Shown here one piece after another: positions 1-64,000 of a stretch of DNA of 64,000 bases; the first letter of the stretch is position 1; each line of letters starts with the position of its first letter. The notes below the pieces were generated by a model. It was not told the DNA's origin and searched no databases. It saw only the letters and a list, made by a program, of their open reading frames with translations. Source of the stretch: Mactromeris polynyma (lineage: Eukaryota; Mollusca; Bivalvia; Venerida; Mactridae); the NCBI GenBank assembly GCA_032209605.1, contig JASFXZ010000001.1, forward strand, positions 27,718,619 through 27,782,618, in the 5' to 3' direction. A program made the translations under genes and the position numbers.

Positions 1-230
1 ATTGCTTAATTAAGAATTCACATTGAAAGGATGAATAGACGAATAAAGGAAAACCATATGTTTGATACCCCCATTTCAATTTCGTTATGTGGAAGCATTT
101 ATCAACTTTGGACTGTAGCATGTCTACTAGCTTTATTTAAGGGACCCATTGTAGAAGCATGGGTAGCTGTATAAGGTTCAAGTATTAATGCATATTGATA
201 ATTAACATTATAGTTGTAGTGCATGTATTG

Positions 231-683
231 TCAATTACAAAAGTAATTGAAATAAAACATATCAACTTTTTCTTTGAAGGTGTTCCATATATGTTCATTA
301 AAATAAATTGTTTCTCTGTGGTAATCCGATTGACACCATACAAAGAAATCGCACCATTCCAATCCGGTGACAGCTAACTGTGTGAGGACCTGATAGTAAT
401 AGGAATGGTTCCTATTCAGTCTTGGTTGTCCAGTTTCATCTTTCTGCAGATATTTGGCCTCTAGAACGCTTGAAACTTGTGGGCACTTTATTTCTAGAAG
501 GCCAAACATAGGCACCATCTTAGGATTGTACACTTTACGAGCAGGTGTGACTGCTAACCAAGGGCACCAGACTAAGACGCCAGAGGAATACAAGTTGACT
601 TGTCTGTCAACATTTGACTTGTCTGTCAACACACCTGACATACTCTGCTGCAGCCTTTCTTCTGTGAACGATAGCATCTTCAA
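231..683 (-). pseudogene. YqaJ-like recombinase/exonuclease domain exon, probably inactive
   Basis: A 150-codon minus-strand reading frame matches the YqaJ viral-recombinase nuclease fold, which is abundant in bivalve genomes, often next to transposons. The core motif GLLEIKCP supplies the Glu and Lys of the PD-(D/E)xK active site, and the later YYYQVLTQLAVTGLEWCDF stretch is the family's usual C-terminal helix and strand. The segment that normally reads TPDRKVY here reads TPARKVY, so the metal-binding Asp is replaced by Ala and catalysis is probably lost. The start is uncertain: the first in-frame Met codons lie near 675-683 and an upstream exon may be missing. The frame ends at a stop near 231. 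It could be a decayed gene or a transposon-associated accessory. Family assignment is confident; functional status is inferred. Confidence 0.72.
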
Positions 684-689
684 TATACT

Positions 690-2070
690 ACTGGTTTGCT
701 GCTGATCATTCTAACTGTAACAAAATAATCAAACTTAGAATAACTACGGTAATTGCAGAATCATCACTATTTTATCAACTTAGCTAATTAATTTATTATC
801 CTTATCCTGGAGAGGTGGTAAAGACCATTGTAATTTGATTGATTCATTGTTTCACGTAACATCTGCCTCCTAGATTGGCGCCAAACAAACTCGCGTCAAT
901 AGCCTATGTTCATAACGATACTGTCTCTTCAAAAGAGTGTCACACCCTGTGTTTGTATTATCATTCAAGAAGGAATTGTATTCCTACTAGAGAATACCAA
1001 GAACATTGAAGAAAAATTAATTGGAAGGACAATAGAAACAAGTAAGTTGATAGTTGTTATTTCATTAACTACATAGCATGTGTATATATACACCTCAGTA
1101 AAAGTATTTATTTGAAACCTATTTATGTTACTCTGTGGTTGTGTTCTACTGTGTTATCGTGAATGTATAATTACAACAACAAGGTATTAAGTTCAATCGA
1201 ATAATTGTATTGTAATATCTACATTCTACAAAATATAAATATACTTTATCATGTTAAAAGTTACAAGATAATAATATTCACAATTACAACACAATAATAC
1301 AATACAAATACAATGTACATAGACCTCATCAATTACAACCGTAATTACCATTTGCTTAACTATAATACATTGCTTTATATACTGTCCATTTAATTACATG
1401 AATTATTAGATTACCAAACCATGCGTATAGTACATTGCTTTATATACCGTCCATTTAATTACATGAATGATTAGATTACCAAACCATGCGTATGGGTGTA
1501 TACTAACACACACACACACTTTTCACTATATAATTGGCTTTTTAGTATGGTCTGTTTACTACCAGCTTTGACACTATCGAAGATCAGCGCTAAACCCTCA
1601 ACCCCTCGCCCAATACGCTGTGCATGATTCGATTTACGACATTAAGATCAGCGCTAAGCTCTCTAACCCTTGCCCAATATATTTTCTTCAATATTGTGTC
1701 TCTCTACAAGTTTTAGCAGGGTATTTGGTCAAACGTAGTTGGAGATTTTTTATGTGAGGCGTGCCTTTGGGACAAAATGCAGCTATGTCTTAGTTTCAAG
1801 GTGGAGTGTACATCCTGGCGAGCCGACCAGAATCCTGTATGTCAAGAATTAAATGTGTCTGTCTGAGGTCTCCTATAAGACCCCAGTTGGGCGAAATATT
1901 GATAGGTGTATTAGACATGTTGGCAATGTATAAAGTGAACAATAATTACGTGTTATGCACAAACACATTTTTGTAAACAAACTGCATAACTTCAACATTA
2001 TTTCAATGTTAGTTTGCTTCAAACAAATTAACAGAATTGTATACAACATGTACTTGCATTGTCTGTTTTG
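690..2070. other. Non-coding stretch with short tandem repeats
   Basis: I see no convincing exon here. It contains a 65-bp direct duplication (about 1367-1496), a short AC run near 1507-1520, and two diverged copies of a motif containing AAGATCAGCGCTAA (about 1579 and 1647). It may be intron of the MFSD1-like gene that follows. Confidence 0.5.
1367..1496. repeat. Two-copy 65-bp tandem repeat
   Basis: Two adjacent copies begin ACATTGCTTTATATAC at 1367 and 1432 and differ at only a few positions. Confidence 0.8.
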
Positions 2071-2077
2071 TTGCCAG

Positions 2078-2175
2078 GTTACACTAGGACTTGGCTATTC
2101 CATACTGACAGCTACAATATGGCCAATGGTTGCTTACGTAATAGAATTTAAGCATATTGGAAAAGCTTATGGAAT
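2078..2175 (+). CDS. MFSD1-like transporter, exon (third from last)
   Basis: This is an internal exon of a major facilitator superfamily transporter resembling MFSD1, a lysosomal 12-helix carrier. The acceptor is TTGTTGCCAG before 2078 and the donor GTAAG follows 2175, leaving phase 2. The encoded LGLGYSILTATIWPMVAYV is a transmembrane segment in the place of the LGLAYSLxAxxxWPMVA-type helix of MFSD1, and it runs into a loop ending KAYG. It joins in phase with the exon at 2931, giving exactly the spacing between the KAYG and HGYF motifs that I expect for MFSD1. Upstream exons were not found in the window, so this is either the 3' end of a gene with long introns or a partial copy. Confidence 0.65.
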
Positions 2176-2930
2176 GTAAGAACATTATTGTGTGATATTA
2201 TGTTATACAGTAAGTACAAACAAAGTCACTGATGAGTGAATGATTGAAAGTGTTAGATAAGTTTTCCAAAACAGCCAGAAAAAATGTATAACTACTTATT
2301 TTTTAAGAAAAGGCATCTGTACGTGTAAATTTACATGCTCCATTGACATGACATGGTAGGGATATCGAAACAGATGTTTATTTTTGTTAATTTTAATATA
2401 CATGTATATGTAATCTTGAACCATCTGCAATAAAAATATAGACAAATGTTTGGAATGGAACAGTTTTATGTTTTGTTTACTGTTTATACATGAACATATC
2501 AGCCATTCCTGTAGTTACACTGTGGAAACAAGCATTTTCCTTCATCAAAATATCATCATCAGTTTCTGAAAATAGATACATCATATACTTGTGATGTATG
2601 CTGCCGACCCCCTTTGCCTTCATTAGGTTGTAACTCTAATTATAGAAATAAATGCTTCCGTGGGAAAAGGCATATTCACAAAACAGGGCATCCCCACTCT
2701 GACCCCTAGCTTATGAGTGACATCATAATAAGGGGGACACAAACAACATTAAAAAGGAGGGATTGGGGGAAACACTAGTAAACAACAATCCTATGTGGGA
2801 AATGGTTGATGGTAAATGAAAATCAATTGTTTCTTTCATTATCGCAAGATTTTGTTGGTGGTGCTCAGTTTGCTGTAAGACAATGTATGATGAATTGTGA
2901 TAAAAACTTTATAAATCCCTCCCATTTCAG

Positions 2931-3043
2931 AATGATTGCTCTGCTATGCAGTGGTCAAGCCTATGTAGTATACTTAACAGATTATATAGTCGATGTTCAT
3001 GGTTATTTTGTTGTTGAGATATTTTTCCTTGCTTGTATGTTTG
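2931..3043 (+). CDS. MFSD1-like transporter, penultimate exon
   Basis: The acceptor CCCATTTCAG precedes 2931 and the donor GTAAG follows 3043. The phase matches both neighbours (one base completes the previous codon, one base is carried to the next). The exon encodes a short loop and then DVHGYFVVEIFFLACMF, matching the second-last helix region of MFSD1-type carriers (Gly-Tyr-x-x-x-Glu-x-Phe-Phe). The stretch before it (MIALLCSGQAYVVYLTD) fits only loosely, so the gene is either divergent or decaying. Confidence 0.62.
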
Positions 3044-3589
3044 GTAAGTATCTATTATATTGTATAAACTTTTAATTTCTTGTTCATGCTTTTCTTAAAT
3101 ATTGTATAAACTTCATACATGTTCTTCATGGTATCTGCAATCCCGAATCTGACGCCTATACTGGCAGATAACACAGGAAGCAGTCATCAAGAGTGATTAG
3201 TTCAAGTTGTACGAACTTGTTTGACAATCACTTACAATAGACACGTTTAGACTAAACATTCTCTTCCAGTTGTTTTCAATATGTACAAATTACCTGATTA
3301 ATATCTCTCCTGAGTACCATTTCATAAGCAATCATTTGCCTTAAAGCCAAAGGGGATTCTGTGTACGTATAATTATATAATTGCACATTATATAGTTTCT
3401 TTTTAATTTACAAATTGTCACTATTCAGTTTGGCTGTTATCATATTCAGTTGAATGATACTGGCAATTTTGGTTAATATAAATTATTGAATTGATATTTC
3501 AAGGCATGTACGAGTATTTCATGTTATAACAGTACATGTATTATGTCTGTTGATGCAGTTGTATTAAGAGACTATGTATTTGCTTTCAG

Positions 3590-3624
3590 TTGCCATATTT
3601 CTTGGAATATTATTGGTTTATTGA
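3590..3624 (+). CDS. MFSD1-like transporter, terminal exon with stop
   Basis: The acceptor TTTGCTTTCAG is followed by a 35-base exon that completes the split Val codon and encodes VAIFLGILLVY then TGA. This is the last half-helix of the transporter. Compared with MFSD1 the tail after the helix is very short. The gene on the plus strand ends here. Confidence 0.5.
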
Positions 3625-3629
3625 AGATA

Positions 3630-4640
3630 TAAGACCTTTATCATCCTACAAACGGTTTATTTTAATATTCTAGAATAATTCATTCGAAAATTAACATTGA
3701 ACCACATGGATACGACCATCCTCCGAGTAAATAAACATTTCCAACCTTCAAAATAAAATTTCTTCTTTTGAAGACATTTGTAAAAATTTTGACTATCACC
3801 AAATCAATTTCTGATTTGAAAGAAAACTAAATCATTTATCCGTTGAAACTGAATCATTGTAAATGAATGTTACCATGACAAATGCACATTTTAGTAGAAA
3901 CTCAGTATATGTCTGAATATCCATCTGAGCACTGGTGATAAAAGGCTTGATTGCCAATCTGTGTAGATTTTGAGTTCATACTCCGGGAATTTGATGGTTT
4001 TGTGAGAATTCGAAACGGTAGACACGTAGAATGATGAGGTCAAATATCGCAGAGTTCAACAGAATAACTGTAGGAAAATGGCTTTAAACCATTCAACCCT
4101 TTGAATGTATCATAGTAATTTTTTTCTATTACAGATGGATGCTTTAATATTAAAGCTTCAGAAAGGAATAAATATCGGTAATACAATCTGATATTTGAAG
4201 GCCGGATCTCTTTTAGAATTAAAAAAACTGAATATTGACATGAGCTATGATGCGGGATACAATGTACCATATTCTTAGTAAACTATGTAATATAACATAG
4301 ATAATGATGTTATGTGTTTGTGTTTTGAAATAAATATGATAGCAAGTAAAGGACCGGGTGCAATAAGAGGTGTTTTGGCCCCAAATAGTGCGATGGTAAG
4401 TCTAAAACTTATCAAAACTTGTGCAGAGAGTTTGTATCTTTCAATGGTTCCATTCATATCAAATCTGTCTCGAGGCCAAAAACCTTTACATATTACTTTC
4501 AAATTTATAGAACTTATAAACACTGAAAGCAAAACTGTGTTAACACAATTAAGTGGTTACATTTACCAAGCATTGACAGTGAGAATTAATTTAAATTCTA
4601 TTACGTCATACTATTTCCGGGATCAAATGAGATGTGCAGT
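3630..4640. other. Intergenic stretch, no gene seen
   Basis: AT-rich sequence between the MFSD1-like stop and the DIRS element. A possible polyadenylation signal AATAAAA lies near 3751. A 112-codon open frame at 4312-4650 has no recognisable domain and I do not treat it as a gene. Confidence 0.4.
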
Positions 4641-4941
4641 GACCATGTAATAATTCGTCAGTGCGCTGTTGTAACTCGTACAGTGAAGACCTATTCACTG
4701 AGTTGCAACTCGACCGTGACGAGTGTTACTTTCGTCAAACAAGTATTCTTAGGAATACATCTTTATTTATCGAAACTATCTAGGTAGTTTCAATTCCTTT
4801 GATAATTAAAACAATAAAATAAAACTGATATTCGTATTAGTTGTGATTCTGTTCGCAGAAAAATACTGTTGTCGTTAACTAAACAATTGTCGAAAAATTA
4901 CGACACACAGACCAGTAAACACAATTCGCACGTGGTGAATC

Positions 4942-6028
4942 ATGGCGGACAAAGAAGTTCAGATAGCGAAGAATTTCGCGGTTTCGGACGTTTCGTAAGG
5001 TAAAAAGACGTCGACAACTTCTTCAAAATCCCCTGTTGTGAAACCGTGTTGTTCGTCGACCGAAACGACAAATGCATTAACTAGCAAGCCATCCTCGAAA
5101 GTGAGCAGTAGCGGTAATAATCTGAAAGAGGTGTTAGAAATCCTCAAGGTTTTGAATTCTAACGTAAATGCTCAAAATGCTCGACTTGATAAACAAGAAG
5201 GGCGCAACAGTGATTTGGTGAACGGAGATTGGTCTGATGATGGCCACTATGACAATGAAATTGAACTTGATGAATGTGATGAACAGTCCGAAGGTTTTAT
5301 AGACCAAGGTAACCCAGAGACAAAATCTATTTTTAAGAAACTTTCTGACAAGGTTCAATGTAGTGAACAAGTAGACATTGATGTTCACGCAGACTTAGCA
5401 GATCTAGTTAACAGTTCCTTTAGGAATGGGCTGTCTGAGGAAAATTTTGATGAAGTTGTGAAACAGATTCATAGGCCACAAAACTGTGATTCACTGGTGA
5501 AAACTCGAGTAAATCAAGGCATTTGGCGATTGTTAAAGAGCTACACACAAGCTGAAGATTCTAGAATGAGTGCTCTTCAAGGTGTACTGTTGAAGGCATC
5601 GATTAATGTTGTAAAACTTGTTGAAAAACTAGGAACAGCTGAATCAGAACATATAGAATTAGGTACTACAGCTATCGCTCTTCTTAGTCATGCCAACAAA
5701 ATGGTTAACTCAAAACGCAAAGATTTGCATAAATCAGACTTAGACCACAAGTATCATTATTTGACATCGGCGTCCTTGCCCTACACAGATCTTTTGTATG
5801 GGAATGATTGATGTTAACAACAATGTCCGAGAGATTAACAATATGAATCGCATCGGAAAGGCAGCCAGCCGTGGTTTTGGCCCAGTGAGAGGTCAAGGTC
5901 GTGGTCGTAGAGGGTTCAACCCATACTCTTCACGAGGTCGTGGCTTCCGTGGTAGAGGTCGTGGTGGCTTTCAAGCCCGCACAGAATCGTCCTTGACAAA
6001 AAACTCCAAAGTACCACAGAAGAAGTAG
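4942..6028 (+). pseudogene. DIRS gag-like ORF1, one nonsense and one frameshift
   Basis: ORF1 starts at the ATG at 4942 (MADKEVQIAKNF), hits an in-frame TAA at 4996, then is open to 5811. The middle part has an acidic region, a heptad-rich segment (LKEVLEILKVLNSNV) and a helical domain, as in DIRS/Ngaro gag-like proteins. Near 5812 a TGAT duplication shifts the frame; the remaining part continues in the next frame to 6028. It is rich in Arg-Gly (RGRGFRGRGRGG), a likely nucleic-acid-binding RGG tail. No zinc knuckle is seen, which is usual for this group. The stop at 6028 overlaps the start of the RT frame. Confidence 0.75.
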
Positions 6029-6117
6029 ATGAGGTAGGTACTTTTTGTGCTGGTAGATTAAAAGATTATGTTGAAAATTAGAGAAAAATAACAAGTGATG
6101 AAAATGTATTAGATATT

Positions 6118-7286
6118 CATGGTGGCATATCACTGTCACCAGTTAGCATGATAGCGTTCGCGAATAAATTCGTGTTAACCACTTAATTATTACGATAATT
6201 ATCTAGCTATCTAGTTAATATTCGTGATAAATTTTCGGTATGATAAATATAATAAAACTAGAAACAGGCTTGAAAGTGCCCATAACTGCCACCTCTTACC
6301 TTTTTATGATGTATTACACTAGATTTAAGTGGTAACACGAATCTTATCTAGTTGACAACTTATTATGTTACTTAGTAACTCAAATTCGCGAATTTCACTT
6401 AAGATTCGTGTTACCACTTATTTATAAATGCGTTTTTGACTTCTACATGTAAGTGGCAACACGAATCTTATCTAGTTGACCACTTATTATGTTACTTAAT
6501 AGTCAAAAATGAATAAGTGGTAACACGAATCTTAAGTGAAATTCGCGAATTTGAGTTATTAAGTAACATAATAAGTAGTCAACTAGATAAGATTCGTGTT
6601 TCCACTTACATGTAGAAGTCAAAAATGAATAAGTGGTAACACGAATCTTAAGTGAAATTCGCGAATTTGAGTTATTAAGTAACATAATAAGTAGTCAACT
6701 AGATAAGATTCGTGTTTCCACTTACATGTAGAAGTCAAAAATGAATAAGTGGTAACACGAATCTTAAGTGAAATTCGCGAATTTGAGTTATTAAGTAACA
6801 TAATAAGTAGTCAACTAGATAAGATTCGTGTTACCACTTACATGTAGAAGCCAAAAATGAATAAGTGGTAACACGAATCTTAAGTAAAATTCGCGAATTT
6901 GAGTTATTAAGTAACATAATAAGTGGTCAACTAGATAATATTCGTGTTACCACTTACATGTAGAAGTCAAAAACGCCTTTATAAATAAGTGGTAACACGA
7001 ATCTTAAGTGAAATTCGCGAATTTGAGTTATTAAGTAACATAATAAGTAGTCAACTAGATAAGATTCGTGTTGCCACTTAAATCTAGTGTAATACGTCAT
7101 AAAAATGTAAGAGGTGGCAGTTATGGGCACTTTCAAGTCTGTTTCTAGTTGTATGATATTTATCTTACCGAAAATTTATCACGAATATTAACTAGATAGC
7201 TAGATAATTATCGTAATAATTAAGTGGTTAACACGAATTTATTCGCGAACGCTATCATGCTAACTGGTGGCAGTAATATGCCACCA
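6118..7286. mobile_element. Foldback element with long inverted arms and 8-bp target duplication
   Basis: The left end (TGGTGGCATAT from 6120) and right end (ATATGCCACCA to 7286) are inverted copies, and the match continues inward for more than 180 bases on each side. TAGATATT at 6110-6117 is repeated at 7287-7294, an 8-bp target duplication as in hAT-like transposition. The middle is an array of about five 116-bp units. Each unit is itself near-palindromic (AAGTGGTAACACGAATCTTA pairs with its complement at the other end), so the whole element can fold into nested hairpins. It has no gene. It splits the DIRS RT coding region. Confidence 0.88.
6511..7080. repeat. 116-bp tandem, self-complementary repeat array
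   Basis: Units with the core TTCGCGAATTTGAGTTA recur every 116 bases (starts offset 116 near 6503 and 6619, and on to about 7000). Each unit has inverted ends carrying ACACGAATCTTA and TAAGATTCGTGT. Confidence 0.8.
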
Positions 7287-8589
7287 TAGATATTATTGAA
7301 CATTGCCATATTGAATTTATAAAAGGGGAAAACCCTAAAAAATCATATTGTTACAGAAGCAACATTTCACAATCTGAAGAGCAGGTGATCAGTCAAGAAA
7401 TTGAAAAATTATTGGAAATGCAAGTTATTGAGGAAGTTGATCACCATCCAAATGAATATATTTCTTTTGAATCTGCCTTAAAATTGGTAAAACCATATAT
7501 GTTTTTTTGCTAGTACTGATATTAGACATGGGTACTATAGTGTACTAATAGCTATGCAAGATCAAGTAAAATTGAGATTTACTCATCTTGGTAAAATTTA
7601 CCAGTATAGAGCCCTACCGAATGGCTTATCCTGTGCTCCAAAACAGTTCACAAAAATGATGAAGCCAGTTTATGCATCTCTGCGCATGATGGGTCACAAA
7701 AATACAGGTTACATAGATGATTCATTGTTAATGGGTGATACATACCCTGAATGTGAACAAAATGTTCATGACACTGTTAATCTCATGACAGAGTTAGGTT
7801 TTATGATTCATGAAAAGAAATCTGTATTGGTTCCAACAAGAAAAATTACATTCCTTGGAAATGATATTGACTCTGAAAACATGGTTGTAACCTTGCCATT
7901 AGATAAAGTAGAAAAATTAGTCCAAGCATGCACAGATTTGCAAAAACGGCATAAAGCAAAAATTCGCGATGTTGCACACGTTTTAGGTCTCTTGGTATCA
8001 TCCTTTTCGGCTGTTGAGTTTGATCCATCGTTCTATAGAACTATAGAACGTGCAAAAATTCAAGCACTTCAGCACCATGCTGGTGATTATGAGTCGGTTA
8101 TGTTTATCACAGAAAGTATGAAAAATGAACTTGCATGGTGGATTAAAAATCTTGCTCAGCAAGATAGAAAAATAACACATGGAAATCCTGATCTCATAAT
8201 CACCACAGATGCTAGTTCATTTGGATGGGGTGCTGTTTGTGAGAAGGTAAAAATTGGCGGCCGATGGGATGAAACTGATATTAAAAATCATATTAACGTC
8301 TCGGAATTGCTTGCTGCAAGCCATGCTCTTAAATCGTTTTGCAAGACAATATCAAACATACATGTAAAAATATGTTCTGACAATTCATGTACAGTTGCAT
8401 ATGTTTGTAATATGGGTGGAAAAATGGAACACCTTAATAATATTGCAAAACATATGTGGTTCTGGGGCAAAGATAGAGAAATTTGGCTTTCAGCAACCCA
8501 TATTCCCGGTATTGAAAATGAGGCCGATTTTAGCTCAAGACATTTTGTGTTTTCAAAGGCAGTAGATTGTTTTGGATTACCGGAAATTG

Positions 8590-9097
8590 ACATGTTGCTT
8601 CTCGTTTGAACAAGCAACTTAATCGATTTGTTTTATGGAAACCAGATCCAGATGCAGAAGCCATTAATGCTTTTTCTGTGGATTGGAATTGTAAATACAT
8701 ATATGCATTCCCTCCTTTCAGGTTTGTGGCACAAGTGCTTCAGAAATTGAGGCAGGACAAAGCAGATGCCTTACTGGTGGCACCTTTTTTGATAACACAA
8801 AATTTCTATACCAGCATTCTAGAAATGCTGACACACGATCCATTTATTCTGAAAGTCGGACAAAACACATTGAAGTTACCACAAACGTGGAAAGTACATC
8901 CTTTAGTCAACAAACTACATATAATGCTATGCCGCATATCCGGAGATCCTATGAAAAGCGAAAACTATCTGCAAAATCTATCGCTATCATCATGGCGTCA
9001 TGGAGAAAGGCTACACAGAAGCAGTATTCCACGTATATTAACAGATGGGTTCACTTCTGTGGTCAAAGGGAAATTGATCCATTTCAAACCCCTATAG
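8590..9097 (+). pseudogene. DIRS RT polyprotein C-terminal domain
   Basis: This continues the RT/RNase H protein in the next frame after a one-base loss near 8594. It encodes NKQLNRFVLWKPDPDAEAIN, then an AFPPFRF motif and a LLVAPF strand. This is the conserved block found after RNase H in DIRS-type elements, sometimes compared with an adenine-methyltransferase-like fold. It ends at a stop at 9097 and overlaps the recombinase ORF by about 200 bases in another frame, as is usual in these elements. Confidence 0.65.
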
Positions 9098-10637
9098 AAT
9101 ATTGTGTAGAATTTCTTACTGAACTTTATGATTCAGGATTAAGCTATGAAACTTTAAATACAGCAAGAAGTGCTTTGTCAAGTTTATGTAAAAAACAAGA
9201 TGTATATAATTTTGGTAGTCATCCATTAGTTATAAGGTTTCTTACCGGTTTATATAACCTACGTCCAACAAAACCGAAATACAACGAGACATGTTATCTG
9301 AAAACACTAACACCAGTAAAAAATTTGTTATTGAAGATGTTATCTCTAAAACTTGTGATGCTAATTGCTTTGACTCAGGCAAGTCGAAACCATTCTATTT
9401 CTTTGTTAACATTAGATAATGTGAGGAAAGACAGTGAGTCTTATATCCTTCAATATTGTGGGTTGTTAAAACAGTTTAGTAAAGGAAAAGTTAATCCTAT
9501 CCTAAAATTGTTCAGATATGTGCCTGATGGCGACATTTGTGTATATAGTATTATTGCAGAATATATTGAACGAACTAGTAGTCTACGTAATGGTATTAAA
9601 CATTTAATAATCAGTTATATCCCAGCAAGCACGGGCATATCGGCCCAATATCAGCTAACTGATATCTGTTTGTAACATTGGTCCAACATTTCTCCGATAT
9701 TGGACATGTATCGGTGTTGAACTAGTATGTAAATTTTGAATCAGGGTATATGTTTAAATAAATTGTTTATTAATATTCACGTCAAATTCCAGTGTCAAAA
9801 GGTTATAAAATCCTCTTTTATAACATCGTGACCTTTCGATATCGGCCCAACAGCGGTTTGATATCGCGGGTGAGCGTGACTTCACCAATCTTAAAAAGAG
9901 ACTGTATAAAGGTATATAAAGAAGGTCAGTATATTTTCTACTTTTTATTTTTAAAATTTCTAGTGAAAAAAAAGCAACATGGAAAATCATGAAGAGAAAA
10001 TACATTTTACACAATATATTTCTACATTTTTTATTCACTCCATTCAGCCCGGGACTGGTATATATGCCGCCAACCTCAAACGGACATAGATCAAATTAAA
10101 CTGTTTTAAATATCAGGTAATCTCTTAGAAATGTTCTAATTCTATAACTTTTTTATCAGAATAACATTTTTATTCCAGTTTGCAATACATTCTGTTATTG
10201 TACACAGGCAGCATAATGTGCTGGCACAGTTGTTTGCAATTGTCATGTGTTTTCGCGTTTGACTGAAACTTTGAAAGATGAGAATTAACACATAAGAATG
10301 CATCGCTATTTTACCTCGCATGGACAAAATAATATTACTACGTAAGATGAAATATATTACTTTAATAAAGGTTGCTCGAAGTTGTTTATACTTATAGACG
10401 TATAGATAATATTTACAGGGGCGCCAGAATTTATTTCAGATTTGGGCTTACTTGTCCATTTATGTGAAGTGCTATTTGCTAATACACTGTATAATAAATA
10501 TATTGTAAAATCTTGCAAATATTTACTTGTCCATGATTCTTTTTAAATGCAATAACATTTGAAAACTACTGTGCCCGAGTTTATGCTGTGTATTCATATT
10601 AAATAAGTCACAAGCTGGACTACTTCTTATTTTAAGC

Positions 10638-11670
10638 ATGTATTTGGTAATCCTTTTTACTGATGACAATGGGTTGGCGGTAATCCCAGAGAACTGGATT
10701 GATCCAGACGGTACGAAATGTGCATTGTGGCCTCCATACAAGTCATCAAGTAGAATCATGTATGCTGTAAAACTGAAGGAAGTGCCTGGAGAAATAGTCC
10801 CCTTTTTTAACTTAAGAATCTAGATCATGCTTAGTGTAACAGGTAGTCTGAATTACTCTCAACTGCAGCAGAATGCTTTTGTCATAGAACAGCTTAAATA
10901 ATACTGACATAATTTGATTTTGTCTTTTGTCTATATATATATATATAAATATACTTACAGGTAGCATATCTGTCCATGTATGGTGGCCATAATCTAAAGC
11001 AAACCGTGACACGTCTGCTTAAAGAAACGATGTCAAGTCGGTTGGCCGAAAAGTATAACTATCTTGGGAAGAAGGGCAAGCTCCCATATGGATCCTTAAA
11101 AGTTGCCTCTGTTATTTTCAGTAAGTAAACTTGTAATTGATCTTACAGTAGTTAATTTTCACAATACTTTCGGAGCAAAAGAAAGGGGAATACAAAAATG
11201 GCCTTCTACTTACTATGGCAAACATTTTTACAGCCACATTTTTTCTGGCATTATAGAACTTCTAGATTAGTATCCTGGTTTGTCTACTTTGGAAAGTTTG
11301 CAGTTTTCCTGAAAAGGGACCGGAAATAAAAGCTTGTTTTTATCCCCACCGCAGGCAGAGGGATGCTAATTGTTTTGGTCTTGTCCGTTGGTCACATTCA
11401 GAAGTATATTTATTAGGTAAAGCTTTAAGCTAGGTTCGTCATATTTTGTTGAAACTTATTATTTCTGTAGGTCAGTACAGTTGTTATAATCTTATTTGTT
11501 GTTAATTAACAGAATCTGTTCAGAGGAATACCTCAACAAAACAAGCCACTGTGAAAGAATATGAAGACATAGTGAAGGAATGGCTTAGGGGTGCGAAGGA
11601 CAGAGATGGGGGGAGGAAAAAAAGATTTTCTACTGAAACAAATGCAGAAAATGATGCTTCAACCATTTAG
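10638..11670 (+). CDS. DUF4806-domain-like protein gene, three exons
   Basis: Exon 1 (10638-10823) encodes YLVILFTDDNGLAVIPENW and WPPYKSS, the N-terminal module commonly found with DUF4806. Exon 2 (10961-11120, acceptor TACTTACAG, donor GTAAG) encodes YGGHNLKQTVTRLL and AEKYNYLGKKGK. Exon 3 (11513-11670, acceptor TTAATTAACAG) encodes KEYEDIVKEWLRGAKDR and a basic tail to TAG. Together these match the DUF4806 pattern (GG-x-L-K...LGxKGK...xxWL). The donor of exon 1 is not a clean GT site, so the exon 1 boundary is uncertain and the gene may be decaying. Function of the family is unknown; it is a host-type gene inside a transposon. Confidence 0.62.
11335..11430. repeat. Fragment of a dispersed invertebrate repeat
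   Basis: The string TATCCCCACCGCAGGCAGAG followed by TTGTCCGTTGG resembles the common mollusc dispersed repeat beginning with a CCCCGCC...GGGGGAT block. It lies in intron 2 of the DUF4806-like gene. Recognised from memory only. Confidence 0.35.
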
Positions 11671-11740
11671 TTTGACTGTTCTAAACTCCAATACATGTAT
11701 AGTGTTTATACTAGTATTAAACAACAGAGATTGAATTTAG

Positions 11741-12450
11741 ATAACAGTTCTTGTTACTCTGCCAAGTGCCAACAATATATGTGTATTTTTGTTAAAATAT
11801 ATTCTCAAAGTGCATGTCAACATTATGTGTTTACCTTTTATAGTTTTATTATTCTGCCAAGTGCCAAATGTATGTGTAGAACTATACGTACATATTCTAG
11901 TCTTCGTAACTATTCAAGAATACAAATTTCTTAATTGATATTTTTCATTGAAATCATAATTTCAGAATAGTCTAGCAGTCTTATGGACAGTTCTTGTTAC
12001 TCGGCCAAGTGGCAACAATATGTGTATTTTTTTGTTTTAAATTCTCCAAGTGCATGTCAACATTATGTGTTTTCCTTTTATAGTTTTATTATTCTGCTAA
12101 GTGTGAAATGTATGTGTAGAACTATACGTACATATTCTAGTCTTCGTAACTATTCAAGAATACAAATTTCTTAATTGATATTTTTCATTGAAATTATAAT
12201 TTCAGAATAGTCTAGCAGTCTTACGGACAGTTCTTGTTACTCGGCCAAGTGCCAACAATATATGTGTATTTTTTGTTTTAAATTCTCGAAGTGCATGTCA
12301 ACATTATGTGTTTACCTTTTATAGTTTTATTATTCTGCTAAGTGTCAAATGTATGTGTAGAACTATACGTACATATATTCTAGTCTTCGTCGATCAGTAA
12401 TTCAAGAATACAAATTTCTGAATTGAATTTTCATTGAAATCATAATTTCA
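11741..12450. repeat. Three tandem copies of a unit of about 240 bp
   Basis: Units start at TTCTTGTTACTC (about 11747, 11991 and 12231). All share AAGTGCATGTCAACATTATG and ACTATACGTACATATTCTAG. They lie inside the CCCAGCAAGCA element, 3' of its gene. Confidence 0.8.
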
Positions 12451-13861
12451 GTTGTAATTTGAATAAAATGACATACTGATTTTAAATGTGTATGTATTGT
12501 ATCACTGACCTATAACTGTTATACCTCTATAAGTTGGGGTCTAATCATATATAGGAGTTGCCTTGTTGTTCGATCCCTACCTGGAATTTGAAGTGTATTG
12601 TGCAAGACCCACATCCCCCTGTTCACGGTCATATTAAGAGGTCATAAGTATGTCAGTTATTTTGTGCCAGACTACATCAACCATACTTATGTGTCAAAAC
12701 AGTGTTGTGGCGTTAATTTTCACATTTAGGGATTGTTGTAAAGCCATAATCTGATGTTGGTCAAATATCGAAATCAGACGATGGGCCCATATCGAAAAAC
12801 TACAACGGTCCGATATCGAAAAACAACAACGGTCCAATGTCAATTTGATATCGGTCCAATATTGGCTTGATGTTGGAAACGATGTTGGGCCGATATTACG
12901 TCCACTTTGCAAAACTGATGGTGCTCCGATATTGATATGTGATGTTGGGCCGATATTGCAGATTATATTGGTCCAATATCGGCTTGATGTATCATGCTTG
13001 CTGGGATCCAGCCACATAAACCTGTAGTCTTAACAACTGTAAGTCGTTGGATAAAATGTGTGTTGAAAAACTCTGGAATTGACATTGATAAATATAGCTC
13101 CCACAGCACAAGAAGTGCTGTTTCATCAAAAGTGAAAGCAAGTGGACTTCCGATAAGTGAAATAATGAAAGTAGCAGGTTGGTCTACAAATACAACTTTT
13201 GCCAGATACTATGACAAGCCTCTGGAGAAATAAAAAGGTAGTTCTTTCCAGGATATTGTACTACAGTAAACAGGTACTTAATTGATACTTAAGTTTCTAG
13301 AAAAGTTGATGATTGTTTTCTATGATATGGCCTAACACTATTCTTTCCAGTATTGGGAAATGGATATTGAGTTATCTTTCTTGGCACAAAATTCCTGTAA
13401 ATCATTTCCAGTAAAACAGTGTTTTAAGAATTTATCATTGAACTTTTCTTCTAGATTACATTCCTTTCTTTAAACCATGGTAAACGCTGCAAAATACAAT
13501 TGTAAGAGTCGACTGTGTACCTTGGTCGAAATAAAATGCAAAAATAAAATTGAAATGCTGATTTACCAACCCTTTTTTCATGGATGTAACCGTAACCACA
13601 CATATATGTTTTGCCTTACTGAAAATTAACACATGTACTTTTTATTTTGGCTTTCAAGTATACCTGTTTGAAAATAGGAATTTATGACTGAAGTGACTAG
13701 GATGTGTTTTTTATTGAAACATATACTGGCTTATGATCTGAGTAATAAGACTCCAAAATGCCCCATGACTGCAAATGACGTGTAGGGAAATTAATATAAA
13801 TCTGGTCTAAACATGAATCTTAATCTGTAGTAGCTGAATTAAGTAAAGGAGAAAAGTGAAA

Positions 13862-15665
13862 TTATGCTGAAAGATAATTTGCCATTGAACTGCTGATATG
13901 TCGGTCTTGATTGAAGTCACCTATCAGAATGGTTGGACAGTGGAGGGAAATATTTGAATTAAGTTTCACTACAAGTTTCTTAAAAGTTTCAAATCTCCAA
14001 ACCATTACAGTTGATGGGTAATAGAGAGGAAACAACAGTGTTGTGGATTCATTATTAGAGAAAGTGTCTAAGCTTGGCAACTGTAACTGAAATATTGGCT
14101 CTGTACGTAAACGCATCATTTCGAGTTTAACATCTTCTGACACACTGATTTTCTTTTCATTTAATTCTAAAATATGCACACAACAAATGTCTCACACGAC
14201 TTAAGCCAACATAATGAATGTGGTCATTTTTCCTATTTCCAAAATGTACAACAGCTCCATGCAAGGTTGAACCTTGCGCTCTATGAATTGTATTTCCTGC
14301 CACCATTTGAAATGGAAACTGACGCCGAACAACAAGGTATGATTTGTAATGCTGAATGCTGAAACTACGAGTTGTTTCCAATATGGGTATCCATCCTTTA
14401 GGTATATTTCTTTTATACAAATGGGTATATTTTTGTCTCCAACATAAACCAGTTGTTTCATGTTCAAGCTGAATCCAAACAATGCTGCAACGATCCGAAT
14501 GCTAAACTCTATCGTCAAACATCTTAATGACACATGGTGTTCCATTAGCTAGGCCATCGCCAACATCAATATTGACACACAGTTCATAGGGAGGTCCAAT
14601 ACCAAGATTTAAAAACTTCTGAAGACCCATTGTTTTTGAAGCATCCTCTGGAATCCTCCTTAATATATTTTTTTTTAAAGTACTGGTTATATCACCAGAT
14701 ACACTATCTGTCATGTACCACAGTTTGATATGTAGACTGCAATTTTCCAAGTATTTTAAGATTGTGCTGTCCACTTTCTGAACGTGTTGTAAATAAATGG
14801 AGCAAATTGTCTATATCTGATGAATCTTTATCAACTTTAAGAACTCTTGATCTAAGTGTGTCCATATCTTCCACCTTTGTATTACCCTCTCTTAATCTGT
14901 TCAACAACTGTGCAAAAGACAAATCTTCTTTTTGACGCATTATTTCATCTAATTCATACACAGAGAAATGATCCATCCATAAATTTGCACAAAGACATTC
15001 AATACAACCCAATGGCTGAGAAAATATCAATGAGTCCATTACTAGTTTTAGCTGAAACAAGCCACCAAACACAATGACACTGACCCCACCAAAAGGATTT
15101 GAGCATCCCTTTATTTCTTGTAATCTCAAATTTATAAAATTGAAAATTTTCTTTCCAACCCTTGATATTTCATCTATGAATGCTACTTTCAAATACATCT
15201 CATTGTGTCTAGCTGTTGCATGTCAAGCGGCTTAAAAGCAAACCCCTTTCCAACAGGTATTTCAAAAGCTGAGTTAATAGTACTTCCTCCTATATTATGA
15301 GCTGCTTTTCCAGCTGGAGCACACGATAAAACCTTTAAAGTATTAGGATTTTCCCCTGCTGTGTTGTTACAGTACTTAATCAAGGCCTGGTGCAGAGCCC
15401 CCAATAAGACAAGTTTACCCATTCTAGCTCCACCTGTAAGGAAATTATATAAAGGTTCCTCTTTTGTTTTGAAGTGATAGAGTACAGTGCAAAAGAACTC
15501 TTTTTGTCTTTGGTTCAGATTCTGTGCAACTGCAAGATATTCATCATTGCTTAATTCATTGTATGGAAGTTGTTTAGACTCTAATCTTTTTCGAGCTATA
15601 CCTAAATCTTGACCGGTGTCATACTGACCATTTGTGCTTGGATGATTTTGGTTATTTTGAGACAC
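13862..15665 (-). pseudogene. Helitron PIF1-like helicase and endonuclease-like tail, D1
   Basis: From 15665 downward the minus strand encodes SF1B helicase motifs in order. The Walker A position reads GGARMGKLVLL where GGAGTGKS is expected, so the P-loop is damaged. Next come SCAPAGKAAHNIGG, Walker B in FIDEISRVG, GGLFQL (motif III) and, near the end, IHRAQGSTLHG with HYVGLSRVR (motifs V and VI). The last 100 codons (MVWRFETFKKLV, ILIGDFNQDRH) resemble the GDFN block of an endonuclease/exonuclease/phosphatase domain, as in Helentrons. Frame changes occur near 14160, 14500, 14700 and 15190. Confidence 0.8.
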
Positions 15666-16988
15666 ACTGCCTGGATCAAAACATCCTAATCAGTTTGACA
15701 CAGCAGAAATCTCTGCAAGGTCAATTGCTTCTAAATGCTGTGTTTCAGGCAAAACAGTATATTGATGGTCATTTTCTATGTCATCTTGGTCAATCATTAC
15801 ACATTGATCTAAGCTGTTGGTTATTTTTTCATACCTGCTTTTAACAGTGTCAATGGTGTTCTTTTTATTACAATAACTCTCTTCGTATGTATTGAAACCA
15901 TTAATCAGGTCAATATCTTCATTTCTCCAGGCTGAAACAAGCATCAATACTTGTCTATAATGTTCCTCTTTGTCATCATTCAAGCTTATTTTATGGTACC
16001 TGATTACCTTTTGTTTCTTCCTTTTACGCATTACAGTCCCATCTTTCATTTCAAAAACATCACAAGATTGGTTATCATGGTCATTTTCAACACGATCCTT
16101 ATCCATTCCGTCACAATCATTATCAAACGGATCATGCAAATAGTCATGTTCAGTCAATTCAGCATTTTTTATGTCCACTTTGGATTCCTTTCTTTTCACA
16201 AACACTGGATTGAACCAAGATACAAATCAGCATAGCCACATTTGCTCATTTTTTTGGACGTCTTTTAATTGCATTATCAGATTCAACATTGCTTGAATTT
16301 TCAGACATTTCTTTCAGATCAGAGACGAACTTAAGCAAAACAGTTCTCATTTCAGGCTTATTAGTGTCAATAAATACTGCATCTCTTGAGCTTCTTCTCA
16401 ATGGCATTTGAAGTACCAAATATGCTGCTTCTTGATCCCCAATTTCTAAATGGCCCAAACATTGATTTCCAATTCGCCTCACCTGCTTTCTTAAATCACT
16501 ATCTCTAGATTGTGCCTCTCTGCATGCCTCATAAAGCAAATTTGAAAGTCCCCTCTGTCCTTTTGATATATAGGACACAATGTAAGAAACACAAGCATAT
16601 GGATCTAAAATGTATTTAATATCCATATTTGCCTCCCAGCAGTGTAATAAAGCAGCATTGTAGCTATTTATTCTTGTTTCCTCAAGAGATCGTTGCAAGA
16701 ATACCTTTGTCGTTGTTAAAGTGGACCTCTATATGTCTCTAAATCCATATTTAGCTCTGTCAAAAAGGTTTCAAAGCTTTTTTACAGGTTCACATTTTTA
16801 TTGTGCCAAATAGTTAGATATTGTATGGAAATTTTTCAAACCATCTACTTTCATTTTTTCATCCGAGAGAGGGTCTAATATTCTAGTAGAAGGCATTGGA
16901 GGCAAGGCGAGATTAATCCTGCATACTGCTTCACCCTTTTTCCTGCAAGTTCTAGCATGTCTATGGGTCTGATAGTTAAAGTGATGTA

Positions 16989-18393
16989 CAGTAAAGTCCC
17001 TGAATACCGGACCCCTTGCGGACCGGGCAAAAAGTCCGGTTTTCTGAGAGGTCCGGTTTTCAGGGGGTTTACTGAAATATTGAATATTGAATTTTTTCAG
17101 AAGCAGACAGCTTGAATGACTGTTTCAATTGAAACAAATAATGCAAACAATGTTTAAGTAAACAACAATATATTTTATTTTTGAAAACAATGCCAAACCC
17201 AATAAAACATAAATACAAATGTACAATGTATACAAAAATGTACAGTACATGCATATATATATACAGTAACTTCATCTTCATCTACTCCGGCGCTTTCCCC
17301 ACAAACTTTAAATTCCTTTACAGAATACCGATTCTTCCATCTGGTAAGCCAACCACTTGAAGCTTTGAAATCGGTGATTTCTAACTCTTGTGCGAAGCTT
17401 TTGGCCTTTTCCTGTATTATCGGTCCGGACACTGGTAAGTTCTTAGCACGCACAACACAAAACCATTGCCAAACCAAGGCATTCAATTTATCAAACTTAG
17501 CTTCATATGAAAAACGACTCTTGTTTGGTGACGAGTTGGATTCCCAATGACTTTTAAGAAGATCTTTCTTCTTGACTATATCTCCAACTGTCGATTTTCC
17601 GATTCCATACTTCTGGGATAATGACTTTAATGACGGCTTAGGTAAAGATTCATATTCTCTAACAATCTTAACCTTGTCCTCGAGGGACAATTCTGTTCTC
17701 CTACGCTTCGAAGGAGGTTCAGCCATAATTATGAAAGAGCAGTGGATATTAAATTTCGGACTTTGCAGGCGTGATAGCAGAATAAATCTAACTTCAATTG
17801 CAAATTCAACAATCACACAAAACTTTAACGACTTAATCGTATTGGTTAAACCAATATGACCAATCGTAACGATCAAGTGAATGTTCACAGGACCCATAAT
17901 TTGGCGTTAATTACATAATTAAAAAGAAAAGAAATATGCAAGCTGAGACATTTTGCAAGGGCCAAAACATTTTAGGGGCCGATAATTTGCACGATCAAAC
18001 GATGCGCTAATTGTTAAGTCGTGGACACGGGAGCAACCACGGTTGTAATTAGTCATATAATAATACATACCAACAAGTGTTTTTCACGCCTGTATCAATT
18101 GCACGCGCGCCTGTAAACAATGTTTTCACAACACTTGTCCGAAACGTTCAATTAACAGTAAACAGATTGACACCCGATAAAAAAACAATCGCGTCCGGTA
18201 TTCAGGGGTTAATTAACGCATCAATATTGATTATGGGCCCTTAAAAGCCGTCCGGAATCCGGAATTCAGAGAGTCCGGTATTCAGGAAGTGTTTTACGTT
18301 GAATTTATAAGAGAAAAAAACGGGACTTAACAAATCGTCCGATTTTCTGAGAATTCCGGTTTTCAGAGAGTCCGGTATTGAGGGAGTACACTG
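16989..18393 (-). mobile_element. pogo/Tigger-type element inserted in Helitron Rep (D1 only)
   Basis: The element runs from CAGTAAAGTCCC (16989) to GGGAGTACACTG (18393), with imperfect inverted ends containing CCGGAC and flanked by TA on both sides (16987-16988, 18394-18395). D2 has a single TA at the equivalent site (around 43258), so insertion followed the duplication. Internal copies of GGTTTTCAGAG-like motifs near both ends fit transposase sites. At 1405 bp it is shorter than a full Tigger and encodes only the DNA-binding half of the transposase. Confidence 0.9.
17175..17726 (-). pseudogene. Tigger/CENP-B-type transposase, N-terminal half only
   Basis: It starts at MAEPPSKRRRTELSLEDKV (ATG at 17724-17726, minus strand). 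Residues 10-60 form a CENP-B N-type helix-turn-helix (LSQKYGIGKSTVGDIVKKK) and residues 75-140 a Tc5-type second helix-turn-helix (QEKAKSFAQELE, then GWLTRWKNRY). After ESAGVDEDEV the sequence becomes unrelated and hydrophobic. The DDE catalytic domain is absent, so the protein could at most bind the element's ends. An internally deleted copy is the simplest reading. Confidence 0.8.
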
Positions 18394-18695
18394 TATTTGT
18401 CAATAAATAAAACAATATCCTCCTCATTATTAATGTCATACACCGGTGAATTTTTTATCCATATTAACATATGAATATGGGGAGAGCCTCTCTGTTGAAA
18501 CTCGACACGAAAAAGGTATTCTCCAATTTCACCTACTGGTTTCAAGTCATGCTTCAAAATATTAGCTAGATATGCCTGGAATTTGTGATCAAAATACCTG
18601 GCACAGGTAACTGGGTCGGACTTAATAAGATGACATTTCTCTTGCCAACTTAGTTTTTCTACATCACAGTCTTGCAATTCTTTTTGATCAACAAG

Positions 18696-19632
18696 TCAAG
18701 AACAAGACAAACATTTTAACAGAGTAGCCCACTTTGTTTCTGCAGAAGAAAAGGAACAAAACCAGGTAGGAATACCTAATTGCTTTATCATTGCAAAAAC
18801 ATCTTTCTTTGCCATTTCCCAATAAGGAGGATAGCCTCTAAGATTTCTTAAAACTCTAAACCCATCATCTTGCTTGACCAGAGTGTCAACAAATCCAGGA
18901 GTCAAAACTTCACCTGCTGTCATTTGTTCTCCTTTTGTTTTACGCTTGCGTACTTCTAACATGATTTTGTCCTTTATCTGTTTTATTTGAATTCGTTTAA
19001 GTTTGAAACAAATATTTGGAATATTCATGGCTACACGTCTATCAACATTTCTCAATTCCCATTTGCTAATAGTACTACAATGAAGTGGAATACTTCTATC
19101 AGAACTGCCTTTTGTTTCATTTGTGTTACACGTTGGACTGTTTGTACTAGACATCTTGCACCTTCAATAATTTTATTTGGTCTGACCTTTTCGAATGCAA
19201 CGTGATGCTTGTACGATAACTTTCTCTTAAATTTAACTGGTATTGTTTCTGAGTCATCCAACATTCTTGGCAATTGTGGTAATGTAGTATAAATATCAGC
19301 TGGTACATTGACAACATTGCCCTTAAAATAATCTGGCCACCCCTAGGCATTTCCCTCAACTGCGTAAATAATAATCGTGGAGATATAAGACGTTGTTCCA
19401 ACTGGGTCAATCTTAACTCATCTGGAATGAGGGGACATTTTAATCCTTTTTCTACACAACATGCTGGCATCTTGCCACTTTTTATTGACTTCAAACAAGT
19501 TAAACAAATCCACTCTTTACCACTGCACTGACAGTATTTGTTATACATGTTTGTGCAATACTGCTTTACATATCTGCACGGAATGCCTAAACAATGTTTG
19601 TGTGCAGGACGTGCAAACATGTATTGGACCAT
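18696..19632 (-). pseudogene. Helitron DUF6570 and Helitron_like_N region, D1
   Basis: On the minus strand, WICLTCLKSIKSGKMPACCV with CPLIPDELRLTQLEQRLISP is the DUF6570 module that precedes Rep in many invertebrate Helitrons. It is followed by GEVLTPGFVDTLVKQDDGF and RGYPPYWEMAKKDVFAMIKQLG, the start of the Helitron_like_N domain, then SSAETKWATLL. Frame changes occur near 19150 and 18700. Confidence 0.8.
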
Positions 19633-19772
19633 TTCGTGTTTAGTTTTTGAATGTGCTGTACATCTTTAAAAACTGTTTCTCAGATACTCCAACTAAATGA
19701 GGATTTTTATCAACCAAACAAGAGTTTGCTTCCTCACGTATGCCATTCACATGTGACACATGTACACCAGTT

Positions 19773-20550
19773 TCAACTCTTCCTTTTTACAGCCACTCCA
19801 GATGTGTCATATACACTATCAGGGCTTTTGCGTTTATCAGTAGGAATAGTCATGCTTGACAAACAGGATGGAACTTTTATTATGTTTTTACAGTTATGAA
19901 TACTACACCTAACTCTCTTCACTTTTGAAAAAGATATTTTGTGCAAATCAAACTGTATTTCTTCAAGTGAACCAACACAAGCTGATGAGCAAAGAGCTCG
20001 CAAATAAGCACACATGTCATAGATGTCACCAAGTAAACCAAGAACACACATACCAAACTGAAAACTTAAACCGTGGTCAGTTCGCGCATGTGAATCAAAG
20101 GCATCAAACCCATTCCCATCATAAAGCAATTGTACTTCCTTAAGCAATGAAGAGAAACGGAGCAATATCATTTGCATTACATGCTCTTGATAATGCAATT
20201 TCAAGGGACAAGAAAGGATAATTGGTTTCAAAATCAGGGTTCATACAACCTCTGCGCAATAACACAAATTTGTAACACAGGAGAAAATGGCCCTAATTGC
20301 AAATGACATGGAATATTTGATGGATGTAAATAATCATTCTCTACACTGTACCTATTTTGTATTTCTCGGTATAGATGATCTCCAGAATGTAAAATGTCAT
20401 TTATGTCAGCATTTGTCCACATATCAAATGTTTTTTCTTTTTAGTTAAAAATATTGCACAATTAGCAAGGCACTGTCTAGCTCTTGAATAAGCACCGATA
20501 ATGTCTACACCATGGTGATAATCACCTTTGCACAACAACTGAAACACCAT
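19773..20550 (-). pseudogene. Cysteine-peptidase-like N-terminal domain of Helitron, D1
   Basis: The minus-strand start at 20548-20550 gives MVFQLL, then a SRARQCLANCA block (Cys after Gln), NADINDILHSGDHLY, and later GFDAFDSHARTDHG (candidate Asp and His). The order QC...LxxGDxLY...FDSH resembles papain-fold deubiquitinase-like domains related to OTU and to the herpesvirus tegument peptidase family (C76). This is a pattern match by eye. It is probably the N-terminus of the Helitron protein. D1 has breaks near 20250 and 20440. Confidence 0.5.
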
Positions 20551-20559
20551 TCTTAAGTA

Positions 20560-21813
20560 TTATCTGAAAAGGCCAACCCAGACTATCATGTCCATGTATA
20601 GTCACCCGACAAACTGTTCACTTGAATCATTTGATCAGAAGAAGCTGATGTCTACACTTAAATGTGTATAAAAAAGAACTGGTAGTAATTGGGTAACTGT
20701 CAAGGAGAAAATAACATCTTATTAATTAACAGACGAAAAGGGAATACGTGCTTATGTCAACAAAATACACATCATAAACATGTATAAAAGACAAATTGTA
20801 TTCACTCTCCAGTTATATAACATTAAATAAATTACATCTGAATATTCCAAGTAATTTCAAACAATAACATAGTTCATGCTCCGAGAGTGCTTGGTCTCCT
20901 AGTTCACAATTTCAGAAATTACAAGCGTTAGGTCAGTCTCTTTCCACACACATGTGTAGCTCTCAAACCTTGTTGTACTTGATCAAACAAGTCTGATGTC
21001 TATACATCAATTAGTCACATCCGAGAGTGCTTGGTCTCCAAGTTCAAAATTTCAGTTGCTACACTTGTGTTATGTCAGTCTCTGTCCAAATATATTTTCA
21101 ATCTCCAAGTAAATCAAACAACAGGACTTGATCAAACCAGTCTGATCTCTACATCTTAATTTTGTTCAATCTCCAAGTAAATCAAACAATGAAATAGTTC
21201 ATAAAATCATACTTTTAGAGTGCTTGGTCTCCAAGTTCAGAATACACCTGTTAACAGTATCAACACTGTACAACGCAATTATCAGAAGTAACCACAAGCA
21301 TGGGATCAATTGTTAAACTTCACCACATATCGACACTTGGGGGGAGTGCAGTGCCTTTTGAAACTGTTAATTGATTTAGTGTAGCTCGGAAATACTTGAT
21401 CAAACAAAACTGAAGTCTACATATTAATACATAATAACACTAAGTAAATCAACAATAAAATAATTCATGCTCCAGGAGTGCTAGGTCTTCAAATTGAAGT
21501 AAAAACACTATTGAAGAGTGCTTTGTCACCAAGTTTAAATCTCTCATTTGTCAAAATGTTTCAGATACCATGTGCAATGAATCTAATGCAAAATTAGCAC
21601 CTTTATGAAAATGGGTTCACAAATATGACCTCCTCCAGACTACAGTCATAACGGATGAGGAGATACTGAACCCTAAAAAATCACACAATATCTAGACTAA
21701 TGTACACTTCTTTGGACTATGTGCAAGAATTCGAAACTCTTCAAACTCTAAATGCAATCTATACACAAATCCACAGCTGTATGAAAAAAAAATGGGTTAA
21801 GTTCATTCAGAAT
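20560..21813. repeat. Spacer with five dispersed GAGTGCTTGGTCTCCAAG repeats
   Basis: There is no gene here. The motif GAGAGTGCTTGGTCTCC with AGTTCA after it recurs at about 20884, 21022, 21213, and in weaker form near 21474 and 21513. ACTTGATCAAACAAGTCTGA recurs between them. Equivalent sequence lies at 45880-47100 in D2. It may be the Helitron 5' region or an older satellite. Confidence 0.7.
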
Positions 21814-22551
21814 TATAGGGGACTCTTTACTTGCAAACGGGCGCCATTTTGTTGACCTAGTTACTATTTTTAGTAACTCATTTGCATATAAGCGATGAGT
21901 GTACTATGGTCTATTCAATGTGAATCCCTTTACAATGTATGGTCTACCGGATGTGTGAACAATAGTCTATTGAAATGTTAATCCGTTGATCAAGCCAACC
22001 ACCGGATGCCCGTACAATAACCCATCTATTTTTTAGACATTTATGAATGGAAAAATTGATTCAAGACCGGATGCTTTAACAATAGCCTATTGACATGTGG
22101 TCAATGTACAGAACACGTTGTTTTGCCTATTGGTCATGATGAAAAAGGTGAATAGTGTGACACAGTCTGAGCATGTTTATAAGCTCGTGGTACAGCAAGT
22201 CATTTCATTCGCACCGAGAACGTTGGAGAAAAACTAATTGGAAGGACAACAGACAACTTTATATTGCCGTTATCCAACTACAGACATAGGACATTATGGA
22301 GGACATACATATAACCGCGATTAGAAAAAGTTGGACCACTATTATCAAAGCATTGCTGTCTGAACAAACATCGTGTGTTGTGGATTTTTCTTGTGGAAAA
22401 TGACATTTTGACCATGAACATGAGAGAAGAGATTGGATGTGAAAAACTTGCCCCCGCTAAAAACAGAAAGCTATTATCCATCATACAGAAGCGAGGTCCT
22501 CGTGCTTTCGAAATGTTCGTGGAATCTCTTTTGCAAAACAATCTAAATCAC
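21814..22551 (+). repeat. Left terminal inverted repeat arm, D1
   Basis: Inverted match to 27478-28232, starting TATAGGGGACTCTTTACTTG. The arm includes a promoter-proximal region and most of a CARD gene. The match stops just after the NNLNH codons of the CARD. Confidence 0.88.
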
Positions 22552-22671
22552 CTGGTAGAAAAACTTCTCTCTAATATCAGTGAAAGAACGGACAGACCAC
22601 AGAATACTACAAGACATGTCAAACGACAACAGCGCTTTGGCACACACATCCGCTACAAACAGTATATATGA
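22296..22671 (+). pseudogene. CARD-domain gene, left arm, D1 (frameshifted)
   Basis: ATG at 22296 begins a caspase-recruitment domain: the helix TAIRKSWTTIIKALL, then ENDILTMNMREEIG, then LLSIIQKRGPRAFEMFVESL, the signature final helices of CARDs such as those of RAIDD and cIAP. An extra T near 22382 breaks the frame after about 29 codons; the remainder is open in the second frame to 22671. CARDs mediate homotypic assembly in apoptosis and innate signalling, so a mobile or viral copy could act as a decoy. A RING ORF follows in another frame. Confidence 0.8.
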
Positions 22672-22834
22672 AGATACTACAGCGTGTAATATCTGCGTGA
22701 ATGATATAATTTCTGTCGCTATGAATCCATGTGGACACACATTATGTTCCACTTGCGGAGACATATTTCTACGACAAAGGTCGTGTTGTTACTGTAAACA
22801 ACGTGTTACTAATTTGATTCGAATCTTTATTTGA
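22580..22834 (+). CDS. RING-finger ORF downstream of CARD, D1
   Basis: The frame carries a C3HC4-type RING near its end: CNIC, then NPCGHTLCSTCG, then SCCYCKQRV and a hydrophobic IRIFI tail, as in the C-terminal RINGs of inhibitor-of-apoptosis E3 ligases. It overlaps the end of the CARD frame but is read in a different frame, so CARD and RING may be one protein joined by an intron or a lost base, or two proteins. The RING lies just outside the part repeated in the right arm. The first Met at 22580 is arbitrary. Confidence 0.7.
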   Translation: MKERTDHRILQDMSNDNSALAHTSATNSIYEDTTACNICVNDIISVAMNPCGHTLCSTCGDIFLRQRSCCYCKQRVTNLIRIFI

Positions 22835-22999
22835 CAAAGTTTATTTTTACTATAAACAGTTCACAACCGGGATGTTGAAAATTAAGAATTCACTTAGTGG
22901 ACTAAGGTACTGGTAAACGTGTGTGAACACGTCCGTCTACCAATAGAATGTGTGTCATGTGTTACAAATAGAATGTACATCACGTGACATAAAACTTTG

Positions 23000-23007
23000 T
23001 ATATAAG
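23000..23007 (+). promoter_or_regulatory. TATA box upstream of small ORF/TBP-like pair
   Basis: TATATAAG lies 121 bp before the ATG at 23128. The same box is at 48262 in D2. A CACGTG E-box-like CACGTGAC is just upstream at 22981. Confidence 0.45.
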
Positions 23008-23127
23008 TGGACTGTCTGACTACTAGTCTGGTACAGTATCAGTAGTAGTAGGCTAAATCGTGTCGGACCAATCAGAAGACATTGAACATTATACATAAAA
23101 ACTGATCATGACGGTCATTCATTCATT

Positions 23128-23271
23128 ATGTTTGGACTCCTTTTCGCTGTATGTTGCTTTATAGATGCGGTGTGTTGGTGGTTGAGATTACGACAATTCA
23201 GAAGAGAAGCCAGGGAAGCGGCTGAACGATTTGTGATTGTCCTTGATCAAGATCTAGAGAAAGATGATTAA
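23128..23271 (+). CDS. 47-aa membrane-type ORF overlapping the TBP-like gene, D1
   Basis: It begins MFGLLFAVCCFIDAVCWWL, one short hydrophobic segment, followed by an amphipathic basic/acidic helix (RQFRREAREAAERF) and an acidic tail. Its stop overlaps the start codon of the next gene (ATGATTAA), tight packing more like a virus than a host gene. The same ORF is intact in D2 at 48385-48528. No family recognised. Confidence 0.55.
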   Translation: MFGLLFAVCCFIDAVCWWLRLRQFRREAREAAERFVIVLDQDLEKDD

Positions 23272-23771
23272 CAACGTTGTCCTCACTACGGACCTACATT
23301 GTGATATTGTCCTACGCCAGTTTGTGTTAGTACATAACAATGTTATCTACAAGCCCGAAACATTCACGGGAGCTCAGTGGAAATGTAAGAAGATTGGAGG
23401 ACACTGTTTGTTATTTCCTAATGGAAAAATGATCGTCAATGGGAAGGCCAACTCTGTTAAAGAAGATAAGCGACGCCTGAGACGATACGCTCGTCTATTA
23501 CAAAAGATGGGATGGGATGTGCAGTTAAGACGTATAGATGTATCAACCATATCCGCTTCGTTCAAAGTTGAAGGACCTATAAACTTTCCACAGACTGTGA
23601 GATACTATCGAGGGAGCTACGAACAGGAACGATTTCAAGCCGCCATGTTTACTAGAGTGTGTACATTTTACGTATTTTCATTCCGGTAGTGTGCTTATGA
23701 CAGGGCTTAAAACTGAGAAACAATTGTATGATGTGTGTATACCCGTACTTATCGAACTACCACTATTGTAA
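23264..23771 (+). pseudogene. TATA-binding-protein-like gene, two lobes, frameshift between them, D1
   Basis: The first frame (23264-23689) matches the N-terminal TBP repeat in order: NNVVLTTDLHC, IYKPETFTGAQW, LLFPNGKMIVNGK, then RYARLLQKMGW. It continues into the second repeat (ISASFKVEG, YEQERFQAAMF). The rest of the second repeat is in the next frame from about 23660 (YFHSGSVLMTG) to a stop at 23771. Total length is close to a TBP core. Both copies carry the same one-base offset, so it predates the duplication or reflects frameshifting or an unusual splice. TBP-like genes occur in several large DNA viruses. A role in directing transcription of the element is inferred. Confidence 0.72.
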
Positions 23772-23807
23772 AGTACTTCGGGGGACCACCCTAATCCCCG
23801 GAGTACT
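23772..23807. terminator. 12-bp stem hairpin directly after the TBP-like stop, D1
   Basis: AGTACTTCGGGG at 23772-23783 pairs with CCCCGGAGTACT at 23796-23807 (one G-T pair), starting at the base after the TAA. It sits between convergent gene sets and is unchanged in D2 at 49029-49064. It may end or process transcripts; this role is inferred. Confidence 0.5.
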
Positions 23808-24131
23808 GTATTGAGCGGGGTTAATGAAATATAGAATTGTACTTTTGTGTTCAATTCGTTGAGTATAATTATTTTTACACTTGAGTAAAAGAAAACAAAG
23901 AAATGAATACTATGTCTACAATTTTATTTTACAAATACACAATAATCACAAAACACGATTCACAAGTCGTTCATTGTAGTACAAGTTCACGGAATTAAAA
24001 TGATTCGTCTCATAATCCATCTGCTACGTCTATGAATAGCTTAAAACAAAACTGTATTAAATGGATCACTGTTCGGTTGTAGATGTGGTAATTTTAGGGA
24101 TCCCCTCTGTGTCGGCCTTTATATCCATTAA

Positions 24132-24353
24132 TTAAGTCACGTTGTCGAGGAGGTCCGTACAATCGGGGCACCTATCTAGAAGTTTACTCTTGTTATGTTG
24201 TTCTTTCATAGCTACCTCTGATCTGGCCATTTCTACCGCATCAGCGACCGGTGTCACGAGTTCAATCACGGGTACTTTAACCGCACCACCCGACTGAGTT
24301 TTTCCGACCACATAATGCCCTTTATCATTCGGCCGTAGCTTTCCCTCAGCCAT
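24132..24353 (-). CDS. 73-aa unknown ORF, D1
   Basis: It starts MAEGKLRPNDKGHYVVGKTQ, has a central VPVIELVTPVADAV segment, a charged helix and a CPDC pair near the end. In D2 the same ORF lacks two internal segments, both by multiples of three, so the frame stays open. I do not recognise the family. It is in the convergent minus-strand block of the inverted-repeat element. Confidence 0.45.
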   Translation of the reverse strand: MAEGKLRPNDKGHYVVGKTQSGGAVKVPVIELVTPVADAVEMARSEVAMKEQHNKSKLLDRCPDCTDLLDNVT

Positions 24354-24379
24354 CTGTCCATCATTCTATGTTCATTTGT

Positions 24380-24560
24380 TTTGTACATCTATTAGTGTTC
24401 GTTGGCCTTTAAATCAGAGTGAAACAAGATCGAACATGTATTGTTTCCGGTTCAGACGTACTATTGGGAATCGGACCTCTTAAACGACTCAGCCATCTGT
24501 CGAAAATGTTGTGTCCAGCGTTCTATGTTCATTTGTTTTGTACATCTATTAGTGTTCGTT
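24380..24560. repeat. D1-specific insertion/duplication with a 50-bp palindrome
   Basis: The stretch TTGTACATCTATTAGTGTTCG occurs twice here and once in D2. Between the copies is AAATCAGAGTGAAACAAGAT, an inverted match to 26748-26797. Confidence 0.65.
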
Positions 24561-24572
24561 CGCCTTTTCCCC

Positions 24573-25111
24573 TTATATCCATTCGTCGTCATCACTCTGG
24601 TCGCTGTCATCGTTCTCTGACTTCAATATACCTTCTATTAAATAATGGTGTATCTGAACAGCCGATTTAAAGGCCTGTCGCAGTATCATTCCCTCAGACA
24701 CGTGTTCACACGTTGGTGAATGACTCCGTATTCTAATTGAAAGGTGTAGAGAAGCAGTTGTTTATACGTATGTTTGACGCTTGTTATGTCTTCCGCTTTA
24801 AGTTTTGATTCTGCCTTTCTCTTGGCATCGTCAATGGACATTCCATCTCGCTCATATTTTTCAACTATTTCTCTCCACGATTCCTCATTATTGGCTGTTA
24901 CTTTACGAAACATGGCACCAAACACTTTGTCCTCTTCACTGTCCCTGTCCTCTACATCTTCTTCGCTCTGGTAATCGGAAATCCAACGTTTTAAAGGTGG
25001 CATTTCCACGTGATCGTCCTCGGCAGAACGCTTATTACACCATCGTTTGACGTGAGTCTGTAAAGAATGAACGTCACCAAACACGATACCGCAATCGCAG
25101 CAACCGATCAT
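24573..25111 (-). pseudogene. Zinc-finger protein of the inverted-repeat element, D1
   Basis: The likely start is at 25111 (MIGCCDCGIVFGDVHSLQTH). It has a C-x2-C-x12-H-x4-C zinc finger, a nuclear-signal-like KRW cluster, an acidic stretch (QSEEDVEDRDSEED) and a long charged helix (WREIVEKYERDGMSIDDAKR). In D1 a deletion relative to D2 near 24705 shifts the frame and stops it at 24686; the remaining acidic C-terminus lies in another frame to 24573. It resembles an uncharacterised finger protein I associate with invertebrate Maverick/adintovirus-like loci. That link is from memory and unverified. Confidence 0.55.
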
Positions 25112-25118
25112 ATCTAGA

Positions 25119-25333
25119 CTGAGCCCTGAACCCCAAACACCGGAGCCCCAACTGGAGCTGCGAAGCCCCAAACACCGGAGCCCCGGAGCCCCAAACACCT
25201 GAGCCCTACACACCTGAGCCCGGAGCCCCAAACACCGGATCCCCGGAGCCCCAACTTGAGCCTCGGAGCCCCAACCGGAGCACCGGAGCCCCAAACACCG
25301 GAGCCCCAACTGGAGCCCCGGAGCCCCAAGCTC
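25119..25333. repeat. GC-rich 15-bp minisatellite, D1
   Basis: Units such as GAGCCCCAAACACCG repeat with variants. The minus strand is G-rich with runs of four G, so G-quadruplexes are possible. All three minus-strand frames are open through it (VFGAP-, CLGLR- and GVWGS-type repeats). It lies directly upstream of the zinc-finger start. The D2 array has a different unit arrangement. Confidence 0.85.
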
Positions 25334-25714
25334 TATTACTTGAGACAAGACAGAAGGTCCTACGACCACGTGGCCGTAGAGATGACGTCGCGATTTGCAC
25401 TGAAAAAGCCATCTACTTCCGGTTGAACGCACTCAATCGACAGAGCTTTAAAACAAGGCTTGGAAGGAACCAAAAATCGATAGCATTCGGATAAAAGCTA
25501 ACGGAGTAATGACGGTTTAAAGTTTGAGTGCCAGAATGAATTAAAGTTAAAGTAAGCTGTTTTACAAGGGAGAATTCACTTTAAGACATTTATAATGGTA
25601 ATAGATGGGTTGTCTCCATGGCGTTAGAACTCTGAGCGATAGGAAATGGATAGATCGGTCAATTAGAAATATAATCAATTGGTTGGCCATGAAAAGGGCC
25701 TTTTGGGGTGGTGA

Positions 25715-26035
25715 ATGTTTAATACTGGATATGCAGATTTTATTTCTAAATTAGAAAACTTGATTTTATCTGGTAAAGAAAATCCTAAATGTATTAGAAA
25801 AGTCCTGCATGTTTTAACAGGGTTACCGTCAATACCAGTACCAATTGGATCATTGTACGTTTTTTCTATTATAAATGTTCTCCATGAACATTTCTCGATG
25901 CAACTTTTTATTTCTCCGGTTTCAATAGTTTTCAGGACGAGTTTTTCAACAGATTATATTGTTATGTTAAACAAAGAAACTGGTGAATCGTCAAAAACAT
26001 TTTCAGCGTTTAAAACATGTTTTCTGATTTCGTGA
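25715..26035 (+). CDS. 106-aa unknown ORF, D1
   Basis: It begins MFNTGYADFISKLENLILSG and includes a hydrophobic middle (VPIGSLYVFSIINVL). It is intact in D2 with only a few amino-acid changes. No domain recognised. It may be a small gene of the inverted-repeat element or chance in a recent duplicate. Confidence 0.35.
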   Translation: MFNTGYADFISKLENLILSGKENPKCIRKVLHVLTGLPSIPVPIGSLYVFSIINVLHEHFSMQLFISPVSIVFRTSFSTDYIVMLNKETGESSKTFSAFKTCFLIS

Positions 26036-26039
26036 GGAA

Positions 26040-27470
26040 AATGTTAGCTTTCCTTGAAATATCTATATCTGACACTCATTTTTGGTATTCAGAAACTACC
26101 CCCGCGTTCCATTTTACAAAAATGAAAAATGTGTAAGATTTAAAGTTTCTCTAATATAGTGAAATTATTAAATTAAATCGGTTGGTATAGTATTTATAAA
26201 TACTTTTGTCAACATTGACCAGCTCTCTTTCAGACCTTTGTTAATACAATTGTGTGTTTATCAAATTTGAAATATAATAATTTTGAGAAATGGTTTAAAA
26301 ACTGATAAAGGACTATAATTCGAAATAAGCGATCAAAATTAGAATAGAGGACCCGGGCTGTGTTTCAAAGCTTTTGATATAGATCAGAGCAGAAATATTT
26401 TAAGTGTAAAATGTTGTACTTAAACTGAAAAACCATATTGGAAGGTCCATAATTCTATTGCTATTTGGCCAATTTACATAGATTATAGATTATAATATGT
26501 TGGTTGACTTACTGAACAAGATGATATATGATGTACATAGTTTGTGTTTAAAATAAATGAAGAAAATACATAGCAAAGATCTATATCATATATGGCTGAC
26601 TCTCTAAGGTACAACAAGTAATATTCAGTAGTGTATAAGTTGCAGCATTTTGGTCAATTTTTTAATCCTTATAGTGCGGTAGTTAAGATATTAAATAAAT
26701 AAAGGGTTCTATAGAAACCGATGAGTTTGACCTGTTAATTCCAGCTCAAATCAGAAATCGGAAACAATGCATGTTCGATATTGTTTCACTCTGATTTAAA
26801 ATATCAAAGAAACTGGTTGTATTTTACATTCCATAGCTCCAAATACAAATTATTATTATTATTAATTATGGCACATGTATTCAGCAATTATAAGTGTAAT
26901 CATTTATTTACTTTCTTGTTCGCTTAATTGAAGTAATGATTGTATATTTTATTCAGGCTTAATAGATTTACGAAAATATGTATAAAATTATACATGTACT
27001 ACTAATACTATTTTTTAAATATAGTATAGGTTGACATATATATATATAAATAGGAATAATAGACAGTTTCGTCACAATTTGTGTGTAGTGCATATTGGAC
27101 ATATTTTTGTGATAATTTTGTAGACGATATTGTTATAGTTTAAAGGAATATGTTTTGAGGTAAATGGTATGTATTTTAAGTGTGTGCATGCGTTCGTGCG
27201 TGCGTAGGTGCGTTCTTTCGTACGAGTGCGTGTAGTTACTGTATATGTGGCTGCGACTGCGATTTTTGGGCTAGTGGCGCAAATTACGTCATCGAGAAAA
27301 TAATATTATTATAAACATTATGTTAGTGCTTAGACATGTTCAGAAATTGTCTGTACACAATACTTTTTGTTCGGTTTATGTCAATAGTATTTTCAATAAA
27401 ACTAAACTAATATAAATATGCATATACAATTGTCTGTTGTCCTTCCAACACTTAGATACAAAGTTTTATG
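26040..27470. other. AT-rich interior of the inverted-repeat element
   Basis: No gene seen. Contains a 50-bp nested palindrome (26748-26797), short TA runs near 27035 and TGCG-rich repeats near 27185-27235. Next to the right arm, GACATAAAACTTTGTAT (inverted, about 27459-27475) repeats the sequence at 22985, suggesting the right arm lost the RING segment by deletion. Confidence 0.5.
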
Positions 27471-27732
27471 TCACATGGTGATTAAGATTGTTTTGCAAAA
27501 GAGATTCCACGAACATTTCGAAAGCACGAGGACCTCGCTTCTGTATGATAGATAATAGCTTTCTGTTTTTAGCGGAGGCAAGTTTTTCATATCCAATCTC
27601 TTCTCTCATGTTCATTGTCAAAATGTCATTTTCCACAAGAAAATCCACAACACACGATGTTTGTTCAGACAGCAATGCTTTGATAATAGTGGTCCAACTT
27701 TTTCTAATCGCGGTTCTATGTTTGTCCTCCAT
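27466..27732 (-). CDS. CARD-domain protein, right arm, D1 (intact, 88 aa)
   Basis: An intact CARD on the minus strand begins MEDKHRTAIRKSWTTI and contains FLVENDILTMNMREEIG, ASAKNRKLLSIIQKRGPRAF and ends NNLNHHVT. The frame is open a further 71 codons upstream to 27945, but the shared start in all four copies is this Met. Compared with the left arm it lacks the linker and RING. The protein is little more than one CARD, the format of CARD-only proteins that block CARD signalling. Target and effect are unknown. Confidence 0.8.
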   Translation of the reverse strand: MEDKHRTAIRKSWTTIIKALLSEQTSCVVDFLVENDILTMNMREEIGYEKLASAKNRKLLSIIQKRGPRAFEMFVESLLQNNLNHHVT

Positions 27733-28232
27733 AATGACTGTCTTATGTCTGTAGTTGGATAACGGCAATATAAAGTTGTATGTTGTCCTTCCAATTATTT
27801 TTTCTCCAACGTTCTCGGTGTTCCTTGGTGCGAATGAAATGACTTGCTGTACCACGAGCTTATAAACATGCTCAGACTGTGTCACACTATTCACCTTTAT
27901 CATTATGACCAATAGGCAAAACAACTTGTTCTGTGCATTGTCCACATGTCAATAGGCTATTGTTCACGCATCCGGTCTTGAATCAATACTTCTATTCAAA
28001 AATGTCTAAAAATAAATGGGTTATTGTACGGGCATCCGGTGGTTGGCTTGATCAACAGATAAACATTTCAATAGACTATTGTTCACACATCCGGTAGACC
28101 ATACATTGTATAGGGATTCACTTTGAATAGATCATAGTACAATCATCGCTTATATGCAAATGAGTTACTATAAATAGTAACTAGGTCAACAAAATGGCGC
28201 CGTTTGTTTGCAAGTAAAGAGTCCCCTATACT
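27478..28232 (-). repeat. Right terminal inverted repeat arm, D1
   Basis: Inverted partner of 21814-22551, ending GAGTCCCCTATACT at 28232. Confidence 0.88.
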
Positions 28233-28239
28233 ACATCAG

Positions 28240-30905
28240 CCTTTGCTGTACTCTCACAATGCAGATGAAATGCCAGTTCGCATGGAAGTGGCAACACACG
28301 ATATTACAGGGGCAACTTCGTTCCGATCGCTATAAAAGCATGTAAACAATGTCATAATTTTGCTAAAAATGTGGTGTTTCAGATAAATCTGACAATTTCT
28401 GCCGGAATATCTTCAATCTCAAACTGCTGTCTGTGTCGTAAACACATTAGTAAGTACATGTATGACGTAATGGCTTTGCTGAACGCAAGTTCAAGTCGCA
28501 AAAGCAGATTACAGGGTCAAATTCGGTGCGATATTTATAAACAAAGTGTAAGTAATGTTCAAATGTTGTTTAAATAAAGGTGAGTTTTGAGCTGCCTGAA
28601 TCTCTTCTGTTTCTTGCAGTAGTCTTCTATATTGACTGCTCGCGTCCACGGTTTTGTTTAAAACTGCATTTACCCACGCGTAGAAGAAGGCGCGCTATAT
28701 TACTACGCTTGTACTACGCTTGTTTTATGTTTTTTTTTGTTTCAAATAATCGGGAAGGGCCTATTAAAATCATTTGTAGATTTGTATAATGATATCAAAC
28801 ATAATTGATAAGTTTTATTTGAAAGAATTATACATATGACAATGAAATGAACAAAAATTCAGGACTATTTTATACGCGCGCACGAATACAGAAATAGTTG
28901 GCTGTCCACAGTAAACCAGTTGTTAGGCATTAGTTGATACGACGATGCCTATCGCCGAATAACGACTTAGGCGTTAGCCCGGCTAAAATACCTTCTAAAA
29001 ATCGATGAATTTCTAAAACAAAATATTTGCTTTGACAGTGTATTTCAAAAATACGACAGTGCAGATCTGTTCAAACTTTTTCAAAAAAGGTACAAAAGTG
29101 TCACCGTTTCTGAAAAAAGCCATACGTTGCTTAGTTAAGGCAAATCCCTAGAACCTCGAAATAAGACGATTAGTGATGCCGGTGAGTTGACTCTCTAAAC
29201 ACAATGAGTTTAAGATAGTTTGCTGGATTCCAAGAACAATAATTGCAATTCAAGAATTTCCGAAATATCTTATACGAGTAGGCTACAGATCTCCGTATTT
29301 ATGGTTGAACAGATATTGCCCATCAACATAACACATCTTAATTCAAGGAATTACTGATACATGTATAGGCCTACTCAACAACAAAAGAAACGCGTCACCT
29401 ATTTCCTATCAATAATTTCCAAAACAATTATTTCCGGATCAGATACTTATATATAGGAAATGCATGAGGATATTATAGCACAGAAATTCAATCTCACAAC
29501 AGCAATATGGATATCCAATTTTATTAAATGATGCGTATTCAGGAAAAATGTTTATCCCAGATCTTTAATGGGCAAAACTAATGTGTTCATCAAAATGGTT
29601 CGTTTTTATTTTTGTGGAGTATTTATTGAACCGGGAATTGGTTTATTCATTTCAATTATCACTCCTGTATACTATACCCTCTTCAATACAAACAATGCAT
29701 TAAATCGGAATGATTCACTATACAGTAAGTATCACAGTAGAAACACTTGTAAATAACAATTGGCGACAATTAACAGCAATTGAGTCCGTGATCAAGCTTG
29801 TTGTCCGTTTCACGTGGAAACTTTGTTAAAACTACTTAATATGCCTTTGGTTTCTAGACATTCGATTAAGCAGATGTATTTACCCATTCTCTTGATGTTG
29901 ATAATAAAGTTCATAATAAGTAACGCTGATATTGTAAATTGAAATCGAATGCTTATTTAAATGTGTTAAAATCAAGGGATTAAAAGCCTTCAATAGCATG
30001 GCATAACTAATTGTTGATTAGTTTAAAAACTGTACAAATTAAATTTAAAGTACCGACTAACACAAAGTAAACGATAAATGATATAATCAAAGCGCTGAAA
30101 ATACAACAAATGTATGAGATTTAAACGGTAGTAGAGCAAACTTACAGAAATACAAAATCGAAGAAGGACAAACTGATGTTTTGCTTTAATCAAAGCACAA
30201 GAAGTTATACAAAACCCGATCAAGTTTGGTGGCATAATTGTTTTGCTTATGTTATTGCTTGGGCGTCCATGAAGCTGTATTGTCGGAAACACTTGTAAGT
30301 AAGTATATGTACTTCATAACTCACAAAGAATGATATATAGTATGAAATACAACGAAGAATAAATTACATGTATAACATGTAATGATTCAAATGTCTGGCG
30401 TGTAGTTTGGTCAGTCTCGTTTATGCTCAAACACTTAGTGCGCATGACATTGTAAACCATTTACGTTGTTCGTTAATTGCCCCTTCGAGCATCATCGGAG
30501 AATTGTGTCATGCGAGAAAGCCATTAGTTGACCGCCAATTGTTTTCCTAAGCCGGGATGTCCCCAGTTGCGTTTCGGAAGTTACCCAAAAGGTGGCAAAA
30601 ATGTAGCAAATTATGGCGAAATATTTCACTAGATGCCACCAAACGGTTCTCTGTCTCGTGTAATTATTTCAGCATTACTGTTTAATACACTTAATGCCCG
30701 GCTAGCTACACCCTTCATTTATATTATTTGTACAACAACGTGATAAGATTATAAATTCCCTATGTGCTTAGTACACGGAAATTATCATCAGAAAGTGCAT
30801 CAGTTTAACTTATACATAAAATGGAAATATATGTAAATGAATCAGAGTCGAGGCCATTGTCTTTCTGCTGACATCGAGCATTGCTGAAGCGTGTTGACAA
30901 TTGTG
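28240..30905. other. Region between the inverted-repeat element and the GPCR, D1
   Basis: No recognisable gene. Small open frames at 28371-28577, 28580-28789 and 29568-29756 are shared with D2 (53444, 53653, 54647) but have no domain. The third (MGKTNVFIKMVRFYFCGVF) is hydrophobic. The sequence just before 30905 probably holds the GPCR promoter and 5' UTR. Confidence 0.4.
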
Positions 30906-30968
30906 TAGAGCACGTTGGAGATAACATCTATGTATGAAAACTCTACTATAACGCCTGTCTGGAATACG

Positions 30969-32345
30969 ATGGCCGACGACTCGTTCTCTGGAGATCTGGA
31001 CTTCTCATCCGGCGATGGTGTTTATAATCTTAACAATTCCATTTTTGCTGCCAATGGAACTGCATTGACTAACAACACTGGCGGTGGTAACGGTTCGTTT
31101 GACGACTACTACGACGGTTATTATGAAGACGACGAGTATTATTATTCATATTATGTGGAAATATTTCAGTTTGAAATAGTCACAATGGGATACATTCGTC
31201 CGCTTCTGATTTTTCTTACTACAATAACGAATTTGTTCGTTTGTTGCTACTTTCTGGCGCAGAAACATCGAGGGAAAGCAACCAACCTACTGTTCATCAG
31301 TATCGCCTTCTCCGACACTATGACGGGCGTTTCATTATTGCCAAATTCTTTAGGAATATATGCAGCGGATTATACAGACATTTCTAGAGAATGGTGTTTG
31401 TCATACATGATCCTCAGGTTTTACGTCTCTCGCGTATTCCACACCGTGTCAGTGTGGCAGACGGTCATACTGAGTATTCAGCGTTACATATGCGTGTGTC
31501 ACCCATTCATTTCCGGCAGGGTGTGTACACTCTGGAAAATGTTGATCAGTATTGGCTTCTCGTACGTGTTTGCTGCCATTCTTAACGTCTACCATTTGGT
31601 TAACAACAAACTTGGGACAGGAATAAGGTGTCGTTGGCACGTAGAACAACCATGCACTAGGACATGTGTGTATCTATGGTTCAGTGTTGCTCTTCAACAT
31701 ATTGTTCCTTGTTTTCTACTTCTGTGGCTAACTATTAAGACTTTATTGGAATTGAACAAAGCGCAAAAGCGAATCTCTACCATGTCACTCAGGTCAAACA
31801 ACTCGACAAGACTTAAAAAGGACAGAATCATTACAATCACCGTCATTCTAATTGTCGTCGGCTTCCTGATTCCAGAATTTCCTTACGGTATCTACAAAAT
31901 CGTTTTGGTAATACTACAACACGTTGATACACATGATGTTTTTACTCTGTATATTAACCACGTGATCATCTGCGTCTATGAGATTGTCTTAATCATCAGT
32001 TTTAATGCCAATTTCTGGATTTACTGCGCAATGATGCATGATTTCCGGCGGAGCTTAGTTCGGTTGGTCACGTGCGGAATGGTCAGGCTTCGTAAAAGCG
32101 TCTCCCGACTACGATCGTTGTCTCAATCGAGTCGTAAGAGCAATGTATCTCGCACGAGCTCGAATGCAAGTCGTCACAGAGTGTTCAGTCGTACAACAAG
32201 TCTACACTCAACAACCTCTGATGTTGTTCACCACACAGCGGTCATACCACTCACTTCGACTAAAGGGTACGATAAAATCAACTTCAAAGATAAATCTACA
32301 GTGCACAGCTGCGCAGACGACAATATGTGTGACGATGTTTTCTAA
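30969..32345 (+). CDS. Class A GPCR, sex-peptide/FMRFamide-receptor-like, D1
   Basis: An intronless seven-helix receptor, probably at the plasma membrane, sensing a neuropeptide. Counting from the upstream edge of the frame (30915), the N-terminus is acidic and Tyr-rich with several N-glycosylation sites. TM1 is at about 91-113, TM2 has SIAFSDTMTG, the TM3 end reads QRYICVCHP instead of DRY, TM6 has VGFLIPEFPYG instead of CWxP, and TM7 reads FNANFWIYC instead of NPxxY. QRY plus the NFWIY variant is typical of the myosuppressin/sex-peptide receptor group. The Cys of WCLSY and one in ECL2 probably form the disulfide. The Ser/Arg-rich tail suits kinase and arrestin control. The ATG at 30969 is chosen because it is shared with D2; an ATG at 30930 exists only in D1. 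Ligand unknown. Confidence 0.88.
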   Translation: MADDSFSGDLDFSSGDGVYNLNNSIFAANGTALTNNTGGGNGSFDDYYDGYYEDDEYYYSYYVEIFQFEIVTMGYIRPLLIFLTTITNLFVCCYFLAQKHRGKATNLLFISIAFSDTMTGVSLLPNSLGIYAADYTDISREWCLSYMILRFYVSRVFHTVSVWQTVILSIQRYICVCHPFISGRVCTLWKMLISIGFSYVFAAILNVYHLVNNKLGTGIRCRWHVEQPCTRTCVYLWFSVALQHIVPCFLLLWLTIKTLLELNKAQKRISTMSLRSNNSTRLKKDRIITITVILIVVGFLIPEFPYGIYKIVLVILQHVDTHDVFTLYINHVIICVYEIVLIISFNANFWIYCAMMHDFRRSLVRLVTCGMVRLRKSVSRLRSLSQSSRKSNVSRTSSNASRHRVFSRTTSLHSTTSDVVHHTAVIPLTSTKGYDKINFKDKSTVHSCADDNMCDDVF

Positions 32346-33880
32346 TATATGTCTTTATTATTTTACGGTTGTACATAATGATATTTGAAGTTATATGAAG
32401 GTGAATTTGTTAAATTCTTGGAATATTTGTGGTTGCGCATGGACGGACGATATTCTTTCATTGGGTGTTAGACATCAGAATTTGCCTGAATCCGAACTCC
32501 TACTTGGTTGATTGTTTCTTCAAGCATCTAATATGGCGTTGTCTAAATAATATTTACGTTTTTTTTTCAAATGAAAATGCAACCTCTCCATTTATTTTCG
32601 ATGATGCAGAAATATGTTGGTTATTTCTCCATCGCAATGCCCGGGAAGAAGTTATTGAAAGTTCCGGCCGCGGATTGGTTCGGTAATTCTGTCAGGAAAG
32701 AAGAACATCACAGACCCATGACCAGAGCGGTAACATACAAGGAGGATTCGAGGCATGATCTACTGTATCGATAAATCAGCATGTGGAGCTGTTTGCATTG
32801 GTGTAGCAACGAACGTTTACAGCGTCTAATTTCTTGACTGAAAATATTGTTAATATAAATTTAAATAGTTGATAGCCGTAATGCTACGTATGTGTGCATA
32901 ATTATGTATAATCGAAGACATTGATGAACGTCGTTTTATGATACATTATACAAATATTATCACCAAAATCTACTCATTTGGCTATCCTTAAAAATTGTTT
33001 GCGGTATTCCTACCGACACAAAAGGTTGGCCGAATCTGTGCAGGAATTTTTCAGACATTTACAAAAAAGTTCTTTAGATATCGACCTTTGAACCTACCAA
33101 GCTATTGCTCGTAGTCGTGCCACAGAGAGGTACATGTATTTAGGTACGGATAGCCTGATAACAGATAACAATGTACATATTGTATTAAGATTGACACTGC
33201 TCATGTGTTTACCCGAAAATTAGAGTGAAACTCCAGTATTAGATTTTAATCACGTTTTTTTTGCTCTGCAGATATGCTTTGATTATGTTATGCCATTAAT
33301 CATCTTTGTACATATAGAATCGTTCAATAAGCAAATATTAATTATATTTACTCCTACGTAACTAATTATATCCTTTGACCGGCTAGGTTTGGATTGTAAT
33401 TTAAAAGATATATGAAAAACATGTAATATGATTCATCAATATGGACCATAATTACCTGCAGGGCAGGATCTGAAACAAAACTTTACATTGGCTGCGGCAA
33501 TCCAACATGTCTGCACTCTTGCTTTATGCTCCATCTTTAATCTTCCCGCGCTCTGAACTTAAGTTAATTGCTGTATAACTGCCTTGCGTTCAGTTAAGGC
33601 TTAGGAAAGCAGCCGCTCACAGTTCGCGTCGCTAACTAGTGTAGTGACCGCCTTGTTTGTATTCCGGTTCTCTGCCTCAAAGACCGTACACAAAGGGACC
33701 CAGCCCTGCGTTCATTTGGAATTTGGTTCCCCATGTACAGACAATGTGATACGGCGGGCCAGGGATACAAAACAAAACGTGAGCGACAGTTAGTCGTAAC
33801 TGAACGCAGTGTTCGCGTGCTACCTCGGAGTTGTGCGAGCGAGTGTGCGCACAGTTGGCGAGCATGTTTAACATATGTAT
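32346..33880. other. GPCR downstream region, D1
   Basis: Probably 3' UTR and intergenic. Open pieces at 32429-32686 and 32571-32774 correspond to one continuous 124-codon frame in D2 (57488-57862) but are split here by an indel in a T run near 32563. No domain seen. The rest has nothing I recognise. Confidence 0.4.
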
Positions 33881-34290
33881 AGTTCACCAATTACCAGCAA
33901 TCAACTGTAATTGTCGGAAAAACTGTCACAAACTCAAAAATCTACTACTGAAAGACATGTATTTTGATACAGAAAAAAACATACTTACATGTGCACTATA
34001 ATACTTAAATCAACACAAATCAATGGTCCATTTGTTACATATAAACTAACATGTGAAAAAGGAAGCAATTGTCTATAATTGTCTGAAAAACTGTGACTAA
34101 TTCAAAAATCTACTTCTGAAAGACATGTATATTGATACAGAAAAAAACATATACCTACATGTGCACTATAATACTGAAATCAACAAAAACAATGGTCCAT
34201 TTCTTTCATATACACTAACATGTGAAAAAGAAACCATTTGTCTATAATTGTCTGAATCTAATTCAAAAATCTACTACTGAAAGAGATGTA
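33880..34290. repeat. Satellite of about 161-170 bp, D1 (interrupted)
   Basis: Units contain ACATGTGCACTATAATACT and ACAATGGTCCATTT. They recur at about 33985 and 34155, resume at about 36948 after two insertions, and match the four-unit array in D2. Confidence 0.8.
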
Positions 34291-35331
34291 CAGTGTAACC
34301 TCCCAAAACCGGACCCTCTATAAACCGGAATACTCCCGAAACCGGAATTTTTTTGCGGTTCCGATTTTTTTTGTTCTATTTCTATAGTACAAAAACACTC
34401 TGAAAACCGGAACCTCTGAACTCCGGAAACCGGACGAAAATTCAACATAATTTGGTTTCATTTCTATATAATTTCACCTCTGAAAACCGCAACGACTATC
34501 GGTAGCACGTGTCATCATAAATCGACTTGAAATCTGTTGTTGACACCTTGTGTATTCCGTTCTGATGTTATTTTTAACAGTTTGACAGGTTGATTTACAC
34601 ATCGATAGGCGGTGGTGCGTTTTAACTACACAAGTGTGAAAATCACATATTGTTACGGATGTCGGGTCTGATTAATTACCGATTAATTACACTACTGATT
34701 GACCGTTAATCCGTTGATTATGTTTATGATTGGATTATTATCGAATACGTAGTCCTAAATGGGTAATTATTAAAGTTCAAAGAGGGAAATATCGAGTTTG
34801 AAATACAGATGTAGCTTGTTTCAAACTTACGATCTCGTGTGAAAACATAAACATACAATGTTATAAAAAATATATTATATTGTCAATTGTAAATGCCTCA
34901 TATTTGCATGTTGTGTACATGTATTGAGAGAATAAAAGAGATGTTCTGTTCTGTTCTGTTCTGTCAAAAACCATTAATTATCACTTTAAGAGTCCATCTT
35001 TTCATAGCAACAGTTAATGGTGACAATATATAAATACATGTATTGATGCAATATCTTTCAGAATATTATACATGTACATGTACTTGTTTGTTATTTCTTG
35101 CATAACAAAGTAAACGATATGAGTTTCTTCAAGTTTGCTAGTATATTTTTAAAATAAAGGCAGTCATGTTTGTTATAACTGTGTTATGTTTTCTTCTTAC
35201 TGGTTACAATGTAAAATTGAAAGATGTATGGAATGGCATCAAAATGACAGAACCCTCTATAAACCGGAAACCTCTGTAAACCGGAATTTTCAACCGGTCC
35301 CGAAGGAGTCCGGTTTAGGGAGGTTACACTG
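34291..35331. mobile_element. Tigger-like MITE in the satellite (D1 only)
   Basis: Ends CAGTGTAACCTCCC and GGGAGGTTACACTG with a TA at each flank (34289-34290, 35332-35333). D2 has one TA at this point (around 59368). The TIR block with CCGGACCCTCTATAAACCGG is related to the TIR of the Tigger at 16989. No coding region. 1041 bp. Confidence 0.85.
34938..34964. repeat. Short TTCTG pentanucleotide run
   Basis: About five tandem copies of GTTCT/TTCTG inside the MITE. Confidence 0.8.
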
Positions 35332-35349
35332 TATATAAATACAGAAATC

Positions 35350-36938
35350 AAAGGACTGAAGGTCCTGAGAGGCGCTTCCAGGGCACGTTTTCTATAATAT
35401 TTGAAGGTGATTTTTTCAATAATCATCTTCCTATGCCATCCATCCGCTCTCTTCTTGGAATTAGCCCCATCACACACTCATGGTTGATCGATATATAGTA
35501 GTTATTTTGGTACACATTTATAGAAAAGCAATGAATAACAAGTACAAATACAGTAATATTTCTTCTCAAAAATACTCATCTACAAATTCAAAAGTTTTTT
35601 ATCTTCCGACAATCCAGTATAACCATTGTCTCTCTGAATGTATACAACATCTCGAATCAACTCACATTTTATCACAGATCTATGCTTTCTGTATTCATTT
35701 AACGTCTTTTCCGCATGGTCACATGTTGTATGTTCTAGTCTCTCGAAAAGGCGACTTTTACAACTGTCATAAATATCTGAGGCAAAATAGTGGACAGGGT
35801 ATACCAGTCATCTTGGTATGCGACATCAACATAGGAGTCAGAGTTCTCACTTGGATTTGCGTCCCTGGGAAGAAATAAGAGTCCAAAAATCATAGGAGTC
35901 TAGTATAATTCAATTTGGGGCAGTAAGTGGTTGACTTGATTGTGGATGAAATTCATCAATTATCCCTTTATCTTCTTCACTGGATTTAAACCGCTGTCAT
36001 CTAAAATAGACAAATTTGAAACATTGTCATAAATTATCCGAAAATTGTGACTATCCGAAGTTGGTACAATCTAACAAATCTGGGTCATGATCAATCAGTG
36101 TTACTCGTTTAAAATGGCACTTTGATAATAATAATTAATAATAACATTCACTTAAATGATCAAAGTAAAGTTGCTGAAGAACTTCGATATGAGAATACTG
36201 AGCGTCACTCGATAGACGGATAAAGAAATTTGCAAACAAAATTGGTGATGCGAGATTCAGTAAAATAACATAGAATTTTGACACATTTTCGCTGCATCTT
36301 AACCACATTGTTACTTCTTGCAAATGATTAATGAATGTTGGAATATAGAAAAACACGTACCATAATATTCTTGTATACACTTAAAATGGTCATCTTGCCA
36401 AAAGTGAATCTCACGATTCCGCAATATTAACGCATGCAGAAAACCACAGAGATACGGCTCATAAACGGACAAATAGGATTTTCGCAAAAGAGAAAAAGGA
36501 CTTTTTATTCATATGTTTTATAGCAGGTTCTACATGTTGTGGTTATTACTGATTGTTTCCTCATTAATGCATCCATCTATGTTGAATTAATTTGTTTCAA
36601 TTGCGGTTACTTTGAGTTGAGGTTGAAATTTGTTAAAAATCACCTAGACCAAAAGTACTTTCAGTACTTTAATTGATCATATTAGAAATTAATACGCGAT
36701 TATTCGGTTAAACCAAAACTGACTCAAATAATCCAGATAACCCGTTTATATCAAGATTCCCCTTCTACAATTGATATATCTCAGACAAATCATTCACTAT
36801 GCTCATTGAATCTATAATAAATCAGAGGAATGTACATGTACTATTTTCTTGAGACGAATGAATATAGTTGGCGGTACTTTGAATCAACTTCCGGTTGATA
36901 CGATGATAGCAAAGAGACGCTAAAGCGCCTCAAAAAAC
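35350..36938. mobile_element. Unclassified 1.6 kb insertion in the satellite (D1 only)
   Basis: D2 runs straight from TACAGAAA to ACCTACATGTGCAC here; D1 has 1.6 kb in between. Near the ends are GAGGCGCTT (about 35371) and AAGCGCCTC (about 36922), inverted copies. A 132-codon open frame (35480-35878, with VLVSRKGDFYNC and LVCDINIGVRVLTW) has no domain I can name. Mechanism unclear. Confidence 0.6.
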
Positions 36939-37556
36939 AAATACCTACATGTGCACTATAATACTAAAATCAACAAAAACAATGGTCCATTTCTTACATA
37001 TATACAAACATGTAAAAAAAGAAAGCCTAAATGAGGTTCATATTAAAGCGAAGAACATTACTGAGATATTGGTATACATATAAATATTTTGGGAGAGTGA
37101 TGTGTCGAAAGTATTCATAATTTGTATGTTGCGAAGGGTTTTATTTTGTATACCTCCCTGGTATAAATCTCATAGTAGCAGTGTAACTATATGAATAGAA
37201 ATTGGTCAATTATTAAAAATGACGACATAAAAAATCAGTAAAATGATATAAAACATAAGAAAACATATAAAACATATCAAAGTCAAACACACATTTATCA
37301 AATCACAGGAAGGCTGAGACAAAACATTAATATAGCTAAAGCATCATCAGCACATAAATAGACTAGATATTTTGCAAAACAAGGGAGGGTTAGGTGGGTT
37401 GTTCTTTTAAACGTTTAACTTAGTGGTTATTATTAATGACCAGCATGAATGACTGCCAGGGCTGATTCTGAGCCTAAACATGCTGAGTAATCAATTCAAA
37501 TGAAGACTAATATATTGATCTCTCATTTATAAAGTACACAATACTATGAAAACATA
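36939..37556. other. Right end of unit D1
   Basis: The remaining satellite unit and about 500 bp of sequence shared with D2 (59570-60255), including TATTGATCTCTCATTTATAA near the edge. No gene. A 112-bp segment of D2 (about 59763-59870) is missing here. Confidence 0.6.
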
Positions 37557-37955
37557 ATGTACCCTTATCAGATCAAAATAATGTGTCAGAAAACTATTCA
37601 ATGTTTAACAACTTAGAAGAGGTCCAAGCAAAAATTAACCCAAAATAAGGAATGGCTGGGTGGTTTGTTTTTTTAAACTTTGAAACAGTGTTAAACAACA
37701 ATAAATAGCACATTTCTTGTTTCCAGGATTCCCTCTGCCATTCGCAAATATTGTCAAATGCAAGAAAAACAATATTATGACAACAGTGTTTCAATTACCG
37801 CGACAACAACATTTCAAAAGAATACATATTTGGAAGCAAATACATGATTTTTCATCCTTTGTATAAAAGTCGGTGTGTACTTTGAATATTTTGAGGGAAT
37901 CATGGTTTCAAAAATAACAATATGAGCACCTTTACTACTGGAATATTTTGCTTTT
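37557..37955. other. Start of the spacer between D1 and D2, no gene seen
   Basis: AT-rich, no domain or repeat noticed beyond a short open frame with no similarity. Confidence 0.4.
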
Positions 37956-37959
37956 AGTG

Positions 37960-38205
37960 TCAGTTGTTCTCTATAGACATGAGTTCACTGCCCTTGTATG
38001 TGCATGTGACACGAATAGATGGATTACACATGTTCACAATATGTTGTTCTAACTCATCCTCTTGTATGTTGGGAAACATGTTCTTCACCTTCCCTAATGG
38101 TGCAGCAACTACAATGTCGTCAGTAGTTAGAAAGGTGAACTCGTCATCTTCGCGACACACACTTTCTACCTCATAAATAACATCTTCCACTGGAGATTCT
38201 GTTTT
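37960..38205 (-). CDS. Terminal exon of the spacer gene (minus strand)
   Basis: A minus-strand exon with acceptor TATTTTAACAG before 38205. It encodes EDVIYEVESVCREDDEFTF, then TTDDIVVAAPLGKVKNMFPN, and ends SIENN then stop. No domain recognised by itself. It lies 0.5 kb downstream of an OB-fold-like exon on the same strand and may be part of the same gene. Confidence 0.45.
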   Translation of the reverse strand, partial: KTESPVEDVIYEVESVCREDDEFTFLTTDDIVVAAPLGKVKNMFPNIQEDELEQHIVNMCNPSIRVTCTYKGSELMSIENN

Positions 38206-38740
38206 CTGTTAAAATACAATAGTATAGGGATAATTAAAATGTTTTTAATTAAACATATCCAATAAAAACATGTAGCTGAGAAAAGTTTGCTATATTTAGG
38301 TGGTGAACCTTTCACTAAGTGTTCAAGCTCTTTCTGATTCAAAAACATGAGTGTGAGGATGAGTGACCGAAACATGTTTATGATATAATTTTTTATTGTC
38401 CTATTAATAATGTTATTATAATGTAATACTTTAAAAGCACTAACATGACTATCCAAAATACAGGATTGCAAAAATGAGAACTTGCTATTTCAATTTTTGC
38501 AATCCTGTATTTTCAGTTTTTATAGCACTATTTCAATGTAGCATTTCCCATAATTGCAATAATTAATCTCACTTTTTGTCTGTTGTTAAGGACAAAACAA
38601 AATTGCATGTTAAAATATCTGATTATACAGTAGGATAACCATGTGAAATACCGTGATTGGGGTCTTGGAAGTAGTTGACAGAGAAAGTTCATTCCTGTAA
38701 GTGTTTGTTACAACATCTGCCCTAGCTGGAAATCCTTGTC

Positions 38741-39139
38741 TTAGGTGGAGAAGACAGGACATTGGCCACAGTTGTAACTGTGGCAGATGGTGGGGGGGTG
38801 AAGTATGTTCCGTCGCTCAACCATTATGAACATAGGAACTTCCATATCTGCTGCTGGAAAGACTTTTGTTGTGGACGTTACTACTAGACTATCGGCTTTC
38901 TTAATTATATTTCTCTTTATCAATCATCTGCCATCAACAAATCTTTGGAATTTCTGTTTGTCATAAATAGTACACTTTACAGCTCTTGAAGAATCTGCAA
39001 GTACAACATTCATCAATTCTTTCTCTTCCTGTCTTTCATTCCTGTTCGATGTTGGTGGGTCTATGTACACTACCATCACCCTCAGACTTTTAGTATAGGG
39101 CATCTGCCCTGGCTGTGATAATAATTCACTAATGGTTGC
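38741..39139 (-). pseudogene. OB-fold-like exon with an in-frame TGA
   Basis: A minus-strand frame from an acceptor TGTAAATTTCAG (before 39139): SLRVMVVYIDPPTSNR, VLADSSRAVKCTIYDKQ, FVDGR, then TGA at 38924-38926, and in the same frame LIKRNIIKKADSLVVTSTT and KVFPAADMEVP. The strand pattern (long beta strand, acidic turn, TxxCxIYD, xFxxGxxIxIxN) suggests an RPA-like OB fold for single-stranded nucleic acid. The stop in mid-domain suggests a pseudogene, unless the base is an error. No second copy in the window. Confidence 0.45.
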
Positions 39140-39189
39140 CTGAAATTTACAACAATAACTCTTTACATTGTATATGGTTTCATTCATGT

Positions 39190-39566
39190 ATACATGACCT
39201 CAGTAATATAATATGACAAGTTAAAAACAGTGTTGCAAATAGAGTATGTAAAAAGTAATAGTGTTTTTAATAATAAAATTAAAATTGCTAAGCACTAGAA
39301 AAACATAGTGATCTGAATACATACTGAAACAAATTTAAGTTAGTCAGCAAATGTTTTTCAATCTGGAAGAATCATGACTTTAACCCTGTAATAACTGGAA
39401 TGCAACTCGGCAACCATAAACACGGTTTTCCTCAACCATATCATTCAACTTGTAACAGTAGTTTGTAGTTATGGTAAAACATATAAAAGGTTTAGTTAAA
39501 TGTTTACAGCAATGAAACTTTTTTGGTGACAGAATCTCAAAACCCAGGGTTGGCACGGTGAGGCTA
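39190..39566. other. End of the spacer, no gene seen
   Basis: AT-rich non-coding sequence up to GGTGAGGCTA, where D2 begins with ATGGCCTAACAC. Confidence 0.45.
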
Positions 39567-40099
39567 ATGGCCTAACACTATTCTTTCCAGTATTGGGAAA
39601 TGGATATTGAGTAATCTTTCTTGGCACAAAATTCCTGTGAATCATTTCCAGTAAAACAGTGTTTTAAGAATTTATCATTGAAATTTTCTTCTAGATTACA
39701 TTCCTTTCTTTAAACCATGGTAAACGCTGCAAAATACAATTGTAATATTTGACTGTTTACCTTGGTCGAAATAAAATGCAAAAATAAAATTGAAATGCTG
39801 ATTTACCAACCCTTTTTTCATGGATGTAACCGTAACCACACATATATGTCTTGCCTTACTGAAAATTAACACATGTACTTTTTATTTTGGCTTTCAAGTA
39901 TACCTGTTTGAATAGGAATTTATGACTGAAGTGACTATGATGTGTTTTTTATTGAAACATATACTGGCTTATGATCTTAGTAATAAGACTCCACAATGCC
40001 CCATGACTGCAAATGACGTGTAGGGAAATTTATATAAATCTGGTCTAAACATGAATCATAATCTGTAGTAGCTGAATTAAGTAAAGGAGAAAAGTGAAA

Positions 40100-41907
40100 T
40101 TATGCTGAAAGATAATTTGCTATTGAACTGCTGATATGACGGTCTTGATTGAAGTCACCTATCAGAATGGTTGGACAGTGGAGGGAAATATTTGAATTAA
40201 GTTTCACTACAAGTTTCTTAACATTTTCAAATCTCCAAACCATTACAGTTGATGGGTAATAGAGAGGAAACAACAGTGTTGTGGACTCATTATTAGAGAA
40301 AGTGTCTAAGCTTGGCAACTGTAACTGAAATATTGGCTCTGTACGTAAACGCATCATTTCGAGTTTAACATCTTCTGACACACTGATTGTCATTTCATTT
40401 AATTCTAAAATATGCACACAACTTAGATTTCTCACACGACTTAAGCCAACATAATGAATGTGGTCATTTTTCCTATTTCCAAAATGTACAATAGCTCCAT
40501 GCAAGGTTGAACCTTGCGCTCTATGAATTGTTTTTCTTGCCACCATTTGAAATGGAAACTGACGCCGAACAACAAGGTATGATTTGTAATGCTGAATGCT
40601 GAAACTACGAGTTGTTTCCAATATGGGTGTCCATCCTTTAGGTATATTTCTTTTATACAAATGGGTATATTTTTGTCTCCAACATAAACTAGTTGTTTCA
40701 TGTTCAAGCTGAACCCAAACAATGATGCAACGATCCGAATGCTCAACTCTATAGTCAAACATCTTAATGACACATGGTGTTCCATTAGCTAGGCCATCGC
40801 CAACATCAATATTGACACACAGTTCATAGGGAGGTCCAATACCAAGATTTAAAAACTTCTGAAGACTCATTGTTTTTTAAGCATCCTCTGGAATCCTCCT
40901 TAATATATTTTCTTTTAAAGTACTGGTTATATCACCAGATACACTATCTATGTCATGTACCACAGTTTGATATGTAGACTGCAATTTTCCAAGTATTTTT
41001 TGATTGTGCTGTCCACTTTCTGAACGTGTTGTAAATAAATGGGGCAAATTGTCTATATCTGATGAATCTTTATCAACTTTAAGAACTCTTGATCTAAGTG
41101 TGTCCATATCTTCCACCTTTGTATTACCCTCTCTTAATCTGTTCAACAACTGTGCAAAAGACAAATCATCTTTTTGACGCATTATTTCATCTAATTCATA
41201 CACAGAGAAATAATCCATCCATAAATTTGCACCAAGACATTCAATACAACCCAATGGCTGAGAAAATATCAATGAGTCCATTACTGGTTTTAGCTGAAAC
41301 AAGCCACCAAACACAATGACACTGACCCCACCAAAAGGGTTTGAGCATCCCTTTATTTCTTGTAATCTCAAATTTATAAAATTGAAAATTTTCTTTCCAA
41401 CCTTTGATATTTCATCTATGAATGCTACTTTCAAATACATCTCATTGTGTCTAGCTGTTGCATGTCAAGCGGCTTAAAAGCAAACCTCTTTCCAACAGGT
41501 ATTTCAAAAGCTGAGTTTATAGTACTTCCTCCTATATTATGAGCTGCTTTTCCAGCTGGAGCACACGATAAAACCTTTAAAGTATTAGGATTTTCCCCTG
41601 CTGTGTTGTTACAGTACTTAATCAAGGCCTGGTTCAGAGCCCTCAATAAGACACGTTTACCAATTCTAGCTCCACCTGTAAGGAAATTATATAAAGGTTC
41701 CTCTTTTGTTTTGAAGTGATAGAGTACAGTGCAAAAGAACTTTTTTTTTCTGTGGTTCAGATTCTGTGCAACTGCAAGATATTCATCATTGCTTAATTCA
41801 TTGTATGGAAGTTGTTTAGACTCTAATCTTTTTCGAGCTATACCTAAATCTTGCCCGATGTCATACTGACCATTTGTGCTTGGATGATTTTGGTTATTTT
41901 GAGACAC
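40100..41907 (-). pseudogene. Helitron PIF1-like helicase and endonuclease-like tail, D2
   Basis: Better preserved than D1: 41907-41431, 41440-40877 and 40870-40100 are three long frames covering all helicase motifs. The Walker A position reads GGARIGKRVLL, still without the Gly-Thr/Ser of a working P-loop, so the defect in the first Gly is shared with D1 and older than the duplication. Walker B is FIDEISKVG and motif III GGLFQLKPV. HRAQGSTLHG, HYVGLSRVR and ILIGDFNQDRH follow. Confidence 0.82.
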
Positions 41908-42445
41908 ACTGCCTGGATCAAAACATCCTAATCAGTTTGACACAGCAGAAATCTCTGCAAGGTCAATTGCTTCTAAATGCTGTGTTTCAGGCAAAACAGT
42001 ATATTGATGGTCATTTTCTATGTCATTTTGGTCGATCATTACACATTGATCTAAGCTGCTGGGTATTTTTTCATACCTGCTTTTAACAGTGTCAATGGTG
42101 TTCTTTTTATTATATTAACTCTCTTCGTATGTATTGAAACCATTAATCAGGTCAATATCTTCATTTCTCCAGGCTGAACAAATACTTGTCTATAATGTTC
42201 CTCTTTGTCATCATTCAAGCTTATTTTATGGTACATGTACCTGATTACCTTTTGTTTCTTCCTTTTACGCATTACAGTCCCATCTTTCATTTCAAAAACA
42301 TCACAAGATTAATTATCATGGTCATTTTCAACACGATCCTTATCCATTCCTTCACAATCATTATCAAACGGATCATGCAAATAGTCATGTTCAGTCAATT
42401 CAGCATTTTGTATGTCCACTTTGGATTCCTTTCTTTTCACAAACA

Positions 42446-43570
42446 CTAGATGGAACCAAGATACAAATCAGCATAGCCACATTTGCTCATTTCTTTTGGA
42501 CGTCTTTTAATTGCATTATCAGATTCAACATTGCTTGAATTTTCAGACATTTCTTTCAGATCAGAGACGAACTTAAGCAAAACAGTTCTCATTTCAGGCT
42601 GATTAGTGTCAATAAATACTACATCTCTTGAGCTTCTTCTCAATGGCATTTGAAGTACCAAATATGATGCTTCTTGATCCCCAATTTCTAAATGGCCCAA
42701 ACATTGATTTCCAATTCGCCGCACCTGCTTTCTTAAATCACTATCTCTAGATTGTGCCTCTCTGCATGCCTCATAAAGCAAATTTGAAAGTCCCCTCTGT
42801 CCTTTTGATATATAGGACACAATGTATGAAACACAAGCATATGGATCTAAAATGTATTAAATATCCATATTTGCCTCCCAGCAGTGTAATAAAGCAGCAT
42901 TGTAGCTATTTATTCTTGTTTCCTCAAGAGATCGTTGCAAGAATACCTTTGTCGTTGTTAAAGTGGACCTCTATATGTCTCTAAATCCATATTTAGCTCT
43001 GTCAAAAAGGTTTCAAAGCTTTTTTACAGGTTCACATTTTTATTGTGCCAAATAGTTAGATATTGTATGGAAATTTTTCAAACCATCTACTTTCATTTTT
43101 TCATCCGAGAGAGGGTCTAATATTCTAGTAGAAGGCATTGGAGGCAAGGGGAGATTAATCCTGCATACTGCTTCACCCTTTTTCCTGCAAGTTCTAGCAT
43201 GTTTATGGGTCTGATAGTTAATCAATTCAGGTTTGGTCCCATCTTTCTTACAAGTGATGTATTTGTCAATAAATAAAACAATATCCTCCTCATTATTAAT
43301 GTCATACACCGGTGAATTTTTTATCCATATTAACATATGAATATGGGGAGAGCCTCTCTGTTGAAACTCGACACGAAAAAGGTATTCTCCAATTTCACCT
43401 ACTGGTTTCAAGTCATGCTTCAAAATATTAGCTAGATATGCCTGGAATTTGTGATCAAAATACCTAGCACAGGTAACTGGGTCGGACTTAATAAGATGAC
43501 ATTTCTCTTGCCAACTTAGTTTTTCTACATCACAGTCTTGCAATTCTTTTTGATCAACAAGTCTTGACAA
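42446..43570 (-). pseudogene. Helitron Rep (HUH nuclease), D2
   Basis: 43570-43040 is an unbroken frame with YLFRVEFQQRGSPHIHMLIW (HUH motif, His-Ile-His), then NYQTHKHARTCRKKGE (Cys/His-rich) and INLPLPPMPSTRILD. The catalytic-Tyr region follows at 42820-42446 (SYISKGQRGLSNLLYE). A TAA near 42858 and frame changes separate the two. This copy keeps about 30 bases that the D1 copy lost beside the Tigger. Confidence 0.8.
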
Positions 43571-43639
43571 ACATTTTAACAGAGTAGCCCACTTTGTTTC
43601 TGCAGAAGAAAAGGAACAAAACCAGGCAGGAATACCTAA

Positions 43640-44447
43640 TTACATTATCATTGCAAAAACATCTTTCTTTGCCATTTCCCAATAAGGAGGAGAGCCTCTA
43701 AAATTTCTTAAAACTTTAAACCCATCATCTTGCTTGACCAGAGTGTCAACAAATCCAGGAGTCAAAACTTCACCTGCTGTCATTTGTTCTCCTTTTGTTT
43801 TACGCTTGCGTACTTCTAACGTGATTTTGTCCTTTATCTGTTTTATTTGAATTCGTTTAAGTTTGAAACAAATATTTGGAATATTCATGGCTATACGTCT
43901 ATCAACATTTCTCCATTCCCATTTGCTAATAGTACTACAATGAAGTGGAATACTTCTATCATAACTGCCTTTTGTTTCATTTGTGTTACAGGTTGGACTG
44001 TTTGTACTAGACATCTTGCACCTTCCATAACTTTATTTGGTCTGACCTTTTCGAATGCAACGTGATGCTTGTACGATAACTTTCTCTTAAATTTAACTGG
44101 TATTGTTTCTGAGTCATCCAACATTCTTGGCAATTGTCGTAATGTAGTATAAATATCTGCTGGTACATTGACAACATTGCCCTTAAAATAATCTGGCCAC
44201 CCCTAGGCATTTCCCTCAACTGCGTAAATACTAATCGTGGAGATATAAGACGTTGTTCCAACTGGGTCAATCTTAACTCTTCTGGAATGAGGGGAAATTT
44301 TAATCCTTTTTCTACACAACATGCTGGCATCTTGCCACTTTTTATTGACTTCAAACAAGTTAAACAAATCCACTCTTTACCACTGCACTGACAGTATTTG
44401 TTATACTTTTTTGTGCAATACTGTGATATTTCCCTACTGCTTTGCAT
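43640..44447 (-). pseudogene. Helitron DUF6570 and Helitron_like_N region, D2
   Basis: 44447-44007 carries DUF6570 (EWICLTCLKSIKSGKMPAC, LTQLEQRLISPRLVF, MPRGGQ) and 44014-43640 the start of Helitron_like_N (LTPGFVDTLVKQDDGFKVL, RGSPPYWEMAKKDVFAMI). A frame change near 44010 and loss of the frame after 43640 show decay. Confidence 0.8.
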
Positions 44448-44778
44448 ATCTGCACGGAATGCCTAAACAATGTTTGTGTGCAGGACGTGCAAACATGTAT
44501 TGGACCATTTCGTGTTTAGTTTTTGAATGTGCTGTACATCTTTAAAAACTGTTTCTCAGAAACTCCAACTAAATGAGGAATTTTTTCAACCAAACAAGAG
44601 TTTGCTTCCTCACGTATGCCATTCACATGTGACACATGTACACCAGTTTCAACTCTTCCTTTTTACAGCCACTCCAGATGTGTCATATACACTATCAGGG
44701 CTTTTGCGTTTATCAGTAGGAATAGTCATGCTTGACAAACAGGATGGAACTTTTATTATGTTTTTACAGTTATGAATA

Positions 44779-45286
44779 TGTTATAGTGCTACTTTGTGAG
44801 GTTGACTCCTCAGTAAAAACAACACTAATGTGGGTTCATCATATAATTTATTTCTTTGAAGACTTCACAGTTAATAATTAAGCATCATGAATTTCCCTTG
44901 GTAAAAGGAAATCCCTGTCACCAGCATGTGATTCTGTCCAATACGTATACACACCAAACAAACCAAACCGTTATAGGGATGAGGTCCCTACAACCTCAAC
45001 AGGTACAATTACTTATTTACAACCTTTCCTGTCCACACAACCACACACTTCCGTCATTAATGGTGCCTATTGCATGATAGTTCCACACATGAATACCACT
45101 TCTGACCTTCCAATGACATTTACTGATAGCCGCCAAAATGCCACGACAGCAGCACCTTATATACATGAGAAGTGGAGCCCCCAAGCGGCGTCCGTGCTAT
45201 CACCAGGTAGAAAAACCCGTACATATCGTACTAGAAATCACCGGGACTTAAGGTTAAAATCCACTAAAAGTGAACCCTGCCACACA
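44779..45286 (-). mobile_element. Solo LTR in the Helitron (D2 only)
   Basis: 508 bp absent from D1 at 19897. It starts TG and ends CA on both strands. Read on the minus strand it has a TATATAAGG TATA box (about 45160) and an AATAAA polyadenylation signal (about 44850) in LTR order. The target duplication is unclear (ATA or a mutated longer one). No internal region remains, so it arose by LTR-LTR recombination after insertion. Confidence 0.7.
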
Positions 45287-45868
45287 TACTACACCTAACT
45301 CTCTTCACTTTTGAAAAAGATATTTTGTGCAAATCAAACTGTATTTCTTCAAGTGAACCAACACAAGCTGATGAGCAAAGAGCTCGCAAATAAGCACACA
45401 TGTCATAGATGTCACCAAGTAAACCAAGAACACACATACCAAACTGAAAACTTAAACCGTGGTCAGTTCGCGCATGTGAATCAAAGGCATCAAACCCATT
45501 CCCATCATAAAGCAATTGTACTTCCTTAAGCAATGAAGAGAAACGGAGCAATACAACCTCTGCGCAATAACACAAATTTGTAACACAGGAGAAAATGGCC
45601 CTAATTGCAAATGACATGGAATATTTGATGGATGTAAATAATCATTCTCTACACTGTACCTATTTTGTATTTCTCGGTATAGATGATCTCCAGAATGTAA
45701 AATGTCATTTATGTCAGCATTTGTCCACATATCAAATGTTTTTTCTTGAATAACTACTTTAGTTAAAAATATTGCACAATTAGCAAGGCACTGTCTAGCT
45801 CTTGAATAAGCACCGATAATGTATACACCATGGTGATAATCACCTTTGTACAACAACTGAAACACCAT
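45287..45868 (-). pseudogene. Cysteine-peptidase-like N-terminal domain of Helitron, D2
   Basis: The frame starts at 45868 with MVFQLLYKGDYHHGVYIIG and covers ARQCLANCAIFLTKVV and NADINDILHSGDHLYREIQ. A deletion of about 77 bp near 45552 shifts it; VQLLYDGNGFDAFDSHARTD continues in another frame down to the LTR. See the D1 entry for the family reasoning. Confidence 0.5.
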
Positions 45869-45879
45869 TCTTAAGTATT

Positions 45880-47100
45880 ATCTGAAAAGGCCAACCCAGA
45901 CTATCATGTCCATGTATAGTCACCCGACAAACTGTTCACATGAATCATTTGATCAGAAGAAGCTGATGTCTACACTTAAATGTGTATAAAAAAGAACAGG
46001 TAGTAATTGTGTAACTGTCAAGGAGAAAATAACATCTTATTAATTAACAGACGAAAATGGAATACGTGCTTATGTCAACAAAATACACATCATAAACATG
46101 TATAAATGACAAATTGTATTCACTCTCCAGTTATATAACATTAGATAAATTACATCTGAATATTCCAAGTAATTTCAAACAATAACATAGTTCATGCTCC
46201 GAGAGTGCTTGGTCTCCTAGTTCAAAATTTCAGAAATTACAAGCGTTAGGTCAGTCTCTTTCCACACATGTGTAGCTCTCAAACCTTGTTGTACTTGATC
46301 AAACAAGTCTGATGTCTATACATCAATTAGTCACATCCGAGAGTGCTTGGTCTCCAAGTTCAAAATTTCAGTTGCTACACTTGTGTTATGTCAGTCTCTG
46401 TCCAAATATGCTTTCAATCTCCAAGTAAATCAAACAACAGGACTTGATCAAACCAGTCTGATCTCTACATCTTAATTTTGTTCAATCTCCAAGTAAATCA
46501 AACAATGAAATAGTTCATAAAATCATACTTTGAGAGTGCTTGGTCTCCAAGTTCAGAATACACCTGTTAACAGTATCAACACTGTACAACGCAATTATCA
46601 GAAGTAATTACAAGCATGGGATCAATTGTTAAACTTGACCACATATCGACAATTGGGGGGAGTGTAGTGCCTTTTGAAATTGTTAATTGATTTAGTGTAG
46701 CTCGGAAATACTTGATCAAACAAAACTGAAGTCTACATATTAATACATAATAACACTAAGTAAATCAACAATAAAATAATTCATGCTCCAGGAGTGCTAG
46801 GTCTTCAAATTGAAGTAAAAACACTATTGAAGAGTGCTTTGTCTCCAAGTTTAAATCTCTCATTTGTCAAAATGTTTCAGATACCATGTGCAATGAATCT
46901 AATGCAAAATTAGCACCTTTATGAAAACGGGTTCACAAATATGACCTCCTCCAGACTACAGTCATAACGGATGAGGAGATACTGAACCCTAAAAAATCAC
47001 ACAATATCTAGACTAATGTACACTTCTTTGGACTATGTGCAAGAATTCGAAACTCTTCAAACTCTAAATGCAATCTATACACAAATCCACAGCTGTATGA
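45880..47100. repeat. Spacer with dispersed GAGTGCTTGGTCTCCAAG repeats, D2
   Basis: Equivalent of 20560-21813. Motif copies near 46202, 46339, 46532, 46789 and 46831. No gene. Confidence 0.7.
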
Positions 47101-47573
47101 AGTATAGGGGACTCTTTACTTGCAAACGGGCGCCATTTTGTTGACCTAGTTACTATTTTTAGTAACTCATTTGCATATAAGCGATGAGTGTACTATGGTC
47201 TATTCAATGTGAATCCCTTTACAATGTATGGTCTACCGGATGTGTGAATAATAGTCTATTGAAATGTTAATCCGTTGATCAAGCCAACCTACGGATGCCC
47301 GTACAATAACCCATCTATTTATGAATGGAAGAATTGATTCAAGACCGGATGCTTTAACAATAGCCTATTGACATGTGGTCAATGTACAGAACAAGTTGTT
47401 TTGCCTATTGGTCATGATGAAAAAGGTGAATAGTGTGACACAGTCTGAGTATGTTTATAAGCTCGTGGTACAGCAAGTCATTTCATTCGCACCGAGAACG
47501 TTGGAGAAAACCTAATAGGAAGGACAACAGACAACTTTATATTGCCGTTATCCAACTACAGACATAGGACATT

Positions 47574-47885
47574 ATGGAGGACATACATAGAACCGCGATT
47601 AGAAAAAGTTGGACCACTATTATCAAAGCATTGCTGTCTGAACAAACATCGTGTGTTGTGGGTTTTCTTGTGGAAAATGACATTTTGACAATGAACATGA
47701 GAGAAGAGATTGGATGTGAAAAAAACAGAAAGCTATTATCCATCATACAGATGCGAGGTCCTCGTGCTTTCGAAATGTTCGTGGAATCTCTTTTGCAAAA
47801 CAATCTAAATCACCTGGTAGAAAAACTTCTCTCTAATATCAGTAAAAGAACGGACAGACCACAGAACACTACAAGACATGTCTAA
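47574..47885 (+). CDS. CARD-domain protein, left arm, D2 (open)
   Basis: Starts MEDIHRTAIRKSWTTIIKAL and is open for 103 codons, through LLSIIQMRGPRAFEMFVESL and LVEKLLSNI. It lacks four residues (the LASA region) present in the other copies, an in-frame loss before KNRKLL. The RING follows in another frame, as in D1. Confidence 0.78.
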   Translation: MEDIHRTAIRKSWTTIIKALLSEQTSCVVGFLVENDILTMNMREEIGCEKNRKLLSIIQMRGPRAFEMFVESLLQNNLNHLVEKLLSNISKRTDRPQNTTRHV

Positions 47886-48096
47886 CGACAACAGCGCTTT
47901 GGCACACACATCCGCTACAAACAGTATATATGAAGATACTACAGCGTGTAATATCTGCATGAATGATATAATTTCTGTCGCTTTGAATCCATATTGACAC
48001 ACATTATGTTCTACTTGCGGAGACATATTTCTACGACAAAGGTCGTGTTGTTACTGTAAACAACGTGTTACTAATTTTATTCGAATCTTTATTTGA
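47842..48096 (+). pseudogene. RING-finger ORF, D2 (nonsense in the RING)
   Basis: Counterpart of 22580-22834. CNICMND is kept, but the third-Cys position and following Gly codon have changed so that NPY is followed by TGA, removing the rest of the finger (HTLCSTCG, CCYCKQRV remain downstream in frame). The protein cannot fold as a RING. Confidence 0.75.
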
Positions 48097-48261
48097 CAAA
48101 GTTTATTTTTACTATAAACAGTTCACAGCCGGGATGTTGAAAATTAAGAATTCACTTAGTGGACTAAGGTACCGGTAAACGTGTGTGAACACGTCCGTCT
48201 ACCAATAGAATGTGTGTCATGTGTTATAAATAGAATGTACATCACGTGACATAAAACTTTG

Positions 48262-48269
48262 TATATAAG
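48262..48269 (+). promoter_or_regulatory. TATA box, D2
   Basis: TATATAAG upstream of the small ORF at 48385, same as in D1. Confidence 0.45.
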
Positions 48270-48384
48270 TGGACTGTCTGACTACTAGTCTGGTATCAGT
48301 AGTAGTAGGCTAAATCGTGTCGGACCAATCAGAAGACATTGAACATTATACATAAAAACTGATCATGACGGTCATTCATTCATT

Positions 48385-48528
48385 ATGTTTGGACTCCTTT
48401 TCGCTGTATGTTGCTTTATAGATGCGGTGTGCTGGTGGTTGAGATTACGACAATTCAGAAGAGAAGCCAGGGAAGCGGCTGAACGATTTGTGATTGTCCT
48501 TGATCAAGATCTAGAGAAAGATGATTAA
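48385..48528 (+). CDS. 47-aa membrane-type ORF, D2
   Basis: Same as 23128-23271: MFGLLFAVCCFIDAVCWWL and a charged helix, stop overlapping the ATG of the TBP-like gene. Confidence 0.55.
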   Translation: MFGLLFAVCCFIDAVCWWLRLRQFRREAREAAERFVIVLDQDLEKDD

Positions 48529-49028
48529 CAACGTTGTCCTCACTACGGATCTACATTGTGATATTGACCTACGCCAGTTTGTGTTAGTACATAACAATGT
48601 TATCTACAAGCCCGAAACATTCACGGGAGCTCAGTGGAAATGTAAGAATATTGGAGGACAATGTTTGTTATTTCCTAATGGAAAAATGATCGTCAATGGG
48701 AAGGCCAACTCTGTTAAAGAAGCTAAGCGATGCCTGAGACGATACGCTCATCTATTACAAAAGATGGGATGGGATGTGCAGTTAAGACGTATAGATGTAT
48801 CAACCATATCCGCTTCGTTCAAAGTTGAAGGATCTATAAACTTACCACAGATTGTGAGATACTATCGAGGGAGCTACGAGCAGGAACGATTTCAAGCCGC
48901 CATGTTTACTAGAGTGTGTACATTTTACGTATTTTCATTCCGGTAGTGTGCTTATGACAGGGCTTAAAACTGAGAAACAATTGTATGATGTGTGTATACC
49001 CGTACTTATCGAACTACCACTATTGTAA
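48521..49028 (+). pseudogene. TBP-like gene, D2, same frameshift
   Basis: First frame 48521-48946 (NNVVLTTDLHCDIDLRQF, LLFPNGKMIVNGK, HLLQKMGWDVQL), second part in the next frame to 49028. About ten amino acids differ from D1, and the frame offset is at the same base. Confidence 0.72.
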
Positions 49029-49064
49029 AGTACTTCGGGGGACCACCCTAATCCCCGGAGTACT
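49029..49064. terminator. Hairpin after the TBP-like stop, D2
   Basis: AGTACTTCGGGG pairs with CCCCGGAGTACT, identical to D1. Confidence 0.5.
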
Positions 49065-49388
49065 GTATTGAGCGGGGTTAATGAAATATAGAATTGTACT
49101 TTTGTGTTCAATTCGTTGAGTATAATTATTTTTACACTTGAGTAAAAGAAAACAAAGAAATGAATACTATGTCTACAATTTTATTTTACAAATACACAAT
49201 AATTACAAAACACGATTCACAAGTCGTTCATTGTAGTACAAGTTCACAGAATTAAAATGATTCGTCTCATAATCCATCTGCTACGTCTATGAATAGCTTA
49301 AAACAAAACTGTATTAAATGGATCACTGTTCGGTTGTAGATGTGGTAATTTTAGGGATCCCCTCTGTGTCGGCCTTTATATCCATTAA

Positions 49389-49577
49389 TTAAGTCACGTT
49401 GTCGAGGAGGTCCGTTCTTTCTAGAAGTTTACTCTTGTTATGTTGTTCTTTCATAGCTACCGCATCAGCGACCGGTGTCACGAGTTCAATCACGGGTACT
49501 TTAACCGCACCACCCGACTGAGTTCTTCCGACCACATAATGCCCTTTATCATACGGCCGTACCTTTCCCTCAGCCAT
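49389..49577 (-). CDS. 62-aa unknown ORF, D2
   Basis: MAEGKVRPYDKGHYVVGRTQ start, VPVIELVTPVADAV core. Shorter than the 73-aa D1 version by two in-frame losses (around AVEMARSEV and DRCPDC). Unknown function. Confidence 0.45.
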   Translation of the reverse strand: MAEGKVRPYDKGHYVVGRTQSGGAVKVPVIELVTPVADAVAMKEQHNKSKLLERTDLLDNVT

Positions 49578-49639
49578 CTGTCCATCGTTCTATGCTCATT
49601 TGTTGTGTACATCTATTAGTGTTCGTTGGCCTTTTCCCC

Positions 49640-50195
49640 TTATATCCATTCGTCGTCATCACTCTGGTCGCTGTCATCGTTCTCTGACTTCAATATACCT
49701 TCTATTAAATAATGGTGTATCTGAACAGCCGATTTAATGGCCTGTCGCAGTATCATTCCCTCAGACACGTGTTCGCGCGCATCTTCCATTACACGTTGGT
49801 GAATGACTCCGTATTCTTATTGAAAGGTGTAGAGAAGCAGTTGTTTATACGTATGTTTGACGCTTGTTATGTCTTCCGCTTCAAGTTTTGATTCTGCCTT
49901 TCTCTTGGCATCGTCAATGGACATTCCATCTCGCTCATATTTTTTCAACTATTTCTCTCCACGATTCCTCATTATTGGCTGTTACTTTACGAAACATGGC
50001 ACCAAACACTTTGTCCTCTTCACTGTCCCTGTCCTCTACATCTTCTTCGCTCTGGTAATCGGAAATCCAACGTTTTAAAGGTGGCATTTCCACGTGATCG
50101 TCCTCGGCAGAACGCTTATTACACCATCGTTTGACGTGAGTCTGTAAAGAATGAACGTCACCAAACACGATACCGCAATCGCCGCAACCGATCAT
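49640..50195 (-). pseudogene. Zinc-finger protein of the inverted-repeat element, D2
   Basis: Start MIGCGDCGIVFGDVHSLQTH at 50195. An extra T near 49940 truncates the frame at 49935, and a further TAA replaces a Leu-type codon near 49819. Beyond these the C-terminal part (EHVSEGMILRQAIKSAVQ, acidic end to 49640) is better kept than in D1. Confidence 0.55.
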
Positions 50196-50204
50196 ATCTA
50201 GACT

Positions 50205-50404
50205 GAGCCCTGAACCCCAAACACCGGAGCCCCAACTAAAGCTGCGGAGCCCTAAACACCGGAGCCCCGGAGCCCCAAACACCTGAGCCCTAAACACCTG
50301 AGCCCGGAGCCCCAACTTGAGCCTCGGAGCCCCAACCGGAGCACCGGAGCCCCAAACACCGGAGCCCCAAACACCGGAGCCCCAACTGGAGCCCCGGAGC
50401 CCCA
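50205..50404. repeat. GC-rich 15-bp minisatellite, D2
   Basis: Same family as 25119-25333 with a rearranged set of GAGCCCCAAACACCG-type units. Confidence 0.85.
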
Positions 50405-50790
50405 AGCTCTATTACTTGAGACAAGACAGAAGGTCCTACGACCACGTGGCCGTAGAGATGACGTCGCGATTTGCACTGAAAAAGCCATCCACTTCCGGTT
50501 GAACGCACTCAATCGACAGAGCTTTAAAACAAGACTTGGAAGGAACCAAAAATCGATAGCATTCGGATAATAGCTAACGGAGTAATGACGGTTTAAAGTT
50601 TGAGTGCCAGAATGAATTAAAGTTAAAGTAAGCTGTTTTACAAGGGAGAATTCACTTTAAGACATTTATAATGGTAATAGATGGGTTGTCTCCATGGCGT
50701 TAGAACTCTGAGCGATAGGAAATGGATAGATCGGTCAATTAAAAATATAATCAATTGGTTGGCCATGAAAAGGGCCTTTTGGGGTGGTGA

Positions 50791-51108
50791 ATGTTTAATA
50801 CTGGATATGCAGATTTTATTTCTAAATTAGAAAACTTGATTTTATCTGGTAAAGAAAATCCTAAATGTATTAGAAAAGCCCTGCATGTTTTAACAGGGTT
50901 ATCGTCAATACCAGTACCAATTGGATCATTGTACGTTTTTTCTATTATAAATGTTCTCCATGAACATTTCTCGATGCAACTTTTTATTTCTCCGGTTTCA
51001 ATAGTTTTCAGGACGAGTTTTTCAACAGATTATATTGCTATGTTAAACAAAGAAACTGGTGAATCGTCAAAAACATTTTCAGCGTTTAAAACATGTTTTC
51101 TGATGTAG
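50791..51108 (+). CDS. 105-aa unknown ORF, D2
   Basis: Counterpart of 25715-26035; starts MFNTGYADFISKLENLILSG. Ends one codon earlier because TCG has become TAG. Confidence 0.35.
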   Translation: MFNTGYADFISKLENLILSGKENPKCIRKALHVLTGLSSIPVPIGSLYVFSIINVLHEHFSMQLFISPVSIVFRTSFSTDYIAMLNKETGESSKTFSAFKTCFLM

Positions 51109-51114
51109 TGAGGA

Positions 51115-52540
51115 AAATGTTAGCTTTCCTTGAAATATCTATATCTGACACTCATTTTTGGTATTCAGAAACTACCCCCGCGTTCCATTTTACAAAAATG
51201 AAAAATGTGTAAGATTTAAAGTTTCTCTAATATAGTGAAATTATTAAATTAAATCGGTTGGTATAGTATTTATAAATACTTTTGTCAACATTGACCAGCT
51301 CTCTTTCAGACCTTTGTTAATACAATTGTGTGTTTATCAAATTTGAAATATAATAATTTTGAGAAATGGTTTAAAAACTGATAAAGGACTATAATTCGAA
51401 ATAAGCGATCAAAATTAGAATAGAGGACCCGGGCTGTGTTTCAAAGCTTTTGATATAGATCAGAGCAGAAATATTTTAAGTGTAAAATGTTGTACTTAAA
51501 CTGAAAAACCATATTGGAAGGTCCATAATTCTATTGCTATTTGGCCAATTTACATAGATTATAGATTATAATATGTTGGTTGACTTACTGAACAAGATGA
51601 TATATGATGTACATAGTTTGTGTTTAAAATAAATGAAGAAAATACATAGCAAAGATCTATATCATATATGGCTGACTCTCTAAGGTACAACAAGTAATAT
51701 TCAGTAGTGTATAAGTTGCAGCATTTTGGTCAATTTTTTAATCCTTATAGCGCGGTAGTTAAGATATTAAATAAATAAAGGGTTCTATAGAAACCGATGA
51801 GTTTGACCTGTTAATTCCAGCTCAAATCAGAAATCGGAAACAATGCATGTTCGATATTGTTTCACTCTGATTTAAAATATCAAAGAAACTGGTTGTATTT
51901 TACATTCCATAGCTCCAAATACAAATTATTATTATTATTAATTATGGCACATGTATTCAGCAATTATAAGTGTAATCATTTATTTACTTTCTTGTTCGCT
52001 TAATTGAAGTAATGATTGTATATTTTATTCAGGCTTAATAGATTTACGAAAATATGTATAAAATTATACTTGTACTACTACTACTATTTTTTAAATATAG
52101 TATAGGTTGACATATATATATATAAATAGGAATAATAGACAGTTTCGTCACAATTTGTGTGTAGTGCATATTGGACATATTTTTGTGATAATTTTGTAGA
52201 CGATATTGTTATAGTTTAAAGGAATATGTTTTGAGGTAAATGGTATGTATTTTAAGTGTGTGCATGGGTTCGTGCGTGCGTAGGTGCGTTCTTTCGTACG
52301 AGTCCGTGTAGTTACTGTATATGTGGCTGCGACAGCGATTTTTGGGCTAGTGGCGCAAATTACGTCATCGAGAAAATAATATTATTATAAACATTATGTT
52401 AGTGCTTAGACATGTTCAGAAATTGTCTGTACACAATACTTTTTGTTCGGTTTATGTCAATAGTATTTTCAATAAAACTAAACTAATATAAATATTCATA
52501 TACAATTGTCTGTTGTCCTTCCAACACTTAGATACAAAGT
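51115..52540. other. AT-rich interior of the inverted-repeat element, D2
   Basis: Nearly identical to 26040-27470, including the nested palindrome at about 51828-51877. No gene. Confidence 0.5.
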
Positions 52541-52541
52541 T

Positions 52542-52808
52542 TTATGTCACGTGGTGATTAAGATTGTTTTGCAAAAGAGATTCCACGAACATTTCGAAAG
52601 CACGAGGACCTCGCTTCTGTATGATAGATAATAGCTTTCTGTTTTTAGCGGAGGCAAGTTTTTCACATCCAATCTCTTCTCTCATGTTCATTGTCAAAAT
52701 GTCATTTTCCACAAGAAAACCCACAACACACGATGTTTGTTCAGACAGCAATGCTTTGATAATAGTGGTCCAACTTTGTCTAATCGCGGTTCTATGTTTG
52801 TCCTCCAT
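52542..52808 (-). CDS. CARD-domain protein, right arm, D2 (intact, 88 aa)
   Basis: MEDKHRTAIRQSWTTI start, LVENDILTMNMREEIGCEK, IIQKRGPRAFEMFVESL, end NNLNHHVT. In D1 the same frame continues upstream of this Met; here a 5-bp difference breaks that continuation, which supports this Met as the true start. Confidence 0.8.
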   Translation of the reverse strand: MEDKHRTAIRQSWTTIIKALLSEQTSCVVGFLVENDILTMNMREEIGCEKLASAKNRKLLSIIQKRGPRAFEMFVESLLQNNLNHHVT

Positions 52809-53305
52809 AATGTCTTATGTCTGTAGTTGGATAACGGCAATATAAAGTTGTATGTTGTCCTTCCAATTATTTTTTCTCCAACGTTCTCGGTGTTCCTTGG
52901 TGCGAATGAAATGACTTGCTGTACCACGAGCTTATAAACATGCTCAGACTGTGTCACACTATCCACCTTTTTCATCATGACCAATAGGCAAAACAACTTG
53001 TTCTGTGCATTGTCCACATGTCAATAGGCTATTGTTCACGCATCCGGTCTTGAATCAATACTTCTATTCAAAAATGTCTAAATATAAATGGGTTATTGTA
53101 CGGGCATCCGGTGGTTGACTTGATCAACAGATAAACATTTCAATAGACTATTGTTCACACATCCGGTAGACCATACATTGTAAAGGGATTCACTTTGAAT
53201 AGATCATAGTACAAGCATCGCTTATATGCAAATGAGTTACTATAAATAGTAACTAGGTCAACAAAATGGCGCCCGTTTGTTTGCAAGTAAAGAGTCCCCT
53301 ATACT

Positions 53306-56007
53306 ACTTCAGCCTTTGCTGTACTCTCACAATGCAGATGAAATGCCAGTTCGCATGGAAGTGGCAACACACGATATTACAGGGGCAACTTCGTTCCGAT
53401 CGCTATAAAAGCATGTAAACAAGGTCATAATTTTGCTAAAAATGTGGTGTTTCAGATAAATCTGACCATTTCTGCAGGAATATCTTCAATCTCAAACTGC
53501 TGTCTGTGTCGTAAACACATAAGTAAGTACATGTATGACGTAATGGCTTTGCTGAACGCAAGTTCAAGTCGCAAAAACAGATTACAGGGTCAAATTCGTT
53601 GCGATATTTATAAACAAAGTGTAAGTAATGTTCAAATGTTGTTTAAATAAAGGTGAGTTTTGAGCTGCCTGAATCTCTTCTATTTCTTGCAGTAGTCTTC
53701 TATATTGACTGCTCGCGTCCACTGTTTTGTTTAAAACTGCATTTACCCACGCGTAGAAGAAGGTGCGCTATATTACTACGCTTGTACTACGCTTGTTTTA
53801 TGTTTTTTTTGTTTCAAATAATCGGGAAGGGCCTATTAACATCATTTGTAGATTTGTATAATGATGATGATAAGTTTTATTTGAAAGAATTATACATATG
53901 ACAATGAAATGAACAAAAATTCAGGACCATTTTATACGCGCGCACGAATACAGAAATAGTTGGCTGTCCACAGTAAACCAGTTGTTATGCAATAGTTGAT
54001 ACGACGATGCCTATCGCCGAATAACGACTTAGGCGTTAGCCCGGCTAAAATACCTTCTAAAAATCGATGAATTTCTAAAACAAAATATTTGCTTTGACAG
54101 TGTATTTCAAAAATACGACAGTGCAGATCTAATAGTGACATTACTCTTTTCAAACATTTTCAAAAAAAGTACAAAAGTGTCACCGTTTCTGAAAAAAGCC
54201 ATACGTTGCTTAGTTAAGGCAAATCCCTAGAACCTCGAAATAAGACGATTAGTGATGCCGGCGAGTTGACTCTCAAAACACAATGAGTTTAAGATAGTTT
54301 GCTGGATTCCAAGAACGATAATTGCAATTCAAGAATTTCCGAAATAGCTTATACGAGTAGGCTACAGATCTCCGTATTTATGGTTGAACAGATATTGCCC
54401 ATCAACATAACACATCTTAATTCAAGGAATTACTGATACATGTATAGGCCTACTCAACAACAAAAGAAACGCGTCACCTATTTCCTATCAATAATTTCCA
54501 AAACAATTATTTCCGGTTCAGATACTTATTTATAGGAAATGCATGAGGATATTATAACACAGAAATTCAATCTCACAACAGCAATATGGATATCCAATTT
54601 TATTAAATGATGCGTATTCAGGAAAAATGTTTATCCCAGATCTTTAATGGGCAAAACTAATTTGTTCATCAAAATGGTTCGTTTTTATTTTTGTGGAGTA
54701 TTTATGGAACCGGGAATTGGTTTATTCATTTCAATTATCACTCCTGTATACTATACCCTCTTCAATACAAACAATGCATTAAATCGGAATGATTCACTAT
54801 GCAGTAAGTATCACAGAAGAAACCCTTGGCGACAATTAACAGCAATTGAGTCCGTGATCAAGCTTGTTGTCCGTTTCACGTGGAAACTTTGTTAAAACTG
54901 CTTAATATGCCTTTGGTTTCTAGACATTCGATTAAGCAGAGGTATTTACCCATTCTCTTGATGTTGATAATAAAGTTCATAATAAGTAACGCTGATATTG
55001 TTAATTGAAATCGAATGCTTATTTAAATGTGTTAAAATCAAAGGATTAAAAACGTTCAATAGCATGGCATAACTAATTGTTGATAAGTTTAAAAACTGCA
55101 CAAATTAAATTTAAAGTACCGACTAACACAAAGTAAACGATAAATGATATAATCAAAGCGCTGAAAATACAACAATTGTATGAGATTTAAACGGTAGTAG
55201 AGCAAAATTACAGAAATACAAAATCGAAGAAGGACAAACTGATGTTTTGCTTTAATCAAAGCACAAGAAGTTATACAAAACCCGATCAAGTTTGGTGGCA
55301 TAATTGTTTTGCTTATGATATTGCTTGGGCGTCCATGAAGCTGTATTGTACATGGATACGCTTCAGTGTACGAAATCGGAAACACTTCTAAGTAAGTATA
55401 TGTACTTCATAACTCACAAAGAATGATATATAGTATGAAATGCAACGAAGAATAAATTACATGTATAACATGTAATGATTCGAATGTCTGGCGTGTAGTT
55501 TGGTCAGTCTCGTTTATGCTCAAACACTTAGTGCGCATGACATTGTAAACTATTTACGTTGTTCGTTAATTGCCCCTTCGAGCATCATCGGAGAATTGTG
55601 TCATGCGAGAAAGCCATTAGTTGACCGTCAATTGTTTTCCTAAGCCGGAATGTCCCCAGTTGCGTTTCGGAAGTTACCCAAAAGGTGGCAAAAATATAGC
55701 AAATTATGGCGAAATATTTCACTAGATGCCACCAAACGGTTCTCTGTCTCGAGTAATTATTTCAGCATTACTGTTTAATACACTTAATGCCCGGCTAGCT
55801 ACACCCTTCATTTATATTATTTGTACAACAACGTGATAAGATTATAAATTCCCTATGTGCTTAGTACACGGAAATTATCATCAGAAAGTGCATCAGTTTA
55901 ACTTATACATAAAATGGAAATAGATGTAAATGAATCAGAGTCGAGGACATTGTCTTTCTGCTGACATCGAGCATTGCTGAAGTGTGTTGACAATTGTGTA
56001 GAGCACG
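53306..56007. other. Region between the inverted-repeat element and the GPCR, D2
   Basis: Counterpart of 28240-30905. Only small shared open frames without domains. Confidence 0.4.
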
Positions 56008-56061
56008 TTGGAGATAACATCTACATATGAAAACTCTATTATAACGCCTGCCTGGAATACG

Positions 56062-57438
56062 ATGGCCGACGACTCGTTCTCTGGACATACGGACTACTCA
56101 TCCGGCGATGGTGCTAATAATCCTAACAATTCCATTTTTGCTGCCAATAGAACTGCATTGACTAACAACAACACTGGCGGTGGTAACGGTTCGTTTGACG
56201 ACTACAACGACGGTTATTATGAAGAAGAGTATTATTATTCATATTATATGGAAATATTTCAGTTTGAAATAGTCACAATGGGATACATTCGTCCGGCCCT
56301 GATTTTTCTTACTACTATAACGAATTTGTTCGTTTGTTGCTACTTTCTGGCGCAGAAACATCGAGGGAAAGCAACCAACCTACTGTTCACCAGTATCGCA
56401 TTCTCCGACACTATGACGGGCGTTTCATTATTGCCAAATTCTTTAGGAATATATGCAGCGGATTATACAGACATTTCTAGAGAATGGTGTTTGTCATACA
56501 TGATCCTCAGGTTTTACGTCTCTCGCGTGTTCCACACCGTGTCAGTGTGGCAGACGGTCATTCTGAGTATTCAGCGTTACATATGCGTTTGTCACCCATT
56601 CATTTCCGGCAGGGTGTGTACACATTGGAAAATGTTTATCAGTATTGGCTTCTCGTACGTGTTTGCTGCCATTCTTAACGTCTACCATTTGGTTGACAAC
56701 AAACTTGGGACAGGAATAAGGTGTCGTTGGCAAGTAGAACAACCATGCACTAGGACATGTGTGTATCTATGGTTCAGTGTTGCTCTTCAACACATTGTTC
56801 CTTGTTTTCTACTTCTGTGGCTAACTATTAAGACTTTATTGGAATTGAACAAAGCGCAAAAGCGAATCTCTACCACGTCACTCAGGTCAAAGAACTCGAC
56901 AAGACTTAAACAGGACAAAATCATTACAATCACCGTCATTCTAATTGTCGTCGGCTTCCTGATTCCAGAATTTCCTTACGGTATCTACAAAATCGTTTTG
57001 GTAATACTACAACACGTTGATACACATGATGTTTTTACTCTGCATATTAACCACGTGATCATCTGCGTTTATGAGATTGTCTTAATCATCAGTTTTAATG
57101 CCAATTTCTGGATCTACTGCGCAATGATGCATGATTTCCGGCGGAGCTTAGTTCGGTTGGTCACGTGCGGAATGGTCCGGCTTCGTAAAAGTGTCTCCCG
57201 ACTACGATCGTTGTCTCAATCGAGTCGTAAGAGCAATGTATCTCACACGAGCTCGAATGCAAGTCGTCACCGAGTGTTCAGTCGTACAACAAGTCTACAC
57301 TCAACAACCTCTGATGTCGTTCACCACACAGCGGTCATACCACTCACTCCGACTAAAGGGGATGATAAAATTAACTTCACAGATAAATCTACAGTGCAGA
57401 GCTGCGCAGACGACAATATGTGTGACGATGTTTTCTAA
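56062..57438 (+). CDS. Class A GPCR, sex-peptide/FMRFamide-receptor-like, D2
   Basis: Paralogue of 30969-32345 with all seven helices, QRYICVCHP, VGFLIPEFPYG and FNANFWIYC unchanged. The first Met is at 56062 (MADDSFSG, good context ACGATGG), because the ATG seen at 30930 in D1 is ACA here. Substitutions concentrate in the N-terminal ectodomain and the C-terminal tail, with very few in the helices. Two single-codon indels in the ectodomain cancel to the same total length. Confidence 0.88.
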   Translation: MADDSFSGHTDYSSGDGANNPNNSIFAANRTALTNNNTGGGNGSFDDYNDGYYEEEYYYSYYMEIFQFEIVTMGYIRPALIFLTTITNLFVCCYFLAQKHRGKATNLLFTSIAFSDTMTGVSLLPNSLGIYAADYTDISREWCLSYMILRFYVSRVFHTVSVWQTVILSIQRYICVCHPFISGRVCTHWKMFISIGFSYVFAAILNVYHLVDNKLGTGIRCRWQVEQPCTRTCVYLWFSVALQHIVPCFLLLWLTIKTLLELNKAQKRISTTSLRSKNSTRLKQDKIITITVILIVVGFLIPEFPYGIYKIVLVILQHVDTHDVFTLHINHVIICVYEIVLIISFNANFWIYCAMMHDFRRSLVRLVTCGMVRLRKSVSRLRSLSQSSRKSNVSHTSSNASRHRVFSRTTSLHSTTSDVVHHTAVIPLTPTKGDDKINFTDKSTVQSCADDNMCDDVF

Positions 57439-57487
57439 TATATGATTTTATTATTTTACGGTTGTACATATTGATATCTGAAGTTAT

Positions 57488-57862
57488 ATGAAGGTGAGTG
57501 AAATTCTTCGAATATTTGTGGTTGCACATGGACGGACGATATTCTTTCATTGGGTGTTAGACATCCGAATTTGCCTGAATCCGAACTCCTACTTGGTTGA
57601 TTGTTTCTTCAAGCATCTAATATGGCGTTGTCTAAATAATGTTTACGTTTTTTTTCAAATGACAATGCAACCTCTCCATTTACTTTCGATGATGCAGAAA
57701 TATGTGGGTTATTTCTCCATCGCAATGCCCGGGAAGAAGTTGCTGAACGTTCCGGCCGCGGATTGGTTCGGTAATTCTGTCAGGAAAGAAGAACATCACA
57801 GACCCATGACCAGAGCGGTAACATACAAGGAGGATTCGAGGCATGATCTACTGTATCGATAA
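57488..57862 (+). CDS. 124-codon ORF downstream of the GPCR, D2
   Basis: An open frame with MMQKYVGYFSIAMPGKKLL and a basic C-terminus (VRKEEHHRPMTRAVTYKED). The last 60 codons are also open in D1, but the first half is shifted there. No family; it may be only 3' UTR. Confidence 0.25.
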   Translation: MKVSEILRIFVVAHGRTIFFHWVLDIRICLNPNSYLVDCFFKHLIWRCLNNVYVFFQMTMQPLHLLSMMQKYVGYFSIAMPGKKLLNVPAADWFGNSVRKEEHHRPMTRAVTYKEDSRHDLLYR

Positions 57863-58980
57863 ATCAGCATGTGGAGCTGTTTGCCTTGGTGTAGCAACGA
57901 ACGTTTACAGCGTCTAACTGAAAATATAGTTAATATAAATTTAATAAATAGTTGATAGCCGTTATGCTACGTATGTGTGCATAATTATGTATAATCGAAG
58001 ACATTGATGAACGTCGTTTTATGATACATTATACAAATATTATCACCAAAATCTACTCATTTGGCTATCCTTAAAAATTGTTTGCGGTATTCCTACCGAC
58101 ACAAAAGGTTGGCCGAATCTGTGCAGGAATTTTTCAGACGTTTACAAAAAAGTTCTTTAGATATCGACCTTTGAACCTACCAAGCTATTGCTCGTAGTCG
58201 TGTCACAGAGAGGTACATTTATTTAGGTACGGATAGCCTGATAACAGATAACAATGTACATATTGTATTAAGATTGACACTGCTCATGTGTTTACCCGAA
58301 AATTAGAGTGAAACTCCAGTATTAGATTTTAATCACGTTTTTTTTGCTCTGCAGATATGCTTTGATTATGTTATGCCATTAATCATCTTTGTACATATAG
58401 AATCGTTCAATAAGCAAATATTAATTATATTTACTCCTACGTAACTAATTATATCCTTTGACCGGCTAGGTTTGGATTGTAATTTAAAAGATATATGAAA
58501 AACATGTAATATGATTCATCAATATGGACTATAATTACCTGCAGGGCAGGATCTGAAACAAAACTTTACATTGGCTGCGGCAATCCAACATGTCTGCACT
58601 CTTGCTTTATGCTCCATCTTTAATCTTCCCGCGCTCTGAACTTAAGTTAATTGCTGTATAACTGCCTTGCGTTCAGTTAAGGCTTAGGAAAGCAGCCGCT
58701 CACAGTTCGCGTCGCTAACTAGTGTATTGACCGCCTTGTTTGTATTCCGGTTCTCTGCCTCAAAGACCGTACACAAAGGGACCCAGCCCTGCGTTCATTT
58801 GGAATTTGGCTCCCCATGTACAGACAATGTGATACGGCGGGCCAGGGATACAAAACAAAACGTGAGCGACAGTTAGTCGTAACTGAACGCAGTGTTCGCG
58901 TGCTACCTCGGAGTTTTGCGAGCGAGTGTGCGCACAGTTGGCGAGCATATTTAACATATGTATATTTCACCAATTACCAG
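57863..58980. other. Non-coding sequence shared with D1 (32780-33890)
   Basis: No gene or repeat recognised. Confidence 0.4.
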
Positions 58981-59640
58981 CAATCAACTGTAATTGTCGG
59001 AAAAACTGTCACAAACTCAAAAATATACTACTGAGAGACATGTATTTTGATACAGAAAAAAACATATTTACATGTGCACTATAATACTTAAATCAACACA
59101 AAACAATGGTCCATTTGTTACATATAAACTAACATGTGAAAAAGTAAGAAATTGTCTATAATTGTCTGAAAAACTGTGACTAATTCAAAAATCTACTTCT
59201 GAAAGACATGTATATTGATACAGAAAAAAACATATACCTACATGTGCACTATAATACTAAAATCAACAAAAACAATGGTCCATTTCTTACATATACACTA
59301 ACATGTGAAAAAGAAACCATTTGTCTATAATTGTCTGAATCTAATTCAAAAATCTACTACTGAAAGAGATGTATATGGATACAGAAAAAAACATATACCT
59401 ACATGTGCACTACAATACTAAAATCAACAAAAACAATGGTCCATTTCTTACATATACACTAACATGTGAAAAAGAAACCATTTGTCTATAATTGTCTGAA
59501 TCTAATTCAAAAATCTACTACTGAAAGAGATGTATATGGATACAGAAAAAAACATATACCTACATGTGCACTATAATACTAAAATCAACAAAAACAATGG
59601 TCCATTTCTTACATATATACAAACATGTAAAAAAAGAAAG
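58981..59640. repeat. Satellite of about 161-170 bp, four units, D2
   Basis: CATGTGCACT occurs at 59071, 59241, 59402 and 59563. The last two steps are exactly 161 bp. Confidence 0.88.
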
Positions 59641-60255
59641 CCTAAATGAGGTTCATATTAAAGCGAAGAACATTACGGAGATATTGGTATACATATAAAT
59701 ATTTTGGAGAGTGATGTGTCGAAAGTATTCATAATTTGTATGTTGCGAAGGGTTTTTTTTTGTATACTTCCTTGGTATAAATGCAGAAGAATGTATTTTA
59801 TCAGCAAGTTTAAGATTTGTTTCCCCATACTACTATTGGTTGCTCAGTTAAAAATCAATGTTTCTCATAGTAGCAGTGTAACTATATGAATAGAAATTGG
59901 TCAATTATTAAAAATGACGACATAAAAAATCAGTAAAATGATATAAAACATAAGAAAACATATAAAACATATCAAAGTCAAACACACATTTATCAAATCA
60001 CAGGAAGGCTGAGACAAAACATTAATATAGCTAAAGCATCATCAGCACATAAATTCTAAGACTAGATATTTTGCAAAACAAGGGAGGGCTAGGTGGGTTG
60101 TTCTTTTAAACGTTTAACTTAGTGGTTATTATTAATGACCAGCATGAATGACTGCCAGGGCTGATTCTGAGCCTAAACATGCTGAGTAATCAATTCAAAT
60201 GAAGACTAATATATTGATCTCTCATTTATAAAGTACACAATACTATGAAAACATA

Positions 60256-60790
60256 GTTATTAACTGTAACTCTGTTTTCTTTTATTTTGCAACAGTGCTG
60301 AGGAAAGATCATTGGCAGCTGAGAAATGTTTGACTGTATACCATCTTTGAATCCAGTGGTGAAGAAGAACAGCCTGTAGTGATAATTGATGAATGACTTA
60401 TCTCCAAATCTGATGCAGTTTTTAAGACATGAAAAAGTGCAGATCAATTTATGATCATGTATATGTATTGGAGGTTTTTTTCTTCATACATAAAGTTATT
60501 TTGTTCACATTATACTGTTATATTCATATAGTATATACATTGCAGTGTCACTGTTACTGGACAGTTGAGAATTTTGACATGTGTATGTAAATCATATATC
60601 ATGTGCCTGAAATTATTTCAATTTATTTTTTGTGTTGTAATTATAGATAAAAAACAGTCAGTATGTTAAGCTTTGCCATTACTAGGACACATTTCTTTGG
60701 TACCTTTTCAAAGCTTTTAATATTGGTAGTAAAACAGTATTAACAATACACAGGTCTAACTTTTGACTTTATCTATATGAGACATAGTAA
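60256..60790. other. Unique sequence after D2, no gene seen
   Basis: AT-rich; flanking DNA on the right side of the duplicated unit. Confidence 0.4.
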
Positions 60791-60799
60791 ACATTATTG

Positions 60800-61125
60800 C
60801 TTTAATAAAATCTAGGCCAAGTTTGAAACTGGGTCATCTTGTTAATACTCGACTCTGTAGGTCACACCTCTGACACGATCTTGTTGAAATTTGCTTAGAA
60901 TGTTTGTCTTTGCAGACACTTATTCAAGTTTGATACTGGATCATTTCCGATCATGTGTTTGTCTTAATGAAATGCAAATCAAATGTGGTACTGGGTCATG
61001 TGGGGTTAAAAAATAGGTCACGAGGTCAAATCATTGAAAATCATCATGTACTCTCTTGATGCCAACATGGCAATGTGCTCAGATGAGTGATATAGGGTCA
61101 TCATGGTCCTCTTGTTTGATTCTTA
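60800..61125. repeat. Dispersed mollusc repeat (GGGTCATGTGGGG type)
   Basis: Contains ACTGGGTCATGTGGGG, AGGTCACGAGGTCAAATC and ends GATATAGGGTCATCATGGTC then CTCTTGTTT. I recognise this arrangement as a very common bivalve dispersed repeat and its 3' tail. From memory. Confidence 0.55.
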
Positions 61126-63385
61126 ATTCAATTTCTCATTTGCCTCGTATATGATATAAACACAGTAATATCATCTTACACAAAATAATGTATATATGTA
61201 AAATGATGCTATACAGTATTTTCCCCCCGATATTAAATTTCAATCTATGTCATGCTGTCAATTGTTGTTGCCTTTAAAGTCATCGTAATTATTGAATATG
61301 CATTTCAAAGAACAATCTATCTAGTTAACATTCATTAAAATCTACTTATTTTTTTATCATTAAAATGTACTAAAGAACTTACAAATGATATTACAAACCA
61401 TACTTTTTGAAAGCTTTAAATTGTAAAACTTAAAAGTGTTTTGTTGTGCTTTTCAATAAAGGATCTAGATACCAGTAAAATGTGCCAAGCCCTTCATTAG
61501 CAATTTAGCAACCTTTGACAGTATATGGTGGTCATTTGGGTCAGAACCGTGTCTGAAAATCATGACATCATGCATGACACTTTATTTTGTGCATCATGTG
61601 TTAAGATTAATGGTAATTTCAATGATATTTTAATACAAGACATTGTTCTGTGCTTATATTGAATAGTAAGAAAAAAATAAAGGATACAAATACAGAAAAA
61701 CTGGATATTTGTCTTAGTCACATTTTTCCTTTTATTATATTCGTGGTACAACAAAAAATGCACCAAGTCATCATCTTCCTTTAAAATAAATTGTACATTA
61801 CATAAAATGAAATCACAATCACAGCTCTTGCTCCTTAATGTCAATAAACTTCAGTGTCTAAAAATGCACACTGAAGTAGTTCACGTGCCCTCTCATTGTT
61901 CACCTATGTGAATGGCATTAGTTACATAACTTATACCAGTGTTCAAATAGCCATTGTCTTGGCATGGCAATACAACATGTCTGCTTCACTGTTTGTCCTC
62001 TTTGATTCTCCTAGTTATTCATTATGGTCGACAAGGCCATTCCTTGAGCCTCTGTTCCCTTACGTATGTACCATTGCACCTCCTCAAGTGCCTTATGTTT
62101 TGTAGATTGTTTTCCCGTAGGTCTGTGTGAAGATGCACTGTCTTGGAGCGTTCCCTGTAGCAACTTATTATCTCCCTTTTGTCAGTGGTTAGGCAGTAAG
62201 CGCTAGAACATTGAACTAGTAGGTAATTAATCTTTTACTCTAACACCGGGCTGTTCCATATGATGAAAGAGGGCCTGGGATGGTCTCAGTAATTCAATAT
62301 ACAGTCCAACCACCTCTCAGTCATGTGTAAGGTGCATCGCTGAAGATATACCCTTGCGTATGGAGAACACAGGTGAAGTATCTGGAATAAAATCAAATAG
62401 TGTATTGAAGAAGACACATTTTGGACAACAAACTACTGGTGTGAAATATAAAGGATACTGTGCATTTTGTCAAAACTGGTTATTTTACTTATGAATATGT
62501 TGCACTGTCATTTAGGTAAGACTCAGCCATGTATTTGATAGCATTGGTTTCATAATACCCATTCAGAGGACTGAAATATTTGCATCAATTCTTTGTATCC
62601 TTTAATTAAACAGAAACAACAAATTTAACAGTCTACATGTACAGTATTATAATTATATCACAAACTTTAAACTAAAGTAAAATGTTCACAATTACACCAA
62701 AATTGCTGAGGCAATGTATATTTAACTTTGAAATGTTCACTGAAAATCTGTGTTACTTAAAATCTGTAACATAACAAGATTATAAAAGTTCTGAATTAAC
62801 TGCAAAAGTGACCGGGTCATTAAACTGTTGAATGAGTAAGGCTGTATGAAAGTAAGAAATCAAATAGCATTTTACTTTGCTTGTAATACATGTACTATAT
62901 TAATGTACATAATTAAATCACAACAACATGTACATGACTTGTGTTTAAGTATGTAATATACATAGATTTCACCAATTTGTATATACTAAACACTCTTGGA
63001 ATGGTATTATATGGAGAAATGAAACTACAGAATATTGTCATTACACTTGATTCATTTTGCCTTTAGTTTGTAGTAATTAAGTATACATCATTAGAGGACA
63101 GCACTGTGTGTGGGTACCGCCTGCATGTCATTCTGTGTTTGGTACCCATGGCAAAAAGTAACAGAAATAAATTAATTAACTTGTAATCAGCACATTAATA
63201 ATTAAACAATAAGCTATATCACAACACAACACAACAATTTTAAGACTTCAAACATATGTTTAAGCAATTTATGTAGTGTCAATTTTGTTCACTATTTTCT
63301 GTGCAAATTCAACACAAGATAAACAAATTGATTACAAGTTGAGCCTGATGGCAAATTGGCCAGACACCATGTAGTGGGGTTAAAC
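61126..63385. other. Non-coding stretch, no gene seen
   Basis: AT-rich. Open frames at 61560-61844 (minus) and 61896-62105 (plus) have no domain or splice support and are not called genes. Confidence 0.4.
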
Positions 63386-63387
63386 AG

Positions 63388-63500
63388 CCACATGGTTAGC
63401 TCAGTCGGTCAATGACCATGCTAGCCTTGAATGGGGTTGTGTGTCAAGCTCCACATCTTCTACATTTTTTCCCTTGATCTATTCTAATGTATCAAGGGGA
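63388..63500 (+). repeat. tRNA-derived SINE-like fragment
   Basis: TTAGCTCAGTCGGTCAATG contains a perfect Pol III A box (TAGCTCAGTCGG). A weak B-box-like GTGTGTCAAGCTCC follows at the right distance, then CCCTTGAT. Confidence 0.45.
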
Positions 63501-63639
63501 GGAGTGTATGGGGTAAAAGCCACCTGTTTAACTTGGTCAGAAGCACTATGTGCTGGTGGTAGAGGTAAACCAATTAATATTATGTTTAGGACAGTGTTTT
63601 TATTCTTTCAAATTGTCACCGTTTCCTAAAAATGAAGAA

Positions 63640-63725
63640 AATCAAGGGAGAAATGAGTCCGATGTGGGGTCTGATCCCTTAAGTACTTGTACGGCACCCT
63701 GTCGACTGAGTTAACCCGGTGACCG
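63640..63725 (-). repeat. Inverted SINE-like fragment
   Basis: On the minus strand TTAACTCAGTCGACAGG (A-box-like) is followed by GGGATCAGACCCC (B-box-like) and a CCCTTGAT tail, so it is related to the fragment at 63388 but in the opposite orientation. Confidence 0.4.
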
Positions 63726-63765
63726 TCTAACTACAGAAACACTGAATGCTCGGTAACATGAGTCA

Positions 63766-63773
63766 TGACGTCA
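63766..63773. promoter_or_regulatory. CRE site TGACGTCA
   Basis: A perfect palindromic cAMP response element, about 200 bp upstream of the candidate start codon at the right edge. Confidence 0.4.
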
Positions 63774-63972
63774 TCACGGTCGTGAGTTATACTTAGAAGT
63801 TAGATCGTCAAAATGAGCTGTAAAAATATACTATTATGGCATACAAACCTGTATTACATCATAAAAACATGTGCGAACTATAAATCAGTACTTTAAGTTA
63901 ATTCATCCGCACGAAACGTCCTTAGTTGTTAATTCGCCATCAACTAGAAATTATTCCGGGTTTTTGGCGGCC

Positions 63973-64000
63973 ATGATGGCAGGTGCTCGATCCGTATCAC
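63973..64000 (+). CDS. Possible first exon cut by the window edge
   Basis: GGCGGCCATGATGGCAGG has strong start context, and MMAGARSVS is open to the edge. GC content rises and a CRE lies upstream. Too short to identify. Confidence 0.2.

Follow-up and report, generated by a model that had tools for sequence, protein, structure and literature searches.

A 6.4-kb unit (21814-28232) in a 64,000-nucleotide stretch of Mactromeris polynyma DNA, hereafter the window, is best interpreted, with a probability of about 0.85, as an internally deleted, non-autonomous relative of a Maverick/Polinton lineage that bears a TBP gene, and in which the left-arm genes would act early. The Maverick type of element is itself known; what appears to be new, as far as our literature search shows, is the presence of TBP and PC4 genes in a Maverick. 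TBP or PC4 in a Polinton was not described in the accessible text of the papers retrieved (including PMC11071296, PMC8905726, PMC6431247, PMC10294476 and PMC4028283), among which subscription journals are thinly covered, and the literature search found no paper on CARD/RING genes in Maverick-type transposons. If the interpretation is true, components of the basal transcription machinery can be encoded by small integrating DNA viruses of animals.

The unit is delimited by inverted arms of 0.75 kb on each side (Table 1), which align over 772 columns with 93% identity and so bear out the long inverted arms reported in a preliminary description of this DNA. The AG...CT ends given there need correction: the arm-end sequence of the family is AGTAGTATAGG, accompanied by a GGCGCCATTTTGTTGACCTAGTTACTATT block, and the first copy in the window departs from it at both ends and the second copy at its left end. 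Enclosed by the arms are the CARD-RING and TBP genes, together with a C2H2 gene for which support is weak. The target-site duplication of Maverick/Polinton elements has a defining length of 6 bp. The window unit has the terminal inverted repeats of these elements and lacks such a duplication, none being seen in the flanks of either copy; the right flank of the second copy, TCAGCC, is unmatched on the left, where the end is eroded. The absence of polymerase, integrase and capsid genes noted earlier was borne out by tblastn, given that the PolB, integrase and capsid queries from the full-length relative described below, among 20 queries run at E 1e-3 and 23 at E 1e-4, found no match in 21814-28232; on this gene content the unit is classified as a putative Maverick derivative and not as a Maverick proper.

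Table 1. Features of the unit and of its surroundings (positions in the window)
Feature	Position	Strand	Remarks
Tandem-duplication unit, about 25 kb, containing the element	13327..34290		Partner 39567-59373
Left terminal inverted repeat	21814..22566	+	Eroded relative to the family end AGTAGTATAGG
CARD-RING gene, broken into frames	22296..22834	+	CARD part 22279-22620, RING ORF 22616-22834
TATATAAG, TATA-box-like candidate site	23000..23007	+	5' of the 47-aa/TBP gene pair
47-aa ORF, hydrophobic N-terminus (by eye)	23128..23271	+	Overlaps TBP start
TBP gene, 141 aa	23264..23689	+	Frame lost towards the 3' end; homology extends to 23768 in a different frame
73-aa ORF 'MAEGKLRPN...'	24132..24353	-	Its homologue in the full-length relative adjoins the capsid gene
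TATAAGGGG motif	24569..24577	-	
C2H2 gene, broken	24621..25111	-	ORF 24686-25111, with a match at 24621-24707 in a different frame; matches C2H2/ATPase-tail protein of relatives
G+C-rich minisatellite, GGAGCCCCAAACACC-like	25117..25329		Common to relatives
Right half without recognised genes	25430..27460		A+T-rich from about 26000; parts common to relatives
Right terminal inverted repeat	27461..28230	-	Arm alignment
Right-arm CARD ORF, 145 aa	27466..27903	-	CARD half only, without RING (Pfam)
Second element copy, inside the tandem duplicate	47099..53305		

The tandem duplicates that contain the two copies are 96-98% identical in large pieces, and over those stretches of the element that were compared its two copies diverge by 0.8-1.7%. 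Because the arms differ from each other by about 5% and the copies by only 0.8-1.7%, the insertion is likely to predate the 25-kb duplication. Judging from the broken frames of the CARD-RING, TBP and C2H2 genes, the window copy itself is probably inactive.

One longer element with matching ends was found in the same genome, at C135:1657310-1673154 (15,845 bp), and it supports the earlier proposal that the window unit is a deleted relative of a larger Maverick/Polinton-like element. C135 is bounded by AGTAGTATAGG ends, its arms are 99.7% identical over 286 bp, and a 6-bp duplication, CCCCGT, lies on both sides of it. The element encodes a viral-type PolB (DNA_pol_B_2, PF03175, E 2.3e-29 and 1.5e-9, from two ORFs sharing a frame) and an integrase (rve, PF00665, 2e-12; Chromo, PF00385, 7.5e-8), and it also carries TBP, PC4 and BIR genes, with TBP next to the capsid gene. 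Since a sequence search of solved structures with the capsid alignment found nothing, folds were compared: the model of a capsid homologue (P0020, 81% identical over 96%; pLDDT 90.5) matched solved double-jelly-roll capsid proteins with a Foldseek E value of 4e-15, and that of mavirus with 5.5e-13, at TM-scores of about 0.5-0.65. By its predicted fold, the C135 capsid protein is a double-jelly-roll major capsid protein; those of its homologues for which an organism is given come from bivalves or from a bivalve-symbiont assembly. A candidate packaging ATPase (FtsK/A32-like) matched AAA_22 (0.0012) and Pox_A32 (0.071), both under the cut-offs, and in the search for a penton or cysteine protease the ORFs 5582-5914, 5844-6338, 7487-8065 and 8002-8352 of stretch L009 gave no Pfam match over the cut-off. 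Used as a query against IMG/VR, the C135 PolB found no relative. With a family B polymerase, an rve integrase with a chromodomain, a capsid, inverted repeats, a 6-bp duplication and a length within the 15-20 kb given for these elements in the accessible text of PMC4028283, C135 is a Maverick/Polinton. It shares its arms, duplication, PolB, integrase with chromodomain and double-jelly-roll capsid with the polintoviruses and adintoviruses, and differs from them in its left arm, which adds TBP, PC4 and BIR, with CARD-RING in other relatives. Because it has PC4-BIR and not CARD-RING, C135 is assigned by gene content to a sister subfamily and is not the direct parent of the window unit.

At least 40 distinct arm ends of the family are present in the genome (81 candidates, 40 of them scored), and 6-bp duplications and Maverick genes are seen in arm-bearing relatives; the arms and genes of the window unit recur elsewhere and are therefore not a chance association. 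A CARD-RING match was present in 3 of 20 stretches fetched around arm ends (L013, L014, L015). These copies exclude the possibility, raised in the preliminary description, that the arms arose when a CARD gene of the host was duplicated in inverted orientation at this locus alone. The broader proposal, a host inverted duplication of CARD innate-immunity genes with a trapped host TBP retrocopy, can appeal to the tandem duplication around the locus and to the expansion of BIR, CARD2 and RING domains reported for bivalves including hard clam (PMC7831173, accessible text); nonetheless, the many arm ends and the Maverick genes and duplications of the relatives make it extremely improbable, and the TBP sequences also speak against it. 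The host TBP is canonical and was found in pieces, the first agreeing with human TBP at 54 of 60 residues, whereas identity of the element TBPs to this piece is 28-32% across 57 residues, and to a second piece reaches 47% across 34 residues. On the first of these values, and on the separate, unbroken TBP family of the elements described below, a recent host copy or retrocopy is rejected as the origin of the element TBP. Decay of a full-length Maverick through loss of its central part at the window locus only, with no spread as a deleted family, would agree with the broken window genes and with the fragmentary state of many relatives. This history is unlikely, although it keeps appreciable weight, since the order TBP, MAEG-type ORF, C2H2/ATPase tail, minisatellite, A+T-rich half and arm is found again at L018 and, piecewise, at L029-L032, with no PolB, integrase or capsid match at these places, and since L029, L030 and L031, which lie at three separate places, resemble one another at 96.0-98.6% over 1.9-3.6 kb.

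The TBP domain (PF00352) of the window unit was recognised with a Pfam E value of 2.8e-15. In both window copies the gene is shortened to 141 aa, with the remainder in another frame, and 12 of the 19 homologues outside the window have 169 aa. The element TBPs form a 169-aa family of their own that is unbroken at six places in the genome; the full-length members are modelled as complete two-lobed TBPs, and the predicted protein shows the two-lobed core, the DNA-intercalating Phe and a TFIIB-facing stirrup of the SYEPELFP type. No PolB match lies within 20 kb of the six intact genes (68 of 105 PolB candidates scored), and a second PolB, located close to a family arm at C112:29137331-29139333, is without a TBP match. 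TBP and PolB were seen together only in C135, and this single case is the main weakness of the lineage interpretation.

Mirusviruses and phycodnaviruses are known to have TBP genes, according to the accessible text of PMC10132985 and PMC4602308. Like the C135 Maverick, these are DNA viruses with a TBP of their own; they differ in being plankton or algal viruses with far larger genomes (431.5 kb for a mirusvirus, 171-178 kb for the Yellowstone Lake phycodnaviruses), whereas here we deal with a 15.8-kb Maverick and its deleted kin in an animal-like genome. Such viral TBPs lend something to the view that another group (e.g. nudivirus-, herpes- or mirusvirus-like) captured TBP and IAP genes together and was later overprinted with Maverick ends; this is very improbable, given that the C135 Maverick itself holds TBP, PC4 and BIR, with TBP beside the capsid gene. 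IMG/VR yielded no relative of the TBP (window TBP and TBP alignment as queries), nor did the phage records, an outcome that is not decisive for this alternative.

The gene set reported in the preliminary description was upheld in part. CARD (PF00619) was confirmed in both arms (E 8.5e-9 for the left fragment, 2.8e-13 for the right), as were RING (zf-C3HC4_3, E 2.2e-8) and TBP; CARD and RING are not separate genes, given that a single unbroken frame of 178 aa joins them in the relative L014 (8173-8706, minus strand), and the zinc finger is weak, the C2H2 call on 24689-25111 (minus strand) standing alone at E 0.023, under the cut-off. The CARD genes, described as head-to-head, both read inward from the arms and are convergent. 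Among solved structures the RING is matched best by LNX2 (1.5e-5), ahead of BIRC3 (2.8e-4), and by this ranking it does not appear to be specifically IAP-like. No BIR domain was found in the window unit (best tblastn E 0.43), which is not classed as an IAP. In the relatives, BIR was detected by Pfam in L029 and L031 and by tblastn in L009, L014, L015, L023 and L028; it adjoins CARD-RING in L014 and L015 and, in L029, PC4 (1061-1525 and 1874-2206 for PC4 and BIR). CARD-RING also stands beside integrase and PolB in a second lineage. The arrangement recalls cIAP1/2 (BIRC2/3) in that CARD is followed by RING in one 178-aa frame with a BIR gene adjacent in L014 and L015, and differs in that the BIR is on a separate gene, absent from the window copy, and the RING is closest to LNX2. 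The accessible text of PMC7831173 also reports that DNA transposons are enriched near IAP genes, and it describes an unusual type of gene with BIR and PC4, the 'G3' IAPs, in hard clam and mussel; these likewise bring BIR and PC4 together, whereas the element relatives carry them as two neighbouring genes. We propose that elements with BIR, CARD and RING genes beside TBP are a possible route for the spread of IAP genes in bivalves.

Mavericks are regarded, to our knowledge, as relying on host transcription. In the elements described here TBP, with PC4 in the relatives, probably directs host RNA polymerase II to TATA-type promoters of the element, CARD-RING and BIR probably damp caspase or innate signalling of the host, with the BIR and CARD-RING genes perhaps acting as a split inhibitor-of-apoptosis pair, and the window unit would have been moved or copied by proteins from full-length relatives. 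A more specific version is tentative and, in our judgement, rather doubtful: an animal Maverick lineage would possess a TBP and PC4 initiation kit, private TATAAGGGG promoters before its virion genes and a split IAP, and deleted satellites that keep the kit with an intact TBP would spread by means of the replication and capsid genes of their full-length kin. In C135 the TATAAGGGG motif, which was first spotted by eye and only afterwards tallied, post hoc, on the same elements, precedes four of the eight right-module genes examined (0.05 expected), and TBP may read it. It is missing before the other four genes, one further copy in C135 (L010 6923, plus strand), the fifth, precedes no recognised gene, 15 of the 18 stretches L011-L028 have none, and L029 has two, one of them inside an ORF. 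TATA-like sites also occur before the left-arm genes of the relatives.

When 201 bases at the outer end of the inverted-repeat unit (21814-28230 in the window, which lies at C1:27718619-27782618 of the 793-Mb genome) served as query, at least 47 places in the genome matched, and at least 40 distinct arm ends were left when second pieces were removed, with 40 of 81 candidates scored in both counts. The family end AGTAGTATAGG was present in most of the 20 stretches around arm ends, with AGTAGTAAATGG among its variants, and a 6-bp flanking duplication was found in all three relatives with both ends available (CCCCGT in C135, ATTGAG in C157 and AGTAAG in C112). This duplication is absent at the window unit; the left end of the unit is eroded.

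The relative on contig C135, covered by the pieces L009 and L010, is full-length, and its polymerase, integrase, capsid gene, arms, flanking duplication and size identify it as a Maverick/Polinton; no penton or protease gene was recognised among its ORFs. Its genes are damaged: TBP and BIR match in two frames each, and a stop lies inside the family-B DNA polymerase (PolB). The capsid gene was identified through the homologue P0020, which has 310 homologues, with three bivalve proteins named 'F54H12.2-like' among the 120 listed. The predicted structure of P0020 (pLDDT 90.5) matches solved double-jelly-roll capsid proteins of iridovirus, PBCV-1, Sputnik and mavirus with E values of 4e-15 to 1e-12, at TM-scores of only ~0.5-0.65, and in BFVD it matches a bracovirus-annotated protein (6e-28, TM-score 0.40). 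Long open PolB frames of other Maverick lineages (~1,360-1,400 aa; C225:4316058, C101:3538270 and others) share 33-36% identity with the C135 polymerase and have no TBP-family match within 20 kb.

Features of the window unit and of its relatives
Feature	Place	Strand	Details
Window unit, inverted arms	ends of 21814-28230		~0.75 kb each; 93% identical
CARD-RING gene	continues from left arm		broken into frames
TATATAAG	window 23000		precedes 47-aa/TBP pair
47-aa ORF	after CARD-RING		overlaps TBP gene start
73-aa ORF, then C2H2 gene	after TBP	opposite to TBP	
CARD half, repeated	right arm	inward-reading	
Second copy of whole unit	47099-53305		via ~25-kb tandem duplication
Full-length relative	C135:1657310-1673154		15,845 bp; arms 99.7% identical over 286 bp
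C135 PC4	leftmost gene	+	PF02229 1.2e-7
C135 BIR	after PC4	+	tblastn
C135 TBP	after BIR	+	PF00352 3.9e-14
C135 capsid gene, then 73-aa-type ORF, then two unknown ORFs	right of TBP	-	
C135 chromodomain, then rve integrase	right of the two unknown ORFs	-	7.5e-8; 2e-12
C135 further unknown ORFs, then ATPase with C2H2	right of integrase	-	ATPase weakly supported
C135 PolB	last in gene order	-	PF03175 2.3e-29
L029			arm, PC4, BIR, TBP, C2H2, 73-aa-type ORF, C2H2/ATPase tail
L032	far end of fourth copy		arm, A+T-rich DNA, minisatellite, C2H2/ATPase start

These elements may represent, with a probability of about one in three, a Maverick lineage in which TBP and PC4 read a private promoter class placed before the virion genes, which also carries a split IAP, and whose satellites keep this kit. 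The promoter-like motif TATAAGGGG, spotted first and counted afterwards, occurs four times in the L009 piece of C135 against 0.045 expected, always on the strand that encodes the right-hand module; these sites are located 32, 72, 76 and 113 bases upstream of the assumed starts of ORF8002, the 73-aa-type ORF, ORF5844 and the capsid gene, respectively. The exact motif is missing before the other four C135 genes examined (ORF5582, the integrase part, the ATPase and PolB), and since half of the examined right-module genes lack it, this reading as a whole becomes slightly less likely. A fifth C135 copy (L010 6923, + strand) is upstream of no recognised gene. L029 has two copies where 0.015 are expected, one upstream of the 73-aa-type ORF and the other within an ORF; each window copy of the unit has one, as do 3 of the 18 stretches L011-L028, and none occurs in the 51.3 kb of the window beyond the elements. 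Before PC4 (L009, L029) and BIR (L029, L031) the sites follow the same order: TATAAATA-type, TATAAATA-type, TATATAA. The main weakness of the overall interpretation is that TBP and PolB are found in one element in a single case, C135.

Unbroken TBP copies occur at six places, and no PolB match lies within 20 kb of any of them (68 of 105 PolB candidates scored). Sequence similarity among three of these places, L029, L030 and L031, is 96.0-98.6% over 1.9-3.6 kb but drops to 87% at the left end of L030. Neither capsid nor integrase lies between the genes of L029; L031 has the same layout up to the 73-aa-type ORF, where the stretch stops, with PC4 split over two frames, and L030 has neither PC4 nor BIR. 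L032, which covers the far end of the fourth copy to a point ~2.2 kb from its TBP, shows no PolB, integrase or capsid match. The window unit, read in the preliminary description as an internally deleted relative of a larger DNA virus or Maverick/Polinton-like element, has the L029-type layout but carries CARD-RING where PC4-BIR would stand; its left half is dense in small genes and its right half has no recognised genes. TBP-family matches, often short pieces with stops, also cluster at C1:58770943-58788416 (17) and C262:1006329-1016748 (6).

CARD-RING matches were found in only three of the 20 stretches (L013, L014, L015), and in L014 a single 178-aa frame includes both CARD (1.8e-12) and RING (5.6e-8). 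Genome-wide, 25 matches merge by eye into 19 places, five of which have, by coordinates, a PolB match no more than 10 kb away (0.02 expected). In L034 (contig C270) another Maverick lineage has its integrase and PolB directly next to a CARD-RING gene, 50% identical; this 6.5-kb stretch showed no family arm. BIR stands between CARD-RING and TBP in L014 and L015, PC4 and BIR are upstream of TBP in L009, L023, L028, L029 and L031, and altogether BIR is present in 7 of 11 TBP-bearing stretches, the exceptions being L018, L030 and both window copies. Outside this genome, the searches found no more than three CARD-RING homologues. The best solved-structure matches are RAIDD for CARD (1.7e-4) and LNX2 for RING (1.5e-5), with the BIRC3 RING weaker (2.8e-4), so the label IAP-like is based on the order of CARD and RING and on the BIR neighbour. 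A 187-aa unbroken CARD-RING frame is located at L033 1910-2473, with identical scores at three places (C40, C47, C226:2302715); no Maverick arm end was seen in L033, and its ORF 3148-3786 resembles by eye a CRESS-DNA Rep protein.

In the proposed mechanism full-length elements would act as integrating viruses or as transposons and would express their left-arm genes (PC4, BIR or CARD-RING, TBP) first. The element TBP could bring the host initiation machinery to the second promoter class, because the family retains a SYEPELFP-type stretch, also present in host TBP, which in ordinary TBPs faces TFIIB. BIR and CARD-RING, putatively the domains of a cIAP distributed over two proteins, would dampen caspase or innate signalling, and deleted members, including the window unit before its decay, would be copied and packaged through their full-length kin.

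According to earlier work, most adintoviruses associated with mammals carry homologues of anti-apoptotic genes (preprint, PMC11071296), TBP genes occur in mirusviruses and phycodnaviruses (PMC10132985, PMC4602308), and hard clam and mussels have a BIR-PC4 'G3' IAP, with DNA transposons enriched around clam IAP genes (PMC7831173). The gene neighbourhood seen here suggests that 'G3'-type genes may derive from Mavericks. The portions of the literature searched on Polinton, Maverick or adintovirus with TBP, PC4 and apoptosis yielded no report of TBP or PC4 in Polintons; relative to these sources a TBP/PC4-bearing Polinton appears new, whereas anti-apoptotic genes in adintoviruses and viral TBPs were already known.

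Large pieces of the tandem duplication in the window (partners 13327-34290 and 39567-59373, with the element inside) are 96-98% identical. The arms of one copy diverge by ~5% and the two copies, over the parts of the element that were compared, by 0.8-1.7%, so the insertion is likely older than the duplication, which could be real or reflect uncollapsed haplotypes. Each duplicate has a GPCR-like ORF (at 30909-32345 and at 56002-57438); helicase-like ORFs lie at ~14.7-20 kb within the duplication, all named by eye. Elsewhere, the window carries a five-copy array of a 116-bp repeat (6501-7087; inverted copies between ~6113 and 7293), 2.9 copies of a 240-bp repeat (11744-12451) and, at 7491-9675, ORFs that by eye look like those of DIRS-type retroelements, with resemblance to reverse transcriptase/RNase H and to a tyrosine-recombinase-like protein.
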